Part shown: in pieces, positions 1-64,000 of the stretch
How the letters are laid out: each line of letters opens with the position of its first letter
Numbering within the stretch: the first letter of the stretch is position 1
Assembly: GCF_000179235.2 (NCBI RefSeq)
Contig: NZ_CP039373.1
Location: forward strand, 1,271,860 to 1,335,859
Direction: 5' to 3'
Length of the DNA stretch: 64,000 nt
From: Synechococcus sp. CB0101
GTDB lineage: Bacteria > Cyanobacteriota > Cyanobacteriia > PCC-6307 > Cyanobiaceae
Notes under the pieces: generated by a model
Databases searched by the model: none
What the model was told of the DNA's origin: nothing
What the model saw: only the letters and a program-made list of their open reading frames with translations
Position numbers and translations under genes: made by a program

Positions 1-90
1 GGCGAGATCGGCGACGGCAAGATCTTCATCAGCCCCGTGGACTCCGTCATCCGGATCCGCACTGGCGATCGCGACAGCAGCGCCATCTGA
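1..90 (+). CDS. glnB: Nitrogen regulatory protein P-II, C-terminal end (partial)
   Basis: The first 29 codons form an open frame ending in TGA. The peptide contains GEIGDGKIFISP and SVIRIRTGD, the conserved C-terminal stretch of P-II signalling proteins. P-II is a trimer that senses 2-oxoglutarate and ATP/ADP and, in cyanobacteria, controls nitrogen and carbon metabolism by binding NAGK, PipX and transporters. Only the C-terminal strand and loop are inside the window; the T-loop and start lie upstream. It runs convergently toward tlyA with a gap of 27 bases. Confidence 0.9.
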   Translation, partial: GEIGDGKIFISPVDSVIRIRTGDRDSSAI

Positions 91-117
91 TCGGCGCCTC
101 AAGCCCACCAGGCCCCT

Positions 118-981
118 TCACACCCCCAGGGTTTGCCCCACCAGCCGCCGGATTGCCTCCCCATCGGGGGAGGCGCCGGCGGCTTTTTGCTGCATTGATG
201 CCTCAATCGGATCCGCCGCTGCAGGCCAGGCGCCGCTGCGCAACCAAAGCAGATATTCGTGATTGCCCGCGGGCCCGGTGATCGGTGAAGCCGTGAGCCC
301 GCAGGCACTCCAGCCCTCCAGCGCCGCGGCTGCGATCACGCCTTCAATCGCATCCACGTGGGCCGCCGGATCACGCACCACCCCGCCCTTGCCCACGCGC
401 TCTTTCCCCACTTCAAACTGCGGTTTCACCAGCAGCAGCGCTTCCCGCCGTTCCGGCCGCAGCAGCCGGCCGATGGCCGGCAACACCAAGGCCAAGCGGA
501 TGAACGACACATCCGCCACCGCCAAATCCGGCCAAGGGTCAGCCTCGGCATAGAGGTCGGCCGGCTCGAGGTGGCGCAGGTTGGTGCGCTCCTTCAGCAC
601 CAAACGCGGATCGGTGCGCAGGCTCCAGGCCGTCTGGCCATAGCCCACATCCACCCCATACACCCGGCTGGCACCGTGCTGCAGCAGGCAATCGGTGAAG
701 CCCCCGGTGGAGATGCCGCCATCAAGGCAGACCCGCTCGCTGAGCTCGATCGGGAACACCTCCAGCGCCCCCAGCAACTTCTCTCCTCCACGCGACACGA
801 ACCGCGGCGGCTGCTCCACCTGCAGGGGCAGATCCGGGAGCACATCCAATCCAGGCTTATCGAGCACCCGATCGCCGCTGCGCACCTTGCCCGCCCGGAT
901 CAGCTGCTGCGCCTGCTGGCGGCTGGTGGCCAGACCCAGCTCCACCAACTGCAGATCCAGGCGTTGCTTGCGGCCCATCAA
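118..981 (-). CDS. tlyA: TlyA-family rRNA 2'-O-methyltransferase
   Basis: The protein has 287 residues. An S4-type RNA-binding domain covers about residues 6-65 (LDLQLVELGLATSRQQAQQL). An FtsJ-like methyltransferase domain follows, with the SAM-binding stretch DGGISTGGFTD near residue 87 and the later LLVKPQFEVG motif. TlyA enzymes methylate cytidine 2'-OH groups in 16S and 23S rRNA; some homologues are described as hemolysin-like, but rRNA methylation is the established role. Length is normal for the family. Two Met codons start the frame, so the start could be one codon later. Transcription is opposite to the 64-residue gene at 1098. Confidence 0.9.
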   Translation of the reverse strand: MMGRKQRLDLQLVELGLATSRQQAQQLIRAGKVRSGDRVLDKPGLDVLPDLPLQVEQPPRFVSRGGEKLLGALEVFPIELSERVCLDGGISTGGFTDCLLQHGASRVYGVDVGYGQTAWSLRTDPRLVLKERTNLRHLEPADLYAEADPWPDLAVADVSFIRLALVLPAIGRLLRPERREALLLVKPQFEVGKERVGKGGVVRDPAAHVDAIEGVIAAAALEGWSACGLTASPITGPAGNHEYLLWLRSGAWPAAADPIEASMQQKAAGASPDGEAIRRLVGQTLGV

Positions 982-1097
982 CAGCAGCGTGCTGGTGTGC
1001 TGTCACAAAAGCACAGGGGAAACCGAACAAAAACGGGGGCTGCAGCGGCAAAACGGGGAACACTCCGGAGGATGTCCCTCAGCACAGGGGATCCCCC

Positions 1098-1292
1098 ATG
1101 CCGCGCCAGCAATCCAACGTGGTCGAACTGCTCCAACCGGGCAGCTTCGTGAAACTGCGCAACCAGCCCGACGACCTTCCCCCCTTCCAGCTGATCCAGT
1201 GCCGCGGCGGCCGCTGCTGGGTGCGCCAGCAGGCCTGGGGCCAGCTCGTGCAGTGGGAAGTGGAACACCGCAAGCTCACAGCTGTGGCCTGA
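1098..1292 (+). CDS. Small conserved cyanobacterial protein, function unknown
   Basis: A 64-residue protein with a soluble, basic composition and the segment FQLIQCRGGRCWVRQQAWG in the middle. It reads like a small beta-rich domain in which a pair of Cys residues brackets a GGR turn. I recognise it only as a small protein typical of picocyanobacteria; no function can be assigned. It starts with ATG at 1098, 117 bases after the divergent tlyA start, and ends 74 bases before purB, with which it could be co-transcribed. Confidence 0.6.
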   Translation: MPRQQSNVVELLQPGSFVKLRNQPDDLPPFQLIQCRGGRCWVRQQAWGQLVQWEVEHRKLTAVA

Positions 1293-1366
1293 GGCTTCCC
1301 GCTGCGCCGATCAGGGGCCGATCCCAGCGCCCCATACATTGGTCTTGATGTGAGCCCGCGGCGGCC

Positions 1367-2662
1367 TTGATCGAGCGTTACACCCTGCCCGAGATGGGCG
1401 CCATCTGGAGCGAGGAAGCGAAGTTCCAGAGCTGGCTGGATGTGGAAATCGCGGCTACTGAAGCCAACTGCGAGCTGGGCCGCGTTCCTGCCGAAGCGGT
1501 GGCCACGATCAAAGAAAAGGCCGCCTTCAGCGTGGAGCGCATCCTCGAAATCGAGGCCGAAGTGCGTCACGACGTGATCGCCTTCCTCACCAACGTGAAC
1601 GAGCACGTGGGCGATGCGGGCCGCTACATCCACGTGGGCATGACCAGCTCCGATGTGCTGGACACGGGTGTCGCCCTGCAGATGAAGGCTTCGGTGAAGC
1701 TGCTGCGCACCGAGCTCGACAAGCTGGCCGAGGCGCTGCGGGTGTTAGCCCGAGAGCACAAGGGCACCGTGATGATCGGCCGCTCCCACGCCATCCACGG
1801 CGAACCGATCACCTTCGGTTTCAAGGTGGCCGGCTGGCTGGCGGAAGTGGTGCGCAACCAGGAGCGTCTCGAGCGCCTGGAAACGGCCGTGAGCGTGGGG
1901 CAGATCTCGGGGGCCATGGGCACCTATGCCAACACCGATCCCCGGGTGGAGGAGATCGCCTGCGCCAAGCTCGGCCTGGTGCCCGACACCGCCAGCACCC
2001 AGGTGATCTCCCGCGATCGCCACGCGGAATACATCCAAACGCTGGCCCTGGTGGGTGCGGCGCTGGAGCGCTTCTCCACCGAGATCCGCAACATGCAGCG
2101 CACCGATGTGCTCGAGGTGGAGGAGAACTTCGCCAAGGGCCAGAAGGGCAGCTCGGCCATGCCCCACAAGCGCAACCCGATCCGCAGCGAACGCATCAGC
2201 GGCCTGGCCCGCGTGCTGCGCAGCTATGTGGTGGCGGCGCTAGAAAACTGCGCCCTCTGGCATGAGCGCGACATCAGCCACAGCTCCGTGGAGCGGATGA
2301 TGCTGCCCGACTGCTCCGTCACCCTGCACTTCATGCTGCGGGAGATGACCTCGGTGGTGCAGGGCCTGGGGGTCTACCCCGACAACATGGCCCGCAACAT
2401 GAACGTCTACGGCGGCGTGGTGTTCAGCCAGCGGGTGCTGCTGGCCCTGGTGGAAGCGGGCATCAGCCGCGAAGACGCCTACCGGATCGTGCAGCGCAAC
2501 GCCCACACCGCCTGGAACACCGCCGGTGGCGACTTCCGCGCCAATCTCGAGGCCGACGCCGACGTGACCTCACGCCTCAGCGCCGAGCAACTGGCCGACT
2601 GCTTCTCCACTGATCTGCACCAGGCCAACCTGGGCGTGATCTGGGAGCGCCTGAGCATCTGA
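1367..2662 (+). CDS. purB: Adenylosuccinate lyase
   Basis: The 431-residue protein begins with MIERYTLPEMGAIWS, the usual start for bacterial PurB, encoded here from a TTG codon. It carries the fumarase/aspartase superfamily signature GSSAMPHKRNP near residue 262, which includes the catalytic flexible loop, and the SSDVLDTG region that binds substrate. PurB removes fumarate from SAICAR and from adenylosuccinate, acting twice in purine synthesis. Length matches the family. No neighbour is functionally linked; rlmH lies convergently 10 bases downstream. Confidence 0.97.
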   Translation: MIERYTLPEMGAIWSEEAKFQSWLDVEIAATEANCELGRVPAEAVATIKEKAAFSVERILEIEAEVRHDVIAFLTNVNEHVGDAGRYIHVGMTSSDVLDTGVALQMKASVKLLRTELDKLAEALRVLAREHKGTVMIGRSHAIHGEPITFGFKVAGWLAEVVRNQERLERLETAVSVGQISGAMGTYANTDPRVEEIACAKLGLVPDTASTQVISRDRHAEYIQTLALVGAALERFSTEIRNMQRTDVLEVEENFAKGQKGSSAMPHKRNPIRSERISGLARVLRSYVVAALENCALWHERDISHSSVERMMLPDCSVTLHFMLREMTSVVQGLGVYPDNMARNMNVYGGVVFSQRVLLALVEAGISREDAYRIVQRNAHTAWNTAGGDFRANLEADADVTSRLSAEQLADCFSTDLHQANLGVIWERLSI

Positions 2663-2672
2663 GCCGACAGGC

Positions 2673-3107
2673 TTACTTGTGATACGGCCCGCCCTGCTGA
2701 ATCGTGAGGGCGCGGTAAAGCTGCTCGAGCAGCAGCAGCCGCGCCAGCTCATGGGGGAAGGTCATCGGAGAGAGGCTGAGCTTCCAACGGGCCTTGGCCT
2801 TCAGGGCGGGATCGATGCCTTCGGCACCGCCGATCACGAGCGCTAGGCGCTCTGAGCCGGAACCCTCCAGGCGTTGGGCAAAGGCAGGCGAATCGAAGGT
2901 CTGCCCCTCTTCCGCCAGCACCACTAGCTGCTCATCAGGCCGCAAGGCCTCCAGGATCGCCGCGGCCTCCCGTTCTTTGCCGGCATCGCGCAGCTCCACC
3001 ACCTGCAGGCCTGGCAGCCGCTTGAGGTAGGTGGCGATCCCCTCCAGCACCCAGCCCTTGCGCACCTTGCCCACCGCCAGGATGCGAATGCGGGAGGGAT
3101 TGATCAC
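2673..3107 (-). CDS. rlmH: 23S rRNA (pseudouridine-1915-N3)-methyltransferase RlmH
   Basis: A 144-residue SPOUT-class methyltransferase. The knotted SAM site is visible as [11 protein letters not shown], followed by the C-terminal [24 protein letters not shown] and the terminal YHK typical of RlmH. The enzyme methylates pseudouridine 1915 in helix 69 of 23S rRNA on assembled 70S ribosomes. Length is slightly below the E. coli protein (155). The start is ATG in [14 protein letters not shown]; it lies 47 bases from the start of the small frame on the other strand. Confidence 0.96.
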
Positions 3108-3154
3108 AGCAGCAGCGCCCCTACTGGCACGCTAAGCACAGCCTTCTTTGCCGC

Positions 3155-3265
3155 ATGATCCAGCCGCTGGCTCTGTTCTGGACGCCCTACGCCGACTGGA
3201 TCTACACGGCCGTGAGCACCGCCGGCCTGCTCTTGATGGTGTGGCTGGTGCTGCGCCCCCGTTAG
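3155..3265 (+). CDS. Possible small membrane protein (36 residues)
   Basis: A short open frame from ATG at 3155 to TAG at 3263-3265. It encodes one hydrophobic helix (TAVSTAGLLLMVWLVL) followed by a short positive end (RPR), a layout common in small thylakoid or photosystem-associated peptides. It fills the gap between rlmH and the helicase gene and overlaps the helicase stop by a few bases. I do not recognise it as a named photosystem or cytochrome subunit. Support rests on composition and fit only; conservation in relatives would decide. Confidence 0.4.
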   Translation: MIQPLALFWTPYADWIYTAVSTAGLLLMVWLVLRPR

Positions 3266-6051
3266 GCCGCCCGCTCCGTCGCCGGATTAGGGCCTGAGCC
3301 GCCCGCCAGCAGATCGATCGGCTCACACACCGGGAAGCGATTGATCGCCTTGAGGGCGGCGCGGGCGTTGCTGCGCAGCTGCTCGCTGATCGCCTCGCAG
3401 TAGGGCACCTGGGCGAGCAGATCCACGGTGCGGCGCATGATCCGCACCACATCGCCTTCATCGAGGGAGGTGTTGGCGATCAGATCGTTCCAGCTCACCC
3501 CCTTGGCCCAGGCCTGCACCAGGCCCATCAGCTCCGGCTCAAACCAGAGCGGCATCACCACCGAGGCGCGCTCCTGCTGACGCTGCAACTCGCGGCGGAT
3601 GCCGCGCAGATCATGCAGGGCCTCCTCAGCGGCAGGCGGCGGCGGGAACCCACTCCACAGATCCGGCCGGTTCACCTCTGTGGAGATCGCTTCAAACACC
3701 GCCGCCAAATCAGCCGGCTCCAGCTCATCCAGGTGGCCGCTCATCAGCGAAAGCCCCAGCCAAAGCTCGTTGTCACCCCGCAGTGCCGCCACGGTGCGGC
3801 CGATCTCCGTGGGTTCGAGCCCCTCCTCGCCGGCCAGGCAGCCGAAGTGGCGCAGGATCTCGATCAGTGCCAGGAAGGTTTCCCAATGGCGGTTGGCGCG
3901 GAAGTGCAGAATCCGCTGCCGCTCTTCGATTTCCGCCTCCAGCTCCTCGATACGGAAGCGCTGCTTGCGCAGCTTCTTGCGATCGCCCGCCCGATGAGCT
4001 GGATGGAGCTCGAGCGCCAACTCCAGCTCCCGCACCAGGTGGGCCTGAGCCTGCACTTCTCCCGCCAGGTCATACTGAGGGGTGGTCATGTCGTGGCGGC
4101 GGGCCATGTGGGCCACAGCCAGGGCCAGACCACCGCTGGCCTGATCGCCGTGGCGCAGTTCACCGGCGCGATGCAGCTCCGGCGGCTCGATCTCTTTCAC
4201 CTGCAGGCAGCTCAGCTCGGCATGCAGGCTCACCACCGCGGTGCAGGGCACGAGCAGCCACACGTTCTCATCGGTGAGGCAGCAGAGCAGCGGGAACTGA
4301 CCGGGGCCATCCACCTTCTCGACAATCACGGCCGGCGTCACCCGGCCGCGCAGCACCGGCGCCTTCAGGCTCACCAGAGCACCCTCGCTGGCAAAACGCA
4401 GCGCCAGGGTGAGCTCATGGGCCAGGGTTTCCTCGGCTTGTTGCTGCAGGATCCGCAGCAGGCGCCGCTCTTCGCGCAGGCGGCCGCGCTGCTTTTCGTA
4501 GTCCTCGAAATCGTCCCAAGCCACCTCCACCGCCTGATCGCTCAGGTGGCTGAGTTGCTCGCGCAGCTCGGCGATGCGGGCCTCATCTTCGGTGAGATCC
4601 AAGGTGGCCAGGTAGCGGCCGAAGCTCCGCTCCACCAGCTCGCGGGCCTTATTGAGGTCGTAGCGCTGCAGCAGGTTGAGCACCATCCCGTAGCTGGGGG
4701 TGAATTGGCTCACCAACGGATCGGCAGGCGCGGTGGCCAGCTGGCCGGCCTCGCGCACCCCCTCGAAGCGGCTCTGCACCGTGACCACATAACCCTGGTT
4801 ATCCAGGCCGCGGCGGCCGGCCCGACCGGCCATCTGCAGAAATTCACTGCCCATCAGGGGCCGGTGTCCCCGCTCGGTGCGCTTCGACAGTGCTGAGATC
4901 ACCGTGCTGCGGGCGGGCATGTTGATGCCGGCCGCCAGGGTTTCGGTGGCAAACACCACCTTCACCAGCCCCTGCTGGAACAGCTCCTCAATCAGCTCCT
5001 TCCAGGCCGGCAGCACGCCAGCGTGGTGGGCCGCAATGCCCCGCAGCAGGGCGTCGTCGTGGCCGCCATCGCGCACGGCCTCGGGGGTGGCCTCCACAAA
5101 CGCCTCCAGCCGCGCCCGGATCCGGGCTTGCTCCTCAGGCGACACCAGGCACACCTTGCCCAGATCGCGCACCGCCTTGTCGCAGCCGCGGCGGCTGAAG
5201 ATGAAATAGATGGCCGGCAACATCTCCCGCTCGGCCATCTGAGCCACCACAAACCCCAGGGGCGGCGCCTCCGGCTGGGGGGGCTTGGGGGTTTTCGGGC
5301 CTTTGCGCTTATTGCCTTTTGGCGCGCGCCACACCTTGCAGTTGGGATGCAGGCCGGTGCCTTCGTCGTTCAGCAGCGGATGCAGACCCTTCGCGCTGCA
5401 GAAGCTGAACTGCAGCGGCACCGGCCGGTAATCGCTCATCACCAGCGTGGTGGGGCCGTGCACCCGCTCAATCCAATCGGTGAGCTGTCCGGCATTGGCC
5501 ACCGTGGCCGAGAGGGCCACCAACTGCACCACGGGCGGACAGTGAATGATCGATTCCTCCCAGACGGTGCCGCGCTGGGAATCGTTCATGTAGTGGCACT
5601 CATCGAGCACCACGGCTTCCACGTCTTCGAGGGGGTCGTCGCCCTGATCGGCTTCCGCATAGAGCATGTTGCGGAAGATCTCGGTGGTCATCACCACGAT
5701 CGAGGCCTCACGGTTCACCGTGAGATCGCCCGTCATCAAGCCCACCCGCTCGGCGCCGAACTGCTCGCGGAAATCGCGCAGTTTCTGGTTGGAGAGAGCC
5801 TTGAGCGGCGTTGTGTAAAACACCTTGCGCCCATGGGCCAGGGCGCGGTGGATGGCGTATTCACCCACCAACGTTTTGCCGGAGCCGGTGGGGGCACTCA
5901 CCACCACCGAATGCCCCTGATTCAGCGCATCGATGGCTTCCATCTGGAAGCCATCGAGCGGGAAGGGGAAGAGCTCGCCCAGCGGCGGCACCACACCGGA
6001 TGCGGCGCCGGAAGTCGACGCGGCGTCGGAGGCCTGGGTGCTGCTTGCCAT
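3262..6051 (-). CDS. Ski2/Mtr4-like DEAD/DEAH-box RNA helicase with DSHCT domain
   Basis: A 929-residue superfamily 2 helicase. Walker A is APTGSGKT at about residues 53-60, the Walker B box reads DECH near residue 150, SAT (motif III) follows, and motif VI is QMAGRAGRRG. The C-terminal third is helical and matches the DSHCT region of Ski2/Mtr4 helicases. These enzymes unwind RNA during degradation or processing; the bacterial substrate is not established. The long second half (arch-like insert plus DSHCT) separates it from RecQ and DEAD-box proteins. It is divergent from bioF with only 11 bases between the start codons. Confidence 0.88.
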   Translation of the reverse strand: MASSTQASDAASTSGAASGVVPPLGELFPFPLDGFQMEAIDALNQGHSVVVSAPTGSGKTLVGEYAIHRALAHGRKVFYTTPLKALSNQKLRDFREQFGAERVGLMTGDLTVNREASIVVMTTEIFRNMLYAEADQGDDPLEDVEAVVLDECHYMNDSQRGTVWEESIIHCPPVVQLVALSATVANAGQLTDWIERVHGPTTLVMSDYRPVPLQFSFCSAKGLHPLLNDEGTGLHPNCKVWRAPKGNKRKGPKTPKPPQPEAPPLGFVVAQMAEREMLPAIYFIFSRRGCDKAVRDLGKVCLVSPEEQARIRARLEAFVEATPEAVRDGGHDDALLRGIAAHHAGVLPAWKELIEELFQQGLVKVVFATETLAAGINMPARSTVISALSKRTERGHRPLMGSEFLQMAGRAGRRGLDNQGYVVTVQSRFEGVREAGQLATAPADPLVSQFTPSYGMVLNLLQRYDLNKARELVERSFGRYLATLDLTEDEARIAELREQLSHLSDQAVEVAWDDFEDYEKQRGRLREERRLLRILQQQAEETLAHELTLALRFASEGALVSLKAPVLRGRVTPAVIVEKVDGPGQFPLLCCLTDENVWLLVPCTAVVSLHAELSCLQVKEIEPPELHRAGELRHGDQASGGLALAVAHMARRHDMTTPQYDLAGEVQAQAHLVRELELALELHPAHRAGDRKKLRKQRFRIEELEAEIEERQRILHFRANRHWETFLALIEILRHFGCLAGEEGLEPTEIGRTVAALRGDNELWLGLSLMSGHLDELEPADLAAVFEAISTEVNRPDLWSGFPPPPAAEEALHDLRGIRRELQRQQERASVVMPLWFEPELMGLVQAWAKGVSWNDLIANTSLDEGDVVRIMRRTVDLLAQVPYCEAISEQLRSNARAALKAINRFPVCEPIDLLAGGSGPNPATERAA

Positions 6052-6062
6052 TAGCAGATCCT

Positions 6063-7307
6063 ATGGGCACCCGCTCAGCGGGCAGACTGAACGCACACCA
6101 CAGCGCAGCAGCGGGCTTGGTCCAGGCGCACGCCACTGGCTCAGAGCTTTCCTGGCGGGCGCCCCTGGAGGCAGCCCTCGAGCAGCTGCCCGCCGACCGG
6201 CGCCGCCAACCGCGCAGCTGGCAGCCCGCCGGAACCGCTGGCCTGCAGTGCACAGCCCCTGGGAGCGGGCCGCTGCTGGATCTGGCCAGCAACGATTACC
6301 TCGGGCTGGCATCACACCCCGCCCTGCTGGAGGCCGCCGGCCAGGCACTGCAACACGAAGGCGTGGGCGCAGGCGCCTCAAGGCTGGTGAGCGGCGGCCG
6401 CGGCGTGCATGAACGTTTGGAGGAGGCCCTGGCGAACTGGTTGGGGCGCGACCAGGTGCTGCTGTTTCCCAGCGGCTTTCAGGCCAACCTGGCGGCGGTG
6501 CAGGCCCTGGCCGATCGCCACACCCTGGTGCTGGCCGATCGGCTCATCCATCACTCGCTGCTGGTGGGAATCCGCGCCAGTGGCGCGCGGCTGCAGCGCT
6601 TTGCCCATAACCAGCTCTCCGATCTGGAGCGCCGCCTGCAGCGGGCGCGGGCGGAACAGCCCCAGCGGCGCCTGCTGGTGATCAGTGAAAGCCTCTTCTC
6701 GATGGAGGGCACCTCGCCGGAGCTGGTGGAGCTCAGTGCACTGTGCGAGCGCTATGGCGCCGCCCTGCTCCTCGATGAAGCGCACGCCCTCGGGGTACTG
6801 GGCCCTCGTGGCAGCGGCCTGGGCCATGGGCTGAACAGCATCAGCCTGATCAGCGGCACCTTCGGCAAGGCCTTCGGCAGCGGCGGTGCCTTTCTGGCGG
6901 GCGATGCGTTGGTGGGGGAGTGGCTGCTGCAGCACTCCGGGCCCTACCGCTACACAACAGCCCTGGCACCGCCCCTGGCGGCGGCAGCACTGGCAGCCCT
7001 CACGCAGATCCAGCAGCACCCTGAGCGGGCCAGCCAATTGCTGGAGCGCGCTGGGCGCTGGCGCGATCGCCTCGAGGCTGCCGGCTGGCCCAGGCCTCCT
7101 GGCTGCGGCCCGATCCTTCCGCTTCTGGTGGGCGACAACAGCCGCGCCCTTGCCCTGCAACAGCAACTCGAGCAGGCGGGACTGCTCAGCGTGGCGATCC
7201 GCCCGCCCACGGTGCCGGCGGGCAAGGCGCGGCTGCGGCTAGTGCTGCGGCATGACCTGCCCGCCGGAAGCCTGGAGCTGCTGCTCAGGGCCCTGGGAAC
7301 GCCATGA
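6063..7307 (+). CDS. bioF: 8-amino-7-oxononanoate synthase (BioF-type PLP enzyme)
   Basis: The protein has 414 residues counted from ATG 6063. It is a fold-type I alpha-oxoamine synthase: LASNDYLGLASH near residue 75, a substrate-loop motif FPSGFQANLA, the PLP aspartate in LLLDEAHALGVLG, and the PLP lysine in SGTFGKAFGS (about K269). BioF condenses pimeloyl-ACP or pimeloyl-CoA with alanine in biotin synthesis. The frame is open far upstream, so the start is not certain; TTG at 6117 in the same frame is an alternative. The stop overlaps the bioK start by an ATGA, so translation is probably coupled. Confidence 0.9.
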   Translation: MGTRSAGRLNAHHSAAAGLVQAHATGSELSWRAPLEAALEQLPADRRRQPRSWQPAGTAGLQCTAPGSGPLLDLASNDYLGLASHPALLEAAGQALQHEGVGAGASRLVSGGRGVHERLEEALANWLGRDQVLLFPSGFQANLAAVQALADRHTLVLADRLIHHSLLVGIRASGARLQRFAHNQLSDLERRLQRARAEQPQRRLLVISESLFSMEGTSPELVELSALCERYGAALLLDEAHALGVLGPRGSGLGHGLNSISLISGTFGKAFGSGGAFLAGDALVGEWLLQHSGPYRYTTALAPPLAAAALAALTQIQQHPERASQLLERAGRWRDRLEAAGWPRPPGCGPILPLLVGDNSRALALQQQLEQAGLLSVAIRPPTVPAGKARLRLVLRHDLPAGSLELLLRALGTP

Positions 7308-8011
7308 GCACGCCAACCCCCACCACCCAGCTGATCGCCGCCCACGGCTGGGCGGGCGACAGCCGCGCCTGGCAGCCCTGGGCTGAGCTCGCAGCCGAGC
7401 GCGGCTGGGCCTTCAGTGCCGCTGGGCGGGGCTACGGCGAGCTCCCTCCCCATGAACCCAGCTGGCAGCTGGAGGCCCAGCAACGGGTGGTGATCGGCCA
7501 TTCGCTGGGGCCCCATCTGCTGCCGCCCGAGCTGTGGGAGCATGCCACCTGCGCCGTGTGGCTGGCGAGCTTCGCGGCCTTTGTGCCCGAGGGGCGGGCG
7601 GGACGCAGCACGCGGGCTGCCCTGCAGGCCATGGGCCAGCGCATCGCCGCCGGCGACTCCACCGCGCTCCTGCGCGACTTCTTCCGGGAAGCGGCCGCAC
7701 CCCACCCCCCCTCGGCCCTGCCGATGGGCCCCTTGGAACAGGGGATCAACCCGCTCGGCCAACAACGGCTGCTGGAGGATCTGCACGTGCTGCAGCAAAC
7801 CGCTGGTCTGCCGATGGGATACCCCGCTGCAGCAAGGGTGTTGATCGTGGAAGCCGCGGACGATCGCATCGTGCACCCCAGCAGCCGCGCCGCCCTGCGG
7901 GCGCTGTTGCCCCAAGCGCAGGTGTGGAGCCTGGAGCCTGCCGGCCATTGTCTCCTGGATCCAGATCTCCCGAAGCGGGTGCTGGAGTGGATTGCCGATG
8001 GGCAGCCCTGA
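7304..8011 (+). CDS. bioK: Pimeloyl-ACP methyl ester esterase, BioK type (alpha/beta hydrolase)
   Basis: A 235-residue alpha/beta hydrolase. The nucleophile elbow is GHSLG (Ser about 67), an acidic residue sits in EAADDRIV, and the catalytic His is in EPAGHCLL near residue 215. BioK replaces BioH in Synechococcus and Prochlorococcus and cleaves the methyl ester of pimeloyl-ACP to end chain growth before BioF. The assignment combines the catalytic triad with its place between bioF and bioC. It overlaps bioF by four bases and bioC by about 14, so the cluster behaves as one operon. Confidence 0.82.
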   Translation: MSTPTPTTQLIAAHGWAGDSRAWQPWAELAAERGWAFSAAGRGYGELPPHEPSWQLEAQQRVVIGHSLGPHLLPPELWEHATCAVWLASFAAFVPEGRAGRSTRAALQAMGQRIAAGDSTALLRDFFREAAAPHPPSALPMGPLEQGINPLGQQRLLEDLHVLQQTAGLPMGYPAAARVLIVEAADDRIVHPSSRAALRALLPQAQVWSLEPAGHCLLDPDLPKRVLEWIADGQP

Positions 8012-8768
8012 GAGCCGCTTCAGCGCTCAGGTGGAGCGCTGCTTCAGCCGTGGCGCCAGCGCTTATCCGCGCAGCGCCACCCTGCAGGCCGCCGTGGCCA
8101 TGCGACTAGCCCGGCTGGCCCGGCCCCTGGACACAGCACTGCCATCGGGCCCCCGAGCCGATCTGGGCGCCGGCAGTGGCCTGTTGAGCCGCGCCCTCGA
8201 AACCCAGCTCACCGACGCGCCCCTGCTGCGGCTCGATGCCTGCGCGGCGCTGCTGGAACAGGAGCAGCCGCCGCAGCGAGCCCTGCAGCGTCTGTGGGAT
8301 CTGAACCAGGGGTTGCCGCAGGAGCTGGAGGGGGCCGCGCTGCTGGCCTCGAGCTTTGCGCTGCAATGGCTGGAGCAGCCCGCACTGCAGCTGAGCGGCT
8401 GGTGCAAGGCACTCCGCCCAGGTGGAGCCCTCGTGCTGGCGGTGCCCTGCAGCGGCAGTTTTCAGATCTGGCATCACACCGCCGAGCGGGCAGGGGTGCC
8501 CTGCAGCGCCCTTCCCCTACCGGATCCAACAACGCTGCTCGAGACCGCAGCCGCCCCCCTCGCTCTGCATCACTACCAGCTGCTGCGCTTCAGCCGGCCC
8601 AACCGCGGTGCCCGGGCGTTCCTGCATCAGATCAAAACCATCGGCGCCCAGGCAAGCCCGGCCGCAAGGCTGCAACCGGGCCAACTGCGCCAACTGATCC
8701 GCCACTGGCCGGGGCCCGAGCACGCCATCGTGTGGCACGTGCTGGTGCTGGTGGGCCAAAAGCGATGA
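7998..8768 (+). CDS. bioC: Malonyl-ACP O-methyltransferase BioC
   Basis: A class I SAM-dependent methyltransferase of 256 residues from ATG 7998; TTG at 7992 is also open. Motif I is ADLGAGSGLLSRAL near residue 55. BioC methylates malonyl-ACP so that fatty acid synthesis can build the pimelate chain. The N-terminal FSRGASAYPRSATLQ is the usual BioC opening. Its start lies inside the end of bioK and its stop overlaps bioD (ATGA), supporting one transcript. Confidence 0.88.
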   Translation: MGSPESRFSAQVERCFSRGASAYPRSATLQAAVAMRLARLARPLDTALPSGPRADLGAGSGLLSRALETQLTDAPLLRLDACAALLEQEQPPQRALQRLWDLNQGLPQELEGAALLASSFALQWLEQPALQLSGWCKALRPGGALVLAVPCSGSFQIWHHTAERAGVPCSALPLPDPTTLLETAAAPLALHHYQLLRFSRPNRGARAFLHQIKTIGAQASPAARLQPGQLRQLIRHWPGPEHAIVWHVLVLVGQKR

Positions 8769-9418
8769 GCAACCGCCTGGTGGTGTGCGGCACCGACACG
8801 GAGGTGGGCAAAACCGTGGTGAGCGCCCTGCTGGTGCAGGGCCTGGGGGCCCACTACTGGAAGCCGGTGCAATGCGGCCTGGAAGACGGCGAAGGCGATC
8901 GCGACCGGGTGCAGCGCTGGCTGGCACTCCCAGATGCACGGATCATTCCGGAGGCCTACCGGCTCCAGGCCCCCGTCTCCCCCCACTGGGCCACGGAGCT
9001 GGAGAGCGGCGATCCCGCACAGCCAGGCCCACCGCTCGATCCGCAGCGCCTGGAGCTGCCCAACCAGGCGGGCCCACTGGTGGTGGAAACCGCTGGCGGC
9101 CTGTTGGTGCCGTTGCGCCTGGATTGGTTGCAGATCGATCAACTTCAGCGCTGGCAACTGCCCGTGCTGCTGGTGGCCCGCAGCGGCCTGGGCACCCTCA
9201 ACCACACGCTTCTCTCACTCGAAGCGCTGCGACATCGCCAGATTCCAGTGCTGGGTGTGCTGCTGAATGGCCCAGCCCACCCCAACAATCTGAACACCCT
9301 GGCCCAGCTCGGCGGTGTGCCCATGCTCGGCTGCCTGCCGCCGCTGGCCGCTGTCAACGCCGCCACCCTGGCCCAGCAATGGCAGGAGCTGGAGCTCTCC
9401 CATAAGCTCCAGGCATGA
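8765..9418 (+). CDS. bioD: Dethiobiotin synthase
   Basis: A 217-residue P-loop enzyme starting MSNRLVVCGTDTEVGKTVV; GTDTEVGKT at residues 9-17 is the BioD form of the Walker A loop. ETAGGLLVPL marks the family's substrate-binding turn. BioD closes the ureido ring of dethiobiotin from 7,8-diaminononanoate, CO2 and ATP. It is the last gene of the cluster here. The preceding step (bioA) and the following one (bioB) are not within this window, so they must be elsewhere. Confidence 0.95.
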   Translation: MSNRLVVCGTDTEVGKTVVSALLVQGLGAHYWKPVQCGLEDGEGDRDRVQRWLALPDARIIPEAYRLQAPVSPHWATELESGDPAQPGPPLDPQRLELPNQAGPLVVETAGGLLVPLRLDWLQIDQLQRWQLPVLLVARSGLGTLNHTLLSLEALRHRQIPVLGVLLNGPAHPNNLNTLAQLGGVPMLGCLPPLAAVNAATLAQQWQELELSHKLQA

Positions 9419-9431
9419 CACACCACGCTGC

Positions 9432-9596
9432 ATGAAAGGCTCCCACGTTGCGATCAGTGCCGCCGTTGCAGCCCTCTGCGCTGGGATCCTGGTGCTGTTC
9501 ACCGACATTGAAGTGTCGATGGTGCGCTGGTTCAGCTGTGGCCCCTTCTCCACCCAGGGCGAAGAGCAAAGCGAAGTGTGCAAGCGCAAGCTCTGA
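9432..9596 (+). CDS. Small single-pass membrane protein, unknown function
   Basis: A 54-residue protein with an N-terminal hydrophobic helix (VAISAAVAALCAGILVLF) and a charged tail with two Cys residues (CGPF and EVCKRKL). The ATG at 9432 lies 13 bases after bioD on the same strand, so it may be read from the bio transcript, though nothing ties it to biotin. I do not recognise a family. A membrane or lumenal peptide with a possible disulfide is a reasonable description. Confidence 0.5.
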   Translation: MKGSHVAISAAVAALCAGILVLFTDIEVSMVRWFSCGPFSTQGEEQSEVCKRKL

Positions 9597-9604
9597 TCCC
9601 TGGA

Positions 9605-9910
9605 TCAGTGGATGCGGCGGGCCTTGATCGGACAGTGACCGCTGATCACCGCCACATTGTTTTCAGCCATCGCCAGGGGCCATCCCTGCCGCAGCTGATC
9701 GTGAATCTGCTCGATCTGTAGGGAGTTCCAACCGCGAGCTTCCAGCTGCACGCGCACGCTCTGCCACTGCCCTTCGGCAAACACCTCCGTGGGGCTCCAG
9801 GCGCGCCCAGCTTTGGGCGCCGCCAACTGCTCCGGCTGCAGGAAGCGGTTGGAGACCTGCGGCTGTCGGGTGGAGGTGCTGTCCATGGGGCGCCTCAGTC
9901 GTGCACCCAT
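9605..9910 (-). CDS. Conserved hypothetical protein, about 93-101 residues
   Basis: An acidic-to-neutral soluble protein with the segment WSPTEVFAEGQWQSVRVQLEARG, which reads as a helix-forming domain, and a C-terminal basic end. No membrane segment and no known motif. The frame allows ATG at 9910 or at 9886 (MDSTSTRQP); the later start is slightly more natural. It precedes DUF3143 and the J-domain gene in the chromosome but is transcribed after them on the minus strand, so it may be the last gene of that group. Function unknown. Confidence 0.55.
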   Translation of the reverse strand: MGARLRRPMDSTSTRQPQVSNRFLQPEQLAAPKAGRAWSPTEVFAEGQWQSVRVQLEARGWNSLQIEQIHDQLRQGWPLAMAENNVAVISGHCPIKARRIH

Positions 9911-9933
9911 GCTGGCGGCGATTGCCGGCGTTG

Positions 9934-10200
9934 TCAGGGGCCGGCCAGGATGGCGGCTTCCACATCAGCGCGGCTGAAGCCGTAGGGGAAGTGACGCTCC
10001 ACCGGCGTGTCGCCCGACTGCCAGCGGATGCTCAGCTCCTCCACCTCCAGCTCGATCTGAGCGCTCCAGCCGCCCAGCTGCAGATCCCAGACACAGGAAT
10101 GGGGTCCGTGTTGCACAGCACCCAAATCCCGCAGCCACTGCTCAAGCGCCGGCAGCGGATGGTTGTACAGCGGCGCCTGGGGGGGCGGCAGAGACGACAT
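9934..10200 (-). CDS. DUF3143 family protein
   Basis: An 88-residue protein with the run LYNHPLPALEQWLRDLG at the N-terminus and the C-terminal YGFSRADVEAAI, both typical of DUF3143, a family of cyanobacteria and plastids with unknown function. The start is placed at ATG 10200 (MSSLPPPQAPLYNH), which overlaps the end of the J-domain gene by 59 bases in another frame. In cyanobacteria the two are often adjacent, and the overlap here suggests linked translation. Confidence 0.75.
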   Translation of the reverse strand: MSSLPPPQAPLYNHPLPALEQWLRDLGAVQHGPHSCVWDLQLGGWSAQIELEVEELSIRWQSGDTPVERHFPYGFSRADVEAAILAGP

Positions 10201-10651
10201 CCGGAGCGGTGGAGGGCAAGGTCTGAGCAGTCTGCTCGCTGCCGGGCCACCAGCTTGGCTCCCGCAACAACTCGGTGCCACGGGCCCAGGCCAGCCCCAC
10301 CCCAAGCACCAGGCTGAACACCACGGCCACCCCCAGCAGCAGCAACGCAAACCACTCCCCGCCAGAGAGGGCTCGCCGCACCGGGACTGGCTTCACCACC
10401 GGCACCCGCAGAGGCTGAAGCGGCTGAGCCACAGGCCGCAGGCTCACGTCATACACCCGGCGCCGCTCCGGGTCACTCAGGGTGAGGTAAGCCTGCTGCA
10501 AGTGGCGGAAGGCTTCTTCCGCCTGCTCCGCCGGCAAGTCGGTGGTGTCCGGGTGGTAGCGCTTGCTGAGCCGGCGGAAGGCCTGGCGCAGCTCCTGCTG
10601 CGACGCATCGGGGGCAATCTGCAGCAGCTCGTAGTGATTGGCAGCTGCCAC
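10142..10651 (-). CDS. J-domain (DnaJ-like) membrane-anchored protein
   Basis: A 169-residue protein. Residues 6-70 are a J domain with the HPD tripeptide at 33-35 (KRYHPDTTD), which stimulates Hsp70 ATPase. A hydrophobic segment near residues 100-122 (FALLLLGVAVVFSLVLG) predicts one membrane anchor, and the remaining tail is Pro/Ala/Thr rich. There is no Gly/Phe region or zinc finger, so this is a type III J protein rather than DnaJ itself. It probably recruits DnaK to a membrane site; the client is unknown. It overlaps the downstream DUF3143 gene. Confidence 0.85.
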   Translation of the reverse strand: MAAANHYELLQIAPDASQQELRQAFRRLSKRYHPDTTDLPAEQAEEAFRHLQQAYLTLSDPERRRVYDVSLRPVAQPLQPLRVPVVKPVPVRRALSGGEWFALLLLGVAVVFSLVLGVGLAWARGTELLREPSWWPGSEQTAQTLPSTAPDVVSAAPPGAAVQPSAAGA

Positions 10652-10708
10652 CAGCGGGGCACCGGGTGTGGGGGATCCTAGAGATCAAGTGACCACGCCG
10701 CCCAGGGG

Positions 10709-11458
10709 ATGCCAACTGCCACACCCGATGCCGCCCTCTGGCAGGAGCTGGGCTGGCAGCCGAGCCCGGAGCAGCTGCAGCAGCTCCAGCAGCTTCAGGA
10801 GGAGCTGCGCACCTGGAACGGTCGTGTGAACCTCACGCGCCTGGTGGAGGGCGACGATTTCTGGATTGCCCAGGTGTTCGACAGCCTCTGGCCGCTGCAG
10901 CAACGGCTTCAAGAGCAGGCCGAGGCCCCGCTGCGCTGCATCGATGTGGGCACCGGCGGCGGTTTCCCGGGGCTGGCCATCGCCGTTGCCTTCCCCCAGG
11001 CGCAGCTCACCCTGGTGGATTCGGTAGGGCGCAAAACCCAGGCCGTTGAGGCCATGGCGGCAGCCCTGGGCTTGAGCGATCGGGTGCAACTGCGCTGCGA
11101 ACGGGTGGAGCTCACGGGGCGCCACGGCCAATGCCGCGGCCAGTTCGACCTGGCCATGGCACGGGCGGTGGCAGCGGCACCGGTGGTAGCGGAATACCTG
11201 GTGCCGTTGCTGAAGCCGGCCGGCCAGGCCCTGCTCTATCGCGGCCAGTGGGGCGCTGCCGACCAACGCGAGCTTGAGCAGGCCCTGCAGTTGCTGCGGG
11301 CTGAGATCGTGCAGTGCGAGCAACGGGAGCTCCCCGCTGAACGGGGCCAACGCACCGCCCTGTTCGTAGCCGCCAGCGCCCCCTGCCCGAAGAGCTACCC
11401 GCGCGCCGTCGGGATGCCGAGCAAGTTTCCCCTTGGCCAGAGCGTCAGCGCCAACTGA
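10709..11458 (+). CDS. rsmG: 16S rRNA (guanine-527-N7)-methyltransferase RsmG
   Basis: A 249-residue Rossmann methyltransferase with NGRVNLTRL at the front, SAM motif [14 protein letters not shown] near residue 90, and [13 protein letters not shown] later: all typical of RsmG (GidB). It methylates G527 of 16S rRNA; loss gives low-level streptomycin resistance in several bacteria. Length is close to the family norm with a short C-terminal extension. It is divergent from the J-domain gene, with 57 bases between the starts. Confidence 0.96.
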
Positions 11459-11465
11459 GCCGGGA

Positions 11466-12662
11466 TTAATCGTCCATCAGCCGGCGGGTGGCCTGACCGC
11501 CCACCCGTTGGCGCAAGGCCCGCAGCACAGGCGGAATCTGCTCCGCCCAGGGGCTGGCCGCCAAGGCCTGCAGCAGCTCCGCCTCGCTCACACCGTGATC
11601 GAGGGCATCGGCATTGGCACCGGGAAACCAATGGCTACCGGCGCCCAGCAGCCCATAGCGGGCTCTGGCGTAGCCCTCCAGGCCCCAGGCCTCCACGAGG
11701 TTGTGCAACCAGAGCAAGGTGGGCAGGTTGATCCCGCCAGGTGTGTCCTGCCAAGCCGGTAAGCCCTGCTGCCAACTCTCCAGCCACGCGTCGCCCAGGG
11801 CTTCGTGGCGGGCCTGCTCCAACCGCGCCACGATCGGGGGCAGCAGCTGGGCCGCCTGGGGCAGCAACGCCACGGCTTGCAGGTGCAGCTCCAAGTCTTC
11901 CGGGCGCGCTGCTCCCACGCTGATGGTGTGAATCCCCGGCGCGCTCAGGCAGAAGAGATCGTTGAACACGATCGGATGCAGGGGCGCACACAGCTCCAGC
12001 AGCTGCGGCGATGGGGTGTGCAGGTGGCCGCCTTTATCGGTCGGGCTGATCACGAATACGCCCATGTCCTGGGCGATGGCGGCCTCAATCGCGGGCCGGT
12101 TGTCCTGGCGAATGAAATACCAGTGGAGATTGATGTAATCGAAGGCGCCGCTGTTGATCGCCTCCAGGATCAGCGGCAATGGGCCATGGGTGGAAAAACC
12201 CACCGACCCCACGCGGCCCTCCGCCTGCCAGCGCCGCACCACCTCCAGGCACCCCCCGGGCCGAAGGGTTTGCTCCAAATGGTCAGAACGGTTCAGTCCA
12301 TGAATGGCCAGCAGGTCGACGCGCTGCACAGCCAGACGCTCAAAACTGAGACGCAGCTCAGCTTCAAAGGCTTCCGGATCAGCCTGGGGCGGCACCTTGG
12401 TTTGCAGAATCCGGCCTGGATCCGGCACCTGCGGCAACAACCAGCCCAACTGCCGCTCGGAACTGCCGTAATGGCGCGCGGTTTCCACATGCCGGAAGCC
12501 GGCGGCTACCGCCGCCTCGAGGGTGGCGCGCAGGTTGGCCTGGCTCTCTGGACTGATCTGATCAGCCGGCAGATCGCTCCAGCTCTGCTGAAAGCGCATC
12601 CCCCCGAGCGACAACACGGGCATCGGCAGCTCCGTGCGGCCAAAGCGACGAACCGGCAGCAT
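11466..12662 (-). CDS. Aldo/keto reductase
   Basis: 398 residues from ATG 12662 (MLPVRRFGRTELPMPVLSLG). The AKR barrel shows the active-site Tyr in TARHYGSSE, Lys in LQTKVPP, and DLLAIHGLN. The family reduces carbonyls with NADPH; the substrate is not predictable. A C-terminal extension of about 100 residues beyond the standard barrel is present. Its ATG overlaps the ferredoxin gene's TGA by one base (TGATG), so it is the last gene of a DUF2997-ycf35-ferredoxin-reductase operon, suggesting a redox task supplied by that ferredoxin. Confidence 0.85.
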   Translation of the reverse strand: MLPVRRFGRTELPMPVLSLGGMRFQQSWSDLPADQISPESQANLRATLEAAVAAGFRHVETARHYGSSERQLGWLLPQVPDPGRILQTKVPPQADPEAFEAELRLSFERLAVQRVDLLAIHGLNRSDHLEQTLRPGGCLEVVRRWQAEGRVGSVGFSTHGPLPLILEAINSGAFDYINLHWYFIRQDNRPAIEAAIAQDMGVFVISPTDKGGHLHTPSPQLLELCAPLHPIVFNDLFCLSAPGIHTISVGAARPEDLELHLQAVALLPQAAQLLPPIVARLEQARHEALGDAWLESWQQGLPAWQDTPGGINLPTLLWLHNLVEAWGLEGYARARYGLLGAGSHWFPGANADALDHGVSEAELLQALAASPWAEQIPPVLRALRQRVGGQATRRLMDD

Positions 12663-13054
12663 CAGGAGTTGGCCCGGGGCAAGGTCCGGCGGGGCCTGGC
12701 CGGTGTGGGCAGCCCCAGGGGTTGGAGCTCTTGGTTCAAGGTTTGCTCTTCCAGGGCGGGCAAGTCCTCGTAGCTCACCCAATGGATGCAATCCACCGGA
12801 CAGGTGTCGATGGCCTCTTGGATGCGCTCCGTGCTGTCGCCGTCCTGGCGAATGGCACGGGAGCGGCCCCAGTCTTCTTCCACCAAAAAGGTATTGGCCG
12901 CCACATGGGTGCAGTAGCGGCAACCGATGCACACCGCTTCATCCACCCATACGGCTTTCTGGCGCAAGGCCCCACCGAGCACAGGCTCACGGCCCGTGGC
13001 CAGAGCCGCTGGCGCCGAAGCGGCCGCAAAGGCAACCGCAGGATCGACGCTCAC
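12662..13054 (-). CDS. 4Fe-4S ferredoxin
   Basis: A 130-residue protein whose core holds CIGCRYC and, 35 residues later, CPVDCIHWV: the CxxCxxC...CP pattern of a single 4Fe-4S cluster. The stretch between the cysteine groups is longer than in clostridial-type ferredoxins and resembles the divergent ferredoxins of cyanobacteria and plants that lie near a J domain. Extra N- and C-terminal segments are Ala/Pro rich. It starts inside the ycf35 stop (ATGA overlap) and ends in the reductase start, so it very likely serves this operon. Confidence 0.85.
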   Translation of the reverse strand: MSVDPAVAFAAASAPAALATGREPVLGGALRQKAVWVDEAVCIGCRYCTHVAANTFLVEEDWGRSRAIRQDGDSTERIQEAIDTCPVDCIHWVSYEDLPALEEQTLNQELQPLGLPTPARPRRTLPRANS

Positions 13055-13440
13055 ACCCAGCGGGTCACCACCAGCTCGATCGACCCATCAGCCGTCTGAT
13101 GCTGTTCACTCACCTGGAAGCCTTCGGCGCTGGAGGCCGCCAGGATGCTGCGCAGGGCATACCGCTGGGTGAGCTTCGCGAGGAATCGCTCCACGGGGAT
13201 GGGCTGACGCCAGAGGTCGAGGTCGGTCACGAGCTCATAGCTGCCGTTGGCTTCGTTCCAGCGGAAGCCGATATCACCACCCTCTTCACCGAGAAGAGCC
13301 AGGTCAGCCTGCACAGTCTGGCCGCGATAGCCACGCACGGCTCGATCGCCCTCACGGGGGTCGTGACCGAGATCGCGCAGCGCGTCGATCAGGGCGGCGC
13401 GATCACGCAGTTCCGTTTTAACGGTGCTGAAGTGCGACAT
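13051..13440 (-). CDS. ycf35: DUF1257 protein, Ycf35 family
   Basis: A 129-residue protein beginning MSHFSTVKTELRDRAALIDAL, diagnostic for DUF1257/Ycf35, which is found in cyanobacteria and in red algal plastids. Function is unknown. The genomic link with DUF2997 upstream and a ferredoxin downstream, with overlapping start and stop codons on both sides, suggests work with an iron-sulfur or redox partner; this is an inference from position only. Confidence 0.85.
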   Translation of the reverse strand: MSHFSTVKTELRDRAALIDALRDLGHDPREGDRAVRGYRGQTVQADLALLGEEGGDIGFRWNEANGSYELVTDLDLWRQPIPVERFLAKLTQRYALRSILAASSAEGFQVSEQHQTADGSIELVVTRWV

Positions 13441-13658
13441 CAGGAGACCGATGAAGGAAGGGTCTGGGTCTGCTCGGGGGTTACCGCGGCCTGGGATGCC
13501 TGAAAGGCCTCCGAGGTGGCTTGGCGCTGTTGCACGCTGCCAAGCCGGGCTTCAATGCCCTCAGTGAGCTGCTCGCAGCCACTGCCCGCAATGCCTTCCA
13601 CCAGCTCTTCAACCCGACCATCAGGTCGGATCCGAAAGCGGATGGTTTGCTGAGCCAT
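13440..13658 (-). CDS. DUF2997 protein
   Basis: A 72-residue protein. The core TIRFRIRPDGRVEELVEGIAG with a later EQLTEGIEARLG matches DUF2997, a small cyanobacterial family usually next to ycf35. The tail is Gln/Ser/Thr rich. It is the first gene of the four-gene operon running to the aldo/keto reductase and its last base touches the ycf35 ATG. No biochemical role is known. Confidence 0.75.
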   Translation of the reverse strand: MAQQTIRFRIRPDGRVEELVEGIAGSGCEQLTEGIEARLGSVQQRQATSEAFQASQAAVTPEQTQTLPSSVS

Positions 13659-13718
13659 TCCCGGGCAAGGGCGTGGGTCTGCGGATGCTAGCCGCGTTGC
13701 TCAGAATCTGGCGGGAGC

Positions 13719-14519
13719 TCAGCTCAGCAGGCCTTCGTTCACCAGGGTCTGCAAACGCTCCAGCACCAGGGGATCCTCCAGTTGCTCGAGGGCCAGACGG
13801 GCCTCATCCCGCACCGCGAGATCGGCGTCGTGCAGCATCGCCCCCAGCAGCGACTCCACCACCTCCAGCTGGCGCGGCTCCACCAGATCGCCATAGAGGC
13901 GCCCGAGCGACCAGGCGCTGTTGCTGCGCACCGCCGCTTCACTATCAATGCGCAGCGCCTGAAGCAGCTGCCCCGCAGCCTGATCCGCCTTAGCCAGGCC
14001 CGTGGAGCCGGCATCGGCCAGGGAACTCGCAGCCCAGAGGCGCACCGCCGCGATATCGCTCTGCAGCGCGCGGATCAGCGGGTTCATCACCGGCGCATCT
14101 GGATAACTGCTCAAGCTCCAGGCCACCGCCTTGCGCACATAGCCATTGCTGTCGTTCTGCAGCAACGCCAGCAGCGGGGTCACGGCCTGCAGATCCGGGT
14201 TGCGGCCGAGGGCATACACCGCGCTCATCCGCAGGATCGGGCAGCTGGCCTCCAGCAACGGCACAAGCAAAGCCGGCGCCCGGGGATCGCGGTGCTCGCA
14301 GAAGATGCGCAGCCCCTGCATCCGTTCATCGTGGCCGCCGCGTAGCAGCTCCAGGCCCAGGTCACACTCGGCCGCCACATCCGCCAAGGCCACAGCCGGG
14401 TCGTCGAGCTCATCGAGCGGATCGCCCAATAGCTCTTCAGCCAGTTCACGCGCGAGCAGTTCCGGGTCCAGCGCCAGATCGGCCGGACTCTGCGAAAACT
14501 CGGGGAACGGACCAGTCAT
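13719..14519 (-). CDS. HEAT-repeat protein
   Basis: 266 residues from ATG 14519 (MTGPFPEFSQSPADLALDP). After an acidic N-terminus the protein consists of helical repeats such as ILRMSAVYALGRNPD, YVRKAVAWSLSSYPDAP, AVRLWAASSLADAG and AVRSNSAWSLGRLYGD, i.e. HEAT/PBS-lyase-like repeats. Such proteins act as scaffolds or, in phycobilisome-containing cyanobacteria, as bilin lyases (CpcE-like), but a lyase partner is not seen here, so a scaffold role is the safer call. Confidence 0.8.
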   Translation of the reverse strand: MTGPFPEFSQSPADLALDPELLARELAEELLGDPLDELDDPAVALADVAAECDLGLELLRGGHDERMQGLRIFCEHRDPRAPALLVPLLEASCPILRMSAVYALGRNPDLQAVTPLLALLQNDSNGYVRKAVAWSLSSYPDAPVMNPLIRALQSDIAAVRLWAASSLADAGSTGLAKADQAAGQLLQALRIDSEAAVRSNSAWSLGRLYGDLVEPRQLEVVESLLGAMLHDADLAVRDEARLALEQLEDPLVLERLQTLVNEGLLS

Positions 14520-14556
14520 GCCGGGGATCGTAAGGGCCGGGCCCGTCGTGGTCTGC

Positions 14557-14682
14557 TCAGCTGATGGGGGCCGGAGCGACCATGTCACCCGGCAACCAGA
14601 TGCGTGCACTCACGGCAAACAGAGCCAGGCCAAACAGCAGCACGATCGCGGCTGGCAACAAGGTGGAACGCAGGAACTGCAC
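14557..14682 (-). CDS. Small single-pass membrane protein (41 residues)
   Basis: An open frame from GTG at 14682 to TGA at 14557. It encodes a short N-terminal tail, a hydrophobic helix (PAAIVLLFGLALFAVSA) and the tail RIWLPGDMVAPAPIS. An in-frame stop lies two codons upstream of the GTG, which fixes the start. Peptides of this design are widespread in picocyanobacterial membranes; I recall similar small proteins but no function. It sits between the symporter and HEAT-repeat genes on the same strand. Confidence 0.5.
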   Translation of the reverse strand: MQFLRSTLLPAAIVLLFGLALFAVSARIWLPGDMVAPAPIS

Positions 14683-14705
14683 GAATTAGAAAAGCGATCG
14701 AGCCA

Positions 14706-16448
14706 TCATCCCTCCGCCGGCACGCGACCGGTGCCGCGGCGCAACAACAAGGCTCCGACCACCGCCATCACCAAACCGCCCCACCCCCAAAGCTGCAGCT
14801 TCAGCAGGAAGCCGCCGATTCCCAGCAGGGCGCCAAAGAGCAAGGCACAGCCAGCGATTAACAACAGCAAGAGGTCTGGGAGCGTCTCGTCTGCATGGAC
14901 TGCCGTCCGCTGCCGCCATTGAGTCCAGCCGGGCCCCGGGGGGCGGACCTGGCGCACAAAGCGCTCGAGCACTTCCGGCGACTCCGGCGGAGTCGCAAAC
15001 ATCGCGAGCAGCCAGAGTGCCGCCGTCAGCAGCGTGGTCACCAAAAGACGTACCCCGTAGTCGTCGATCCTCAAGAGGGGCACCACAGAGGTGGAGAAGC
15101 CAATCAAGAAGCCGCCCAGTAGGGCCGCCAGCTCAGCGGCGGCATTGACGCGCCACCAGAACCAGCGCAAGACAAGAACGACCCCGGGCCCCGTCCCCAT
15201 GGCAATCACCAAGCGGAAGACCGTGCCGATGCTGGTGCTCATCAAGGCGGTGATCACCCCAAAGACCACCAGCAGCACCGAAGCGAGCTGGCCGACCAGG
15301 AGCAACTCCTTCTCACTGGCCTTAGGCCGAATAAAGCGCTGGTAGAGGTCATGGGTTAGGTAGCTGGCTCCCCAGTTCACCGAGGTGCTGACAGTGCTCA
15401 TGAAAGCCGCCACGAGGGAGACGACGACCAGCCCCAAGACCACGGGGGGAAGCAGTTGGACCGCCAACAGGGGGTAGCTCTGCTCCCAGTCGGTCTGATC
15501 CGGCAGTAGGGCCACTGCGGCCAGCGCCACAATGATCCAGGGCCAGCTGCGTAGGAGGTAGTTCACGGCCAGGAAGACCCAACCGGCGGTGCGAGCTTCG
15601 CGCTCATCGCGGGTCGCAAGCAAACGCTGAATGAATTCACCACCGCCATCGCTGCGGCGAAAGCTCCACCACTGCAAGGCCAAGTAAGAGCTGAAAGTGG
15701 CAATTGAAATCCCCGCGCCATCGAGCCACTGCAGACGCCCGCCCTCCACATGCCAGGGCACCAGAGACAAAAGCTCCGGACGGGACAGGCTGCGGATGCT
15801 CTCCAGCAGGGAATCCATGCCGCCAGCCTCATGGACCGCCGCCACAGAGACAGCGATCGCCCCCAGCAAAGCCAGTACCAGCTGAAGCATGTCCGTGACG
15901 ACCACGGCCCAAAGGCCCCCAGCTGCGGTGTAGATCAAAACCAGCAGCGCAACGATGGCCAGCAGAGTGACCTTGGCCTGAGGAGTAGGCGCCAAACCCA
16001 GGGCCTCACTCACCTTGGCCATGGCCAAAAACGCATAACCCAGGCCAATGCAGTTGATCGGCAGGGCAAACAAAAAGGCCTTAACGCCCCGCAACCATGC
16101 GGCGGTAGGCCCTCCGTAACGCAATTCCGTCAGGGCTGCATCCGTGAGGACGCCGCTACGTCTCCAGAGCGGAGCGAACACCACAGCCATGGCGACGTGG
16201 GCCACACCGAAGCTCCACCACTCCCAGTTACCGGCGAGGCCGCGCACACCCACCAGACCAGCCACATAGAGGGGGGTGTCGATCGAGAAGGTGGTGGCCG
16301 CCATCGATGCCCCGGCCAGCCAACCCTTGAGCTGACGACCAGCAACGAAGTAGTCGGCCTCGGTGCGATTGCGGCGGGCCAGCCAGAGTCCAACGAAGAG
16401 ACTCGCCACCAGATAGGCGATGACGATCGCCCAATCGATGCTGGTCAT
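14706..16448 (-). CDS. Sodium:solute symporter family transporter
   Basis: 580 residues with about 13 hydrophobic segments. The first reads IDWAIVIAYLVASLFVGLWLA, followed by RRNRTEADYFVAGRQLKGWLAG, the standard opening of SSS-family transporters (LeuT fold). Members carry sugars, amino acids, vitamins or urea with Na+; the substrate cannot be named from sequence. No regulator or partner gene adjoins it. It is read toward the 41-residue gene, leaving 23 bases. Confidence 0.85.
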   Translation of the reverse strand: MTSIDWAIVIAYLVASLFVGLWLARRNRTEADYFVAGRQLKGWLAGASMAATTFSIDTPLYVAGLVGVRGLAGNWEWWSFGVAHVAMAVVFAPLWRRSGVLTDAALTELRYGGPTAAWLRGVKAFLFALPINCIGLGYAFLAMAKVSEALGLAPTPQAKVTLLAIVALLVLIYTAAGGLWAVVVTDMLQLVLALLGAIAVSVAAVHEAGGMDSLLESIRSLSRPELLSLVPWHVEGGRLQWLDGAGISIATFSSYLALQWWSFRRSDGGGEFIQRLLATRDEREARTAGWVFLAVNYLLRSWPWIIVALAAVALLPDQTDWEQSYPLLAVQLLPPVVLGLVVVSLVAAFMSTVSTSVNWGASYLTHDLYQRFIRPKASEKELLLVGQLASVLLVVFGVITALMSTSIGTVFRLVIAMGTGPGVVLVLRWFWWRVNAAAELAALLGGFLIGFSTSVVPLLRIDDYGVRLLVTTLLTAALWLLAMFATPPESPEVLERFVRQVRPPGPGWTQWRQRTAVHADETLPDLLLLLIAGCALLFGALLGIGGFLLKLQLWGWGGLVMAVVGALLLRRGTGRVPAEG

Positions 16449-16495
16449 GGCCGCCCTTCACTGCTGGGCAGTCTCCCTCAGTTCACCGGCAACGC

Positions 16496-23810
<7,315 letters not shown>

Positions 23811-23890
23811 GGCCGTGTAGCGCGCGGAGGTCGGAGGAAACGGAAGGGATCAGACGGTCACCCGCTGGGGTGGTCCGGATCGATCAGCAA

Positions 23891-27181
<3,291 letters not shown>

Positions 27182-27276
27182 GCGGGGAACCTGCAGGAAC
27201 GGGTTGGACGGAACGACGGGGCCTGGGGCAAGAAGACCTCAGGGGCTGAAGCGGGGGAGAGACGGTGCGGCGCGCA

Positions 27277-27314
27277 GGCGCAGCAGACGACCCATGAATG
27301 GCGCAGCAGACGAC
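27277..27314. repeat. 15-bp direct repeat in the rpoB leader
   Basis: The sequence GGCGCAGCAGACGAC occurs at 27277-27291 and again, identically, at 27300-27314. The spacer is 8 bases, so the period is 23, about two helical turns. This is suited to binding of a dimeric protein or to an RNA structure about 100-130 bases before the rpoB start. Confidence 0.7.
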
Positions 27315-27318
27315 AGAG

Positions 27319-27348
27319 CCAGCCGCTCCGCGAGGGAGTGGCTGGCCC
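27319..27348. promoter_or_regulatory. GC-rich hairpin upstream of rpoB
   Basis: GCCAGCCGCTCC and GGAGTGGCTGGC face each other across a short CGCGAG-type loop, giving a 12-bp stem with one G-T step. On the minus strand it lies roughly 140 bases before rpoB. There is no clean T run after it, so it is not a classical terminator; a leader or attenuator structure is possible. Confidence 0.45.
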
Positions 27349-27513
27349 GCCGGCAGACCTATTCAGCTCGCTTCAACCCAGGAGGTAACGACAACTCGCA
27401 CCGGAAAGACGACAGCACCACGGAAATGGGCAGGCCCACCAGAACTCTGGTGAGCGCTTTCGGGCTGCAGAGGGCTCGGATAAACCACAACCCGCTGCCA
27501 GGCCAATGAAACA

Positions 27514-28335
27514 TCATACATTGTGAAGGCCAGCCCCAAAGAGGGCGCAGGCATTGCTGGTGCTCTGACGCGCGACCGCCTGCAGCGATTCACCGCGCAG
27601 CTCAGCCACCCGCTGAGCCACCGCCGCCACAAAGGCTGGCTCATTGCGCTTGCCGCGCCTCGGTACTGGCGCCAGGAACGGGCAATCGGTTTCCACCAGA
27701 TAGCGATCCGCCGGCACTTGCTGAGCGCAGGCATGGGTATCGGTGGCCTTCGGAAAGGTGACGTTGCCGCTGAAGCTGATGAAGAGCCCCAGCGCCAGGA
27801 AGCCCTCCATCTCCTCAGGCGTGCCGCTCCAGCAATGCATCACGCCGCGAGGGCAGGCACCGCGGCCGGCGCGCTCCCGCAGCTCCGTGAGCATTGGCTC
27901 TGCCGCATCACGGCAATGAATGATCACCGGCAGATCCAGCTCCACGGCGAGATCGAGCTGGGGCCGCAGCATCGTCAGCTGGTGATCCAGGTTTTTGTCG
28001 CGGAACAGATCCAGGCCCAGCTCACCGATGGCCACCACTCGGGGGTCATCGAGCGCAGCAGCTTTCAAGACAGCCAGCGTATCGCTCTGCCAGTGCTCAG
28101 GATCGAGCGGATGCACGCCCACGGCGTAGCGCAGCTCCGGAAAACGATCCGCCAAGGCCCGGATCGCCGGGATCTCGGAAGGCTCCACACATGCGTGAAG
28201 GAGGCGACCCACGCCGGCATCTCGCCAGCGTTGGGCCACCTCCTCCAGGTCTTCATCGAAGTTTCGGAAGACAATGTGGCAGTGACTGTCGATTAGGGGA
28301 GCATCAAGGCTCTCAAGGGCGACAGCCGCGGCCAT
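27514..28335 (-). CDS. tatD: TatD family metal-dependent hydrolase
   Basis: 273 residues with the TIM-barrel metal motifs DSHCHI near the N-terminus, AIGELGLDLFRD, PVIIHCRDA, and ETDCPFLAPVP near the end. TatD enzymes are Mg-dependent DNases that act on 3' ends during repair. Start at ATG 28335 gives a short N-terminal extension before LIDSHCH. It lies between rpsT and rpoB, the arrangement usual in marine Synechococcus. Confidence 0.92.
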   Translation of the reverse strand: MAAAVALESLDAPLIDSHCHIVFRNFDEDLEEVAQRWRDAGVGRLLHACVEPSEIPAIRALADRFPELRYAVGVHPLDPEHWQSDTLAVLKAAALDDPRVVAIGELGLDLFRDKNLDHQLTMLRPQLDLAVELDLPVIIHCRDAAEPMLTELRERAGRGACPRGVMHCWSGTPEEMEGFLALGLFISFSGNVTFPKATDTHACAQQVPADRYLVETDCPFLAPVPRRGKRNEPAFVAAVAQRVAELRGESLQAVARQSTSNACALFGAGLHNV

Positions 28336-28388
28336 GGGATGAAGGGATCAGGCGAACCCGAACCCTAGACAAATCCCCGGGGTGATCT

Positions 28389-28763
<375 letters not shown>

Positions 28764-28791
28764 CTAGCTTGATCCAAGAACGCCCGACGCC

Positions 28792-30138
28792 ATGAGCGCC
28801 ACCGCTGTCAGCGCCGCCGCCCCAACCACCCCTGGCGACCTCGCACCGCTGCAGATCGAGCTGCTGCATGACGCCCAGGCCGCCGGTGACCGCCTCGAGG
28901 CCATCGCGGAGCGCACCGGCGGCGGCCAAAGCCGAGAGGCCGCGGAACGGGTCGACGCGATCCTTGAGCAGGTGCGCACGCAGGGTGACGCCGCCCTGAT
29001 GGAGCTCACCGAACGCTTCGATGGTGTGCGGCCGGATCCGTTGCGGGTGCCGGCCGAGGAGCTGGCGGCGGCCTGGGCCGCCACCCCCACGGCGCTGCAG
29101 GAGGCCCTGCAGTTGGCGCACCGCCGCATCGTGGATTTCCATCAGCGCCAGAAACCCGCTGACCTCAACGTGACCGGGGTGCATGGCGAGCGGCTGGGCC
29201 GCCGCTGGCGCCCGGTGGAGCGGGCCGGCCTCTATGTGCCCGGCGGCCGTGCCAGCTACCCGAGCACGGTGTTGATGAATGCCGTGCCGGCGCGGGTGGC
29301 CGGCGTGCAGCGGCTGGTGATGGTCACCCCACCGGGCCCGGATGGTCGTGTGAATCAGACCGTGCTGGCCGCCGCCCATCTGGCCGGCATCGAGGAGATC
29401 TATCGCGTGGGCGGCGCCCAAGCGATCGCAGCCCTCGCCTACGGCACCGAATCCATTCCCCGGGTGGATGTGATCACCGGCCCGGGCAACCTCTACGTGA
29501 CCCTGGCCAAAAAAGCGGTATACGGCCGCGTCTCGATCGATTCGCTGGCGGGCCCCAGCGAAGTGCTGGTGATCGCCGACCACACCGCCAACGCCGAGCA
29601 CGTGGCCGCCGATCTGCTGGCCCAGGCCGAGCACGATCCCCTGGCCGCCGCCATCCTGCTCACCACCAGCGCTGAGCTGGCCGCCGCCGTACCCGCCGCA
29701 ATCGAAGCGCAGCTAGCGGGCCACCCACGCGCCGCGATCACGCGCCAGGCCCTCAACGACTGGGGCCTGATCGTGGTGTGCGACAGCCTGGATCAGGCAG
29801 CACGCCTAAGCGATCGCTTCGCACCCGAGCACCTCGAATTGCAGGTGGAGCGCCCCGAGCCCCTGGCCGACCAGATCCAGCACGCCGGTGCCATCTTCAT
29901 GGGGGCCTGGACCCCGGAAGCGGTGGGCGACTACCTGGCCGGCCCCAACCACACCCTGCCCACCTCAGGCACCGCCCGCTTCGCCGGCGCCCTCTGTGTG
30001 GAAACCTTCCTGCGCCACACCAGCTTGATTCAGTTCAACCGCCAGGCCCTGGAAGCCACCGGCTCAGCCGTGTCCACCCTCGCTGACAGCGAGGGGCTGC
30101 ACAGCCATGGCGAGTCGGTGCGCCGCCGGCTGGCTTAG
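28792..30138 (+). CDS. hisD: Histidinol dehydrogenase
   Basis: 448 residues. Conserved signatures include [47 protein letters not shown] and the zinc-binding region FAPEHLELQ and [13 protein letters not shown]. HisD oxidises histidinol to histidine in two NAD-linked steps, the end of histidine synthesis. The N-terminal 20 residues are Ala/Thr rich and variable. It is a lone his gene here, and its stop overlaps the convergent rpiA end by four bases. Confidence 0.97.
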
Positions 30139-30848
30139 CGCTTCACCAGGTCGCGCACACCGGCGACACCGTCGTTGATTTCGCCTACCAGCACCTGGTC
30201 GGTGATGTTCACGAACAGGCCGTTCTCCAGCACGCCTGGGAGGTTGTTGATGTCGCGCTCGAGGCCCACCGGATCGGTGATGCCACCGGCGAATTTCACA
30301 TCCAGCACGAGATTGCCCTGATCGGTCACCACCGGCCCGGCCTTCTTCACCGCCATGCGCAGCTGGGCATCGCCGCCCATCCCCTTGAGTTGGGCCTGCA
30401 CCTGACGCCAGGCACCGGGCAGCACCTCCACCGGCAGCAGGAAGCCCAGGTTGAGGGTGTCGACCAGCTTGGTGGAATCAACCACCACCACAAAGCGTTC
30501 AGCGCGGACGGCCACCAGCTTTTCCTGCACGTGGCAGGCACCGCCGCCCTTGATCAGCTGAAAGGAGGGATCCACCTCATCAGCGCCATCGATGGCCAGA
30601 TCAATGCGATCCACGGCGTTGAGGCTCTGCAGGGGGATGCCCAGCTCAGCCGCCAGCACTTCGCCCTGGAAGGAGGTGGTCACCCCCACGATGTCGGTGA
30701 GTTCACCGCTCTTGAGCTTGGCGCCCAGGGCCTGAATCATCAGGGCTGCCGTGGAGCCGGAGCCGAGGCCCACCACCATGCCGCTGCGAATCTGTTCAGT
30801 GGCCGCTGCCGCCACGGCCTGTTTCATCTGATCTTGAAGATCCGCCAT
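30135..30848 (-). CDS. rpiA: Ribose-5-phosphate isomerase A
   Basis: 237 residues from ATG 30848 ([20 protein letters not shown]). Active-site motifs are [28 protein letters not shown] and the Glu/Lys residues that open the ring. RpiA interconverts ribose- and ribulose-5-phosphate in the Calvin cycle and the pentose phosphate pathway. Start chosen where homology to RpiA begins; the frame stays open further upstream into htrA. It follows htrA by 31 bases on the same strand. Confidence 0.96.
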
Positions 30849-30879
30849 CACGCCGTTTTCTCTGAGGCGTGACCGTAGC

Positions 30880-31980
<1,101 letters not shown>

Positions 31981-32000
31981 TCAGACGATTGCCGCGCAGG

Positions 32001-32783
32001 CTAGGCAGCCCGAGAGGGCGGCCAGCGCAGCAGCCGGGTGGTGACCACCCCATCAGGGCCGAGCTCCAGCAAACGGCCACCGGGCCAATCGGGCTGGCCA
32101 AGCGGGCAGGGCTGCACGGCCGTGAAGGCCGCCAGGGTGGAGGGGCAAGCCCAGAGCGGCAAGGACGGGCCGCCCTCGCGCGGAGCCAACCGGTGCCAGT
32201 GCTGGTGCACATGGCCGAACACCACCCCACGCACCGGCGAACTCGCGAGCAGAGGTTGCATCAGCAGCTCGGGCTGCTGCAGCGCAATGCGATCGAGCTC
32301 GGGGCTGCCAATCGGCACCGGTGGATGGTGGAGCGCCACCAGCAGAGGATCTGAGGCGGCCTGGAGCTGACGCTGCAACCAGGCGAGCTGGGGGGCATCG
32401 AGCCAACCGGCCACTGAGCCGGGCCGATGGCTGCTCAAGAGCAGCAGCTGCCAGCCGGGCAGCGACACCACAGCCGGCGCGATCCAGGCCTGGCGCCCCA
32501 GGGCGGCCCGCAGCAGGCCGGGGTGGTCGTGGTTGCCAGGCAGCAGGGCCACCGCCGGCACCGTCCACGCCTCGAGCAGCTCCCGCAGGCGCACGTAGCC
32601 GCCCAGGCTCTCGTCCTGACAAAGATCGCCACTGATCAGCAGCAGATCCGGCGGGTGCCCCAGCTGCAGCAGCGCCTGTTGCCATCCGTGCTGCAGGGCT
32701 TCCAGGGCGACCCGGCCGCGACAGCGACCGCGGGGGTCCGCCAACAAATGGGGATCACTCAGCTGAAGCACCCGCAGCACCAC
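32001..32783 (-). CDS. Calcineurin-like metallophosphoesterase
   Basis: About 260 residues. The metallophosphoesterase motifs are in order: LQLSDPHLL, LLISGDLCQDE, LLPGNHDHPG, ALHHPPVP and VFGHVHQHWH. The pattern resembles CpdA-type cyclic nucleotide phosphodiesterases, but the substrate cannot be told. The frame is open to 32855 and would overlap the divergent gene; I place the start at GTG 32783, which has a GAGGGG ribosome site upstream; 32822 (ATG) is the alternative. Confidence 0.85.
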   Translation of the reverse strand: MVLRVLQLSDPHLLADPRGRCRGRVALEALQHGWQQALLQLGHPPDLLLISGDLCQDESLGGYVRLRELLEAWTVPAVALLPGNHDHPGLLRAALGRQAWIAPAVVSLPGWQLLLLSSHRPGSVAGWLDAPQLAWLQRQLQAASDPLLVALHHPPVPIGSPELDRIALQQPELLMQPLLASSPVRGVVFGHVHQHWHRLAPREGGPSLPLWACPSTLAAFTAVQPCPLGQPDWPGGRLLELGPDGVVTTRLLRWPPSRAA

Positions 32784-32823
32784 CCTGCCCCTCGGCAATG
32801 GACCTAAGTTGCCCGTTCCGCGC

Positions 32824-33114
32824 ATGGCTGGCATGGCTGCAATCCCTCCAGGCACCCGTCAACGCTGCTCGCTCTGCCAGGTGGAGATCCAGGGCATGGC
32901 CGGCGGCGGCGACCTGGTGCACTTCAGCCAGGGCGGCCCTTCGACGCGCTCCAAACTGTGGGCACGGGTGTGCCAATACCTGCGCACGGATGAGCAGAAG
33001 GCCCAGTGCCTCAATCAAGACCCCAGCCTGCGGGGCGAACAAAAGCCCGGTGATGCCTACATGGAGCCACCCGCCGTGGATCTCAACGCTCTGGGCGGCC
33101 CCCTCGGCGGCTGA
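32824..33114 (+). CDS. Conserved cyanobacterial protein with CxxC motif
   Basis: A protein of 96 residues from ATG 32824; ATG 32833 is also possible. RCSLCQVEIQG near residue 15 is a CxxC pair, followed by VHFSQGGPSTRSKLWARVCQYL, with a third Cys, and ends in a Gly/Leu-rich tail. A metal site is possible but no full ligand set is evident. I recognise the protein only as one typical of picocyanobacteria. It is divergent from the phosphoesterase. Confidence 0.6.
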   Translation: MAGMAAIPPGTRQRCSLCQVEIQGMAGGGDLVHFSQGGPSTRSKLWARVCQYLRTDEQKAQCLNQDPSLRGEQKPGDAYMEPPAVDLNALGGPLGG

Positions 33115-33286
33115 AGCACCGCCAGAGGCTTTCACCCTGATCCTTTAGGGTTCGGATGTGCCCGGCGGGCACCCCTAGCTGTTGGCGCCTGTTCGAAACG
33201 ACCTCGTTTCGGCCCGCGTGAATGGCCAGGATGCAGATCACTGCAGGTGCCGGACGGGTTGCCCGTCCCCCGACCAGCGATCCGGC

Positions 33287-33760
33287 TTGCCGCATCCCCT
33301 CATCCCCGATCTCGAGCGCCTGGCCAGCCAGGTTGCAGCCGACGCAGGATTTCAGGTGTGCGGTGTGCAGCTGCTCACCCATCGCATCCCGATGACGCTG
33401 CTGGTTCAGCTGCGTCTGGCCGATGGGGGTGATGTGAGCCTCGACAACTGCGCCAGCTTCAGTGGCGTTCTGGGCGAGGCCCTCGAGGCGGCCGCCCTGA
33501 TCGAAGACGCCTACGTTCTGGAGATCAGCAGCCCGGGCATCGCCGAGACGCTGAACGACGATCGCGACTTCCGCAGCTTCCGCGGATTTCCGGTGTGCGT
33601 TCGCTATCGCGACTCTAAAACCGGCGTCGAGGCTGAACGGGAAGGCCTCCTGCTGGAGCGCACCGACGACAGCGTGCAGATCAATGTGCGCGGCCGCACG
33701 GTCCGCCTGCCCCGCGCCGATGTAATCGCGGTGCGCCTCACCACGCCGACTGAGGGCTGA
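33287..33760 (+). CDS. rimP: Ribosome maturation factor RimP
   Basis: 157 residues from TTG 33287, giving (M)PHPLIPDLERLASQVAADAG; the frame is open upstream but homology starts here. VSLDNCASFSGVLGEALE and YVLEISSPGIAE are typical RimP blocks, followed by the C-terminal SH3-like domain. RimP assists maturation of the 30S subunit. It is the first gene of rimP-nusA-ylxR-infB, a widespread bacterial order. Confidence 0.93.
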   Translation: MPHPLIPDLERLASQVAADAGFQVCGVQLLTHRIPMTLLVQLRLADGGDVSLDNCASFSGVLGEALEAAALIEDAYVLEISSPGIAETLNDDRDFRSFRGFPVCVRYRDSKTGVEAEREGLLLERTDDSVQINVRGRTVRLPRADVIAVRLTTPTEG

Positions 33761-33812
33761 AGCGCCGCCGCCCTTTCCTCACCCCGAAGACCACCCGTTT
33801 CTCCCTCCCCCC

Positions 33813-35246
33813 ATGGCACTGGTACTGCTCCCCGGTCTGTCGAACCTGATCGAGGACATCAGCGAAGAGAAAAAGCTGCCCGCTCAGGTGGTGGAGTCGG
33901 CTCTGCGCGAGGCCCTGCTCAAGGGCTACGAGCGCTATCGCCGCACCCTGTATCTCGGCATCAGCGAAGACCCGTTTGAGGAGGACTACTTCTCCAACTT
34001 CGATGTTGCGCTCGACCTCGATGAAGAGGGCTACCGGGTTCTGGCCTCCAAGATCATCGTGGAGGAGGTGGAGAGCGAAGACCACCAGATCGCCCTGGCT
34101 GAGGTGATGCAGGTGGCGGAAGACGCCCAGATCGGCGACACGGTGGTGCTCGACGTCACCCCCGAGAAAGAGGATTTCGGCCGCATGGCCGCCGCCACCA
34201 CCAAGCAGGTGCTGGCTCAGAAGCTGCGCGATCACCAGCGCCGCATGATCCAAGAGGAATTTGCGGATCTGGAAGATCCGGTGCTCACCGCGCGTGTGAT
34301 CCGCTTCGAACGCCAGAGCGTGATCATGGCCGTGAGCAGCGGCCTGGGCCGTCCCGAGGTAGAGGCCGAACTGCCCCGCCGCGACCAGCTCCCCAACGAC
34401 AACTACCGCGCCAACGCCACCTTCAAGGTGTTCCTGAAGGAGGTGAGCGAGATCCCCCGCCGCGGACCGCAACTGTTCGTGAGCCGCGCCAATGCCGGCC
34501 TGGTGGTGTATCTCTTCGAAAACGAGGTGCCCGAAATCCAGGAAGGGTCGGTGCGGATCGTGGCCGTGGCCCGCGAGGCCAATCCCCCCAGCCGCTCGGT
34601 GGGCCCCCGCACCAAGGTGGCGGTGGATTCCGTGGAACGCGAAGTGGATCCGGTGGGTGCTTGCATCGGCGCCCGCGGCTCCCGCATTCAGCAGGTGGTG
34701 AACGAGCTGCGCGGCGAAAAAATCGACGTGATCCGCTGGTCGCAGGACCCTGGCCAATACATCGCCAACTCCCTCAGCCCGGCCCGCGTGGAAGCCGTGC
34801 GCCTCGTGGATCCCGAGGGCCAGCACGCCCACGTGCTCGTGCCGCCCGATCAACTCAGCCTGGCCATCGGCCGCGAAGGTCAGAACGTGCGCCTGGCGGC
34901 CCGCCTCACCGGCTGGAAGATCGACATCAAGAACAGCACCGAGTACGACCAAGCCGCTGAAGACGAGAAGGTGTCGGAGCTGATCGCAATGCGCCAGGAG
35001 GAAGAAGCGCTGCAGGCCGAAGCTGAAGCCCGCCTGGAGGCCGAACAGGCTCTGCGTGCCGAGGAAGACGCCCGCCTGCGGGAGCTCTATCCCCTGCCCG
35101 AAGACGAAGAGGACTACGGCGCTGAGGCCAGCTACGACGAGGCGGCCTACGAGGAGCCCGCCGCTGAGCAAGCCGGCGAAGCGGCTCCTGAAGAAGAGCC
35201 CGCGAGCGAGCCCGAAACCAGCGACGACGAGGATGGAGCCCGGTGA
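33813..35246 (+). CDS. nusA: Transcription elongation/termination factor NusA
   Basis: 477 residues. The N-terminal polymerase-binding domain covers about 1-130. An S1 domain follows, then KH domains with GACIGARGSRIQQVVNELRGEKI and LAIGREGQNVRLAARLTGWKI. The C-terminal 120 residues are Glu/Ala/Asp rich, an acidic tail typical of cyanobacterial NusA in place of the E. coli acidic repeats. NusA controls pausing and termination. Its stop overlaps the start of ylxR. Confidence 0.97.
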   Translation: MALVLLPGLSNLIEDISEEKKLPAQVVESALREALLKGYERYRRTLYLGISEDPFEEDYFSNFDVALDLDEEGYRVLASKIIVEEVESEDHQIALAEVMQVAEDAQIGDTVVLDVTPEKEDFGRMAAATTKQVLAQKLRDHQRRMIQEEFADLEDPVLTARVIRFERQSVIMAVSSGLGRPEVEAELPRRDQLPNDNYRANATFKVFLKEVSEIPRRGPQLFVSRANAGLVVYLFENEVPEIQEGSVRIVAVAREANPPSRSVGPRTKVAVDSVEREVDPVGACIGARGSRIQQVVNELRGEKIDVIRWSQDPGQYIANSLSPARVEAVRLVDPEGQHAHVLVPPDQLSLAIGREGQNVRLAARLTGWKIDIKNSTEYDQAAEDEKVSELIAMRQEEEALQAEAEARLEAEQALRAEEDARLRELYPLPEDEEDYGAEASYDEAAYEEPAAEQAGEAAPEEEPASEPETSDDEDGAR

Positions 35247-35521
35247 GTGAACGCAGCGTCCTCAGGCGCTGTGTGACCTGCCGAGAGCTGCTGGATCGCC
35301 GGCTGCTCTGGCGGGTCATCCGCCTGGCGGATGGAGGACTCGCGCTGGATCAGGGCATGGGCCGATCGGCCTACCTCTGCCCTAAGCGCGACTGTCTGGA
35401 AGAAGCCAGACGCCGCAAGAAGCTGCAGAAAGGCCTGCGTTGTCAGGTTGCAGATTCCATCTACGCGGCACTGGAGCAGCGCCTGCACGCCACCTCTTCT
35501 GCAGGCTCTGAGGCAAGATGA
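35243..35521 (+). CDS. ylxR: YlxR family (DUF448) RNA-binding protein
   Basis: 92 residues with LRRCVTCRELLDRRLLWRVIRLADG and GRSAYLCPKRDCLEEARRRK, the conserved signature of YlxR. The start codon overlaps the nusA stop (GTGA). YlxR is a small protein found between nusA and infB in most bacteria, with a proposed role in RNA or RNase P interaction. An L7Ae-like gene, common next in Firmicutes, is absent here. Confidence 0.93.
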   Translation: MSERSVLRRCVTCRELLDRRLLWRVIRLADGGLALDQGMGRSAYLCPKRDCLEEARRRKKLQKGLRCQVADSIYAALEQRLHATSSAGSEAR

Positions 35522-35585
35522 ATGTTGGCCTCACCGTGTGTAGAGGCCCGGTGGCACCCGTGGCACCGACCCTTTGGAGCACTGA

Positions 35586-38500
35586 ATGACCAGCAGCGGC
35601 AAAGTCAGGATTTACGAGCTGTCCAAGGACTTGGGCCTTGAGAACAAGGACGTGCTCGATGCCGCCGAGAAGCTCGCGATCGCCGCGAAGAGCCACAGCA
35701 GCTCCATCAGCGACGACGAGGCAGCTCGCATCCGCAGCCTGATCAAGAGCGGTGGCAACGGAGCCAAAGCCGCTGCAGCGCCAGCTCCCGCTGCGCCGCC
35801 CCAGAAAGCCATTCTTTCGGTGAAGAAAGCACCGTCGGCCCCGGCACCTGCTGCTCCCCAGCCCCCTAAACCAGCGGCCAGCGCTCCCGCCGCACCGGTG
35901 AAGCCGGCCGCCGCTCCTGCCGCCGCCAAGCCGCCGGTGGCTGCGCCGGCACGCCCCGCTGCGCCCGCTCCCGCTGCAGCCAAGCCTGCTCCGGCTCCAG
36001 CCAAGCCAGCTCCGGCCGCCGCCAAGCCCGCCGCTCCCGCGCCCCGACCCGCAGCGCCGGCTCCGCAGGCCGCCAAGCCTGTTGCCCCGCCCGCGCGCCC
36101 TGCAGCTCCCGTGGCACCGCCGGCACGGCCTGCCGCGGCCAAGCCCGCCGGCGCTCCCCCACGCCCCGGCGCACCGGCCCCTGGCCGCCCTGCCCCGGCG
36201 ATCGTGTCGAAGGCCCCTGCTTGTGCTCCTCCAGCGCGCAAGCCCGCGCCCCCCAGCGCCGCCGCACCGGCCCGCCCCGTGGCCCCGCCGCAACGACCGG
36301 CTGCAGCGCCCGCACGCCCCGGCGCCCCCGCACCCACTCGGCCTGGTGCCGGCGGCGGCAACAAGCCCCAACTGGTGGGCAGGCCCCAGAGCGGCCAGGG
36401 CGGCAGCCGCCCGGCCCCTCCGTCGGGTCGCCCATCCCTCAGCCAGCGCCCCGGCATGCCCACCCGCCCGGGTGCCCCGGCACCGGTGCGTGGTGCCAAG
36501 CCCGGCACACCCCCCGCACGCCCCCAGGTGGAACTGGTGGGCAAACCGATCCGCCGCGATCTGAATAGCCCGGCCGCAGGCGGCAATCGCCCTGCGCCAC
36601 CAACCAGGCCTGGCGTGCCCGGCATGCGCAAGCCGGTGGCTCCTGGCGAATTGATGCAACTGCAGAAGCCAGGTGCACGGCCAGCCGCACCACCACCGCG
36701 GCGTCCTGGTGCTCCTGCTGGAGCCGGTGCCGGTGCCGGAGCGGCCGGAGGTGATGACGCTGCCCGTCCAGTGGCAACGCCTCCAAGCGCACCACGTCGC
36801 CCCAACTTCCGGGCTCCGCAGCCGCCGGCCGGTGGGCGCCCGCGTCGCCCCGACTGGGACGACAGCGCCAAGCTGGAAGCGCTGCGCAGCCGCTCGCCGC
36901 AGAAGCAACGCCAGAAGGTCCACATCATCGGCGAAAACGATGATGCGTTGACCGCAGAAACCGGTGGTTTCGCCGGCGAACAGGAAGCCGTGGTGCTGCA
37001 GGCCTCACTGGCCCGCCCCGCCAAGCCGAGAAGCGCCGCTACCGCCCAGCGCAAGCCCACGGCTGTGGCCCGCAAGCGCAAGAAGGAAACCACCCGTCAG
37101 CGCCAGCGCCGCCGTGCGATGGAACTGCGCGCCGCCCGCGAGGCCAAGCAACAACGGCCCGAAATGCTGGTGGTGCCGGAGGGCAACCTCACCGTGCAGG
37201 AACTGGCCGATCGTCTGGGCGTCGACAGCTCCGAGATCATCAAGAGCCTGTTCTTCAAGGGCATCATCGCCACCGTCACCCAGACCCTCGATCTCTCCGC
37301 GATCGAGACGGTGTCAGATGAGTTCGGCGTGCCGGTGCTCGAAGACGACGTGGAGGCTGCTGCCGCCAAGACGGTGGAGATGATCGAAGAGAGCGATCTC
37401 GCTCACCTGATCCGCCGCCCACCCGTGGTGACCGTGATGGGCCACGTGGACCACGGCAAAACCAGTCTGCTCGACTCGATCCGCAAAACCCGCGTCACCG
37501 CTGGAGAAGCCGGGGGCATTACCCAGCACATCGGCGCTTATCAGGTGGAAGTGCCCCATGCCGGCGAGCAGCGGAAAATCACCTTCCTCGACACCCCGGG
37601 CCACGAGGCGTTCACCGCCATGCGTGCCCGCGGCACCAAGGTCACCGACGTGGCCGTGCTGGTGGTGGCCGCTGATGACGGCGTTCGTCCCCAGACCCTG
37701 GAGGCGATCAGCCACGCCCGCGCCGCCAAGGTGCCGATCGTGGTGGCGATCAACAAGATCGACAAGGAAGGCGCCTCTCCGGATCGGGTGAAGCAGGAAC
37801 TGTCCTCCCACGAACTCGTGGCCGAGGACTGGGGCGGCAACACCGTGATGGTGCCGGTGAGCGCCATCAAGGGCGAAAACATCGACAAGCTGCTGGAGAT
37901 GATCCTGCTGGTCACCGAAGTGGAAGACCTGCAGGCCAACCCCGACCGCATGGCGAAGGGCACCGTGATCGAGGCTCACCTCGACAAGGCCAAGGGTCCT
38001 GTGGCCACCCTGCTGATCCAGAACGGCACCCTGCGCACCGGCGATGTGCTGGCCGCAGGTCCGATCCTGGGCAAGGTGCGCGCCATGGTCGACGACAACG
38101 GCAAGCGCGTCAAAGAAGCCGGCCCCTCCTATGCGGTGGAGGCCCTGGGCTTCAGCGAAGTGCCCACCGCCGGTGATGAATTCGAGGTCTACCCCGACGA
38201 GAAAGCAGCCCGCGCCGTGGTGGGCGATCGCGCCACCGAGGCCCGCGCTACACGTCTGGCCCAGCAGATGGCCTCCCGCCGTGTGTCGCTGGCGTCGATG
38301 TCGGGTCAGGCCAGCGAAGGCGAGCTCAAGGAGCTCAACCTGATCCTCAAGGCCGACGTGCAGGGTTCGGTGGAGGCCATCCTCGGCTCCCTCGAACAGC
38401 TGCCACAGGAGGAGGTGCAGGTGCGGGTGCTGCTGTCGGCACCGGGCGAGGTCACCGAAACCGACGTGGATCTGGCGGCCGCCTCCGGCGCCGTGATCGT

Positions 38501-38942
38501 GGGCTTCAACACCTCGATGGCACCGGGCGCCAAGCGCGCCGCCGATGCCACCGGCGTGGATGTGCGCGATTACGACGTGATCTACAAGCTGCTCGAAGAC
38601 ATCCAGATGGCCATGGAAGGCCTGCTGGAGCCCGAGCTGGTGGAGGAGAGCCTCGGCGAGGCCGAAGTGCGCGCGGTGTTCACCATCGGCAAGAGTGCCG
38701 TGGCGGGCTGCTACGTCACCAACGGCAAGCTGCAGCGCAACTGCAAGGTGCGCGTCTGGCGCGGCAAGGAAAAGGTGTACGAGGGCGACCTCGACTCCCT
38801 GCGCCGCGGCAAGGACGACCAGAAGGAAGTGGCCACCGGCTTCGAGTGCGGCATCGGCTGCGATCGCTTCGCCAACTGGCAGGAAGGCGACCGCGTCGAG
38901 GCCTACAAATTGGTCACGCAGCGCCGCACACTGAGCACCTGA
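35586..38942 (+). CDS. infB: Translation initiation factor IF-2
   Basis: 1118 residues. A short N-terminal domain is followed by a long Pro/Ala/Lys-rich linker (about residues 55-420), much longer than in E. coli. An IF2N segment is near residue 530. The GTPase domain shows G1 GHVDHGKTS at about 619, then DTPGHEAF and NKIDKEG. C-terminal beta-barrel domains bind fMet-tRNA. IF-2 positions the initiator tRNA on the 30S subunit. The repetitive linker explains the strongly biased base composition around 35800-36800. Confidence 0.97.
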
Positions 38943-38958
38943 TCTGCAGCCGCACCCC

Positions 38959-39903
38959 GTGAATCCGGCAAGACGCGAACCCCTGCTGTGGCTCCAGCTC
39001 CTGGGGCTAGCGGCCTTGCCGCTTGAGGCGCTGCTGTTGCTCTTGGTGCTGGCGGGCGCTGACCCAGGACCTTTTCCCGGTTTTGAACGGGTGCTCGCCT
39101 GGGCCTTAGGCGCGCTGGCACCAGCGGCTTTGTTCTGGCGACTGCCGCCCGACCTGTGGTCGCTGCTGCTGGTGCAAGTTCCTCTGCGGGGCCGGCGGCC
39201 CGAACAACTGCGCCTGAGCGCCCTTCAGGGAACGCTTCCGCTCAAGCTCATCGGAGCGGCGGGAGCGGGGCTGTTACTCCCCCTGCTGTGGTGGGCCGAC
39301 GCCAGTGCAGGCCTGGCCTGGGCTTGGTCTCCGTTCTCCGCCAGCCCGCGGCTGGTGGTGCTGCTGGTGAGCGTGCCTCTGCTGGCGCTGATGCTCTGGC
39401 AGTGGCAACAGCTGATCCAAGCCGTGTGGATGCTCACCAGGCCCGCAAACCTGGTGGATCAAACCCTGCCGCTTACCCAAGACATCGCCGCAGAGACCCG
39501 CCTAAATGCCGGACTACCACTGCTATTGCTGGCCCCTCTGGAAATCGACGCACCCACCGAATCACCGGTTTCACCGCAGCCAGAACCCACCGCCAGCGTT
39601 AGTGAGCCAACAGCTGACGCCAGCGAAGCGCCTTTAGCCGCGGAATCTGAACAAGACGAAGCAGAAGCCAAAGAACAGGTTGAGATTGAGGCGGAGGTTG
39701 AAGCAGAACCCGAACCCGAACCGATCGAAGCGGATCTTCCTGAGCCATCCGTTCAAGCCGAGGCCCCCGTGCAACCCGAACCGGACCCTGATCCGTCGGA
39801 TGACGATCCTGCAGCCTCAGACGCCGCTGTCGTCGATGCTGGGGTTGCGGTCACGCCAGAGCAAGCCGCCGAAGAGGACAAGGGCACCAACCTGGATTCC
39901 TAG
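38959..39903 (+). CDS. Membrane protein with acidic low-complexity tail
   Basis: 314 residues. The first 200 hold about four hydrophobic segments (LGLAALPLEALLLLLVLA; LIGAAGAGLLLPLLWWA; VVLLVSVPLLALMLW). The last 110 are made almost wholly of Glu, Pro, Ala, Asp and Val, with repeats like EAEVEAEPEPEPIEA. Related picocyanobacteria carry similar 'low-complexity tail membrane proteins' after infB. Function unknown; the acidic tail would sit on one face of the membrane and could bind basic partners. Confidence 0.7.
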   Translation: MNPARREPLLWLQLLGLAALPLEALLLLLVLAGADPGPFPGFERVLAWALGALAPAALFWRLPPDLWSLLLVQVPLRGRRPEQLRLSALQGTLPLKLIGAAGAGLLLPLLWWADASAGLAWAWSPFSASPRLVVLLVSVPLLALMLWQWQQLIQAVWMLTRPANLVDQTLPLTQDIAAETRLNAGLPLLLLAPLEIDAPTESPVSPQPEPTASVSEPTADASEAPLAAESEQDEAEAKEQVEIEAEVEAEPEPEPIEADLPEPSVQAEAPVQPEPDPDPSDDDPAASDAAVVDAGVAVTPEQAAEEDKGTNLDS

Positions 39904-40086
39904 ATCGCTGAGCGCCACGGCATCGCCAACGGAAGCCCGCATCGCCATGGTGGCCAGACCCACAGCCGCTGAAGCCGTAAACGCCAACCACAAGCCACGG
40001 CGCAGGCCGCGCCAGGGTGTTTTGGCCTCTTGCAACAGGCGGGCGCGTAGCGCCGGATCAATGGGCTCACGGGACTGTGGTGCCAT
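39817..40086 (-). CDS. DUF3493 family membrane protein
   Basis: 89 residues beginning MAPQSREPIDPALRARLLQEAK, with PWRGLRRGLWLAFTASAAVG and two hydrophobic helices. This matches DUF3493, a family of cyanobacteria and chloroplasts linked to photosystem II assembly through the plant/algal LPA1/REP27 relatives. Its 3' end overlaps the tail of the preceding gene on the other strand by 87 bases. It is the last protein gene before the tRNA that received the island. Confidence 0.75.
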   Translation of the reverse strand: MAPQSREPIDPALRARLLQEAKTPWRGLRRGLWLAFTASAAVGLATMAMRASVGDAVALSDLGIQVGALVLFGGLLWRDRNPSIDDSGV

Positions 40087-40135
40087 GACGCGAGCCCAGT
40101 GGGCGCAACAGCCTGAATGCTAATTTGATGCGGCT

Positions 40136-40208
<73 letters not shown>

Positions 40209-40233
40209 TTTCAAAGAGTCAAACCGGAGCCTT

Positions 40234-40258
40234 AAACCCCTGTCCATGACAGGGGTTT
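40234..40258 (+). terminator. Rho-independent terminator-like hairpin after tRNA-Thr
   Basis: AAACCCCTGTC and GACAGGGGTTT form a perfect 11-bp stem with a three-base loop (CAT), followed by CTTGCTTTT. It lies 27 bases after the tRNA, inside the island, and would end tRNA transcription before the integrase. Confidence 0.8.
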
Positions 40259-40321
40259 CTTGCTTTTGAGATGAGGTATCACAAGCGCATCTTTTCGTCA
40301 AATCGCATCAGCTTGAACCAT

Positions 40322-40440
40322 CTACAGGGAAAGTGAGTTTCCCTCCAGATCTGCCACGATCGGATGGCCGGCCGGCGCACTTTCCCTCCAGCTTTCCCTC
40401 CAAATTTGCGCCACTGAATCAGTCGACGAATCAGTGGGTC
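40322..40440. repeat. Putative arm-type integrase/excisionase sites, left end
   Basis: Four copies of one short motif lie within 81 bases: CTACAGGGAAA at 40322-40332 and its inverse TTTCCCTCCA at 40338-40347, 40381-40390 and 40393-40402. GAATCAGTGGGTC follows at 40428-40440. The same two motifs recur near attR (58868-58993). Such shared short repeats flanking the crossover core are what tyrosine integrases use as arm sites. Confidence 0.65.
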
Positions 40441-40475
40441 GAGGCGGCGAGAGCTGGGAATGCTCAAAGGAGCCG

Positions 40476-41675
40476 ATGCCCCCTGCTGTGAACCGATCCG
40501 CCCTGACCCTCTACTCCCATCGCCTGGTGGAGGACGGCTGCCGCTTCCGCCTGCACGCCAGCCCGGAGAAGTCGCCCTATCTGTACGTGCGCGAGATCGT
40601 CGACGGCGAACGCCTGCGCCAGTTCTCACTGGCCCCGCTGGAGTGGGTTGCCCGGGAGGACGTGATCAGCGCCTATGAGCGCTGCCTGGCCGGCCATGAG
40701 CTTGGCAGCTGGCCAGAGCAGGAGAAGACCGACGCCAGTAGCAGTCTTAGCTGGAGCACCCTGGCCGAGGAAACGATCGCGTGGCTGCAGCAACGCCGCC
40801 CGCGCTCCCTGGGTACCTACCGCACCTACCTGCGCCAGATCGGCCAGCTCAAGGGCAAACCCCGCACCCAGGCCCTGCGGGAGTGGGCGCGCCAGGCCGA
40901 TCCAGCCAGCCGGGGCTACACGGTGCGCATCGACACCCTGGCCCGCATCCGCGACTGGGGCTCCTCCCTGGTGAACGAAGCACTGCTCAGCGAACTCCGT
41001 GCCCTGCGCCCCAGCGGCAAGGAGCGGCGACGCACCGCCCGGGAGGCCAACAGGCCGCGGGCCATCCCCTCGCAGGAGGCCTTGCAGGGGTGGCTGGATG
41101 GAATCGAATCACGGCCGCTGCAATGGGCCCTGGCGATGGTGGCCACTTACGGCCTGCGCCCCCATGAGGTGTTTCACCTGGAGTGCCTGCCGGATGCGGA
41201 GGGCTGGATCCAGATCGGCGGCGCCGAGCGCACCAAAACCGGCTTTCGCCCGGTGATGCCCGCGCCGCTGGAGTGGGTAGAGCGCTACGGGCTGCGGGAG
41301 AACCTGACAGGGGCCCTGCCCTGGACCCCGCAGTTCGACGCCAGCGGCACCTGCCTCAATAACCAGTACCTGGGAGGGCAGCTGGGACGGGCCATGCGCC
41401 TACGGCTCCCTGCGCTCACGGTGGTGGCCCAAGCCAGCGCCAGCGCCCACCGCCGAGCCACCCAGGAAATCCTGCAATGCGTGCCCTACGACCTACGCCA
41501 CGCCTGGGCCATTCGCCTGGCGTCCGATCCGGCCTATGCCCACATCTCAGCGGAGACAGCGGCCGAAATGATGGGCCACAGCCGTGATGTGCACAAAGAG
41601 ATCTATCTCTTCTGGATCACCAAGGATGAGATTCAGCGGGGCATCAAAGCCCGCACGCAGCCGATCGCGGCGTGA
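40476..41675 (+). CDS. Tyrosine recombinase (integrase)
   Basis: 399 residues from ATG 40476; GTG 40434 in the same frame is an alternative. AAAGGAG sits three bases before ATG 40476, closer than ideal. The catalytic domain shows Arg I in TYGLRPHEVFHL, HxxR as DLRHAWAIRL, a second His in MMGHSRDVHK and the nucleophile Tyr in HKEIYLFWI. The N-terminal half is a core-binding domain. It lies beside the tRNA in the normal position for a tRNA-targeting integrase and is judged intact. Confidence 0.9.
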   Translation: MPPAVNRSALTLYSHRLVEDGCRFRLHASPEKSPYLYVREIVDGERLRQFSLAPLEWVAREDVISAYERCLAGHELGSWPEQEKTDASSSLSWSTLAEETIAWLQQRRPRSLGTYRTYLRQIGQLKGKPRTQALREWARQADPASRGYTVRIDTLARIRDWGSSLVNEALLSELRALRPSGKERRRTAREANRPRAIPSQEALQGWLDGIESRPLQWALAMVATYGLRPHEVFHLECLPDAEGWIQIGGAERTKTGFRPVMPAPLEWVERYGLRENLTGALPWTPQFDASGTCLNNQYLGGQLGRAMRLRLPALTVVAQASASAHRRATQEILQCVPYDLRHAWAIRLASDPAYAHISAETAAEMMGHSRDVHKEIYLFWITKDEIQRGIKARTQPIAA

Positions 41676-41690
41676 GCACCCGGCACACCC

Positions 41691-41990
41691 TCAAATGCGA
41701 TCGAGGGCCAAATCACAGCGCTGACGATTCCAGAGGAACACGCCGCGCATCGCCGTGGGGTTCTTCTTGATGTAGTGCCGCTTTTCCACCAGAACACCTT
41801 CCTGGCGCAGCCGATCCAGGGTGGCACGGCTGATGCTGAGGTGACGCAAGATGGCCTTGGTGTCGACCCACAGAGACGGGCTTGAAAGCGAGGCTTCGCA
41901 GCCTGGATAGAGACCCAAACGATCCCTCTCCCGCGGTAAACGACAACGACCTCGTGCTCGACTCTGCAAGACGCCTCCAGGTATAGACAA
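41691..41990 (-). CDS. AlpA/MerR-like DNA-binding protein, possible excisionase
   Basis: Up to 99 residues; the true start may be internal because the first 35 residues look non-conserved. The C-terminal 60 residues read WVDTKAILRHLSISRATLDRL followed by QEGVLVEKRHYIKK and VFLWNRQRCDLAL, the winged helix-turn-helix of AlpA/Xis-like proteins. Such proteins direct excision and regulate integrases. It is convergent with the integrase, with stops 15 bases apart. Confidence 0.65.
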   Translation of the reverse strand: MSIPGGVLQSRARGRCRLPRERDRLGLYPGCEASLSSPSLWVDTKAILRHLSISRATLDRLRQEGVLVEKRHYIKKNPTAMRGVFLWNRQRCDLALDRI

Positions 41991-42033
41991 AGGCTACTGG
42001 CGCCAACCTTGAGCGATCTTGGGAGTGCGGCAC

Positions 42034-42200
42034 GGGGTGCATCACCTGAGGCATGGGGTGCCTCACTAGAGACCTGTGAGGTCCCATGGGTGGGTGCAGA
42101 TTGACCTCAGGGTGAGGCCATATTGATCTCACCAGTGAGGCCAGATTGATCTCACCCCCTAGGTCAGATCGCCCCAAGGGGCTGAGGCAGATTGACCCAC
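42034..42200. repeat. Tandem 22-23-bp repeat array (iteron-like)
   Basis: Five degenerate repeats have their core A(G/T)ATTGA (one is AGATCGC) at 42098, 42120, 42143, 42166 and 42189, so spacing is 22, 23, 23 and 23 bases. The best two, at 42112-42134 and 42135-42157, differ at two positions and have GTGAG...CTCAC symmetry. Before them, GGGGTGC(A/C)TCAC occurs at 42034 and 42055, 21 bases apart. An AT-rich tract (42200-42250) follows. This could be a replication origin or a cooperative operator for the 42208 gene. Confidence 0.7.
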
Positions 42201-42207
42201 CATCTAT

Positions 42208-43092
42208 ATGGTTCAAAAAGTCTTAGAAAATAAAACCAAAACAACAACACACACCCATCCGAGCAATCCAGGGATCAGGGGAGGAAGGAGCAAGCAGCAG
42301 CCAGGCAGGCCGACGCTCCAACCAACGCCAGTAGCCTCCAGTACAAGCACAGCCCCGATGATCTGCCCTCCTCCCCAGCGCTTCTTTTGCGTACACACCG
42401 AAGCGATTGAGCAGACCCATCGAGCCCTGCAACAACTGGAGCAGCAACGCAAAGGCTCCAAGAGACCCAGCCGAGCCCTACGGGTGGCTCAGCTCTACGG
42501 CTACCTGCAACTCAGAGCCAGAGATGGCGAGGCCGTGCAACTGGGCCTGAAGCATCTGGCCGAAAGCTGGCACGTGCAACCCCGCGAACTTCGCGCCGAC
42601 CTCAACGACCTCCAGAGCCTGGGCTGGTTGAGCTTCACCACCGGGATGCACGGCACCACGGTTCAGCTCTCCGAGCCGCAGGAGAACGAGCCACTGCAAT
42701 CCGAACAGCCGGCCTTGGGGACAACCGAGGAGAGCGTGGAACCCTTCAACGAGAGCAGCGCAGGTGCGCCGGAGGCTTCCTTGATCGGGCAGTTCTACAG
42801 CATCTACAACCAAGAGCGTCCGATCACCTGGCCGACTCTCAACGCCCCCAATGGAGCCTTGAGCCGTGCGCTGCAGAGCGCGATCGCCGTTGCCGGAACC
42901 CCAGACACCTTCTGGCGGGTGTTGCGAGTGGCCCTGCAAACCATGCCTGAGTTCTGGCGCACGACCTATCCCCAGGGGCGCACAGGCGCTCAATGCGCTG
43001 CCGCGCTCCTGAAGAGCAACCAGTTCGAGGACGACCTTGGCCCCGAGTTCTGGCATGTGTTCCGCTGGGGTGAGGCAGCCCTGCAAGCCTGA
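42208..43092 (+). CDS. Winged-helix protein, possible replication or regulatory protein of the island
   Basis: 294 residues from ATG 42208; the first 50 are low-complexity Thr/Pro/Gln and ATG 42358 is a plausible alternative. Residues 85-155 form a helix-turn-helix region (LGLKHLAESWHVQPRELRADLNDLQSLGWLSF). A hydrophilic linker leads to a C-terminal alpha-helical domain (ALSRALQSAIAVAGTPDTFWRVLRVAL). I do not recognise a family. Because it follows an iteron-like array and an AT-rich stretch, a Rep-like or repressor role is possible. Its stop is three bases before the interrupted DUF429 gene. Confidence 0.6.
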   Translation: MVQKVLENKTKTTTHTHPSNPGIRGGRSKQQPGRPTLQPTPVASSTSTAPMICPPPQRFFCVHTEAIEQTHRALQQLEQQRKGSKRPSRALRVAQLYGYLQLRARDGEAVQLGLKHLAESWHVQPRELRADLNDLQSLGWLSFTTGMHGTTVQLSEPQENEPLQSEQPALGTTEESVEPFNESSAGAPEASLIGQFYSIYNQERPITWPTLNAPNGALSRALQSAIAVAGTPDTFWRVLRVALQTMPEFWRTTYPQGRTGAQCAAALLKSNQFEDDLGPEFWHVFRWGEAALQA

Positions 43093-43538
43093 GCCATGGC
43101 GCTGATCACCACAGTGGGCATTGATGTAGGCGGCGAGCGCAAGGGCTTCCATGCGGTGGCTCTCACCGACGGCACCACCACCGACCAGCTGGTCACAGCC
43201 GACGTAGCAGCGCTTCGCGACTGGTGCCTGAACACCCACAACGCCCTGGTGATCGCCATCGATGCACCCTGCCGCTGGAGCCACGATGGACGCATGCGCG
43301 CCTGCGAGCGCGAGCTGATGCGGCAAGGGATGCACTGCTTCGCCTCACCCAGCCGCGAGCGGGCTGTGCAACACCCGAGCAACTACTACGGCTGGATGTT
43401 TCACGGTGAGGCGCTCTATCAGGCCCTGGAGCCCAGCCATCCGATCTGCACAGCCCTGCCGATACCTGGTGAGCACTGCTGCTTTGAAACCTTCCCCCAT
43501 GCCATCACCTGGCACCTGCGGGGCGGCAATGCCCAGGC

Positions 43539-43588
43539 TGTCAAGCGACATCCGCTTTTGGTCCTCCGGCGACACGAAATCTGGTCCA
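43539..43588. repeat. IS21 left terminal inverted repeat
   Basis: Outer end TGTCAAGCGACA, then a second block containing GGCGACACGAAA and CTGGTCC. It pairs with 45942-45991. Confidence 0.85.
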
Positions 43589-43706
43589 GCTGATGGTCTG
43601 CTGATGGGGGCCTTCCGTTGGCTTTTCGATCGTTGCCTCATCGGTGTGTGTCGTGACGTGGTTGTTGTGGGCTGCGGAACCTGTGCTGCCTGATTCGAGT
43701 TTTCCT

Positions 43707-44570
43707 TCAGGCCTCCTCACTGGGCGGCGGTGGCTGTAGGCCAGCGCTGTCCTGTGAGGAGGAACCGCCCGCCTGCGGGCGGATGAGACCGCTGCGACGT
43801 TTCCCTTTGAGCCGGTAGCTGTCGCCCCGGATCGTCAGCACGTGGCTGTGGTGCAGCAGCCGATCGAGGATTGCCGTGGCAACCACCTGATCACCAAACA
43901 CCTCGCCCCACTCCATGACGGGGCGGTTGGAGGTGATCAACACGCTGCCGCGCTGGTAGCAGCGGGAGATCAGCTGGAAGAACAGATAGGCCGCGTTCGG
44001 CTCAAGCGGCAGGTAGCCGAGCTCATCGATGATCAGCAGCCGGGTTTTGGCGTACTGCGTCAGCCTTGCTTCCAGGGCGTGCTGCGCCTGGGCTTTGGCC
44101 AGGGCTGTGATCAGCTCCATCGCACCGACGTACTGGACGCTGTGACCGAGCCGCACCGCCTCCCGGCCCAGTGCCACGGCCAAGTGGGTCTTACCCACAC
44201 CCGGCGGTCCGAGCAGTAGCAAGGTGTCGCCGTTGGCCACCCAACGGCAGGTGGCCAGCTCGCGGATTTGGGCCGGATCGATCGACGGCTGAGCCTCGAA
44301 ATCAAATGCCTCCAGCGTCCGCACATACGGAAAGCGCGCCAGCCGCAGCGCCATTTCCATCCGCAGCTGGTCCTTGCGAGCCACCTCAGCTGTGCAGAGC
44401 CAGGTCAGCGCCTCACGCAGGTTCATCTCCCGCCTTGCCGCCTCCTCCAGGAGCGCATCGAGGCGATCGCGGATGGCCGGTAGCCGCAGGCGGGTAAGCA
44501 TCGCCTCCAGCTCCTCGGTCGGCACCGGTGGCGTGATGGGTGTGGATCGGTTGCGCGGGTTGGTGCTCAT
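43707..44570 (-). CDS. istB: IstB-like ATP-binding transposition helper (IS21 family)
   Basis: 287 residues. The AAA+ core has Walker A LLLGPPGVGKTHLAVALG, a Walker B LLIIDELGYLP, and sensor LITSNRPVMEWGEVFGD. IstB helps IstA choose targets and is related to DnaC. Its ATG overlaps the istA stop (44567-44570), as in other IS21 elements. The reading frame is intact. Confidence 0.93.
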   Translation of the reverse strand: MSTNPRNRSTPITPPVPTEELEAMLTRLRLPAIRDRLDALLEEAARREMNLREALTWLCTAEVARKDQLRMEMALRLARFPYVRTLEAFDFEAQPSIDPAQIRELATCRWVANGDTLLLLGPPGVGKTHLAVALGREAVRLGHSVQYVGAMELITALAKAQAQHALEARLTQYAKTRLLIIDELGYLPLEPNAAYLFFQLISRCYQRGSVLITSNRPVMEWGEVFGDQVVATAILDRLLHHSHVLTIRGDSYRLKGKRRSGLIRPQAGGSSSQDSAGLQPPPPSEEA

Positions 44571-45880
44571 GCCGCTACCTCACCGATCAGCTCGGCATAG
44601 ACGGCCAGAGGCCGGGCCAGTTCAGAGCTGCGAACCATGCGCCGCTCCTGCTCTTGCTCCTGTTCTTGATCACAACGCTCGCTGGTGTCCCGCAGCGAAC
44701 GCACCGCCTCGCGCCGCTGCCGTTGCGGCACCAGGCCATCCCAATGGCCGTCGATCACCTGGCGGCTACGGCTACCAGGCCGCTGACGCCTGTGCTCAGC
44801 CACGATCCTGCCGCCATGGCGGATCAGAACCTGTTGATCGCGCACCAGCACGCTCACCCGCTGGCGGATCAGCGCCTGCGGCGCCGAATACCAGTTCGCT
44901 TCCACTTCCACGCAGCAGTCGCTGTGCACAACGCGCACCAGCTCCCGCTCTGCCAAGAAGGACGGCTTGGCCTCCAGCGGCTGCAAGGCCTGGGCTTCTG
45001 CGCGCATAAACCGCTCCAGCGGCGCCTCACCCGTGGTGCCATGCACCCTCAGGTCAGCGACCTCACGGGTCCAGCGCACCAGATGGGCCTCCAGCTCCGC
45101 CCAGCTGCTGAACTCCCGCCCGGCCATGGCGTTGCGTTTGACGTACGCCACCCCACGTTCGTCTTTGCCTTTCGTCCTGGCCCGGTACGGCCGGCAGGCG
45201 CGGGGCTTGAACCCCCAGTAGCTGGCGAACTGCTCAAGCCGCTGGGCAAACACCAGGATCTGTCGTTCCGGATCGTGCTGACTCACCAGGGCGCGAGCGT
45301 TATCCACGAGCACCTCCTGAGGCACACCGCCCCAGTGCCGGAACCCCTCCTCCAGGGTTGAGAGCCAGTGGTCCTGCTTCTCGCTGCGGAACGCCCGCAC
45401 CAACAGTCGCCTGGAGTATCCCAAGGTGAGCACCGCCAGGTGCACCCGCACCCGCTCGCCGCCAATACGCACCACGCACTGGCCAAAGTCCGCCTGCAGC
45501 TGCCGGCCCGGTGGCGTCTCAAACCGCACCGTCGCCACAGCTGCGTTGCGCAGCTCACGCCGCCATGGCTCAACCGCACGCTCCACCGTGCGCAGGCTCA
45601 CCTTGATTCCCTTCTCACTGGCCAACTCCTGCCGCAGCACGTCGGCATTGCCGCGGTGGGCCAGAAATCGCTGCCGCAGCCACTCCCGTTGACCATCGAG
45701 AACCGAGGTGCGGCAGGGCTTGCCATAGGGCTGCCAGCCACCCTGCCGTAGGTACTTGCGCACCGTCTCCGGCGAACAGCCCAGTTCCCGGGCAATCCGT
45801 CTACGGCCCCAGCCTGCTGCCGAAAGCCGCTGCATCGCCTCCACATCCTGAGGGGTCTGCACCGGCATCTCCGCAGCCAT
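44567..45880 (-). CDS. istA: IstA-like DDE transposase (IS21 family)
   Basis: 437 residues from ATG 45880 (MAAEMPVQTPQDVEAMQRLS). An N-terminal helix-turn-helix (GWGRRRIARELGCSPETVRKYLRQG) precedes a DDE core with LQADFGQ, EVLVDNARALV and KGKDERGVAYVKRN. The frame is open further upstream past the IS end, but the start must lie inside the element. IstA cuts and joins DNA with help from IstB. Confidence 0.93.
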   Translation of the reverse strand: MAAEMPVQTPQDVEAMQRLSAAGWGRRRIARELGCSPETVRKYLRQGGWQPYGKPCRTSVLDGQREWLRQRFLAHRGNADVLRQELASEKGIKVSLRTVERAVEPWRRELRNAAVATVRFETPPGRQLQADFGQCVVRIGGERVRVHLAVLTLGYSRRLLVRAFRSEKQDHWLSTLEEGFRHWGGVPQEVLVDNARALVSQHDPERQILVFAQRLEQFASYWGFKPRACRPYRARTKGKDERGVAYVKRNAMAGREFSSWAELEAHLVRWTREVADLRVHGTTGEAPLERFMRAEAQALQPLEAKPSFLAERELVRVVHSDCCVEVEANWYSAPQALIRQRVSVLVRDQQVLIRHGGRIVAEHRRQRPGSRSRQVIDGHWDGLVPQRQRREAVRSLRDTSERCDQEQEQEQERRMVRSSELARPLAVYAELIGEVAA

Positions 45881-45941
45881 CGGCTCCAGAGATGACGCCC
45901 CTGCGCTCACCGTGTCGTCAGGCCTGGCTCGCTCCACAGGG

Positions 45942-45991
45942 TGGACCAGTTTTCGTGTCGCCGCCGGACCAGTTTTTGCTGTCGCCTGACA
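45942..45991. repeat. IS21 right terminal inverted repeat
   Basis: Inverse of the left end: ends in TGTCGCCTGACA, followed directly by CAGGC, the second target copy. Confidence 0.85.
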
Positions 45992-46477
45992 CAGGCACGG
46001 CAGAAGCGCACACAACGCCGGGACTTGCTCAAGCAAGCAGGCATCAACCTCACACGCCTGACAAGCATCGACCTGGTGGACGCTGCTCTCTGCGCCCTCA
46101 CAGCCCATGTGGCCGCCAGCGGGGGGCCGTATCACCTGTATGGCGAAGAGACGGAAGGAGTCATCGTGGTTCCAGCGGCTGTTTCTGCCTTGTCCGCCGA
46201 CAGATCTCCAAAACCCATCGTGAACGTGGCTTCGGCGGCTCAAGCGTTGGAGGGTGCGCCTGGCATGCCCACGGCGTCCGGATCCCTTGCCTCGCGTCGC
46301 ACCGGATGGGCAGAGGCAGCAGCGGCTGGTCCAGGCAAAGGCCTCATGGATGCCCCCAGCAACAGCCGCTTTGACCACGAGGAGTGGCAGTGGTGAGCCC
46401 GGACGAAACCGCGGGGTCCTACACCTTGCGGGCACCCCAGACCCACTGGCAGGTTTAGGAGATCTTGCCCCGCATCC

Positions 46478-48256
46478 TTGAACCCCTCTGCCCAGCTCCC
46501 AGGCATCGAGACGGGACAAGCCGATGAACGGAAGGACGACTTCATGGGCGCCCTGGCCGCACTTGGCGGATCGGCCGGGAACGGTCGCCTGCGCAGCATC
46601 CTGGAGTGGGATGAAGACACCTATGAGGCGGTGCGATCGGATCTGGTAAGCACTGGCATGGTTGTTCCCGGGCGCGGGCGCGGAGGTTCGGTGGCCTTGA
46701 ACGACGGGAGCACTGGCGATCAGGCCGCTGCCTCATCCAAGCCCGCATCCAGACGATCTCGCATGTCCAAGGAGCCAACAACAGCGAGCAGCTTCGATCA
46801 GGCCTTCCGCGCCATCGACGACTGCCTGCGCAAGGAAGCGGGCTGCGGCACCGAACTCGACTACACCGAGCAGACCTCCTGGCTGCTGTTCCTCAAATAC
46901 CTCGATGGCCTGGAGGACGACCGGGCCGCCATGGCCCTGCTTGAGGGTCGCAGCTACACCCCGATCCTGGAGGAGCCCTACCGCTGGAACAGCTGGGCGG
47001 CGCCCAAGAATGCCGATGGCCAGCTGGATCACAACGCCTCGCTCACAGGCGACGACCTGCGCGATTTCGTGAATCAGCGGTTGTTTCCCTACCTGGAGCA
47101 GTTCAAGCAGCGCGCCAGTGGGCCCAACACGATTGAGTACAAGATCGGTGAGATCTTCGGGGAGATCCGCAACAAAATCTCCAGCGGCTACAACCTGCGC
47201 GAAATCATCGATGTGATCGATGGCCTGCGCTTCCGCTCCCAGGCCGAGAAGCACGAGCTCTCGATGCTCTACGAGGAGAAGATCAAGCGGATGGGCAACG
47301 CCGGCCGCAACGGCGGCGAATACTACACGCCCCGGCCGCTGATCCGCGCCATCGTGCAGGTGATCAACCCACAGATCGGCGAAACCGTCTACGACCCTGC
47401 CGTTGGCTCCGCAGGCTTTCTCTGCGAAGCGTTCGAATACATGCGCAAAGGCGGGGCTTCAGGCCGTGAGTTGAGCACAGAAGATCTGGACACACTGCAG
47501 ACCCGCACCTTCACCGGCAAGGAAAAGAAGAGCCTCGCCTATGTGATCGCGATCATGAACATGATCCTGCATGGGATCGAAGCACCCAAGATCATCCATG
47601 CCAACACGCTCACCGAAAACCTGAGCGATGTGCAGGAGCGGGATCGTTTTGACGTAATCCTCGCCAACCCTCCGTTCGGCGGCAGCGAACGCAAGGAGGT
47701 GCAGCAGAACTTCCCGATCCGCTCAGGGGAAACAGCCTTCCTGTTTCTTCAACACTTCATCCGCATGTTGCGGGCCGGCGGCCGCGCCGGCGTGGTGATC
47801 AAGAACACCTTACTCTCCAACTCAGATAATGCTTCTGTGGCCCTGCGCCAAAAGCTGCTGGAAGAGTGCAACCTGCACACCGTGCTCGATTGCCCCGGCG
47901 GCACCTTCCAGGGAGCAGGTGTGAAAACGGTGGTGCTGTTCTTCGAGAAGGGAGCACCAACCCAAAAGGTTTGGTTCTACCAGCTCGATCCAGGACGCAA
48001 CCTCGGCAAGACAAACCCGCTCCACGATCGCGATCTGGCCGAGTTCGTGGAGCTGCAGAAGAACTTCGCAGATTCACCCAAGAGCTGGAGTCTTGATGTG
48101 GCGGACGTGGATCCGCAGACGTTTGATCTGTCGGTGAAGAATCCACACGCCGCCCAGGCCGTTGCCCACCGAAGTCCTCAGGAGATCATGGCGGAGATTG
48201 CCGCGCTGGATGCGGAAGGCGCGTTGGCACTGAACAAGATCAGGGGGCTGTTGTGA
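46478..48256 (+). CDS. hsdM: Type I restriction-modification DNA methyltransferase subunit (HsdM)
   Basis: 592 residues. Residues 1-95 form an extra winged-helix-like module (MGALAALGGSAGNGRLRSIL; VPGRGRGGSVAL) before the usual HsdM N-terminus (SSFDQAFRAIDDCLRKEAGCG). The catalytic domain has GGEYYTPRPLIRAIV, SAM motif DPAVGSAGFLCEAF and NPPFGGSE at N397, typical of N6-adenine methyltransferases. HsdM needs HsdS for target choice. Start TTG 46478 is tentative. Its stop overlaps the hsdS GTG start by four bases. It appears intact, but the partner hsdS is not. Confidence 0.93.
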   Translation: MNPSAQLPGIETGQADERKDDFMGALAALGGSAGNGRLRSILEWDEDTYEAVRSDLVSTGMVVPGRGRGGSVALNDGSTGDQAAASSKPASRRSRMSKEPTTASSFDQAFRAIDDCLRKEAGCGTELDYTEQTSWLLFLKYLDGLEDDRAAMALLEGRSYTPILEEPYRWNSWAAPKNADGQLDHNASLTGDDLRDFVNQRLFPYLEQFKQRASGPNTIEYKIGEIFGEIRNKISSGYNLREIIDVIDGLRFRSQAEKHELSMLYEEKIKRMGNAGRNGGEYYTPRPLIRAIVQVINPQIGETVYDPAVGSAGFLCEAFEYMRKGGASGRELSTEDLDTLQTRTFTGKEKKSLAYVIAIMNMILHGIEAPKIIHANTLTENLSDVQERDRFDVILANPPFGGSERKEVQQNFPIRSGETAFLFLQHFIRMLRAGGRAGVVIKNTLLSNSDNASVALRQKLLEECNLHTVLDCPGGTFQGAGVKTVVLFFEKGAPTQKVWFYQLDPGRNLGKTNPLHDRDLAEFVELQKNFADSPKSWSLDVADVDPQTFDLSVKNPHAAQAVAHRSPQEIMAEIAALDAEGALALNKIRGLL

Positions 48257-48301
48257 AAGAAGATTGGCAGACCAAGAAGCTAGGGGATGTCTGCACTCTA
48301 A

Positions 48302-49517
48302 GGAAACTCTGGACAAGCGGTGTTTGAGCGGCGGCAGCGAGCAGAAAGAGTGGTTTTGGCTGCAAATTGCCTCTGAGGCCATTTTTTGATGACCTTGGCT
48401 CACATATCCAGCCACTTTCGGCTGGTTTTGAGGCTAAATAGAGGTGTGCAGGCACACCAAGTCCCTGTTCACACTGTCGCGAGTAATTGTCGTCGGGCCT
48501 GGTACAGATTCGACAGTGCCGCAAGCACGTTGATTTTGCAGCGGTTCTTGGCCAAGCCTCGCAGCCGGGTCTTTTGAAAGCCGAACTGCTGCTTGATCAC
48601 ACGGAAGGGATGCTCAACCTTGGAGCGGATGTGAGCTTTGGCCGTCTCGATCAGATCCTGCACCCTCCCATCCGGGGTGTCAGGAAGAGCCCTGCGCGTG
48701 CCGGGCCGCATCGCCACTCTGAACTCCGCTGTCTTGCCAGCCATTTCTGGTCTCTTGGCGATGCCCTGGTAGCCAGCATCGCCGTACACCACCTCCTCAT
48801 CTCCATGCAGTAGCTCAGCTGCCGGGGTGAGGTCGTGCACGTTGGCGGCGGTGACGACAACCGAATGGATCAGGCCTGAGTCCTTGTCAACGCCGGCGTG
48901 GACCTTCATGCCGAAGTACCACTGGTTGCCCTTTTTGGTCTGGTGCATCTCCGGATCCCGCTTCCCATCTTTGTTCTTGGTGGAGCTGGGCGCTGCGATC
49001 AAGGTGGCATCGACGATCGTGCCCTGACGCATGGTTACGCCCCGAGCGGCCAGGAGCGCTTTGACGGTGTCAAAAATCTGCTCACCCAGCCCATGCTTCT
49101 CAAGCAGATGGCGGAACGTGAGGATCGTGGTCTCGTCCGGGATCCGATCGCTGATCAGCTCGATGCCGGCAAAGCGGCGCATGGTGGGCACCTCGATCAA
49201 GGCCTCTTCCATGGCCGGATCGCTGAGGGAGTACCACTGCTGCAGCAGATGAATGCGCAGCATCGTTGCCAGCGGATAGGGAGGCCTGCCGCCTTTCTTG
49301 CTCGCCTTGGGGTAGTGCGGCTCGATCAGATCGATGAGTGCCTGCCAAGGCACCACAGCCTCCATCTCGGAGAGAAATTTCTCGCGCTTGGTGCGCTTCT
49401 TGGCCGTGGTCAGCTCATAGTCCGTGAAACCGAGCTGCTTGCCGCCCATCAACCCAGTCCTGGTCTGCGATTACAGGTTCATTTTCGCGCAGACGGGCTG
49501 GGTTTTCCAGAATTTCC
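48302..49517. mobile_element. IS5-family insertion sequence (1216 bp)
   Basis: Inverted ends are GGAAACTCTGGACAAG at the left and, inverted, GGAAATTCTGGAAAAC at the right (13 of 16 match). Direct copies of CTAA at 48298-48301 and 49518-49521 are the target duplication; CTAA fits the YTAR target of the IS5 group. The element contains one transposase gene on the minus strand. About 160 bases between the left end and the transposase stop carry no gene. Confidence 0.93.
48469..49452 (-). CDS. IS5-family transposase
   Basis: 327 residues. An N-terminal segment QLGFTDYELTTAKKRTKREKF with PWQALIDLIEPHYPKAS is followed by the DDE core: IVDATLIAAPSSTKNKDGKR, YGDAGYQG and a terminal helix with VEHPFRVIKQQFGFQKTRLRG. 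This is the IS5 group pattern. The frame is intact, so the element could still move. Confidence 0.94.
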   Translation of the reverse strand: MMGGKQLGFTDYELTTAKKRTKREKFLSEMEAVVPWQALIDLIEPHYPKASKKGGRPPYPLATMLRIHLLQQWYSLSDPAMEEALIEVPTMRRFAGIELISDRIPDETTILTFRHLLEKHGLGEQIFDTVKALLAARGVTMRQGTIVDATLIAAPSSTKNKDGKRDPEMHQTKKGNQWYFGMKVHAGVDKDSGLIHSVVVTAANVHDLTPAAELLHGDEEVVYGDAGYQGIAKRPEMAGKTAEFRVAMRPGTRRALPDTPDGRVQDLIETAKAHIRSKVEHPFRVIKQQFGFQKTRLRGLAKNRCKINVLAALSNLYQARRQLLATV

Positions 49518-50731
49518 CTAATCAAACGCGGCATCTCACCCTCCTACGCAGAAGAAGGCGGCATCTGCGTCCTAAATCAGAAATGCATTCGCGACCACTC
49601 AATTAACTATGCGCACTCAAGACGCCACAACCTAGACAGCAAGAAAGTCCCGGCAGAGAGATACATTCAGATCGGTGACGTGTTGGTCAACTCAACAGGC
49701 ACTGGCACACTCGGGCGCGTTGCGCAAGTACGCGAACAACCCCAAGAAGCAACGACCGTCGACTCCCATGTCACCATCGTTCGACCAGATCGAAGCATAT
49801 TTTACCGAGAGTTTTTCGGCTATATGCTCGTCATAATTGAAGACGCGCTAAAAGAAGCTGGAGAAGGATGTGGCGGCCAAACCGAACTTTCTCGATCCGC
49901 GCTGGCCGAACAATTTTCAGTGAGCTATCCAGCTTCACTGACAAAACAGCAGCGGATCGTCGACATACTCGACGAAGCCTTCGAGGCCCTTGCCACCGCC
50001 AAAGCCAACGCCGAACAGAACCTCCGGAATGCCCTAGCTGTCTTCGAAAGCCACTTGGAAGCGGCCTTCAACCAGAAAGAGGAAGGATGGACGGAGAAGC
50101 GCCTGGGAGAGCTTGCCGACTTTAAGAATGGCTTGAATTTCTCGCGCAACAGCAGCGGACAGACGCTTCGCATGGTCGGCGTCGGAGACTTTCAGGAGCG
50201 CTCTATTGTCCCGCTCGACAAGCTGCAATGCACAACCATCGATGGCAACGTCACTGAGGACTACTTGATTCGCGAGGGAGATATTTTAACGGTCCGCTCC
50301 AATGGAAGCAAGGACCTGGTCGGTCGCTGCATGCTCGTTCCAGCCGTAAATGAAATGATTTCCTACTCGGGATTCATCATCCGCATACGGCCAGACGGTC
50401 AAACAACAAGCCCACGCTTCTTGCTTTACTTTATGAAGTCGAGAACTGCTCGCAGCCGCCTCACGAGCGACGGAGGAGGCACAAGCATCAGCAATATCAA
50501 CCAAGCGAAACTTGCCACACTACCTGTTTTGCTTCCTCCCCTGAAGAAACAGGAGGAAATCGCGAATCACTTGGACGCCTTCAGCAAAGAATCGAAGCGA
50601 CTTACCTCAATCTATGAACGCAAAATCGCCGCCCTCGAGGAACTCAAAACCTCCCTACTGCACCAGGCCTTCAGCGGCAAGATCTAACCCCTGGCGCACA
50701 CGACGTTGAGCCGTATGTAATCCCTGATGCC

Positions 50732-51158
50732 ATGAGCCCCGCGATCATCATCCTGGCAGGCCCCAATGGCGCCGGCAAAACCACCTTCGCGCGTTCGTTT
50801 CTGCCGCAAGAGGCCAACTGTCTACGGTTCATCAATGCCGATCTGATCGCCGCCGGCCTACCTCCCTACGAGGTCTGGACTATCTGGCTCGCATTCGCGA
50901 GTGGCGCTCCATGGGCTACAAGATCAGTCTCTACTTTCTGGCATTACCGAGTCCAGAAACAGCCATCCTGCGCGTTGCTGCGCGCGTGAAACAGGGAGGG
51001 CACAGCATCCCGGAGGCTGTCATCCGGCGACGCTTTATCGCAGGCTTACACAACTTCGAAGCCTGCTACAAGTCTGAGGTGATCACTGGGTGAAGTACAA
51101 CAACTTGGGTGACCAACCGGTCTTGATAGAGTGGGGCGAGGCGAGTGGAGGGGAATGA
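50732..51158 (+). pseudogene. Zeta-toxin-like P-loop kinase remnant
   Basis: The N-terminus reads [23 protein letters not shown] with a Walker A box, and [10 protein letters not shown] follows, typical of zeta-type kinases. Then about 40 codons are missing: the frame changes and resumes as [22 protein letters not shown] and, after another shift near 51088, ends KYNNLGDQPVLIEWGEAS. So it has a deletion and two frame changes and cannot make a full protein. Its restored stop overlaps the start of the next small gene (ATGA). Confidence 0.8.
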
Positions 51159-51373
51159 AGGACATCCGTGAGTGCAGCGATCCTGTGATGCGTGGCTCCA
51201 TGGCTGCTCTTCAGCGAGCAGCCGAAGAAGCGCGCCGCATTGCCATCCAGACCGGCACCGAGCTGATCACCATGCGCGAGGGAAAGATCTGCAAACTTTC
51301 GCCCGAGGAGATCGCCAAGCTGCCACCCATCGTGGAGTCCACGCCTGATTCGCAACGGACCACTGGCCCTTGA
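51155..51373 (+). CDS. Small protein linked to zeta-like kinase, possible antitoxin
   Basis: 72 residues from ATG 51155 (MKDIRECSDPVMRGSMAALQRA). A helix (AAEEARRIAIQTGTELI) is followed by a short beta segment (TMREGKICKL). Proteins like this occur next to zeta-type kinases in cyanobacteria and are candidate antitoxins, by position only. It remains open although its presumed toxin is broken. An upstream GTG (51131) is less likely. Confidence 0.55.
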   Translation: MKDIRECSDPVMRGSMAALQRAAEEARRIAIQTGTELITMREGKICKLSPEEIAKLPPIVESTPDSQRTTGP

Positions 51374-51435
51374 CATCAACCTGAGCAGCCGTGGAGAGGT
51401 TCTCTATTCCCGCGGAGATCGGTCAGACTACCCCC

Positions 51436-51819
51436 ATGAGTGCCACAGCCAGTCCCTCCGGCTATCACTACGTCGTCGACGAGCCGCTGCTTCGCACGAT
51501 CGCGGCCGAGATCCAGGCGGCCATCCCCGGTGCCGTAGTGCGCCTGTTCGGCTCACGCGCCCGCGGTACCGCCCGCCCCGACTCGGACCTGGATCTTCTG
51601 GTGACCGTGCCGGATGCCTGGCTGGCGGCTCATTCGCGGTTGGAGCAAACCGATGCCCTGGGCTGGAAGTTGGCCTATCACCGCCTGCCGATCGAGCTTC
51701 TGCTCTTCTCCGCCAGCGAGGTGGCAGAGCGCCGGCATGGCAACAGCAATGTGATCGCTGAGGCCTTCCGCTATGGCCGCCAGCTGGATTCAGCGGAGTC
51801 CCTGCATGGCCCCAGCTGA
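51436..51819 (+). CDS. MNT-type minimal nucleotidyltransferase (antitoxin-like)
   Basis: 127 residues from ATG 51436. The nucleotidyltransferase motif GSRARGTARPDSDLDLLV (GSx10DxD) is complete. In MNT-HEPN pairs the MNT protein modifies and silences the HEPN partner. Its stop overlaps the HEPN gene start by 14 bases, so this is a standard MNT-HEPN toxin-antitoxin pair. The frame is open upstream to 51391 but homology starts at MSATASP. Confidence 0.8.
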   Translation: MSATASPSGYHYVVDEPLLRTIAAEIQAAIPGAVVRLFGSRARGTARPDSDLDLLVTVPDAWLAAHSRLEQTDALGWKLAYHRLPIELLLFSASEVAERRHGNSNVIAEAFRYGRQLDSAESLHGPS

Positions 51820-52189
51820 AACCCCGAGCGGTTTTCTGCGCATCGCGCAGCGCGATCTGCGCGCGGCCCACGGAATGGTGGATGCCACTCTCTTCTATGA
51901 AGAGCACTGGGGTTTTCAGATCCAGCAAGCCACCGAGAAGGCTCTCAAAGCTTGGCTCCTCGTGCTCCAGCCAAAGCAACCACCCTTCAGCCACAACCTG
52001 AGGCTGTTGTTTCAGATGCTGCGCGATCTCAGTGCTCCGATTGATCCATTCATCGGGCTGAGTCGCTTCACGGAGTTCGCTGTTCTCAGGCGCTACGACG
52101 AAGAACCGGATCTTGAACAACTGGATCGCGCCGCCTGGAATCAGCTCTGTGCCGATCTGCTCGCCCATGTGGCCGCGCTGATCCCATGA
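51806..52189 (+). CDS. HEPN domain protein (toxin-like)
   Basis: 127 residues from ATG 51806 (MAPAETPSGFLRIAQRDLRAA). The helical bundle HWGFQIQQATEKALKAWLL and FSHNLRLLFQMLRDL match the HEPN domain. I do not see the usual RX4-6H motif of ribonuclease-type HEPN toxins near the C-terminus, where FAVLRRYDEEP occurs instead, so activity may differ or be lost. The stop overlaps the hsdR start by four bases, coupling this pair to the restriction operon. Confidence 0.75.
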   Translation: MAPAETPSGFLRIAQRDLRAAHGMVDATLFYEEHWGFQIQQATEKALKAWLLVLQPKQPPFSHNLRLLFQMLRDLSAPIDPFIGLSRFTEFAVLRRYDEEPDLEQLDRAAWNQLCADLLAHVAALIP

Positions 52190-54531
52190 ATGAGGCCGAC
52201 ACCCGTGCCGAATTGATCGATCCGCTGCTCACGGCAGCCGGTTGGGGCGTGGTGGAAGGCAGCCGCATCCGGCGTGAGTTTTCGATCACCCCCGGCCGCA
52301 TTGAAGGCGGTGGTCGTCGCGGCAAACCGCTCACAGCCGACTACGTGCTCACCTATCGCAACACCCAGCTGGCGGTGGTGGAGGCCAAGCCCGACACCGC
52401 ACCCCTCACCGAAGGCGTGGCCCAGGCCAAGGACTACGCCAGCAAACTGCAACTGCGCTTCACCTACGCCAGCAACGGCCTTGGCGTCTACGCCATCGAC
52501 ATGGCCACCGGTGAGGAGGGCGAAGCCGAACGCTTCCCCACACCGGAGGAGCTGTGGACACGCCAGTTCGCCGAGGAGAACGCCTGGCGAGATCGCTTTG
52601 CGGCCGTTCCCTATGCAGACAAGGGGGGCAGCTGGCAGATCCGCTTTTATCAGGACATTGCTGTGTCGCGGGTGCTGGAAGCGGTAGCCACCGGCTGCGA
52701 CCGCATCCTGCTCACCCTCGCCACCGGTACCGGCAAAACCTCGATGGCCTTCCAGATCCTCTGGAAGCTGTTCCAGTCCCGCTGGAATCTGTCCGGCCAG
52801 CCCAGTCGCCGGCCACGCATTCTCTTTCTCGCGGATCGCAACACCCTCGCCGATCAAGCCTTCAACGACTTCACCAGTTTCGCCGCCTTCGAAGACAACG
52901 CGTTAGCTCGAATGGAACCCGGCGATCTGCGCAAAAAGGGCCGCGTACCCACCAACGCCAGTGTGTTCATCACCATCTTCCAGACCTTCATGAGCGGTCC
53001 GGTGGTGGAGGGCAAACCCTCACCCTGGTTCGGTCAATACCCGGCGGACTTTTTCGACTTCATCGTGATCGATGAATGCCACCGCGGCGGCGCCAACAAC
53101 GAATCCACCTGGCGCGGCATCCTCGAATACTTCGCCCCCGCGGTGCAGCTGGGGCTCACCGCCACCCCCCGGCGCACCGACAACGCCGACACCTACGCCT
53201 ACTTCGGCGAACCGGTGTTCACCTACTCCCTGAAGGAAGGCATCAACGACGGCTTCCTAACGCCCTTCCGCGTCAAGCAGATCACCACAAGCCTTGATGA
53301 GTACGTCTACACCGCAGACGACACCGTGGTGGAAGGAGAGGTTCAGGAGGGGAAGCGCTATACCGAGGCCGAGTTCAATCGCATCATCGAGATTGAGCGG
53401 CGCGAACGGCAGCGGGTGGAGATCCTGCTCAGTCAGATCAACCAGCGCGAGAAAACGCTGGTGTTCTGCGCCACCCAGGAGCACGCCCTGGCGATTCGCG
53501 ACCTGATCAACCAGCGCAAGAGCAGCACCGATCCCAACTACTGCCATCGCGTGACGGCCGACGATGGCGAACTCGGCAACACCTGGCTACGGGCTTTTCA
53601 GGACAACGAGAAGACACTCCCCACCATCCTCACCACTTCGCAGAAGCTCTCGACTGGCGTGGATGCCCGCAATGTACGCAACATCGCCTTGCTGCGTCCC
53701 GTGAATTCGATGATCGAGTTCAAGCAGATCATCGGTCGTGGCACCCGCCTCTACGACGGTAAGGACTACTTCACCATCCTCGATTTCGTGAAGGCGCATC
53801 ACCATTTCAGTGATGCGGAATGGGATGGAGAGCCAATCGCGCCCGAAGGGCCTGCGAGAGGCACCCCTACACCGAACCCGGGACCTGAAGAGCCGGAAGA
53901 TCCAGCAACGACCGATCCGGACACGCAGCCTCGGCCAGCGAAGGTCAAGACCAAGCTCGGCGATGGCAAGGAGCGATCGGTCCAGCACATCCTGGTCACC
54001 AGCTTCTGGCATCCCGATGGCAAGCCGATGAGCTCACAGCAATTCATCGAACTGCTGTATGGAGAACTGCCTGAGTTTGTGCGAGACGAAGCCGAACTAC
54101 GGGCCATCTGGAGCAAGCCACACACTCGCAGCAAGCTGCTGCAGGGACTGGCAGACAAGGGCTTTGGACCCGATCAACTGACTGAGATGCAAGCGATCAT
54201 CTCCGCCGAGGACAGCGACCTCTTTGATGTACTGGCTCACGTGGCTTACGCCTTACCACCCATCCCACGCGAGTTGCGCGCGCAACAGGCTCGGCTGTAC
54301 ATCCACTCCCACTTCACCAACAAACAACAGCTTTTTATCGACTTTGTGCTTCAGCATTACGTGACCACAGGCGTGCAGGAGCTGGCCCAAGAAAAACTGG
54401 CGGCATTGCTGCGTCTCCGCTACCAGAACTCCATCGCCGATGCCATTTCGGATCTGGGACAACCAGAGGAAATCGGGAAATTGTTCGCAGGGTTTCAGCG
54501 CTACTTATACGAGCCCGAGCCTCAGTGTTAA
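52186..54531 (+). CDS. hsdR: Type I restriction enzyme, R subunit (HsdR)
   Basis: 781 residues. An N-terminal nuclease region (TADYVLTYRNTQLAVVEAK) has the D...ExK residues. The translocase has Walker A ATGTGKTS near residue 180, DECH near 295, TATPRR, and the later QIIGRGTRLYDGKDYFTILD. HsdR cuts unmodified DNA after HsdM/HsdS recognise the site. It is complete but, with hsdS broken, cannot be guided. It starts inside the HEPN stop and overlaps the end of the opposite ardC gene. Confidence 0.93.
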   Translation: MNEADTRAELIDPLLTAAGWGVVEGSRIRREFSITPGRIEGGGRRGKPLTADYVLTYRNTQLAVVEAKPDTAPLTEGVAQAKDYASKLQLRFTYASNGLGVYAIDMATGEEGEAERFPTPEELWTRQFAEENAWRDRFAAVPYADKGGSWQIRFYQDIAVSRVLEAVATGCDRILLTLATGTGKTSMAFQILWKLFQSRWNLSGQPSRRPRILFLADRNTLADQAFNDFTSFAAFEDNALARMEPGDLRKKGRVPTNASVFITIFQTFMSGPVVEGKPSPWFGQYPADFFDFIVIDECHRGGANNESTWRGILEYFAPAVQLGLTATPRRTDNADTYAYFGEPVFTYSLKEGINDGFLTPFRVKQITTSLDEYVYTADDTVVEGEVQEGKRYTEAEFNRIIEIERRERQRVEILLSQINQREKTLVFCATQEHALAIRDLINQRKSSTDPNYCHRVTADDGELGNTWLRAFQDNEKTLPTILTTSQKLSTGVDARNVRNIALLRPVNSMIEFKQIIGRGTRLYDGKDYFTILDFVKAHHHFSDAEWDGEPIAPEGPARGTPTPNPGPEEPEDPATTDPDTQPRPAKVKTKLGDGKERSVQHILVTSFWHPDGKPMSSQQFIELLYGELPEFVRDEAELRAIWSKPHTRSKLLQGLADKGFGPDQLTEMQAIISAEDSDLFDVLAHVAYALPPIPRELRAQQARLYIHSHFTNKQQLFIDFVLQHYVTTGVQELAQEKLAALLRLRYQNSIADAISDLGQPEEIGKLFAGFQRYLYEPEPQC

Positions 54532-55444
54532 TCCGGCAAATCAACGACCACCTCGTCCGGGCAGATCAGATCCACCGCCCGACGCGCATCGCCAAGCACC
54601 TCCACCAACATCCGCGGTGATTCGCGCAACAACGCGATCCAACTAGCGAGATAGGCGGCGTGATTGGCCACATCACTGCCGATCTCGAGTCGTTCCCCAG
54701 CAACACCGCGCCCAGTTCCGCCACCAGCTCCTCACGGGCGTAGGCACGGCTGCCCACCGTCCCGGAGAGATCACGCGCCAGGCGGGCGGGATGCCCCGTG
54801 GAATGCACCGCCTCGTGCCCCCAGGTGGCATAAAGCGCAGCCGGGGAGTGAAACACCGCCCGCTCAGGCAAGTGAATGCAATCAGCCGCAGGCCGATAGC
54901 AGGCCTGACCGCCGCCATGCACCGCCTCAACCGGCCAGCTGGAGAGCACAGATTCCGCAGCCGCCAGCCGCTCGGGCACCGGTCGCCGCACCACCCCATC
55001 CGCCTCACGGCGCGTCTGGATCAGCCCTGCGAGCGCCTCACCCACCAGATCCGCCGCGTTGAACACGGGCACCGGCCGGTAGCTCACCCAGCTGCGGGGC
55101 ATGGCGGCCGATCCAGAGGCCTCCACCGCTGCGGACGCCTCTGGATCGGCCGGGCTCACATGCACCTGAGGCCGCAACACATACACCGCCTTACTGCCTT
55201 TGCGCGGCGAGAGTCCGCGCGACTTCGCCTCCCCGAAACCGCACCAATAAGGCAGGGCCGAACCACGCAGGTGCATCCCAAGGGTGAGCAACACCGGATT
55301 GGAGCCGCGGTAGCGGCGGCCACTGATCAGGTTCACGTGATGACCACCACCCACCGCGTCCCACTCGCGCCGCCAGGGGGTTGTTCCCTGCTCGAGCAGG
55401 GCGATCAACGATTCGGTGAGCTTCTGATCAACAACGGCAGGCAT
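54528..55444 (-). pseudogene. ArdC-like antirestriction protein with a frameshift
   Basis: The N-terminal ssDNA-binding domain (TPWRREWDAVGGGHHVNLISG; YWCGFGEAKSRGLSPRKGSK) and the zincin HExxH as WGHEAVHSTGHP are present. At 54695-54698 a run of four C (G on the coding strand) appears to lack one base: the frame leaves AELGAVLLG and the other frame continues as ERLEIGSDVANHAAYLASW to a stop at 54528. A single-base deletion therefore breaks an otherwise full gene. ArdC proteins block type I restriction during DNA transfer. Confidence 0.82.
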
Positions 55445-55638
55445 GGCAGCGCAAACGGCACTGCCCTGAGCGTTCCCCGCGGCCGCCCCGCAGCGTCAGT
55501 GCAAGGCGACGCGGTCCTGCAAGGTCCCGCTCACGTATTTGTGCAGAACGCTGAGCCCCATGGCCGTGATGCCCTGATGGTCGTGGAACGGCACCGGTGG
55601 AGCTTCAACTGCCCAAAAAGGTATAGATTCAGAACTCT

Positions 55639-55902
55639 ATGGAGTTTGAGTTCGACCCGAGCAAAAGCCAGTCCAACCAGGAGAAGCACGGCATTGACTT
55701 CGTTGCCGCGCAGGCGCTCTGGGAAGACCCCGCTTTGCTGGAGATCGCCGCGCGCACGCTGGATGAGCCGCGATGGCTCGTCATCGGTCGCATTCAGCGC
55801 AAACACTGGTCAGCGGTGATCACCCTGCGCGGCCAAGCCATCCGACTCATCTCCGTCCGTCGATCACGCCCTGAGGAGATTCAGCTCTATGAACAGCTCT
55901 GA
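55639..55902 (+). CDS. brnT: BrnT-family toxin
   Basis: 87 residues. MEFEFDPSKSQSNQEKHGIDF and AQALWEDPALLEIAARTLDEPRWLVIG with ISVRRSRPEE are the BrnT pattern, a RelE-like ribonuclease. The frame is intact and preceded by about 190 bases with no other gene, in which a promoter should lie. The stop overlaps the start of the partner gene. Confidence 0.85.
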   Translation: MEFEFDPSKSQSNQEKHGIDFVAAQALWEDPALLEIAARTLDEPRWLVIGRIQRKHWSAVITLRGQAIRLISVRRSRPEEIQLYEQL

Positions 55903-56146
55903 GTTTGATCAATCCTTCGATCAGGGCGATTCCGTGCTGAACTCGCTGGATCTCGCCTCCGCCCGGCGGCCCCGTCTGCAGCAGAAGCGCGTCAATGTCG
56001 ACTTTCCGCTCTGGATGGTCGAACAACTGGATCGGGAAGCGTCGCGCCTCGGCGTGACGCGCCAGTCGATCATCAAGGTTTGGCTGTCGGAGCGGTTGGA
56101 GCCGCCTCTCGCGGCCGATCGGCCGCAGGCCACCGGAAACCGCTGA
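55889..56146 (+). CDS. brnA: BrnA-type ribbon-helix-helix antitoxin
   Basis: 85 residues. The C-terminal half has QKRVNVDFPLWMVEQLDREASRLGVTRQSIIKVWLSERL, a ribbon-helix-helix domain. It begins 14 bases inside brnT. BrnA binds BrnT and represses the operon. The N-terminal 28 residues are acidic. Named as brnA by the pairing and domain; sequence identity to the Brucella protein is not known. Confidence 0.8.
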   Translation: MNSSEFDQSFDQGDSVLNSLDLASARRPRLQQKRVNVDFPLWMVEQLDREASRLGVTRQSIIKVWLSERLEPPLAADRPQATGNR

Positions 56147-56177
56147 CGCGTGCCGAGGCAGACATCAGAGGGATGGC

Positions 56178-56363
56178 CTACAGATCACGGATGGAGAGGC
56201 GACTATTGATGCGCTGATCTTTCTGACCCGTGGCCCTGGCGGACTCGCGAAGGTCCTCCAACAGCGCAGCTGTTGCAACGCTCTGCAGGGCGCCTAGTTC
56301 GACATCTTCGAGCAATTGCTGCTCGGTAGCGTCGAGAGGGATCTCAGTGTTCGGTTCAGGCAT
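56178..56363 (-). pseudogene. Truncated antitoxin-like fragment
   Basis: 61 codons from ATG 56363 (MPEPNTEIPLDATEQQLLEDV) to a stop after QKDQRINSRLSIRDL. The last part resembles the KDxRINIRLSxRDL segment of cyanobacterial CopG-type antitoxins, in which an EGIPYQTLI-type helix normally follows. Here the frame stops at that point, so the DNA-binding end is missing. A short orphan gene is the alternative. Confidence 0.45.
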
Positions 56364-56465
56364 CGTTTCTCCCCAGACGTACATCACTGTGGAGCCTGAC
56401 CACCAGAAACCGTTTTCCGGCCTTCCGGTGCCAACCTCGGCCGCAAACAGCGGACACCTCACGCC

Positions 56466-57917
56466 ATGGCCCGCCGCGCTGCCCTGGATCGCCAGACGCT
56501 GATCGCCCTGGGGCCGGAACGGCTCGCCGATCTGCTGCTCGACCTGGCCAATGCCGATCCAGCGCTCAAACGCCAACTGCGGCTGGCGGTGGCCACCGGC
56601 GCCAGTCCCACCGATGCGGCATCCCTGGTGCGCGAACGCCTGGGCACGATCCGCCGCGGCAGCACCTTCCTCAAAGGGCCCCAGATCAGAGCCCTGGCCA
56701 AAGATCTCGACCAACAACGCGACGCCATCACCGGTCCGATTGCCGCAGCGGAGCCAGCGGCGGCCTTGACACTGCTGTGGGAGTTTCTCGATCTGAGCGA
56801 CAGCGTGTTCGCGCGGTGCATCGACCGCAGTGGGGTGCTGTCGGATCTGTTCCGCAGCGCTTGCCGGCAACTCGGCCCCCTGGCTCTGGCCGCCGAACCC
56901 GATCCAGAAACGCTGGCCGAACAGGTGTTCAACGCCTTCTGCGACAACGGCTATGGCATCTACGACCCACTGATCGCCAGCCTCACCGAGGCGCTGGGCC
57001 CCCAAGGGCTGCAGGCCCTCAAGCAACGGTTCGAGCAGCTGGCCCAGGAGCCGGTGCCCGTCCCTCCGGAAGCGGAGTGGAAAGCGGTGTCGTGGGGCAG
57101 TGGCGGCACGGGCTACGCCCATCAATATGCCGAACAGGCGCGCCAGTGGGCCGTGAAGGACGGCCTGCAGGCCGTGGCCCAGGCCATGGGTGATGTGGAT
57201 GGCTACATCAGCCAATTCAGCGAGGAACAGCGGCGCGCCCCGCGCATCGCCGCCGGGATCGCCCAGCGCCTGCTCAAGGCCGATCGGCCGGCGGATGCCC
57301 TGCAGGCCCTGGAATTCGGCCCAGCCCATCGCAGCGGCTGGCCGGTGTTCGACTGGGAGGACGCCCACATCGCCACCCTGGAAGCCCTGGGTCGCAGCGC
57401 CGATGCCCAGGCCGCACGCTGGCAGTGCTTTGAGCGCTCACTCAACGAGGAGTACCTCAGGGCTTACCTGCAACAGCTGCCCGCTTTCGAGGATGTGGAG
57501 GCTGAACAGCAGGCGATCGACCTGGCCGCCAAGCACCCCCAACACCTGCAAGCGCTCTGCTTTCTGCTCAACTGGCCGTCAGCCCTCGGCCGGGCCGCCG
57601 AACTGATCGTGCAGCGCCGCGACAGCCTGGATGGCGATCAGTACACCGTGTTTGGTCCCGCAGCGGAGAAGCTGAGCGCCGACCATCCCCTGGCCGCCAC
57701 CCTCGCCTTGCGCTGCATGGTGGATTTCACCCTCACCCACGCCCGCAGCAGCCGATACAGCCACGCCGCCAACCATCTGCACACCTGCCAGCTGCTCAGC
57801 CAGCGCATCAGTGACTGGGGCGCCATCCAGCCCCACGACGCCTACATGGCCACCATCCGCAGCCAACATGCTCGCAAGAGCAGCTTCTGGAGCCAGGCCA
57901 AGCCGCTGGGGCTCTGA
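56466..57917 (+). CDS. Uncharacterised protein resembling DUF6880
   Basis: 483 residues, all-helical. N-terminus MARRAALDRQTLIALGPERLAD, then LANADPALKRQLRLAVA and the SFLKGPQIRALAKDLDQQ region, as in DUF6880 proteins. Later parts contain TPR-like helical pairs (ADALQALEFGPAHR; LEALGRSADAQAARWQCFERS). No catalytic motif is seen. It is cargo of the island, intact, and reads in the same direction as brnTA. Function unknown. Confidence 0.6.
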   Translation: MARRAALDRQTLIALGPERLADLLLDLANADPALKRQLRLAVATGASPTDAASLVRERLGTIRRGSTFLKGPQIRALAKDLDQQRDAITGPIAAAEPAAALTLLWEFLDLSDSVFARCIDRSGVLSDLFRSACRQLGPLALAAEPDPETLAEQVFNAFCDNGYGIYDPLIASLTEALGPQGLQALKQRFEQLAQEPVPVPPEAEWKAVSWGSGGTGYAHQYAEQARQWAVKDGLQAVAQAMGDVDGYISQFSEEQRRAPRIAAGIAQRLLKADRPADALQALEFGPAHRSGWPVFDWEDAHIATLEALGRSADAQAARWQCFERSLNEEYLRAYLQQLPAFEDVEAEQQAIDLAAKHPQHLQALCFLLNWPSALGRAAELIVQRRDSLDGDQYTVFGPAAEKLSADHPLAATLALRCMVDFTLTHARSSRYSHAANHLHTCQLLSQRISDWGAIQPHDAYMATIRSQHARKSSFWSQAKPLGL

Positions 57918-57944
57918 GGGTGTGACACGACCCGGGGCCGGATC

Positions 57945-58803
57945 TCAGGGATGAGGCGCTGCCAGCCAAGCCTTGAGATCAGCCATTCCCGTGAAATCGA
58001 GCAGCGCCTCGGCCAAGGCCTCCAGTTGAGGCAGCGACAACTGGCTGACCTGCGCTTGCTGCTCCGGGCTGAGCTCACCGCAGCGGCGACGAAGCATCAG
58101 CAAGGTGAGCTCCACCTCGCCTTGCTGGCGGCCTTCCTGGCGCCCTTCCTGGCGCCCTTGGCCGAAGATTTCGCGGTAGGCGGCGCTTTGGCTGAAATCC
58201 TCGAGGGTGATGCCGCCCATGGCGCAGATCTCCGGTAGGGGTCGACCGCTGAAGCGTGTCATCAAGATAGCGGCGATCACATCGATGGTTCCGGCGGCAT
58301 CAGTGGTGCCAGCAACGGCGGTGCGGATCTGCGCTGCCGTCTCAGGCAGCTTGTCCTCGCTTTCCAGCAACAGGGCCAGACTGCGCAACAGGGGCGGGGC
58401 CGCTGGATCGTCGAGGGCTGGTTGCAACTCCAGCCACTGCACGCGCCGCTCGATGAACTCCGCCACAGCAGTGGGATCGCCAAAGCCCATATCCCGCCGC
58501 GGCAGAGCACCACCACCCGCCAGTGCTGAATCGAGCTGTCCTGTTGCAGCAGACGCGCACTCTCCGCATAGAGGCGCCGCAGGAACCCAGAGTCGGGCCC
58601 CATCTGCGCCTCGAAGATCACCACCGGCCGATCGGGCCGCTGCTCCGGGGCCAGAACAGACCATCGAGCCGGTGTTCGCGCTCCTTGAGAACGGGCGCAC
58701 TGAAGCTGTAGGTGGCATCAGGCGGAAGGTCGTTTTGGAGCTGCAGGATCCGATCCGGCGCGAGCTGAAACACCCAATAAAAGAGCTTGTCGCTCGCGCT
58801 CAC
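57945..58803 (-). pseudogene. DUF2887/DUF4351 (Rpn-like PD-(D/E)xK) gene with two frameshifts
   Basis: From GTG 58803 the protein reads SASDKLFYWVFQLAPDRILQL and HRLDGLF, then shifts near 58650 to RPDRPVVIFEAQMGPDSGFL, and shifts again near 58498 to RDMGFGDPTAVAEFIERRV before running to the stop at 57945. D in HRLDG and E in IFEAQ are the nuclease residues. The end holds a GRQEGRQEGRQQGE repeat and a DUF4351 tail. Such proteins are linked to recombination-promoting nucleases of transposon origin. Not expected to be functional as read. Confidence 0.75.
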
Positions 58804-58867
58804 AGCTGCAGATCTGCCGCACGCATGCACTTAAGCATCCCTGCAACAACAGGGGGAGCACAGCGAT

Positions 58868-58993
58868 CTACAGGGAAACTCACAGGGAAACTCAAAACAC
58901 CGAATCAGTGGGTCAGCCCACTGATGAGGGATCAGCAGGTTGCAACCGGAATTTCGACATTTCAGTTTGCAACGGGGAAACTTACAGGGAAAG
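58868..58993. repeat. Putative arm-type integrase/excisionase sites, right end
   Basis: CTACAGGGAAACT at 58868-58880, CACAGGGAAACT at 58881-58892, and TTACAGGGAAAG at 58982-58993 repeat the motif found near attL. GAATCAGTGGGTC at 58902-58914 matches 40428-40440. A palindrome GGTTGCAACC lies at 58939-58948. The 58804-59041 stretch holds no gene. Confidence 0.6.
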
Positions 58994-59041
58994 CAGGGCA
59001 ACCACCCCTAGTCATACCAAGCGATCTCAGCGAAAAACGAT

Positions 59042-59087
59042 TGATTCGTAATCAGTAGGTCGCAGGTTCAAATCCAGTCACCGGCTT
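59042..59087. repeat. attR: right copy of the 46-bp integration repeat
   Basis: Identical to 40163-40208. It contains bases 28-72 of tRNA-Thr without the 5' half, so it cannot form a tRNA. It is followed directly by the terminator at 59096, which was presumably the original tRNA terminator. Confidence 0.92.
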
Positions 59088-59095
59088 GAAGACAC

Positions 59096-59137
59096 AAAAG
59101 AACCGCCAGAGGCCCTGCAGTCACTGGCGGTTCTTTT
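59096..59137 (+). terminator. Rho-independent terminator after attR
   Basis: AAAAGAACCGCCAG and CTGGCGGTTCTTTT form a perfect 14-bp stem with a 14-base loop, followed by GTTTT. With the A run before it the hairpin could work both ways. Before the island entered, it would have ended tRNA-Thr transcription. Confidence 0.9.
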
Positions 59138-59254
59138 GTTTTACGGCGATTGGCTTTTCCGTGATCGCGACGGCTGTGCGACAGCGTTGAGCGGGAAAAG
59201 CCTCGATGGATGGCTACAACGCAGATACGACCTTTCGCACGCAAGGCACAGTTC

Positions 59255-59703
59255 ATGGAGCGATCCACCATGCAGCAACTGATGGATGCTGCACGGCAAG
59301 AAGCACAACAAAGCTGGATGGAAGGGGGGATTCCATCGGCGCGGTCTTGGCCAGGGAAGACGGCACGATCGTGGCCCGTGGCCACAACCAGCGGGTGCAG
59401 AACGGTGATCCCACCAGTCATGGGGAAACGCAATGCATCCGCAATGCAGGCCGGCGCCGCGACTGGCGGGATCTCACCCTGGTGACCACGCTCTCGCCTT
59501 GCCCCATGTGCGCTGGCACGGCTGTGCTGCTGGGGTTCCGCCGGGTACTGATCGGTGAGCGGCGCAGCTTTCAAGGAGCCGAGCGATGGCTGGAGGAAGC
59601 CGGGATTGCCGTGGAGTGCCTCAATGACCCTGCCTGCGAAGACTTGATGCAAACCATGCTGGAGCAGAAGCCCGAGCTCTGGGCCGAAGACATCGGCCAG
59701 TGA
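59255..59703 (+). pseudogene. Cytosine-deaminase-like gene with an apparent single-base frameshift
   Basis: The N-terminus is MERSTMQQLMDAARQEAQQSW with MEGGIP in one frame; from about 59335 the protein continues in the next frame as IGAVLAREDGTIVARGHNQ. Zinc ligands are HGE in TSHGETQ and PCPMC in TLSPCPMCAGT. The end (LNDPACEDLMQTMLEQKPELW) resembles yeast-type cytosine deaminase. One missing base near ATTCCATC would explain the shift (EGGIPIGAV expected). Start at 59255 or 59270. The gene lies outside the island. Confidence 0.75.
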
Positions 59704-59740
59704 CGGCGCAGCGGCGGGAGCCCGGCACCAAGACAACAAA

Positions 59741-59764
59741 AAGCCCCCGCTTGCGCGGGGGCTT
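59741..59764 (-). terminator. Terminator of psbA (bidirectional)
   Basis: AAGCCCCCGC and GCGGGGGCTT form a 10-bp stem with a TTGC loop. On the minus strand it is followed by TTTTTGTTG, so it fits psbA termination, 38 bases after the psbA stop. It also closes the deaminase region on the other strand. Confidence 0.88.
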
Positions 59765-59802
59765 CTGGTTCAACCGTGATTGAACCGTTTTGAGGATCAA
59801 CC

Positions 59803-60882
59803 TCAGCCGATGGCGGGGGCAGTCAGAGCCACGGGGGTGGCTTCTGCAGCAGCCAGGTCGAGGGGGAAGTTGTGAGCGTTGCGCTCGTGCATCACTTCCA
59901 TACCCAGGTTGGCGCGGTTCAGCACGTCGGCCCAGGTGTTCAGCACACGACCCTGGGAATCCAGGATCGACTGGTTGAAGTTGAAGCCGTTCAGGTTGAA
60001 CGCCATGGTGCTCACGCCCAGGGCGGTGAACCAGATGCCGACCACAGGCCAGGCAGCCAGGAAGAAGTGCAAGCTGCGGCTGTTGTTGAAGCTGGCGTAT
60101 TGGAAGATCAGGCGACCGAAGTAACCGTGGGCAGCCACGATGTTGTAGGTCTCTTCCTCTTGGCCGAACTTGTAGCCGTAGTTCTGGGACTCGCTCTCGG
60201 TGGTTTCACGCACCAGGGAGGAGGTCACCAGGGAGCCGTGCATGGCGGAGAACAGGCTGCCGCCGAACACACCAGCCACACCAAGCATGTGGAAGGGGTG
60301 CATCAGGATGTTGTGCTCAGCCTGGAACACCAGCATGTAGTTGAAGGTGCCGCTGATACCCAGGGGCATGGCGTCCGAGAAGGAGCCCTGACCGAAGGGA
60401 TACACAAGGAACACAGCAGAGGCTGCGGCCACGGGTGCGCTGTAAGCAACGCAGATCCAGGGGCGCATGCCCAGGCGGTAGGAGAGTTCCCACTCACGTC
60501 CCATGTAGGCGTAGATGCCGATGAGGAAGTGGAAAACCACCAGCTGGAAAGGACCGCCGTTGTACAGCCACTCGTCGAGGCTGGCGGCTTCCCAGATGGG
60601 ATAGAAGTGCAGACCAATGGCGTTGCTGCTGGGGATCACAGCGCCAGAGATGATGTTGTTGCCGTACAGCAGGGAGCCGGCAACGGGCTCACGGATGCCG
60701 TCGATATCAACCGGGGGAGCGGCGATAAAGGCAACGATGAAGCAGATGGTGGCGGCCAGCAGGCAGGGAATCATCAGAACGCCGAACCAACCCACGTAGA
60801 GGCGGTTGTCGGTGCTGGTGACCCACTCGCAGAACTGGTTCCACGCAGAAGCGCCTTGGCGCTGCTGGATGGTGGTGGTCAT
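59803..60882 (-). CDS. psbA: Photosystem II protein D1
   Basis: 359 residues starting [21 protein letters not shown]. Five membrane helices, the His ligands of chlorophylls and iron, and the C-terminal region NFPLDLA followed by a 15-residue extension that is normally cut after Ala344 are present. Residue 130 is Glu ([10 protein letters not shown]), which in cyanobacteria marks the high-light D1 form; the low-light form has Gln. D1 holds the water-oxidising manganese cluster and is replaced constantly. The start is preceded by about 240 bases that include the promoter. Complete and intact. Confidence 0.98.
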
Positions 60883-61123
60883 GAGTACGGGATACGTAGT
60901 GCTCAGCAGCCAAGCCCGAATGGACTCGTTGTTGAGCGGGAAGGAAGGACAGGCCGGAAACCCGCCCTGCCACAGATGAATGTAACGGATGTTTGCGCCG
61001 TGTGACGTGGGTTGAAGCGCGTCCGGGGCGCAGCGCAGCTAATCAATCCGATCAGCTGCGCTGATGCAACACCTGGTCAATCGCTGAGATCGCTGCTAGG
61101 AGTTGCCTTTCTCCGCCCAGGCC

Positions 61124-61426
61124 ATGCGCCTCTCCGCCCTGTCTCTGGCCGCCGCGCTGCTGCTGGTGGGTTGTCAGAGCCAGCCCCCTGCCGAGGACGA
61201 GCGTCTCAATCGAATCGAGCTGCGGTTGCAACAACTCGAGCAGCGCCAGGCCAAGCCAGGGACAGGAAACACGGCCGATCCCTCGGGCAAAGCACCAGCC
61301 GGTCCCGTGAAATCGCTCACGTTCCGGATGGGCACCACAGACGATCGGCTTCGTATTTACTGGGCCGATGGCTCCAGCAGCGACCTGCCCTGCACCAAGG
61401 AGCAGAGCACATGGGCTTGCGGCTGA
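61124..61426 (+). CDS. Small lipoprotein, unknown function
   Basis: 100 residues from ATG 61124. The signal peptide ends in a lipobox LLLVGC, so the mature protein would start at a lipid-modified Cys. A coiled-coil stretch (ERLNRIELRLQQLEQRQAK) follows, then a short domain with SLTFRMGTTDDRLRIYWADG and a Cys pair at the end (LPCTKEQSTWACG). Function not recognised. It is divergent from psbA. Confidence 0.65.
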   Translation: MRLSALSLAAALLLVGCQSQPPAEDERLNRIELRLQQLEQRQAKPGTGNTADPSGKAPAGPVKSLTFRMGTTDDRLRIYWADGSSSDLPCTKEQSTWACG

Positions 61427-61450
61427 GCTGATTCCCCAACTTTCATTGCC

Positions 61451-61854
61451 ATGCTTCGCATTACCTCGATCGCAGGCGGACTTGCTGCGGCGTCCCTGGC
61501 CCTGGCCCCGGCTACCGGCCTGGCCCAGAACGTGCAAGAAACCCTTGATCGGATTGATCAGCTGCAGCAGCAAGCCACTGCTCGCCAGCGCGCCATGAAC
61601 CTGGCGCGAAACACCGCGGTAACCCTGAACGGCGGCCTGACCCAGTACATCCCCGCCGCCTGCATGTTCACCTCCGGTGGCAGCGGCGGCAGCTGCATGG
61701 TCGGCAACGACAGCAAAGGATTCCTGTTCCGCTTCAACGGCGGCAAGCCTGGCTGGCAGGAGGCAGGGCAGCCCCCACCATCACCACCGAGATCCTGATC
61801 AGCCCTGACGGCCGCACCGTGCAACAGCTGATCTACAACGGCCCCGCCATCTGA
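61451..61854 (+). pseudogene. Small exported protein with an apparent single-base frameshift
   Basis: It starts MLRITSIAGGLAAASLALAP, a signal peptide, followed by VQETLDRIDQLQQQATARQRA and a GGSGGSCMVGNDSKGFLFRFNGG domain. At a run of five C (61772-61776) the frame changes; the next frame gives TITTEILISPDGRTVQQL and ends at 61854. A missing C would restore the longer protein. Read without the shift, it ends at 61798 with a Pro-rich tail that looks unnatural. Function unknown. Confidence 0.6.
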
Positions 61855-62774
61855 GGCCAGCACCCCAGAGCCTCTGCCCAGCTGGGCTGACACGCCCAGA
61901 TTTCCCGGCGGCAGAGGCTCAAGGCGATGCCCTTCTCGCCGTACGCCGCCTCATTGATGAACACCGGCCAGCGGGCCAGTGAGGCGGCCTCTGCGGCAGG
62001 TGCGTAGGCCAGGGTTGTTCCATCGGCTCTCCAATACAGCGGATCGCCTGGCTCCAGAGGCCGCCAATCGCGGTGCTGCAACTGCGGGTGCAACGCAGCA
62101 GCCGGGGTTCCATCGGGATGGCGGGGCAGATCGAGGCTGCTGTGATGCAGATGCACCTGAAGATGACAGGGCAGGCGCAGCGTGCTTAGAGCCGCCGCGG
62201 CCAGGGTGTCGAGAGCCGCTTCCAAGGCCAGCTGCGTTTGCCGGCAGATCGCCGCGGCCACCAAACCCTGGGGCACCGGCCCCACCTCAATCACCAACCC
62301 AACCGGCCAGCGCTCCACCAGGAACCCCGTTTGGGCCGCATCAGCCTCATGCAGATAAACCGGCAAGCCCAGCCGAGCCTGGATGCCGGCGGCCAAGGCG
62401 AGATCGGCGGGCCGGCGGCCGTACACCACCAGGGAATTGCCCATAGCGCTGGTGGTGCTGTGCAGATCGAGGGCCACCCCACAGGGCTGCTCCCCATCAG
62501 GGCCATGGGCCACCAGCAGGGCACGGGCTCGCTGCACCTCGCGTTCGGCGCGACTGGCATCCGCCAGCAACTCCGGCGTGAAGCACCGGTTGAGGTCGCG
62601 ATCGAGGTAGCGGCGATTGGCTGCGAACGCATCGGGATTGCCGATCTCCAGCTGAAGATCGAGTCCTGCGGCATTCAGCAACTCCGGGCGAGCCCGCCAT
62701 TGCTCGAGCAGCCAGGGGGCATTGCGCTCGTTGCCATGGGTGGCCGCTACCACCAGCACTCGGCCCTGGCCCAT
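61833..62774 (-). CDS. Aspartoacylase / succinylglutamate desuccinylase family
   Basis: 313 residues. The zinc-carboxypeptidase motif is AATHGNERNAPWLL, and the Arg and His residues lie in LDRDLNRCF and CGVALDLHSTTS. FINEAAYGEKGIALSL closes the C-terminal domain. The family deacylates N-acyl amino acids; annotation in picocyanobacteria is usually aspartoacylase. It lies near psbA, as in other marine Synechococcus. The substrate is not certain, so no symbol is given. Confidence 0.82.
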   Translation of the reverse strand: MGQGRVLVVAATHGNERNAPWLLEQWRARPELLNAAGLDLQLEIGNPDAFAANRRYLDRDLNRCFTPELLADASRAEREVQRARALLVAHGPDGEQPCGVALDLHSTTSAMGNSLVVYGRRPADLALAAGIQARLGLPVYLHEADAAQTGFLVERWPVGLVIEVGPVPQGLVAAAICRQTQLALEAALDTLAAAALSTLRLPCHLQVHLHHSSLDLPRHPDGTPAAALHPQLQHRDWRPLEPGDPLYWRADGTTLAYAPAAEAASLARWPVFINEAAYGEKGIALSLCRREIWACQPSWAEALGCWPQMAGPL

Positions 62775-62830
62775 GCCTGTTCTCCGGCTCGTTGCTGCGC
62801 CAGCCTGGCAGCGATGCAGTGATGCCGGCG

Positions 62831-63795
62831 ATGGCGATTCCTCCTGTCGTGGTGAGCGCCGCCCGTGCTGGCTGGAACTGGCAATGGCAACAGCTGATGC
62901 AGGGGCTTGGCCCCGCTGACAGCGATGGGAACTACCGCCGGCCCGCCGCGGCCTTCAGCGCCCTGCCGCCTCTGCCAACCAATGCCGCAGAGCCGGGCTC
63001 CCATGTGCTGATCGTGGGGCGGAGCTGCCCCTGGGCCCACCGCGCCTGGCTGGTATGGACGCTGCGGCAGTTGCAGAACAGCATCGAACTGTTGGTGGTG
63101 GAGCCCGACCCGGAAGCCGGGCGCTGGCGCTTCGGCACACCGTTTTTGGGCTGCAGCACCCTCCAGGAGCTCTATCGCCGCTCTGGGCCACCACCGACCA
63201 GCGGGCCACGGTGCCGGTGCTGGTGGAACGCAGCAGCGGCCGGGTGGTGCTGGGGGAAAGCGCCCGGCTGATCGAGCTGCTCAACCAATGGCCGGCTCCA
63301 GCCGAGGCCCCCGATCTGGCGCCAGCGGAGCTGAGCGCAGGGATCGAAGGCTGGCGGGAGCTGTTTCAAGGAGCCGTCAACGACGGGGTGTATCGCTGTG
63401 GCTTCGCTCGCAACCAGTCGGCCTACGACCGCGCCGAAAGCGAACTGTTTGCAGCACTGGAGCAAGCCGAAGCTGCCCTGGGCACGTCCGGGGCTGGGCC
63501 ATGGCTGTGCGGCAACTGCCTCACCCTGGCGGATGTGCAACTCTTCCCCACCTTGATCCGCCTGGAGCTGGTGTACGCCCCGTTGTTCGGTGTGTCGCGG
63601 CGGCCCCTCTGGCAGTTGCCGGCCCTGTGGCACTGGCGCCAACGGGTGTTTGGGCTGCCTGGCGTGGCCGACACCTGCTGCGATCAGGCTTGGCGCCAGG
63701 ACTACTTCGGCGCCCTATTCCCCTTGCACCCCTCCGGGATCGTGCCCGCTGGTCCGGCCCTGGCCACACTGGTGCAAGCACCGCCGCCGCCATGA
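62831..63795 (+). pseudogene. Glutathione transferase (Omega/Xi-like) with an apparent single-base frameshift
   Basis: From ATG 62831 (MAIPPVVVSAARAGWNWQWQ) the thioredoxin-like half has the catalytic SCPWAHRAWLVWTL. Near 63176-63183 the frame changes: STLQELYRR is followed, in another frame, by LWATTDQRATVPVLVERSSG, then the helical domain (ESARLIELLNQW; LCGNCLTLADVQLFPTLIRL) to the stop at 63795. The CPWAH motif suits glutathionyl-hydroquinone reductases. A single-base deletion explains both halves. The stop overlaps the next start. Confidence 0.78.
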
Positions 63796-64000
63796 CCAGC
63801 TTCGAAGGGGTGTACGGGCCGTACAGCATCACGGCAGAGGACGAGCGGGAAGTGCTCAGCTACCGGCTGGCGCTGTGCGTCGCCGCCATCGCCCAAGTGG
63901 GTTTGTTGCTGCAGTGGCGCCAGCTCGGCGACGCCTGGCTCTGGCCGTGGCTGCTGCCCTTGCTGCTGGGGGTGGGCCTGGCCTTGCGCTGGATTCACAT
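63792..64000 (+). CDS. DUF2301 membrane protein, N-terminal part (partial)
   Basis: From ATG 63792, overlapping the previous stop (ATGA): MTSFEGVYGPYSITAEDEREV, then a hydrophobic region (LWPWLLPLLLGVGLALRWIH). This opening is typical of DUF2301, an integral membrane family of cyanobacteria with unknown function. The gene runs off the window end. Its start within the transferase stop suggests co-translation. Confidence 0.8.
   Translation, partial: MTSFEGVYGPYSITAEDEREVLSYRLALCVAAIAQVGLLLQWRQLGDAWLWPWLLPLLLGVGLALRWIH

What the first reader, a model, noticed from the sequence alone, without database searches (positions are those of the whole stretch)
42034..42260. Iteron-like array plus AT-rich stretch next to a winged-helix gene
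Five repeats with cores A(G/T)ATTGA spaced 22, 23, 23 and 23 bases, two further GGGGTGC(A/C)TCAC repeats 21 bases apart, an AT-rich tract and then a winged-helix gene resemble a plasmid or satellite origin with its initiator. Such a module inside a chromosomal island would mean the excised form can replicate. An operator cluster for the 42208 gene is the alternative. I know of no description of this module.
Basis: partly seen in the sequence, partly recalled or inferred. Interest (0 to 1): 0.78.

Follow-up and report, generated by a model that had tools for sequence, protein, structure and literature searches.

The report
Iteron origin and initiator in island
A small mobile island in a cyanobacterium carries what looks like a DNA replication origin and its matching starter protein, a cut-down version of a module that larger phage-like islands use together with their own helicase and primase, and it also carries two copies of a binding-site type that belongs to one of those larger islands in the same genome.

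Summary
The repeats are real and lie in an 18.9-kb integrative element at tRNA-Thr (46-bp att repeats; empty site in both relatives aligned). Homologues of the winged-helix protein occur at 12 other places in nine genomes (Vulcanococcus and relatives). In all 12, repeats end at a conserved CATCTA(T/A)AT and AT-rich tract; in 11 of 12 the gene is followed by DnaB-like helicase and DnaG-type primase genes. The family is remotely related to the protein before dnaB in cyanophage PSS2; its fold resembles, among other winged helices, plasmid RepA initiators. Array type co-varies with one recognition-helix residue (Glu or Leu) in 12 of 13 copies; one is intermediate. Most likely an iteron origin with its cognate initiator. 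The window copy lacks helicase, primase and the initiator's C-terminal domain, so replication, if any, would need a helicase from elsewhere. It also bears two repeats of the other type, which in this genome occur elsewhere only in the array of an intact relative 0.94 Mb away. Nothing about replication or binding was measured, and the copy may be a remnant. Helper-dependent island origins are known (SGI1, PLE); this is a new variant.

The parts
40163..40208 (+). attL: 46-bp direct repeat, 3' part of tRNA-Thr (tRNA 40136-40207)
   Evidence: exact copy at 59042-59087
40434..41675 (+). tyrosine integrase-like protein, 413 aa
   Evidence: PHROG 'integrase' E 4.9e-8; Pfam Phage_integrase only E 0.037, below cut-off; 36-41% identical over part of its length to integrases of the larger elements
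41691..41885 (-). small helix-turn-helix gene, probable excisionase (the ORF from TTG reaches 41990; conserved part given)
   Evidence: 50-52% identical to small ORFs next to the integrases of larger elements; weak NCBIfam Xis match, E 0.028, below cut-off
42026..42044 (+). type-2 iteron, copy 1 (slot -175 from 42201)
   Evidence: 1 mismatch to TGAGGCACGGGGTGCATCA
42047..42065 (+). type-2 iteron, copy 2 (slot -154)
   Evidence: 2 mismatches; like copy 1 it matches best on the opposite strand to most units of other type-2 arrays
42091..42109 (+). type-1 iteron 1 (slot -110)
   Evidence: 3 mismatches to TGAGGNCAGATTGATCTCA
42113..42131 (+). type-1 iteron 2 (slot -88)
   Evidence: 1 mismatch
42136..42154 (+). 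type-1 iteron 3 (slot -65)
   Evidence: 0 mismatches; the consensus was read from this unit
42159..42177 (+). type-1 iteron 4, degenerate (slot -42)
   Evidence: read directly; over 6 mismatches
42182..42200 (+). type-1 iteron 5 (slot -19)
   Evidence: read directly; over 6 mismatches
42201..42255 (.). conserved CATCTATAT plus AT-rich tract, candidate unwinding element
   Evidence: CATCTA(T/A)AT in 13 of 13 copies; 69% AT here, 53-71% in the 12 others
42358..43092 (+). initiator-like winged-helix protein, 244 aa; winged helix about residues 14-106, recognition helix 75-87 with Glu77; lacks the C-terminal domain of the relatives
59042..59087 (+). attR: second copy of the 46-bp repeat; element is 18,879 bp
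   Evidence: native chromosome resumes at about 59255-59300 by comparison with two empty sites

Best explanation
The feature is an iteron-type replication origin with its cognate initiator, reduced from the replication module of larger phage-like integrative elements of this group. Inferred mechanism: initiator molecules bind the 22-23-bp-phased iterons through the winged helix, strain the neighbouring AT-rich tract open, and recruit a replicative helicase; occupancy of the array may also control the initiator gene. Shown here: array, tract and gene conserved as a unit; linkage to helicase and primase genes in the relatives; co-variation of array type with a recognition-helix residue; a defined integrative element around it. 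Inferred: DNA binding, unwinding, replication. Because this copy lacks helicase, primase and the C-terminal domain, I think the excised circle, if it replicates, takes its helicase from the host or from a resident relative such as the intact element at 2.25 Mb, in the manner of a satellite. The confidence given is for the identity of the module; that this copy still works is less likely (see the remnant rival, which overlaps with this one).
For: Homologues in 8 of 149 genomes searched, own genome included, plus one more (L034): 12 other copies. All 12 have CATCTA(T/A)AT preceded by repeats; units of the six type-2 arrays fall at -19, -42, -65/66, -88, -110/112, -133, the register of the window's units. 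Helicase and primase genes directly downstream in 11 of 12 (by similarity; Pfam DnaB_C, Zn_ribbon_DnaG and Toprim checked on two of them); divergent sigma-factor gene in 10 of 10 with enough flank (PHROG checked on one). PSS2 has the same order and its 305-aa protein before dnaB matches the family profile (probability 96.6, E 5.5e-10, 184 columns). Fold: 4pql, 4pt7, 5kbj, 4pta at Z 7.3-8.5 over 92-98 residues; viral library hits include proteins named replication initiator or replisome organizer, at low TM-scores of 0.2-0.3. Glu/Leu at residue 77 is the only fixed difference between 6 type-1 and 6 type-2 winged helices, and this split has the most disjoint columns of 462 (11, next 5). att repeats and two empty sites.
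Against: No binding, unwinding or copy-number data. Repeat statistics are weak in five copies: L026 16, L023 34, L024 38, L031 97 and L021 137 of 300 shuffles reach the observed value. Structure matches are tied with ordinary regulators (CRP Z 8.8 over 72); Foldseek alone gave no PDB match at E 0.001. None of 11 members lists Pfam RepA_N at E up to 10. PSS2 shows no repeats in the 800 bp around the gene start. No exact DnaA box in the 420 bp upstream in any copy. Array similarity correlates with helicase identity (rho 0.55) as well as with winged-helix identity (0.51) over nine loci. The window protein deviates at 12 of 82 columns that are invariant in the 10 others of A1, the most of any member (next 6), and has lost the C-terminal domain: it may be decaying.
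Confidence: 0.72

Rival explanations
1. Operator cluster only: the winged-helix protein is a transcription factor that binds its own upstream repeats, and perhaps the divergent xis promoter, with no origin function.
For: The array lies between divergent genes here and in the relatives. Structure matches include many regulators.
Against: 11 of 12 relatives have helicase and primase genes directly downstream; remote homologue before dnaB in PSS2; AT-rich tract at a conserved place. No sigma-70-type promoter was found in 41680-42420 (0, expected 0.2), though that scan is crude.
Confidence: 0.15
2. Decayed remnant: the module is an origin by descent, but the element lost its helicase, primase and initiator tail by deletion and IS insertion, and what is left does nothing. 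(Overlaps with the best explanation as to descent.)
For: Missing C-terminal domain and genes; most private deviations of any family member (12 of 82 columns); two of five type-1 units diverged; transposase-like genes at 43.7-46.5 kb (IS21 type, recalled); the copy L020 in the same genome is truncated.
Against: The frame is open over 244 codons, 70 of 211 ungapped columns are identical in all 11 members, and the winged helix stays closer to relatives (56-71%) than the second domain (45-55%); three type-1 units lie within 3 mismatches of the consensus; integrase and xis-like frames are open and both att sites are exact.
Confidence: 0.25
3. The repeats are arm-type binding sites of the neighbouring integrase or excisionase, part of attP.
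For: int and xis lie within about 350 bp.
Against: The 12 other arrays lie beside the initiator; in the five loci where I located both array and a related integrase (L031, L020, L021, L027, L023) they are about 8-19 kb apart.
Confidence: 0.04

Closest known systems
SGI1 oriV-rep (Salmonella Genomic Island 1; PMC7433901, passages read)
   Same: Integrative island with int, xis, an iteron oriV in the intergenic region next to xis, and a rep gene; replication of the excised form seen only with the helper plasmid.
   Different: SGI1 rep has a RepA_C domain and its oriV lies downstream of rep with a putative DnaA box; here the protein matches no family, the array is upstream and no exact DnaA box was found. 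SGI1 iterons differ in sequence from those of its helper; here two units of a resident element's type are present. Replication is not shown here.
PLE RepA and origin of Vibrio cholerae satellites (PMC7145576 and PMC8263062, passages read)
   Same: Initiator with a RepA_N winged helix, not predicted to have helicase or primase activity itself; semi-palindromic iterons; origin and DNA-binding domain co-vary and have been swapped as modules.
   Different: No RepA_N sequence match here; tyrosine-type instead of large serine integrase; larger relatives here carry helicase and primase; no helper dependence shown; PLE's helper is a lytic phage.
Replication module of cyanophage PSS2 (GQ334450)
   Same: Same gene order: 305-aa protein, dnaB, DNA primase; sigma factor and integrase nearby; remote homology of the first gene.
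   Different: PSS2 is a whole phage; no repeats were found around the start of its gene.
Staphylococcal plasmid RepA (pSK41, pTZ2162)
   Same: Winged-helix fold over 92-98 residues (which entries are these proteins is from PMC7145576 for 4PT7 and 4PTA, recalled for 4PQL and 5KBJ); iteron-binding initiator (PMC7145576, passages).
   Different: No sequence match; different element, host and C-terminal part; other winged helices score as well.
Tycheposons and VEIMEs of marine bacteria
   Same: Chromosomal islands of marine bacteria, many perhaps satellites (PMC10803314, passage); tRNA-linked elements in Prochlorococcus (recalled).
   Different: Not compared: the primary papers were not read, and shared genes were not tested.

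Membership tests
Iteron-type replication origin | Several direct repeats of about 17-22 bp in helical phase | tested here: met
   five type-1 and two type-2 units, 21-23 bp apart except for one vacant slot
Iteron-type replication origin | AT-rich unwinding element beside the repeats | tested here: met
   42201-42255, 69% AT, conserved position; unwinding itself not tested
Iteron-type replication origin | Initiator gene adjacent, whose product binds the repeats | tested here: inconclusive
   adjacent in 13 of 13 copies, which were found through the gene; binding inferred from co-variation only
Iteron-type replication origin | DnaA box (present in many, not all) | tested here: not met
   no exact TTWTNCACA in the 420 bp upstream in any of 13 copies; boxes with mismatches not sought
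Iteron-type replication origin | Supports replication | not testable with these tools
   needs experiment
RepA_N initiators (Pfam PF06970) | Match to the family model | tested here: not met
   0 of 11 members list it at E up to 10 (HMMER's filters drop most matches above 0.1)
RepA_N initiators (Pfam PF06970) | N-terminal winged-helix fold like 4pt7/4pta | tested here: inconclusive
   Z 8.4 and 7.3 over 94 and 92 residues, tied with other winged helices
Phage satellite | Integrative element with own integrase and att sites | tested here: met
Phage satellite | No full set of virion genes of its own | tested here: inconclusive
   none of the 15 terminase (phrog_2) matches in eight genomes lies in the element or the related loci; cargo scanned is restriction-modification, toxin-antitoxin and unknown; not every ORF was scanned
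Phage satellite | Induced, replicated or packaged by a helper | not testable with these tools
   only sequence clue: two units of a resident element's iteron type

The most novel reading that the evidence does not exclude
The island is a satellite with a hybrid origin: it keeps its own iterons and initiator but has dropped helicase loading, and it displays two copies of the resident phage-like element's iterons, placed in register with its own array and next to its xis gene. Those two sites would let the larger element's initiator bind the satellite, either to deliver its helicase and primase to the satellite's origin, to signal excision through the divergent xis gene, or to be titrated away from its own origin.
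Probability: 0.25. Interest if true: 0.8.

Novelty: new variant of a known kind. Interest (0 to 1): 0.6.

Why it matters
As of 2018 inducible prophages had not been found in Synechococcus or Prochlorococcus isolates (PMC6157547, passage), so mobile elements of these hosts are little understood. A compact, genomically defined island whose origin region shows both its own and a resident element's binding-site type gives a testable model of how small elements may borrow replication from larger ones. The Glu/Leu switch in the recognition helix with matched array types, in modules that seem to be exchanged as units, makes initiator-origin specificity directly testable by exchanging one residue or one array in laboratory strains.

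Tried and rejected
Rejected: integrase arm sites (the arrays stay with the initiator; in five loci a related integrase is about 8-19 kb away). Rejected: coding AT-rich tract (stops inside 6 of 7 upstream-reaching matches). A plasmid relative in PLSDB: initiator of L026 gave no match. No relative in IMG/VR viral contigs (13 pattern stretches, none confirmed). The S-CRES3 'DNA replication protein' shows no similarity to the family (hhalign probability 0.1%), although its gene is preceded by three 25-nt repeats 23-24 bases apart beside an AT tract; the S-CBS2 gene is preceded by four 20-nt repeats spaced 24, 17, 17; S-CBS2's protein was not compared with the family. Of five GGGGTGCATCAC/GGGGTGCCTCAC matches in the genome, two lie at 1.588 and 1.595 Mb; no array was seen by eye in 350 bp around them (their gene was not identified by any search). 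The Mantel test over nine loci did not separate winged-helix from helicase identity. Pfam, NCBIfam, PHROG and PDB sequence searches of the initiator found nothing credible. Rows left out of the type split: L025 (Leu, but no unit of either type within 6 mismatches); L023 also has no such unit and was put in type 1 by its 96% array match to L024. The type-1 19-mer is less specific than type 2: of its 39 matches within 3 mismatches in 25 genomes, 6 lie in initiator arrays (3 window, 3 L020) and 33 are scattered singles; the type-1 arrays other than these two have no unit within 3 mismatches.

Whether the larger elements are full prophages stayed open: ORFs of 90 or more codons from PSS2 bases 1-104058, compared with 58-106-kb stretches of four genomes, matched sigma factors, an exonuclease-like gene, integrase, a lysozyme-like gene (own genome only), helicase and primase, but no gene annotated as structural, at E 1e-4; 20 called genes of these regions were scanned with PHROGs and none matched a head, tail or packaging family.

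Full report
Setting. The window lies at 1271860-1335859 of a single-contig 2.79-Mb genome. Named records that hold relatives of the protein are Vulcanococcus and Synechococcus. The element that holds the feature is bounded by an exact 46-bp repeat, 40163-40208 (3' part of tRNA-Thr) and 59042-59087, so it is 18,879 bp long. In both relatives aligned for this, G005 and G008, the chromosome that follows attR here (from 59300 or 59255 to 64378) follows tRNA-Thr, with about 0.2 and 1.3 kb of unaligned sequence between: the empty site. A third copy of the 46-bp repeat, at 2194955-2195000, lies inside a stretch duplicated from here. From the left the element has an integrase, a small divergent HTH gene that resembles ORFs beside the integrases of related elements, the array, the winged-helix gene, a DUF429 gene, transposase-like genes (IS21 type, recalled), a type I restriction-modification system, a nucleotidyltransferase/HEPN pair, an ArdC-type antirestriction gene, a BrnT-type toxin with a candidate CopG antitoxin (below cut-off), and genes of unknown function.

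The observation. Cores start at 42098, 42120, 42143, 42166 and 42189; the fourth is AGATCGC. In the 140 bp before 42201 the best self-match lag is 23 (0.52), which none of 300 dinucleotide shuffles reaches at any lag from 8 to 60. The two GGGGTGC repeats belong to 19-bp units at 42026 and 42047. The ATG at 42208 is part of the conserved CATCTATAT; in 6 of 7 other copies whose match reaches upstream of residue 50 the frame holds stops, in one it is open; so the ORF start is probably 42358.

Relatives. The protein search over 149 genomes found matches in 8, the own genome included, all in the same genus; its 19 rows come from the window copy and 11 other places. The genome-contig scan gave 7 loci: six on contigs of the same lengths as ones already held, and one new (L034, Synechococcus sp. 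CS-1328). The 12 others lie in nine genomes. All 12 show CATCTA(T/A)AT 150-210 bp before the start of the aligned part of the protein, preceded by repeats. In the shuffle test, 8 of 13 copies (window included) were reached by 0 of 300 shuffles; L026, L023, L024, L031 and L021 gave 16, 34, 38, 97 and 137 of 300, their spacing being less regular. The best lag was 23 in 7 of 13, 45-47 in 4 and 12 in 2. Scored against 19-mers, the six type-2 arrays (L021, L026, L029, L031, L028, L030) have units at -19, -42, -65/66, -88, -110/112 and -133 from the motif, not every slot filled in each; the window's type-1 units fall at -65, -88 and -110, with two weaker ones at -42 and -19.

Gene context. In 11 of 12 other copies genes similar to a DnaB-like helicase and a DnaG-type primase follow directly (three primase genes run off a contig end); Pfam was run on two helicases and two primases. 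The exception, L020, is cut off after about 100 aligned residues. A sigma-factor gene is divergent upstream in 10 of 10 copies with enough flank; L024 and L025 start too close to a contig end (PHROG match checked on L021). Cyanophage PSS2 has a 305-aa protein, dnaB and primase in the same order, and that protein matches the family profile with probability 96.6 and E 5.5e-10 over 184 columns. The best viral structure match of the window model is a 305-aa protein, C7F4F3, without a name in the output, perhaps the same one; that is inferred from length. The terminase search of eight genomes gave 15 matches, none inside these loci (the genome of L034 was not searched). The larger elements are therefore phage-like, but I cannot call them prophages.

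Protein. The model of the 244-aa protein (mean pLDDT 66.7, pTM 0.43) is fair over the winged helix (residues 21-110, block means 64-86) and the second domain (141-220, 74-86), poor between. Among 1000 chains re-aligned, 4pql, 4pt7, 5kbj and 4pta score Z 8.5, 8.4, 7.8 and 7.3 over 94, 94, 98 and 92 residues. The PLE paper gives 4PTA and 4PT7, plasmid RepA proteins, as structural matches of PLE RepA (PMC7145576, passages). All 10 other proteins in A1 run on for 83-99 residues after the column of Trp237, the window protein for 7; L034 has the extension too. I take it as a candidate helicase-contact domain; that is inference. The window protein deviates at 12 of 82 columns invariant in the other ten, more than any other member (next 6, the rest 0-2), which fits a long separate history or relaxed constraint.

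Specificity. The arrays fall into two types and one intermediate (L025). Within the winged helix, 11 columns have disjoint residues between six type-1 and six type-2 proteins, the most of any of 462 six-six splits (next 5), and the single fixed difference is window residue 77, Glu in type 1 and Leu in type 2, near the start of helix 75-87. L028 and L030 are closer to the type-1 proteins L023, L024 and L034 (67-70%) than to the other type-2 proteins (51-56%), yet have Leu and a type-2 array, so common descent alone explains it less well. L027 against L021 and L026 has 83 and 81% identity in the second domain and 83 and 90% in the helicase, but 46 and 44% in the winged helix and another array type; L025 against L024 has 90% and 70%. 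That fits exchange of array and winged helix as a unit, as described for PLE (PMC8263062, passages). Against this, a rank test over nine loci gave rho 0.51 for winged helix, 0.24 for the second domain and 0.55 for the helicase (42, 439 and 42 of 5000 permutations), so it does not single out the winged helix.

The hybrid array. The type-2 19-mer with up to 3 mismatches occurs five times in this genome: twice in the window and three times in the array of the element at 2.2546 Mb, whose initiator, helicase and primase frames are open. Over 25 genomes of the genus it has 36 matches within 3 mismatches: 25 in initiator arrays (the window's two among them) and 11 scattered singles; the 12 matches with at most 2 mismatches are all in arrays (own genome 4, G005 2, G015 3, G007 3). 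No other of the 13 arrays holds units of both types within 3 mismatches. The window's two match best in the opposite orientation to nearly all units of other type-2 arrays, which speaks against a simple recombination relic; but the outermost unit of L029 (-133) also matches slightly better in the window's orientation (3 against 4 mismatches), and one unit each of L028 and L030 likewise (5 against 6). They are in register (-154, -175) with one slot (-132) empty. I do not know what they do.

Judgement. That this is an origin-initiator module by descent I hold at about 0.72. That the window copy still replicates anything is less certain, and dependence on a helper is a hypothesis. Helper-dependent island replication with an iteron oriV beside xis is known from SGI1 (PMC7433901, passages). 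In the paper library, searches for Vulcanococcus with mobile elements, for cyanophage iterons, for satellites with helper iterons, and for phage satellites in picocyanobacteria showed no listed paper that by title or abstract describes this module (only the listed part of the hits was seen, and few papers were opened).

Noticed in passing
window 49527-64000 (on to G000:C1:1338309) and G000:C1:2187593-2204517: A 16.9-kb stretch including attR and native chromosome (photosynthetic reaction-centre gene at 59803-60879) is duplicated at 99.94% identity, inverted. Copies of one insertion sequence lie at both ends here and at one end there; the junction at 2204517 lies about 100 bp from the end of the aligned part of the truncated initiator L020. 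Looks like transposition or recombination via the insertion sequence.
   Followed up: partly
L040:2642-2713 (phage S-CRES3) and L041:2588-2665 (phage S-CBS2): Replication-type genes of two cyanosiphoviruses (one annotated 'DNA replication protein', one hypothetical, both before a DNA helicase gene) are preceded by short tandem repeats beside an AT-rich tract: candidate phage origins.
   Followed up: partly
just before the initiator start in L021, L023-L026, L028-L031, L034: An inverted repeat of the form CAGGAG-CAGGT-CCTCCTG, with variants, lies before the start codon and could fold over the ribosome binding site; not seen by eye in the window, L020 or L027.
   Followed up: no
window 46478-54531: Type I restriction-modification genes with an insertion sequence (48297-49527) between hsdM and hsdS; the hsdS ORF matches its best profile only from position 71, so it may be truncated.
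   Followed up: no
L044, L046, L049, L051, L031: Related elements show two adjacent excisionase-like matches beside the integrase where the window has one.
   Followed up: no
L024 and L025 (two contigs of one genome): Two similar replication modules that share nearly the same first 100 bases but differ in array and winged helix: looks like an exchanged specificity cassette.
   Followed up: partly
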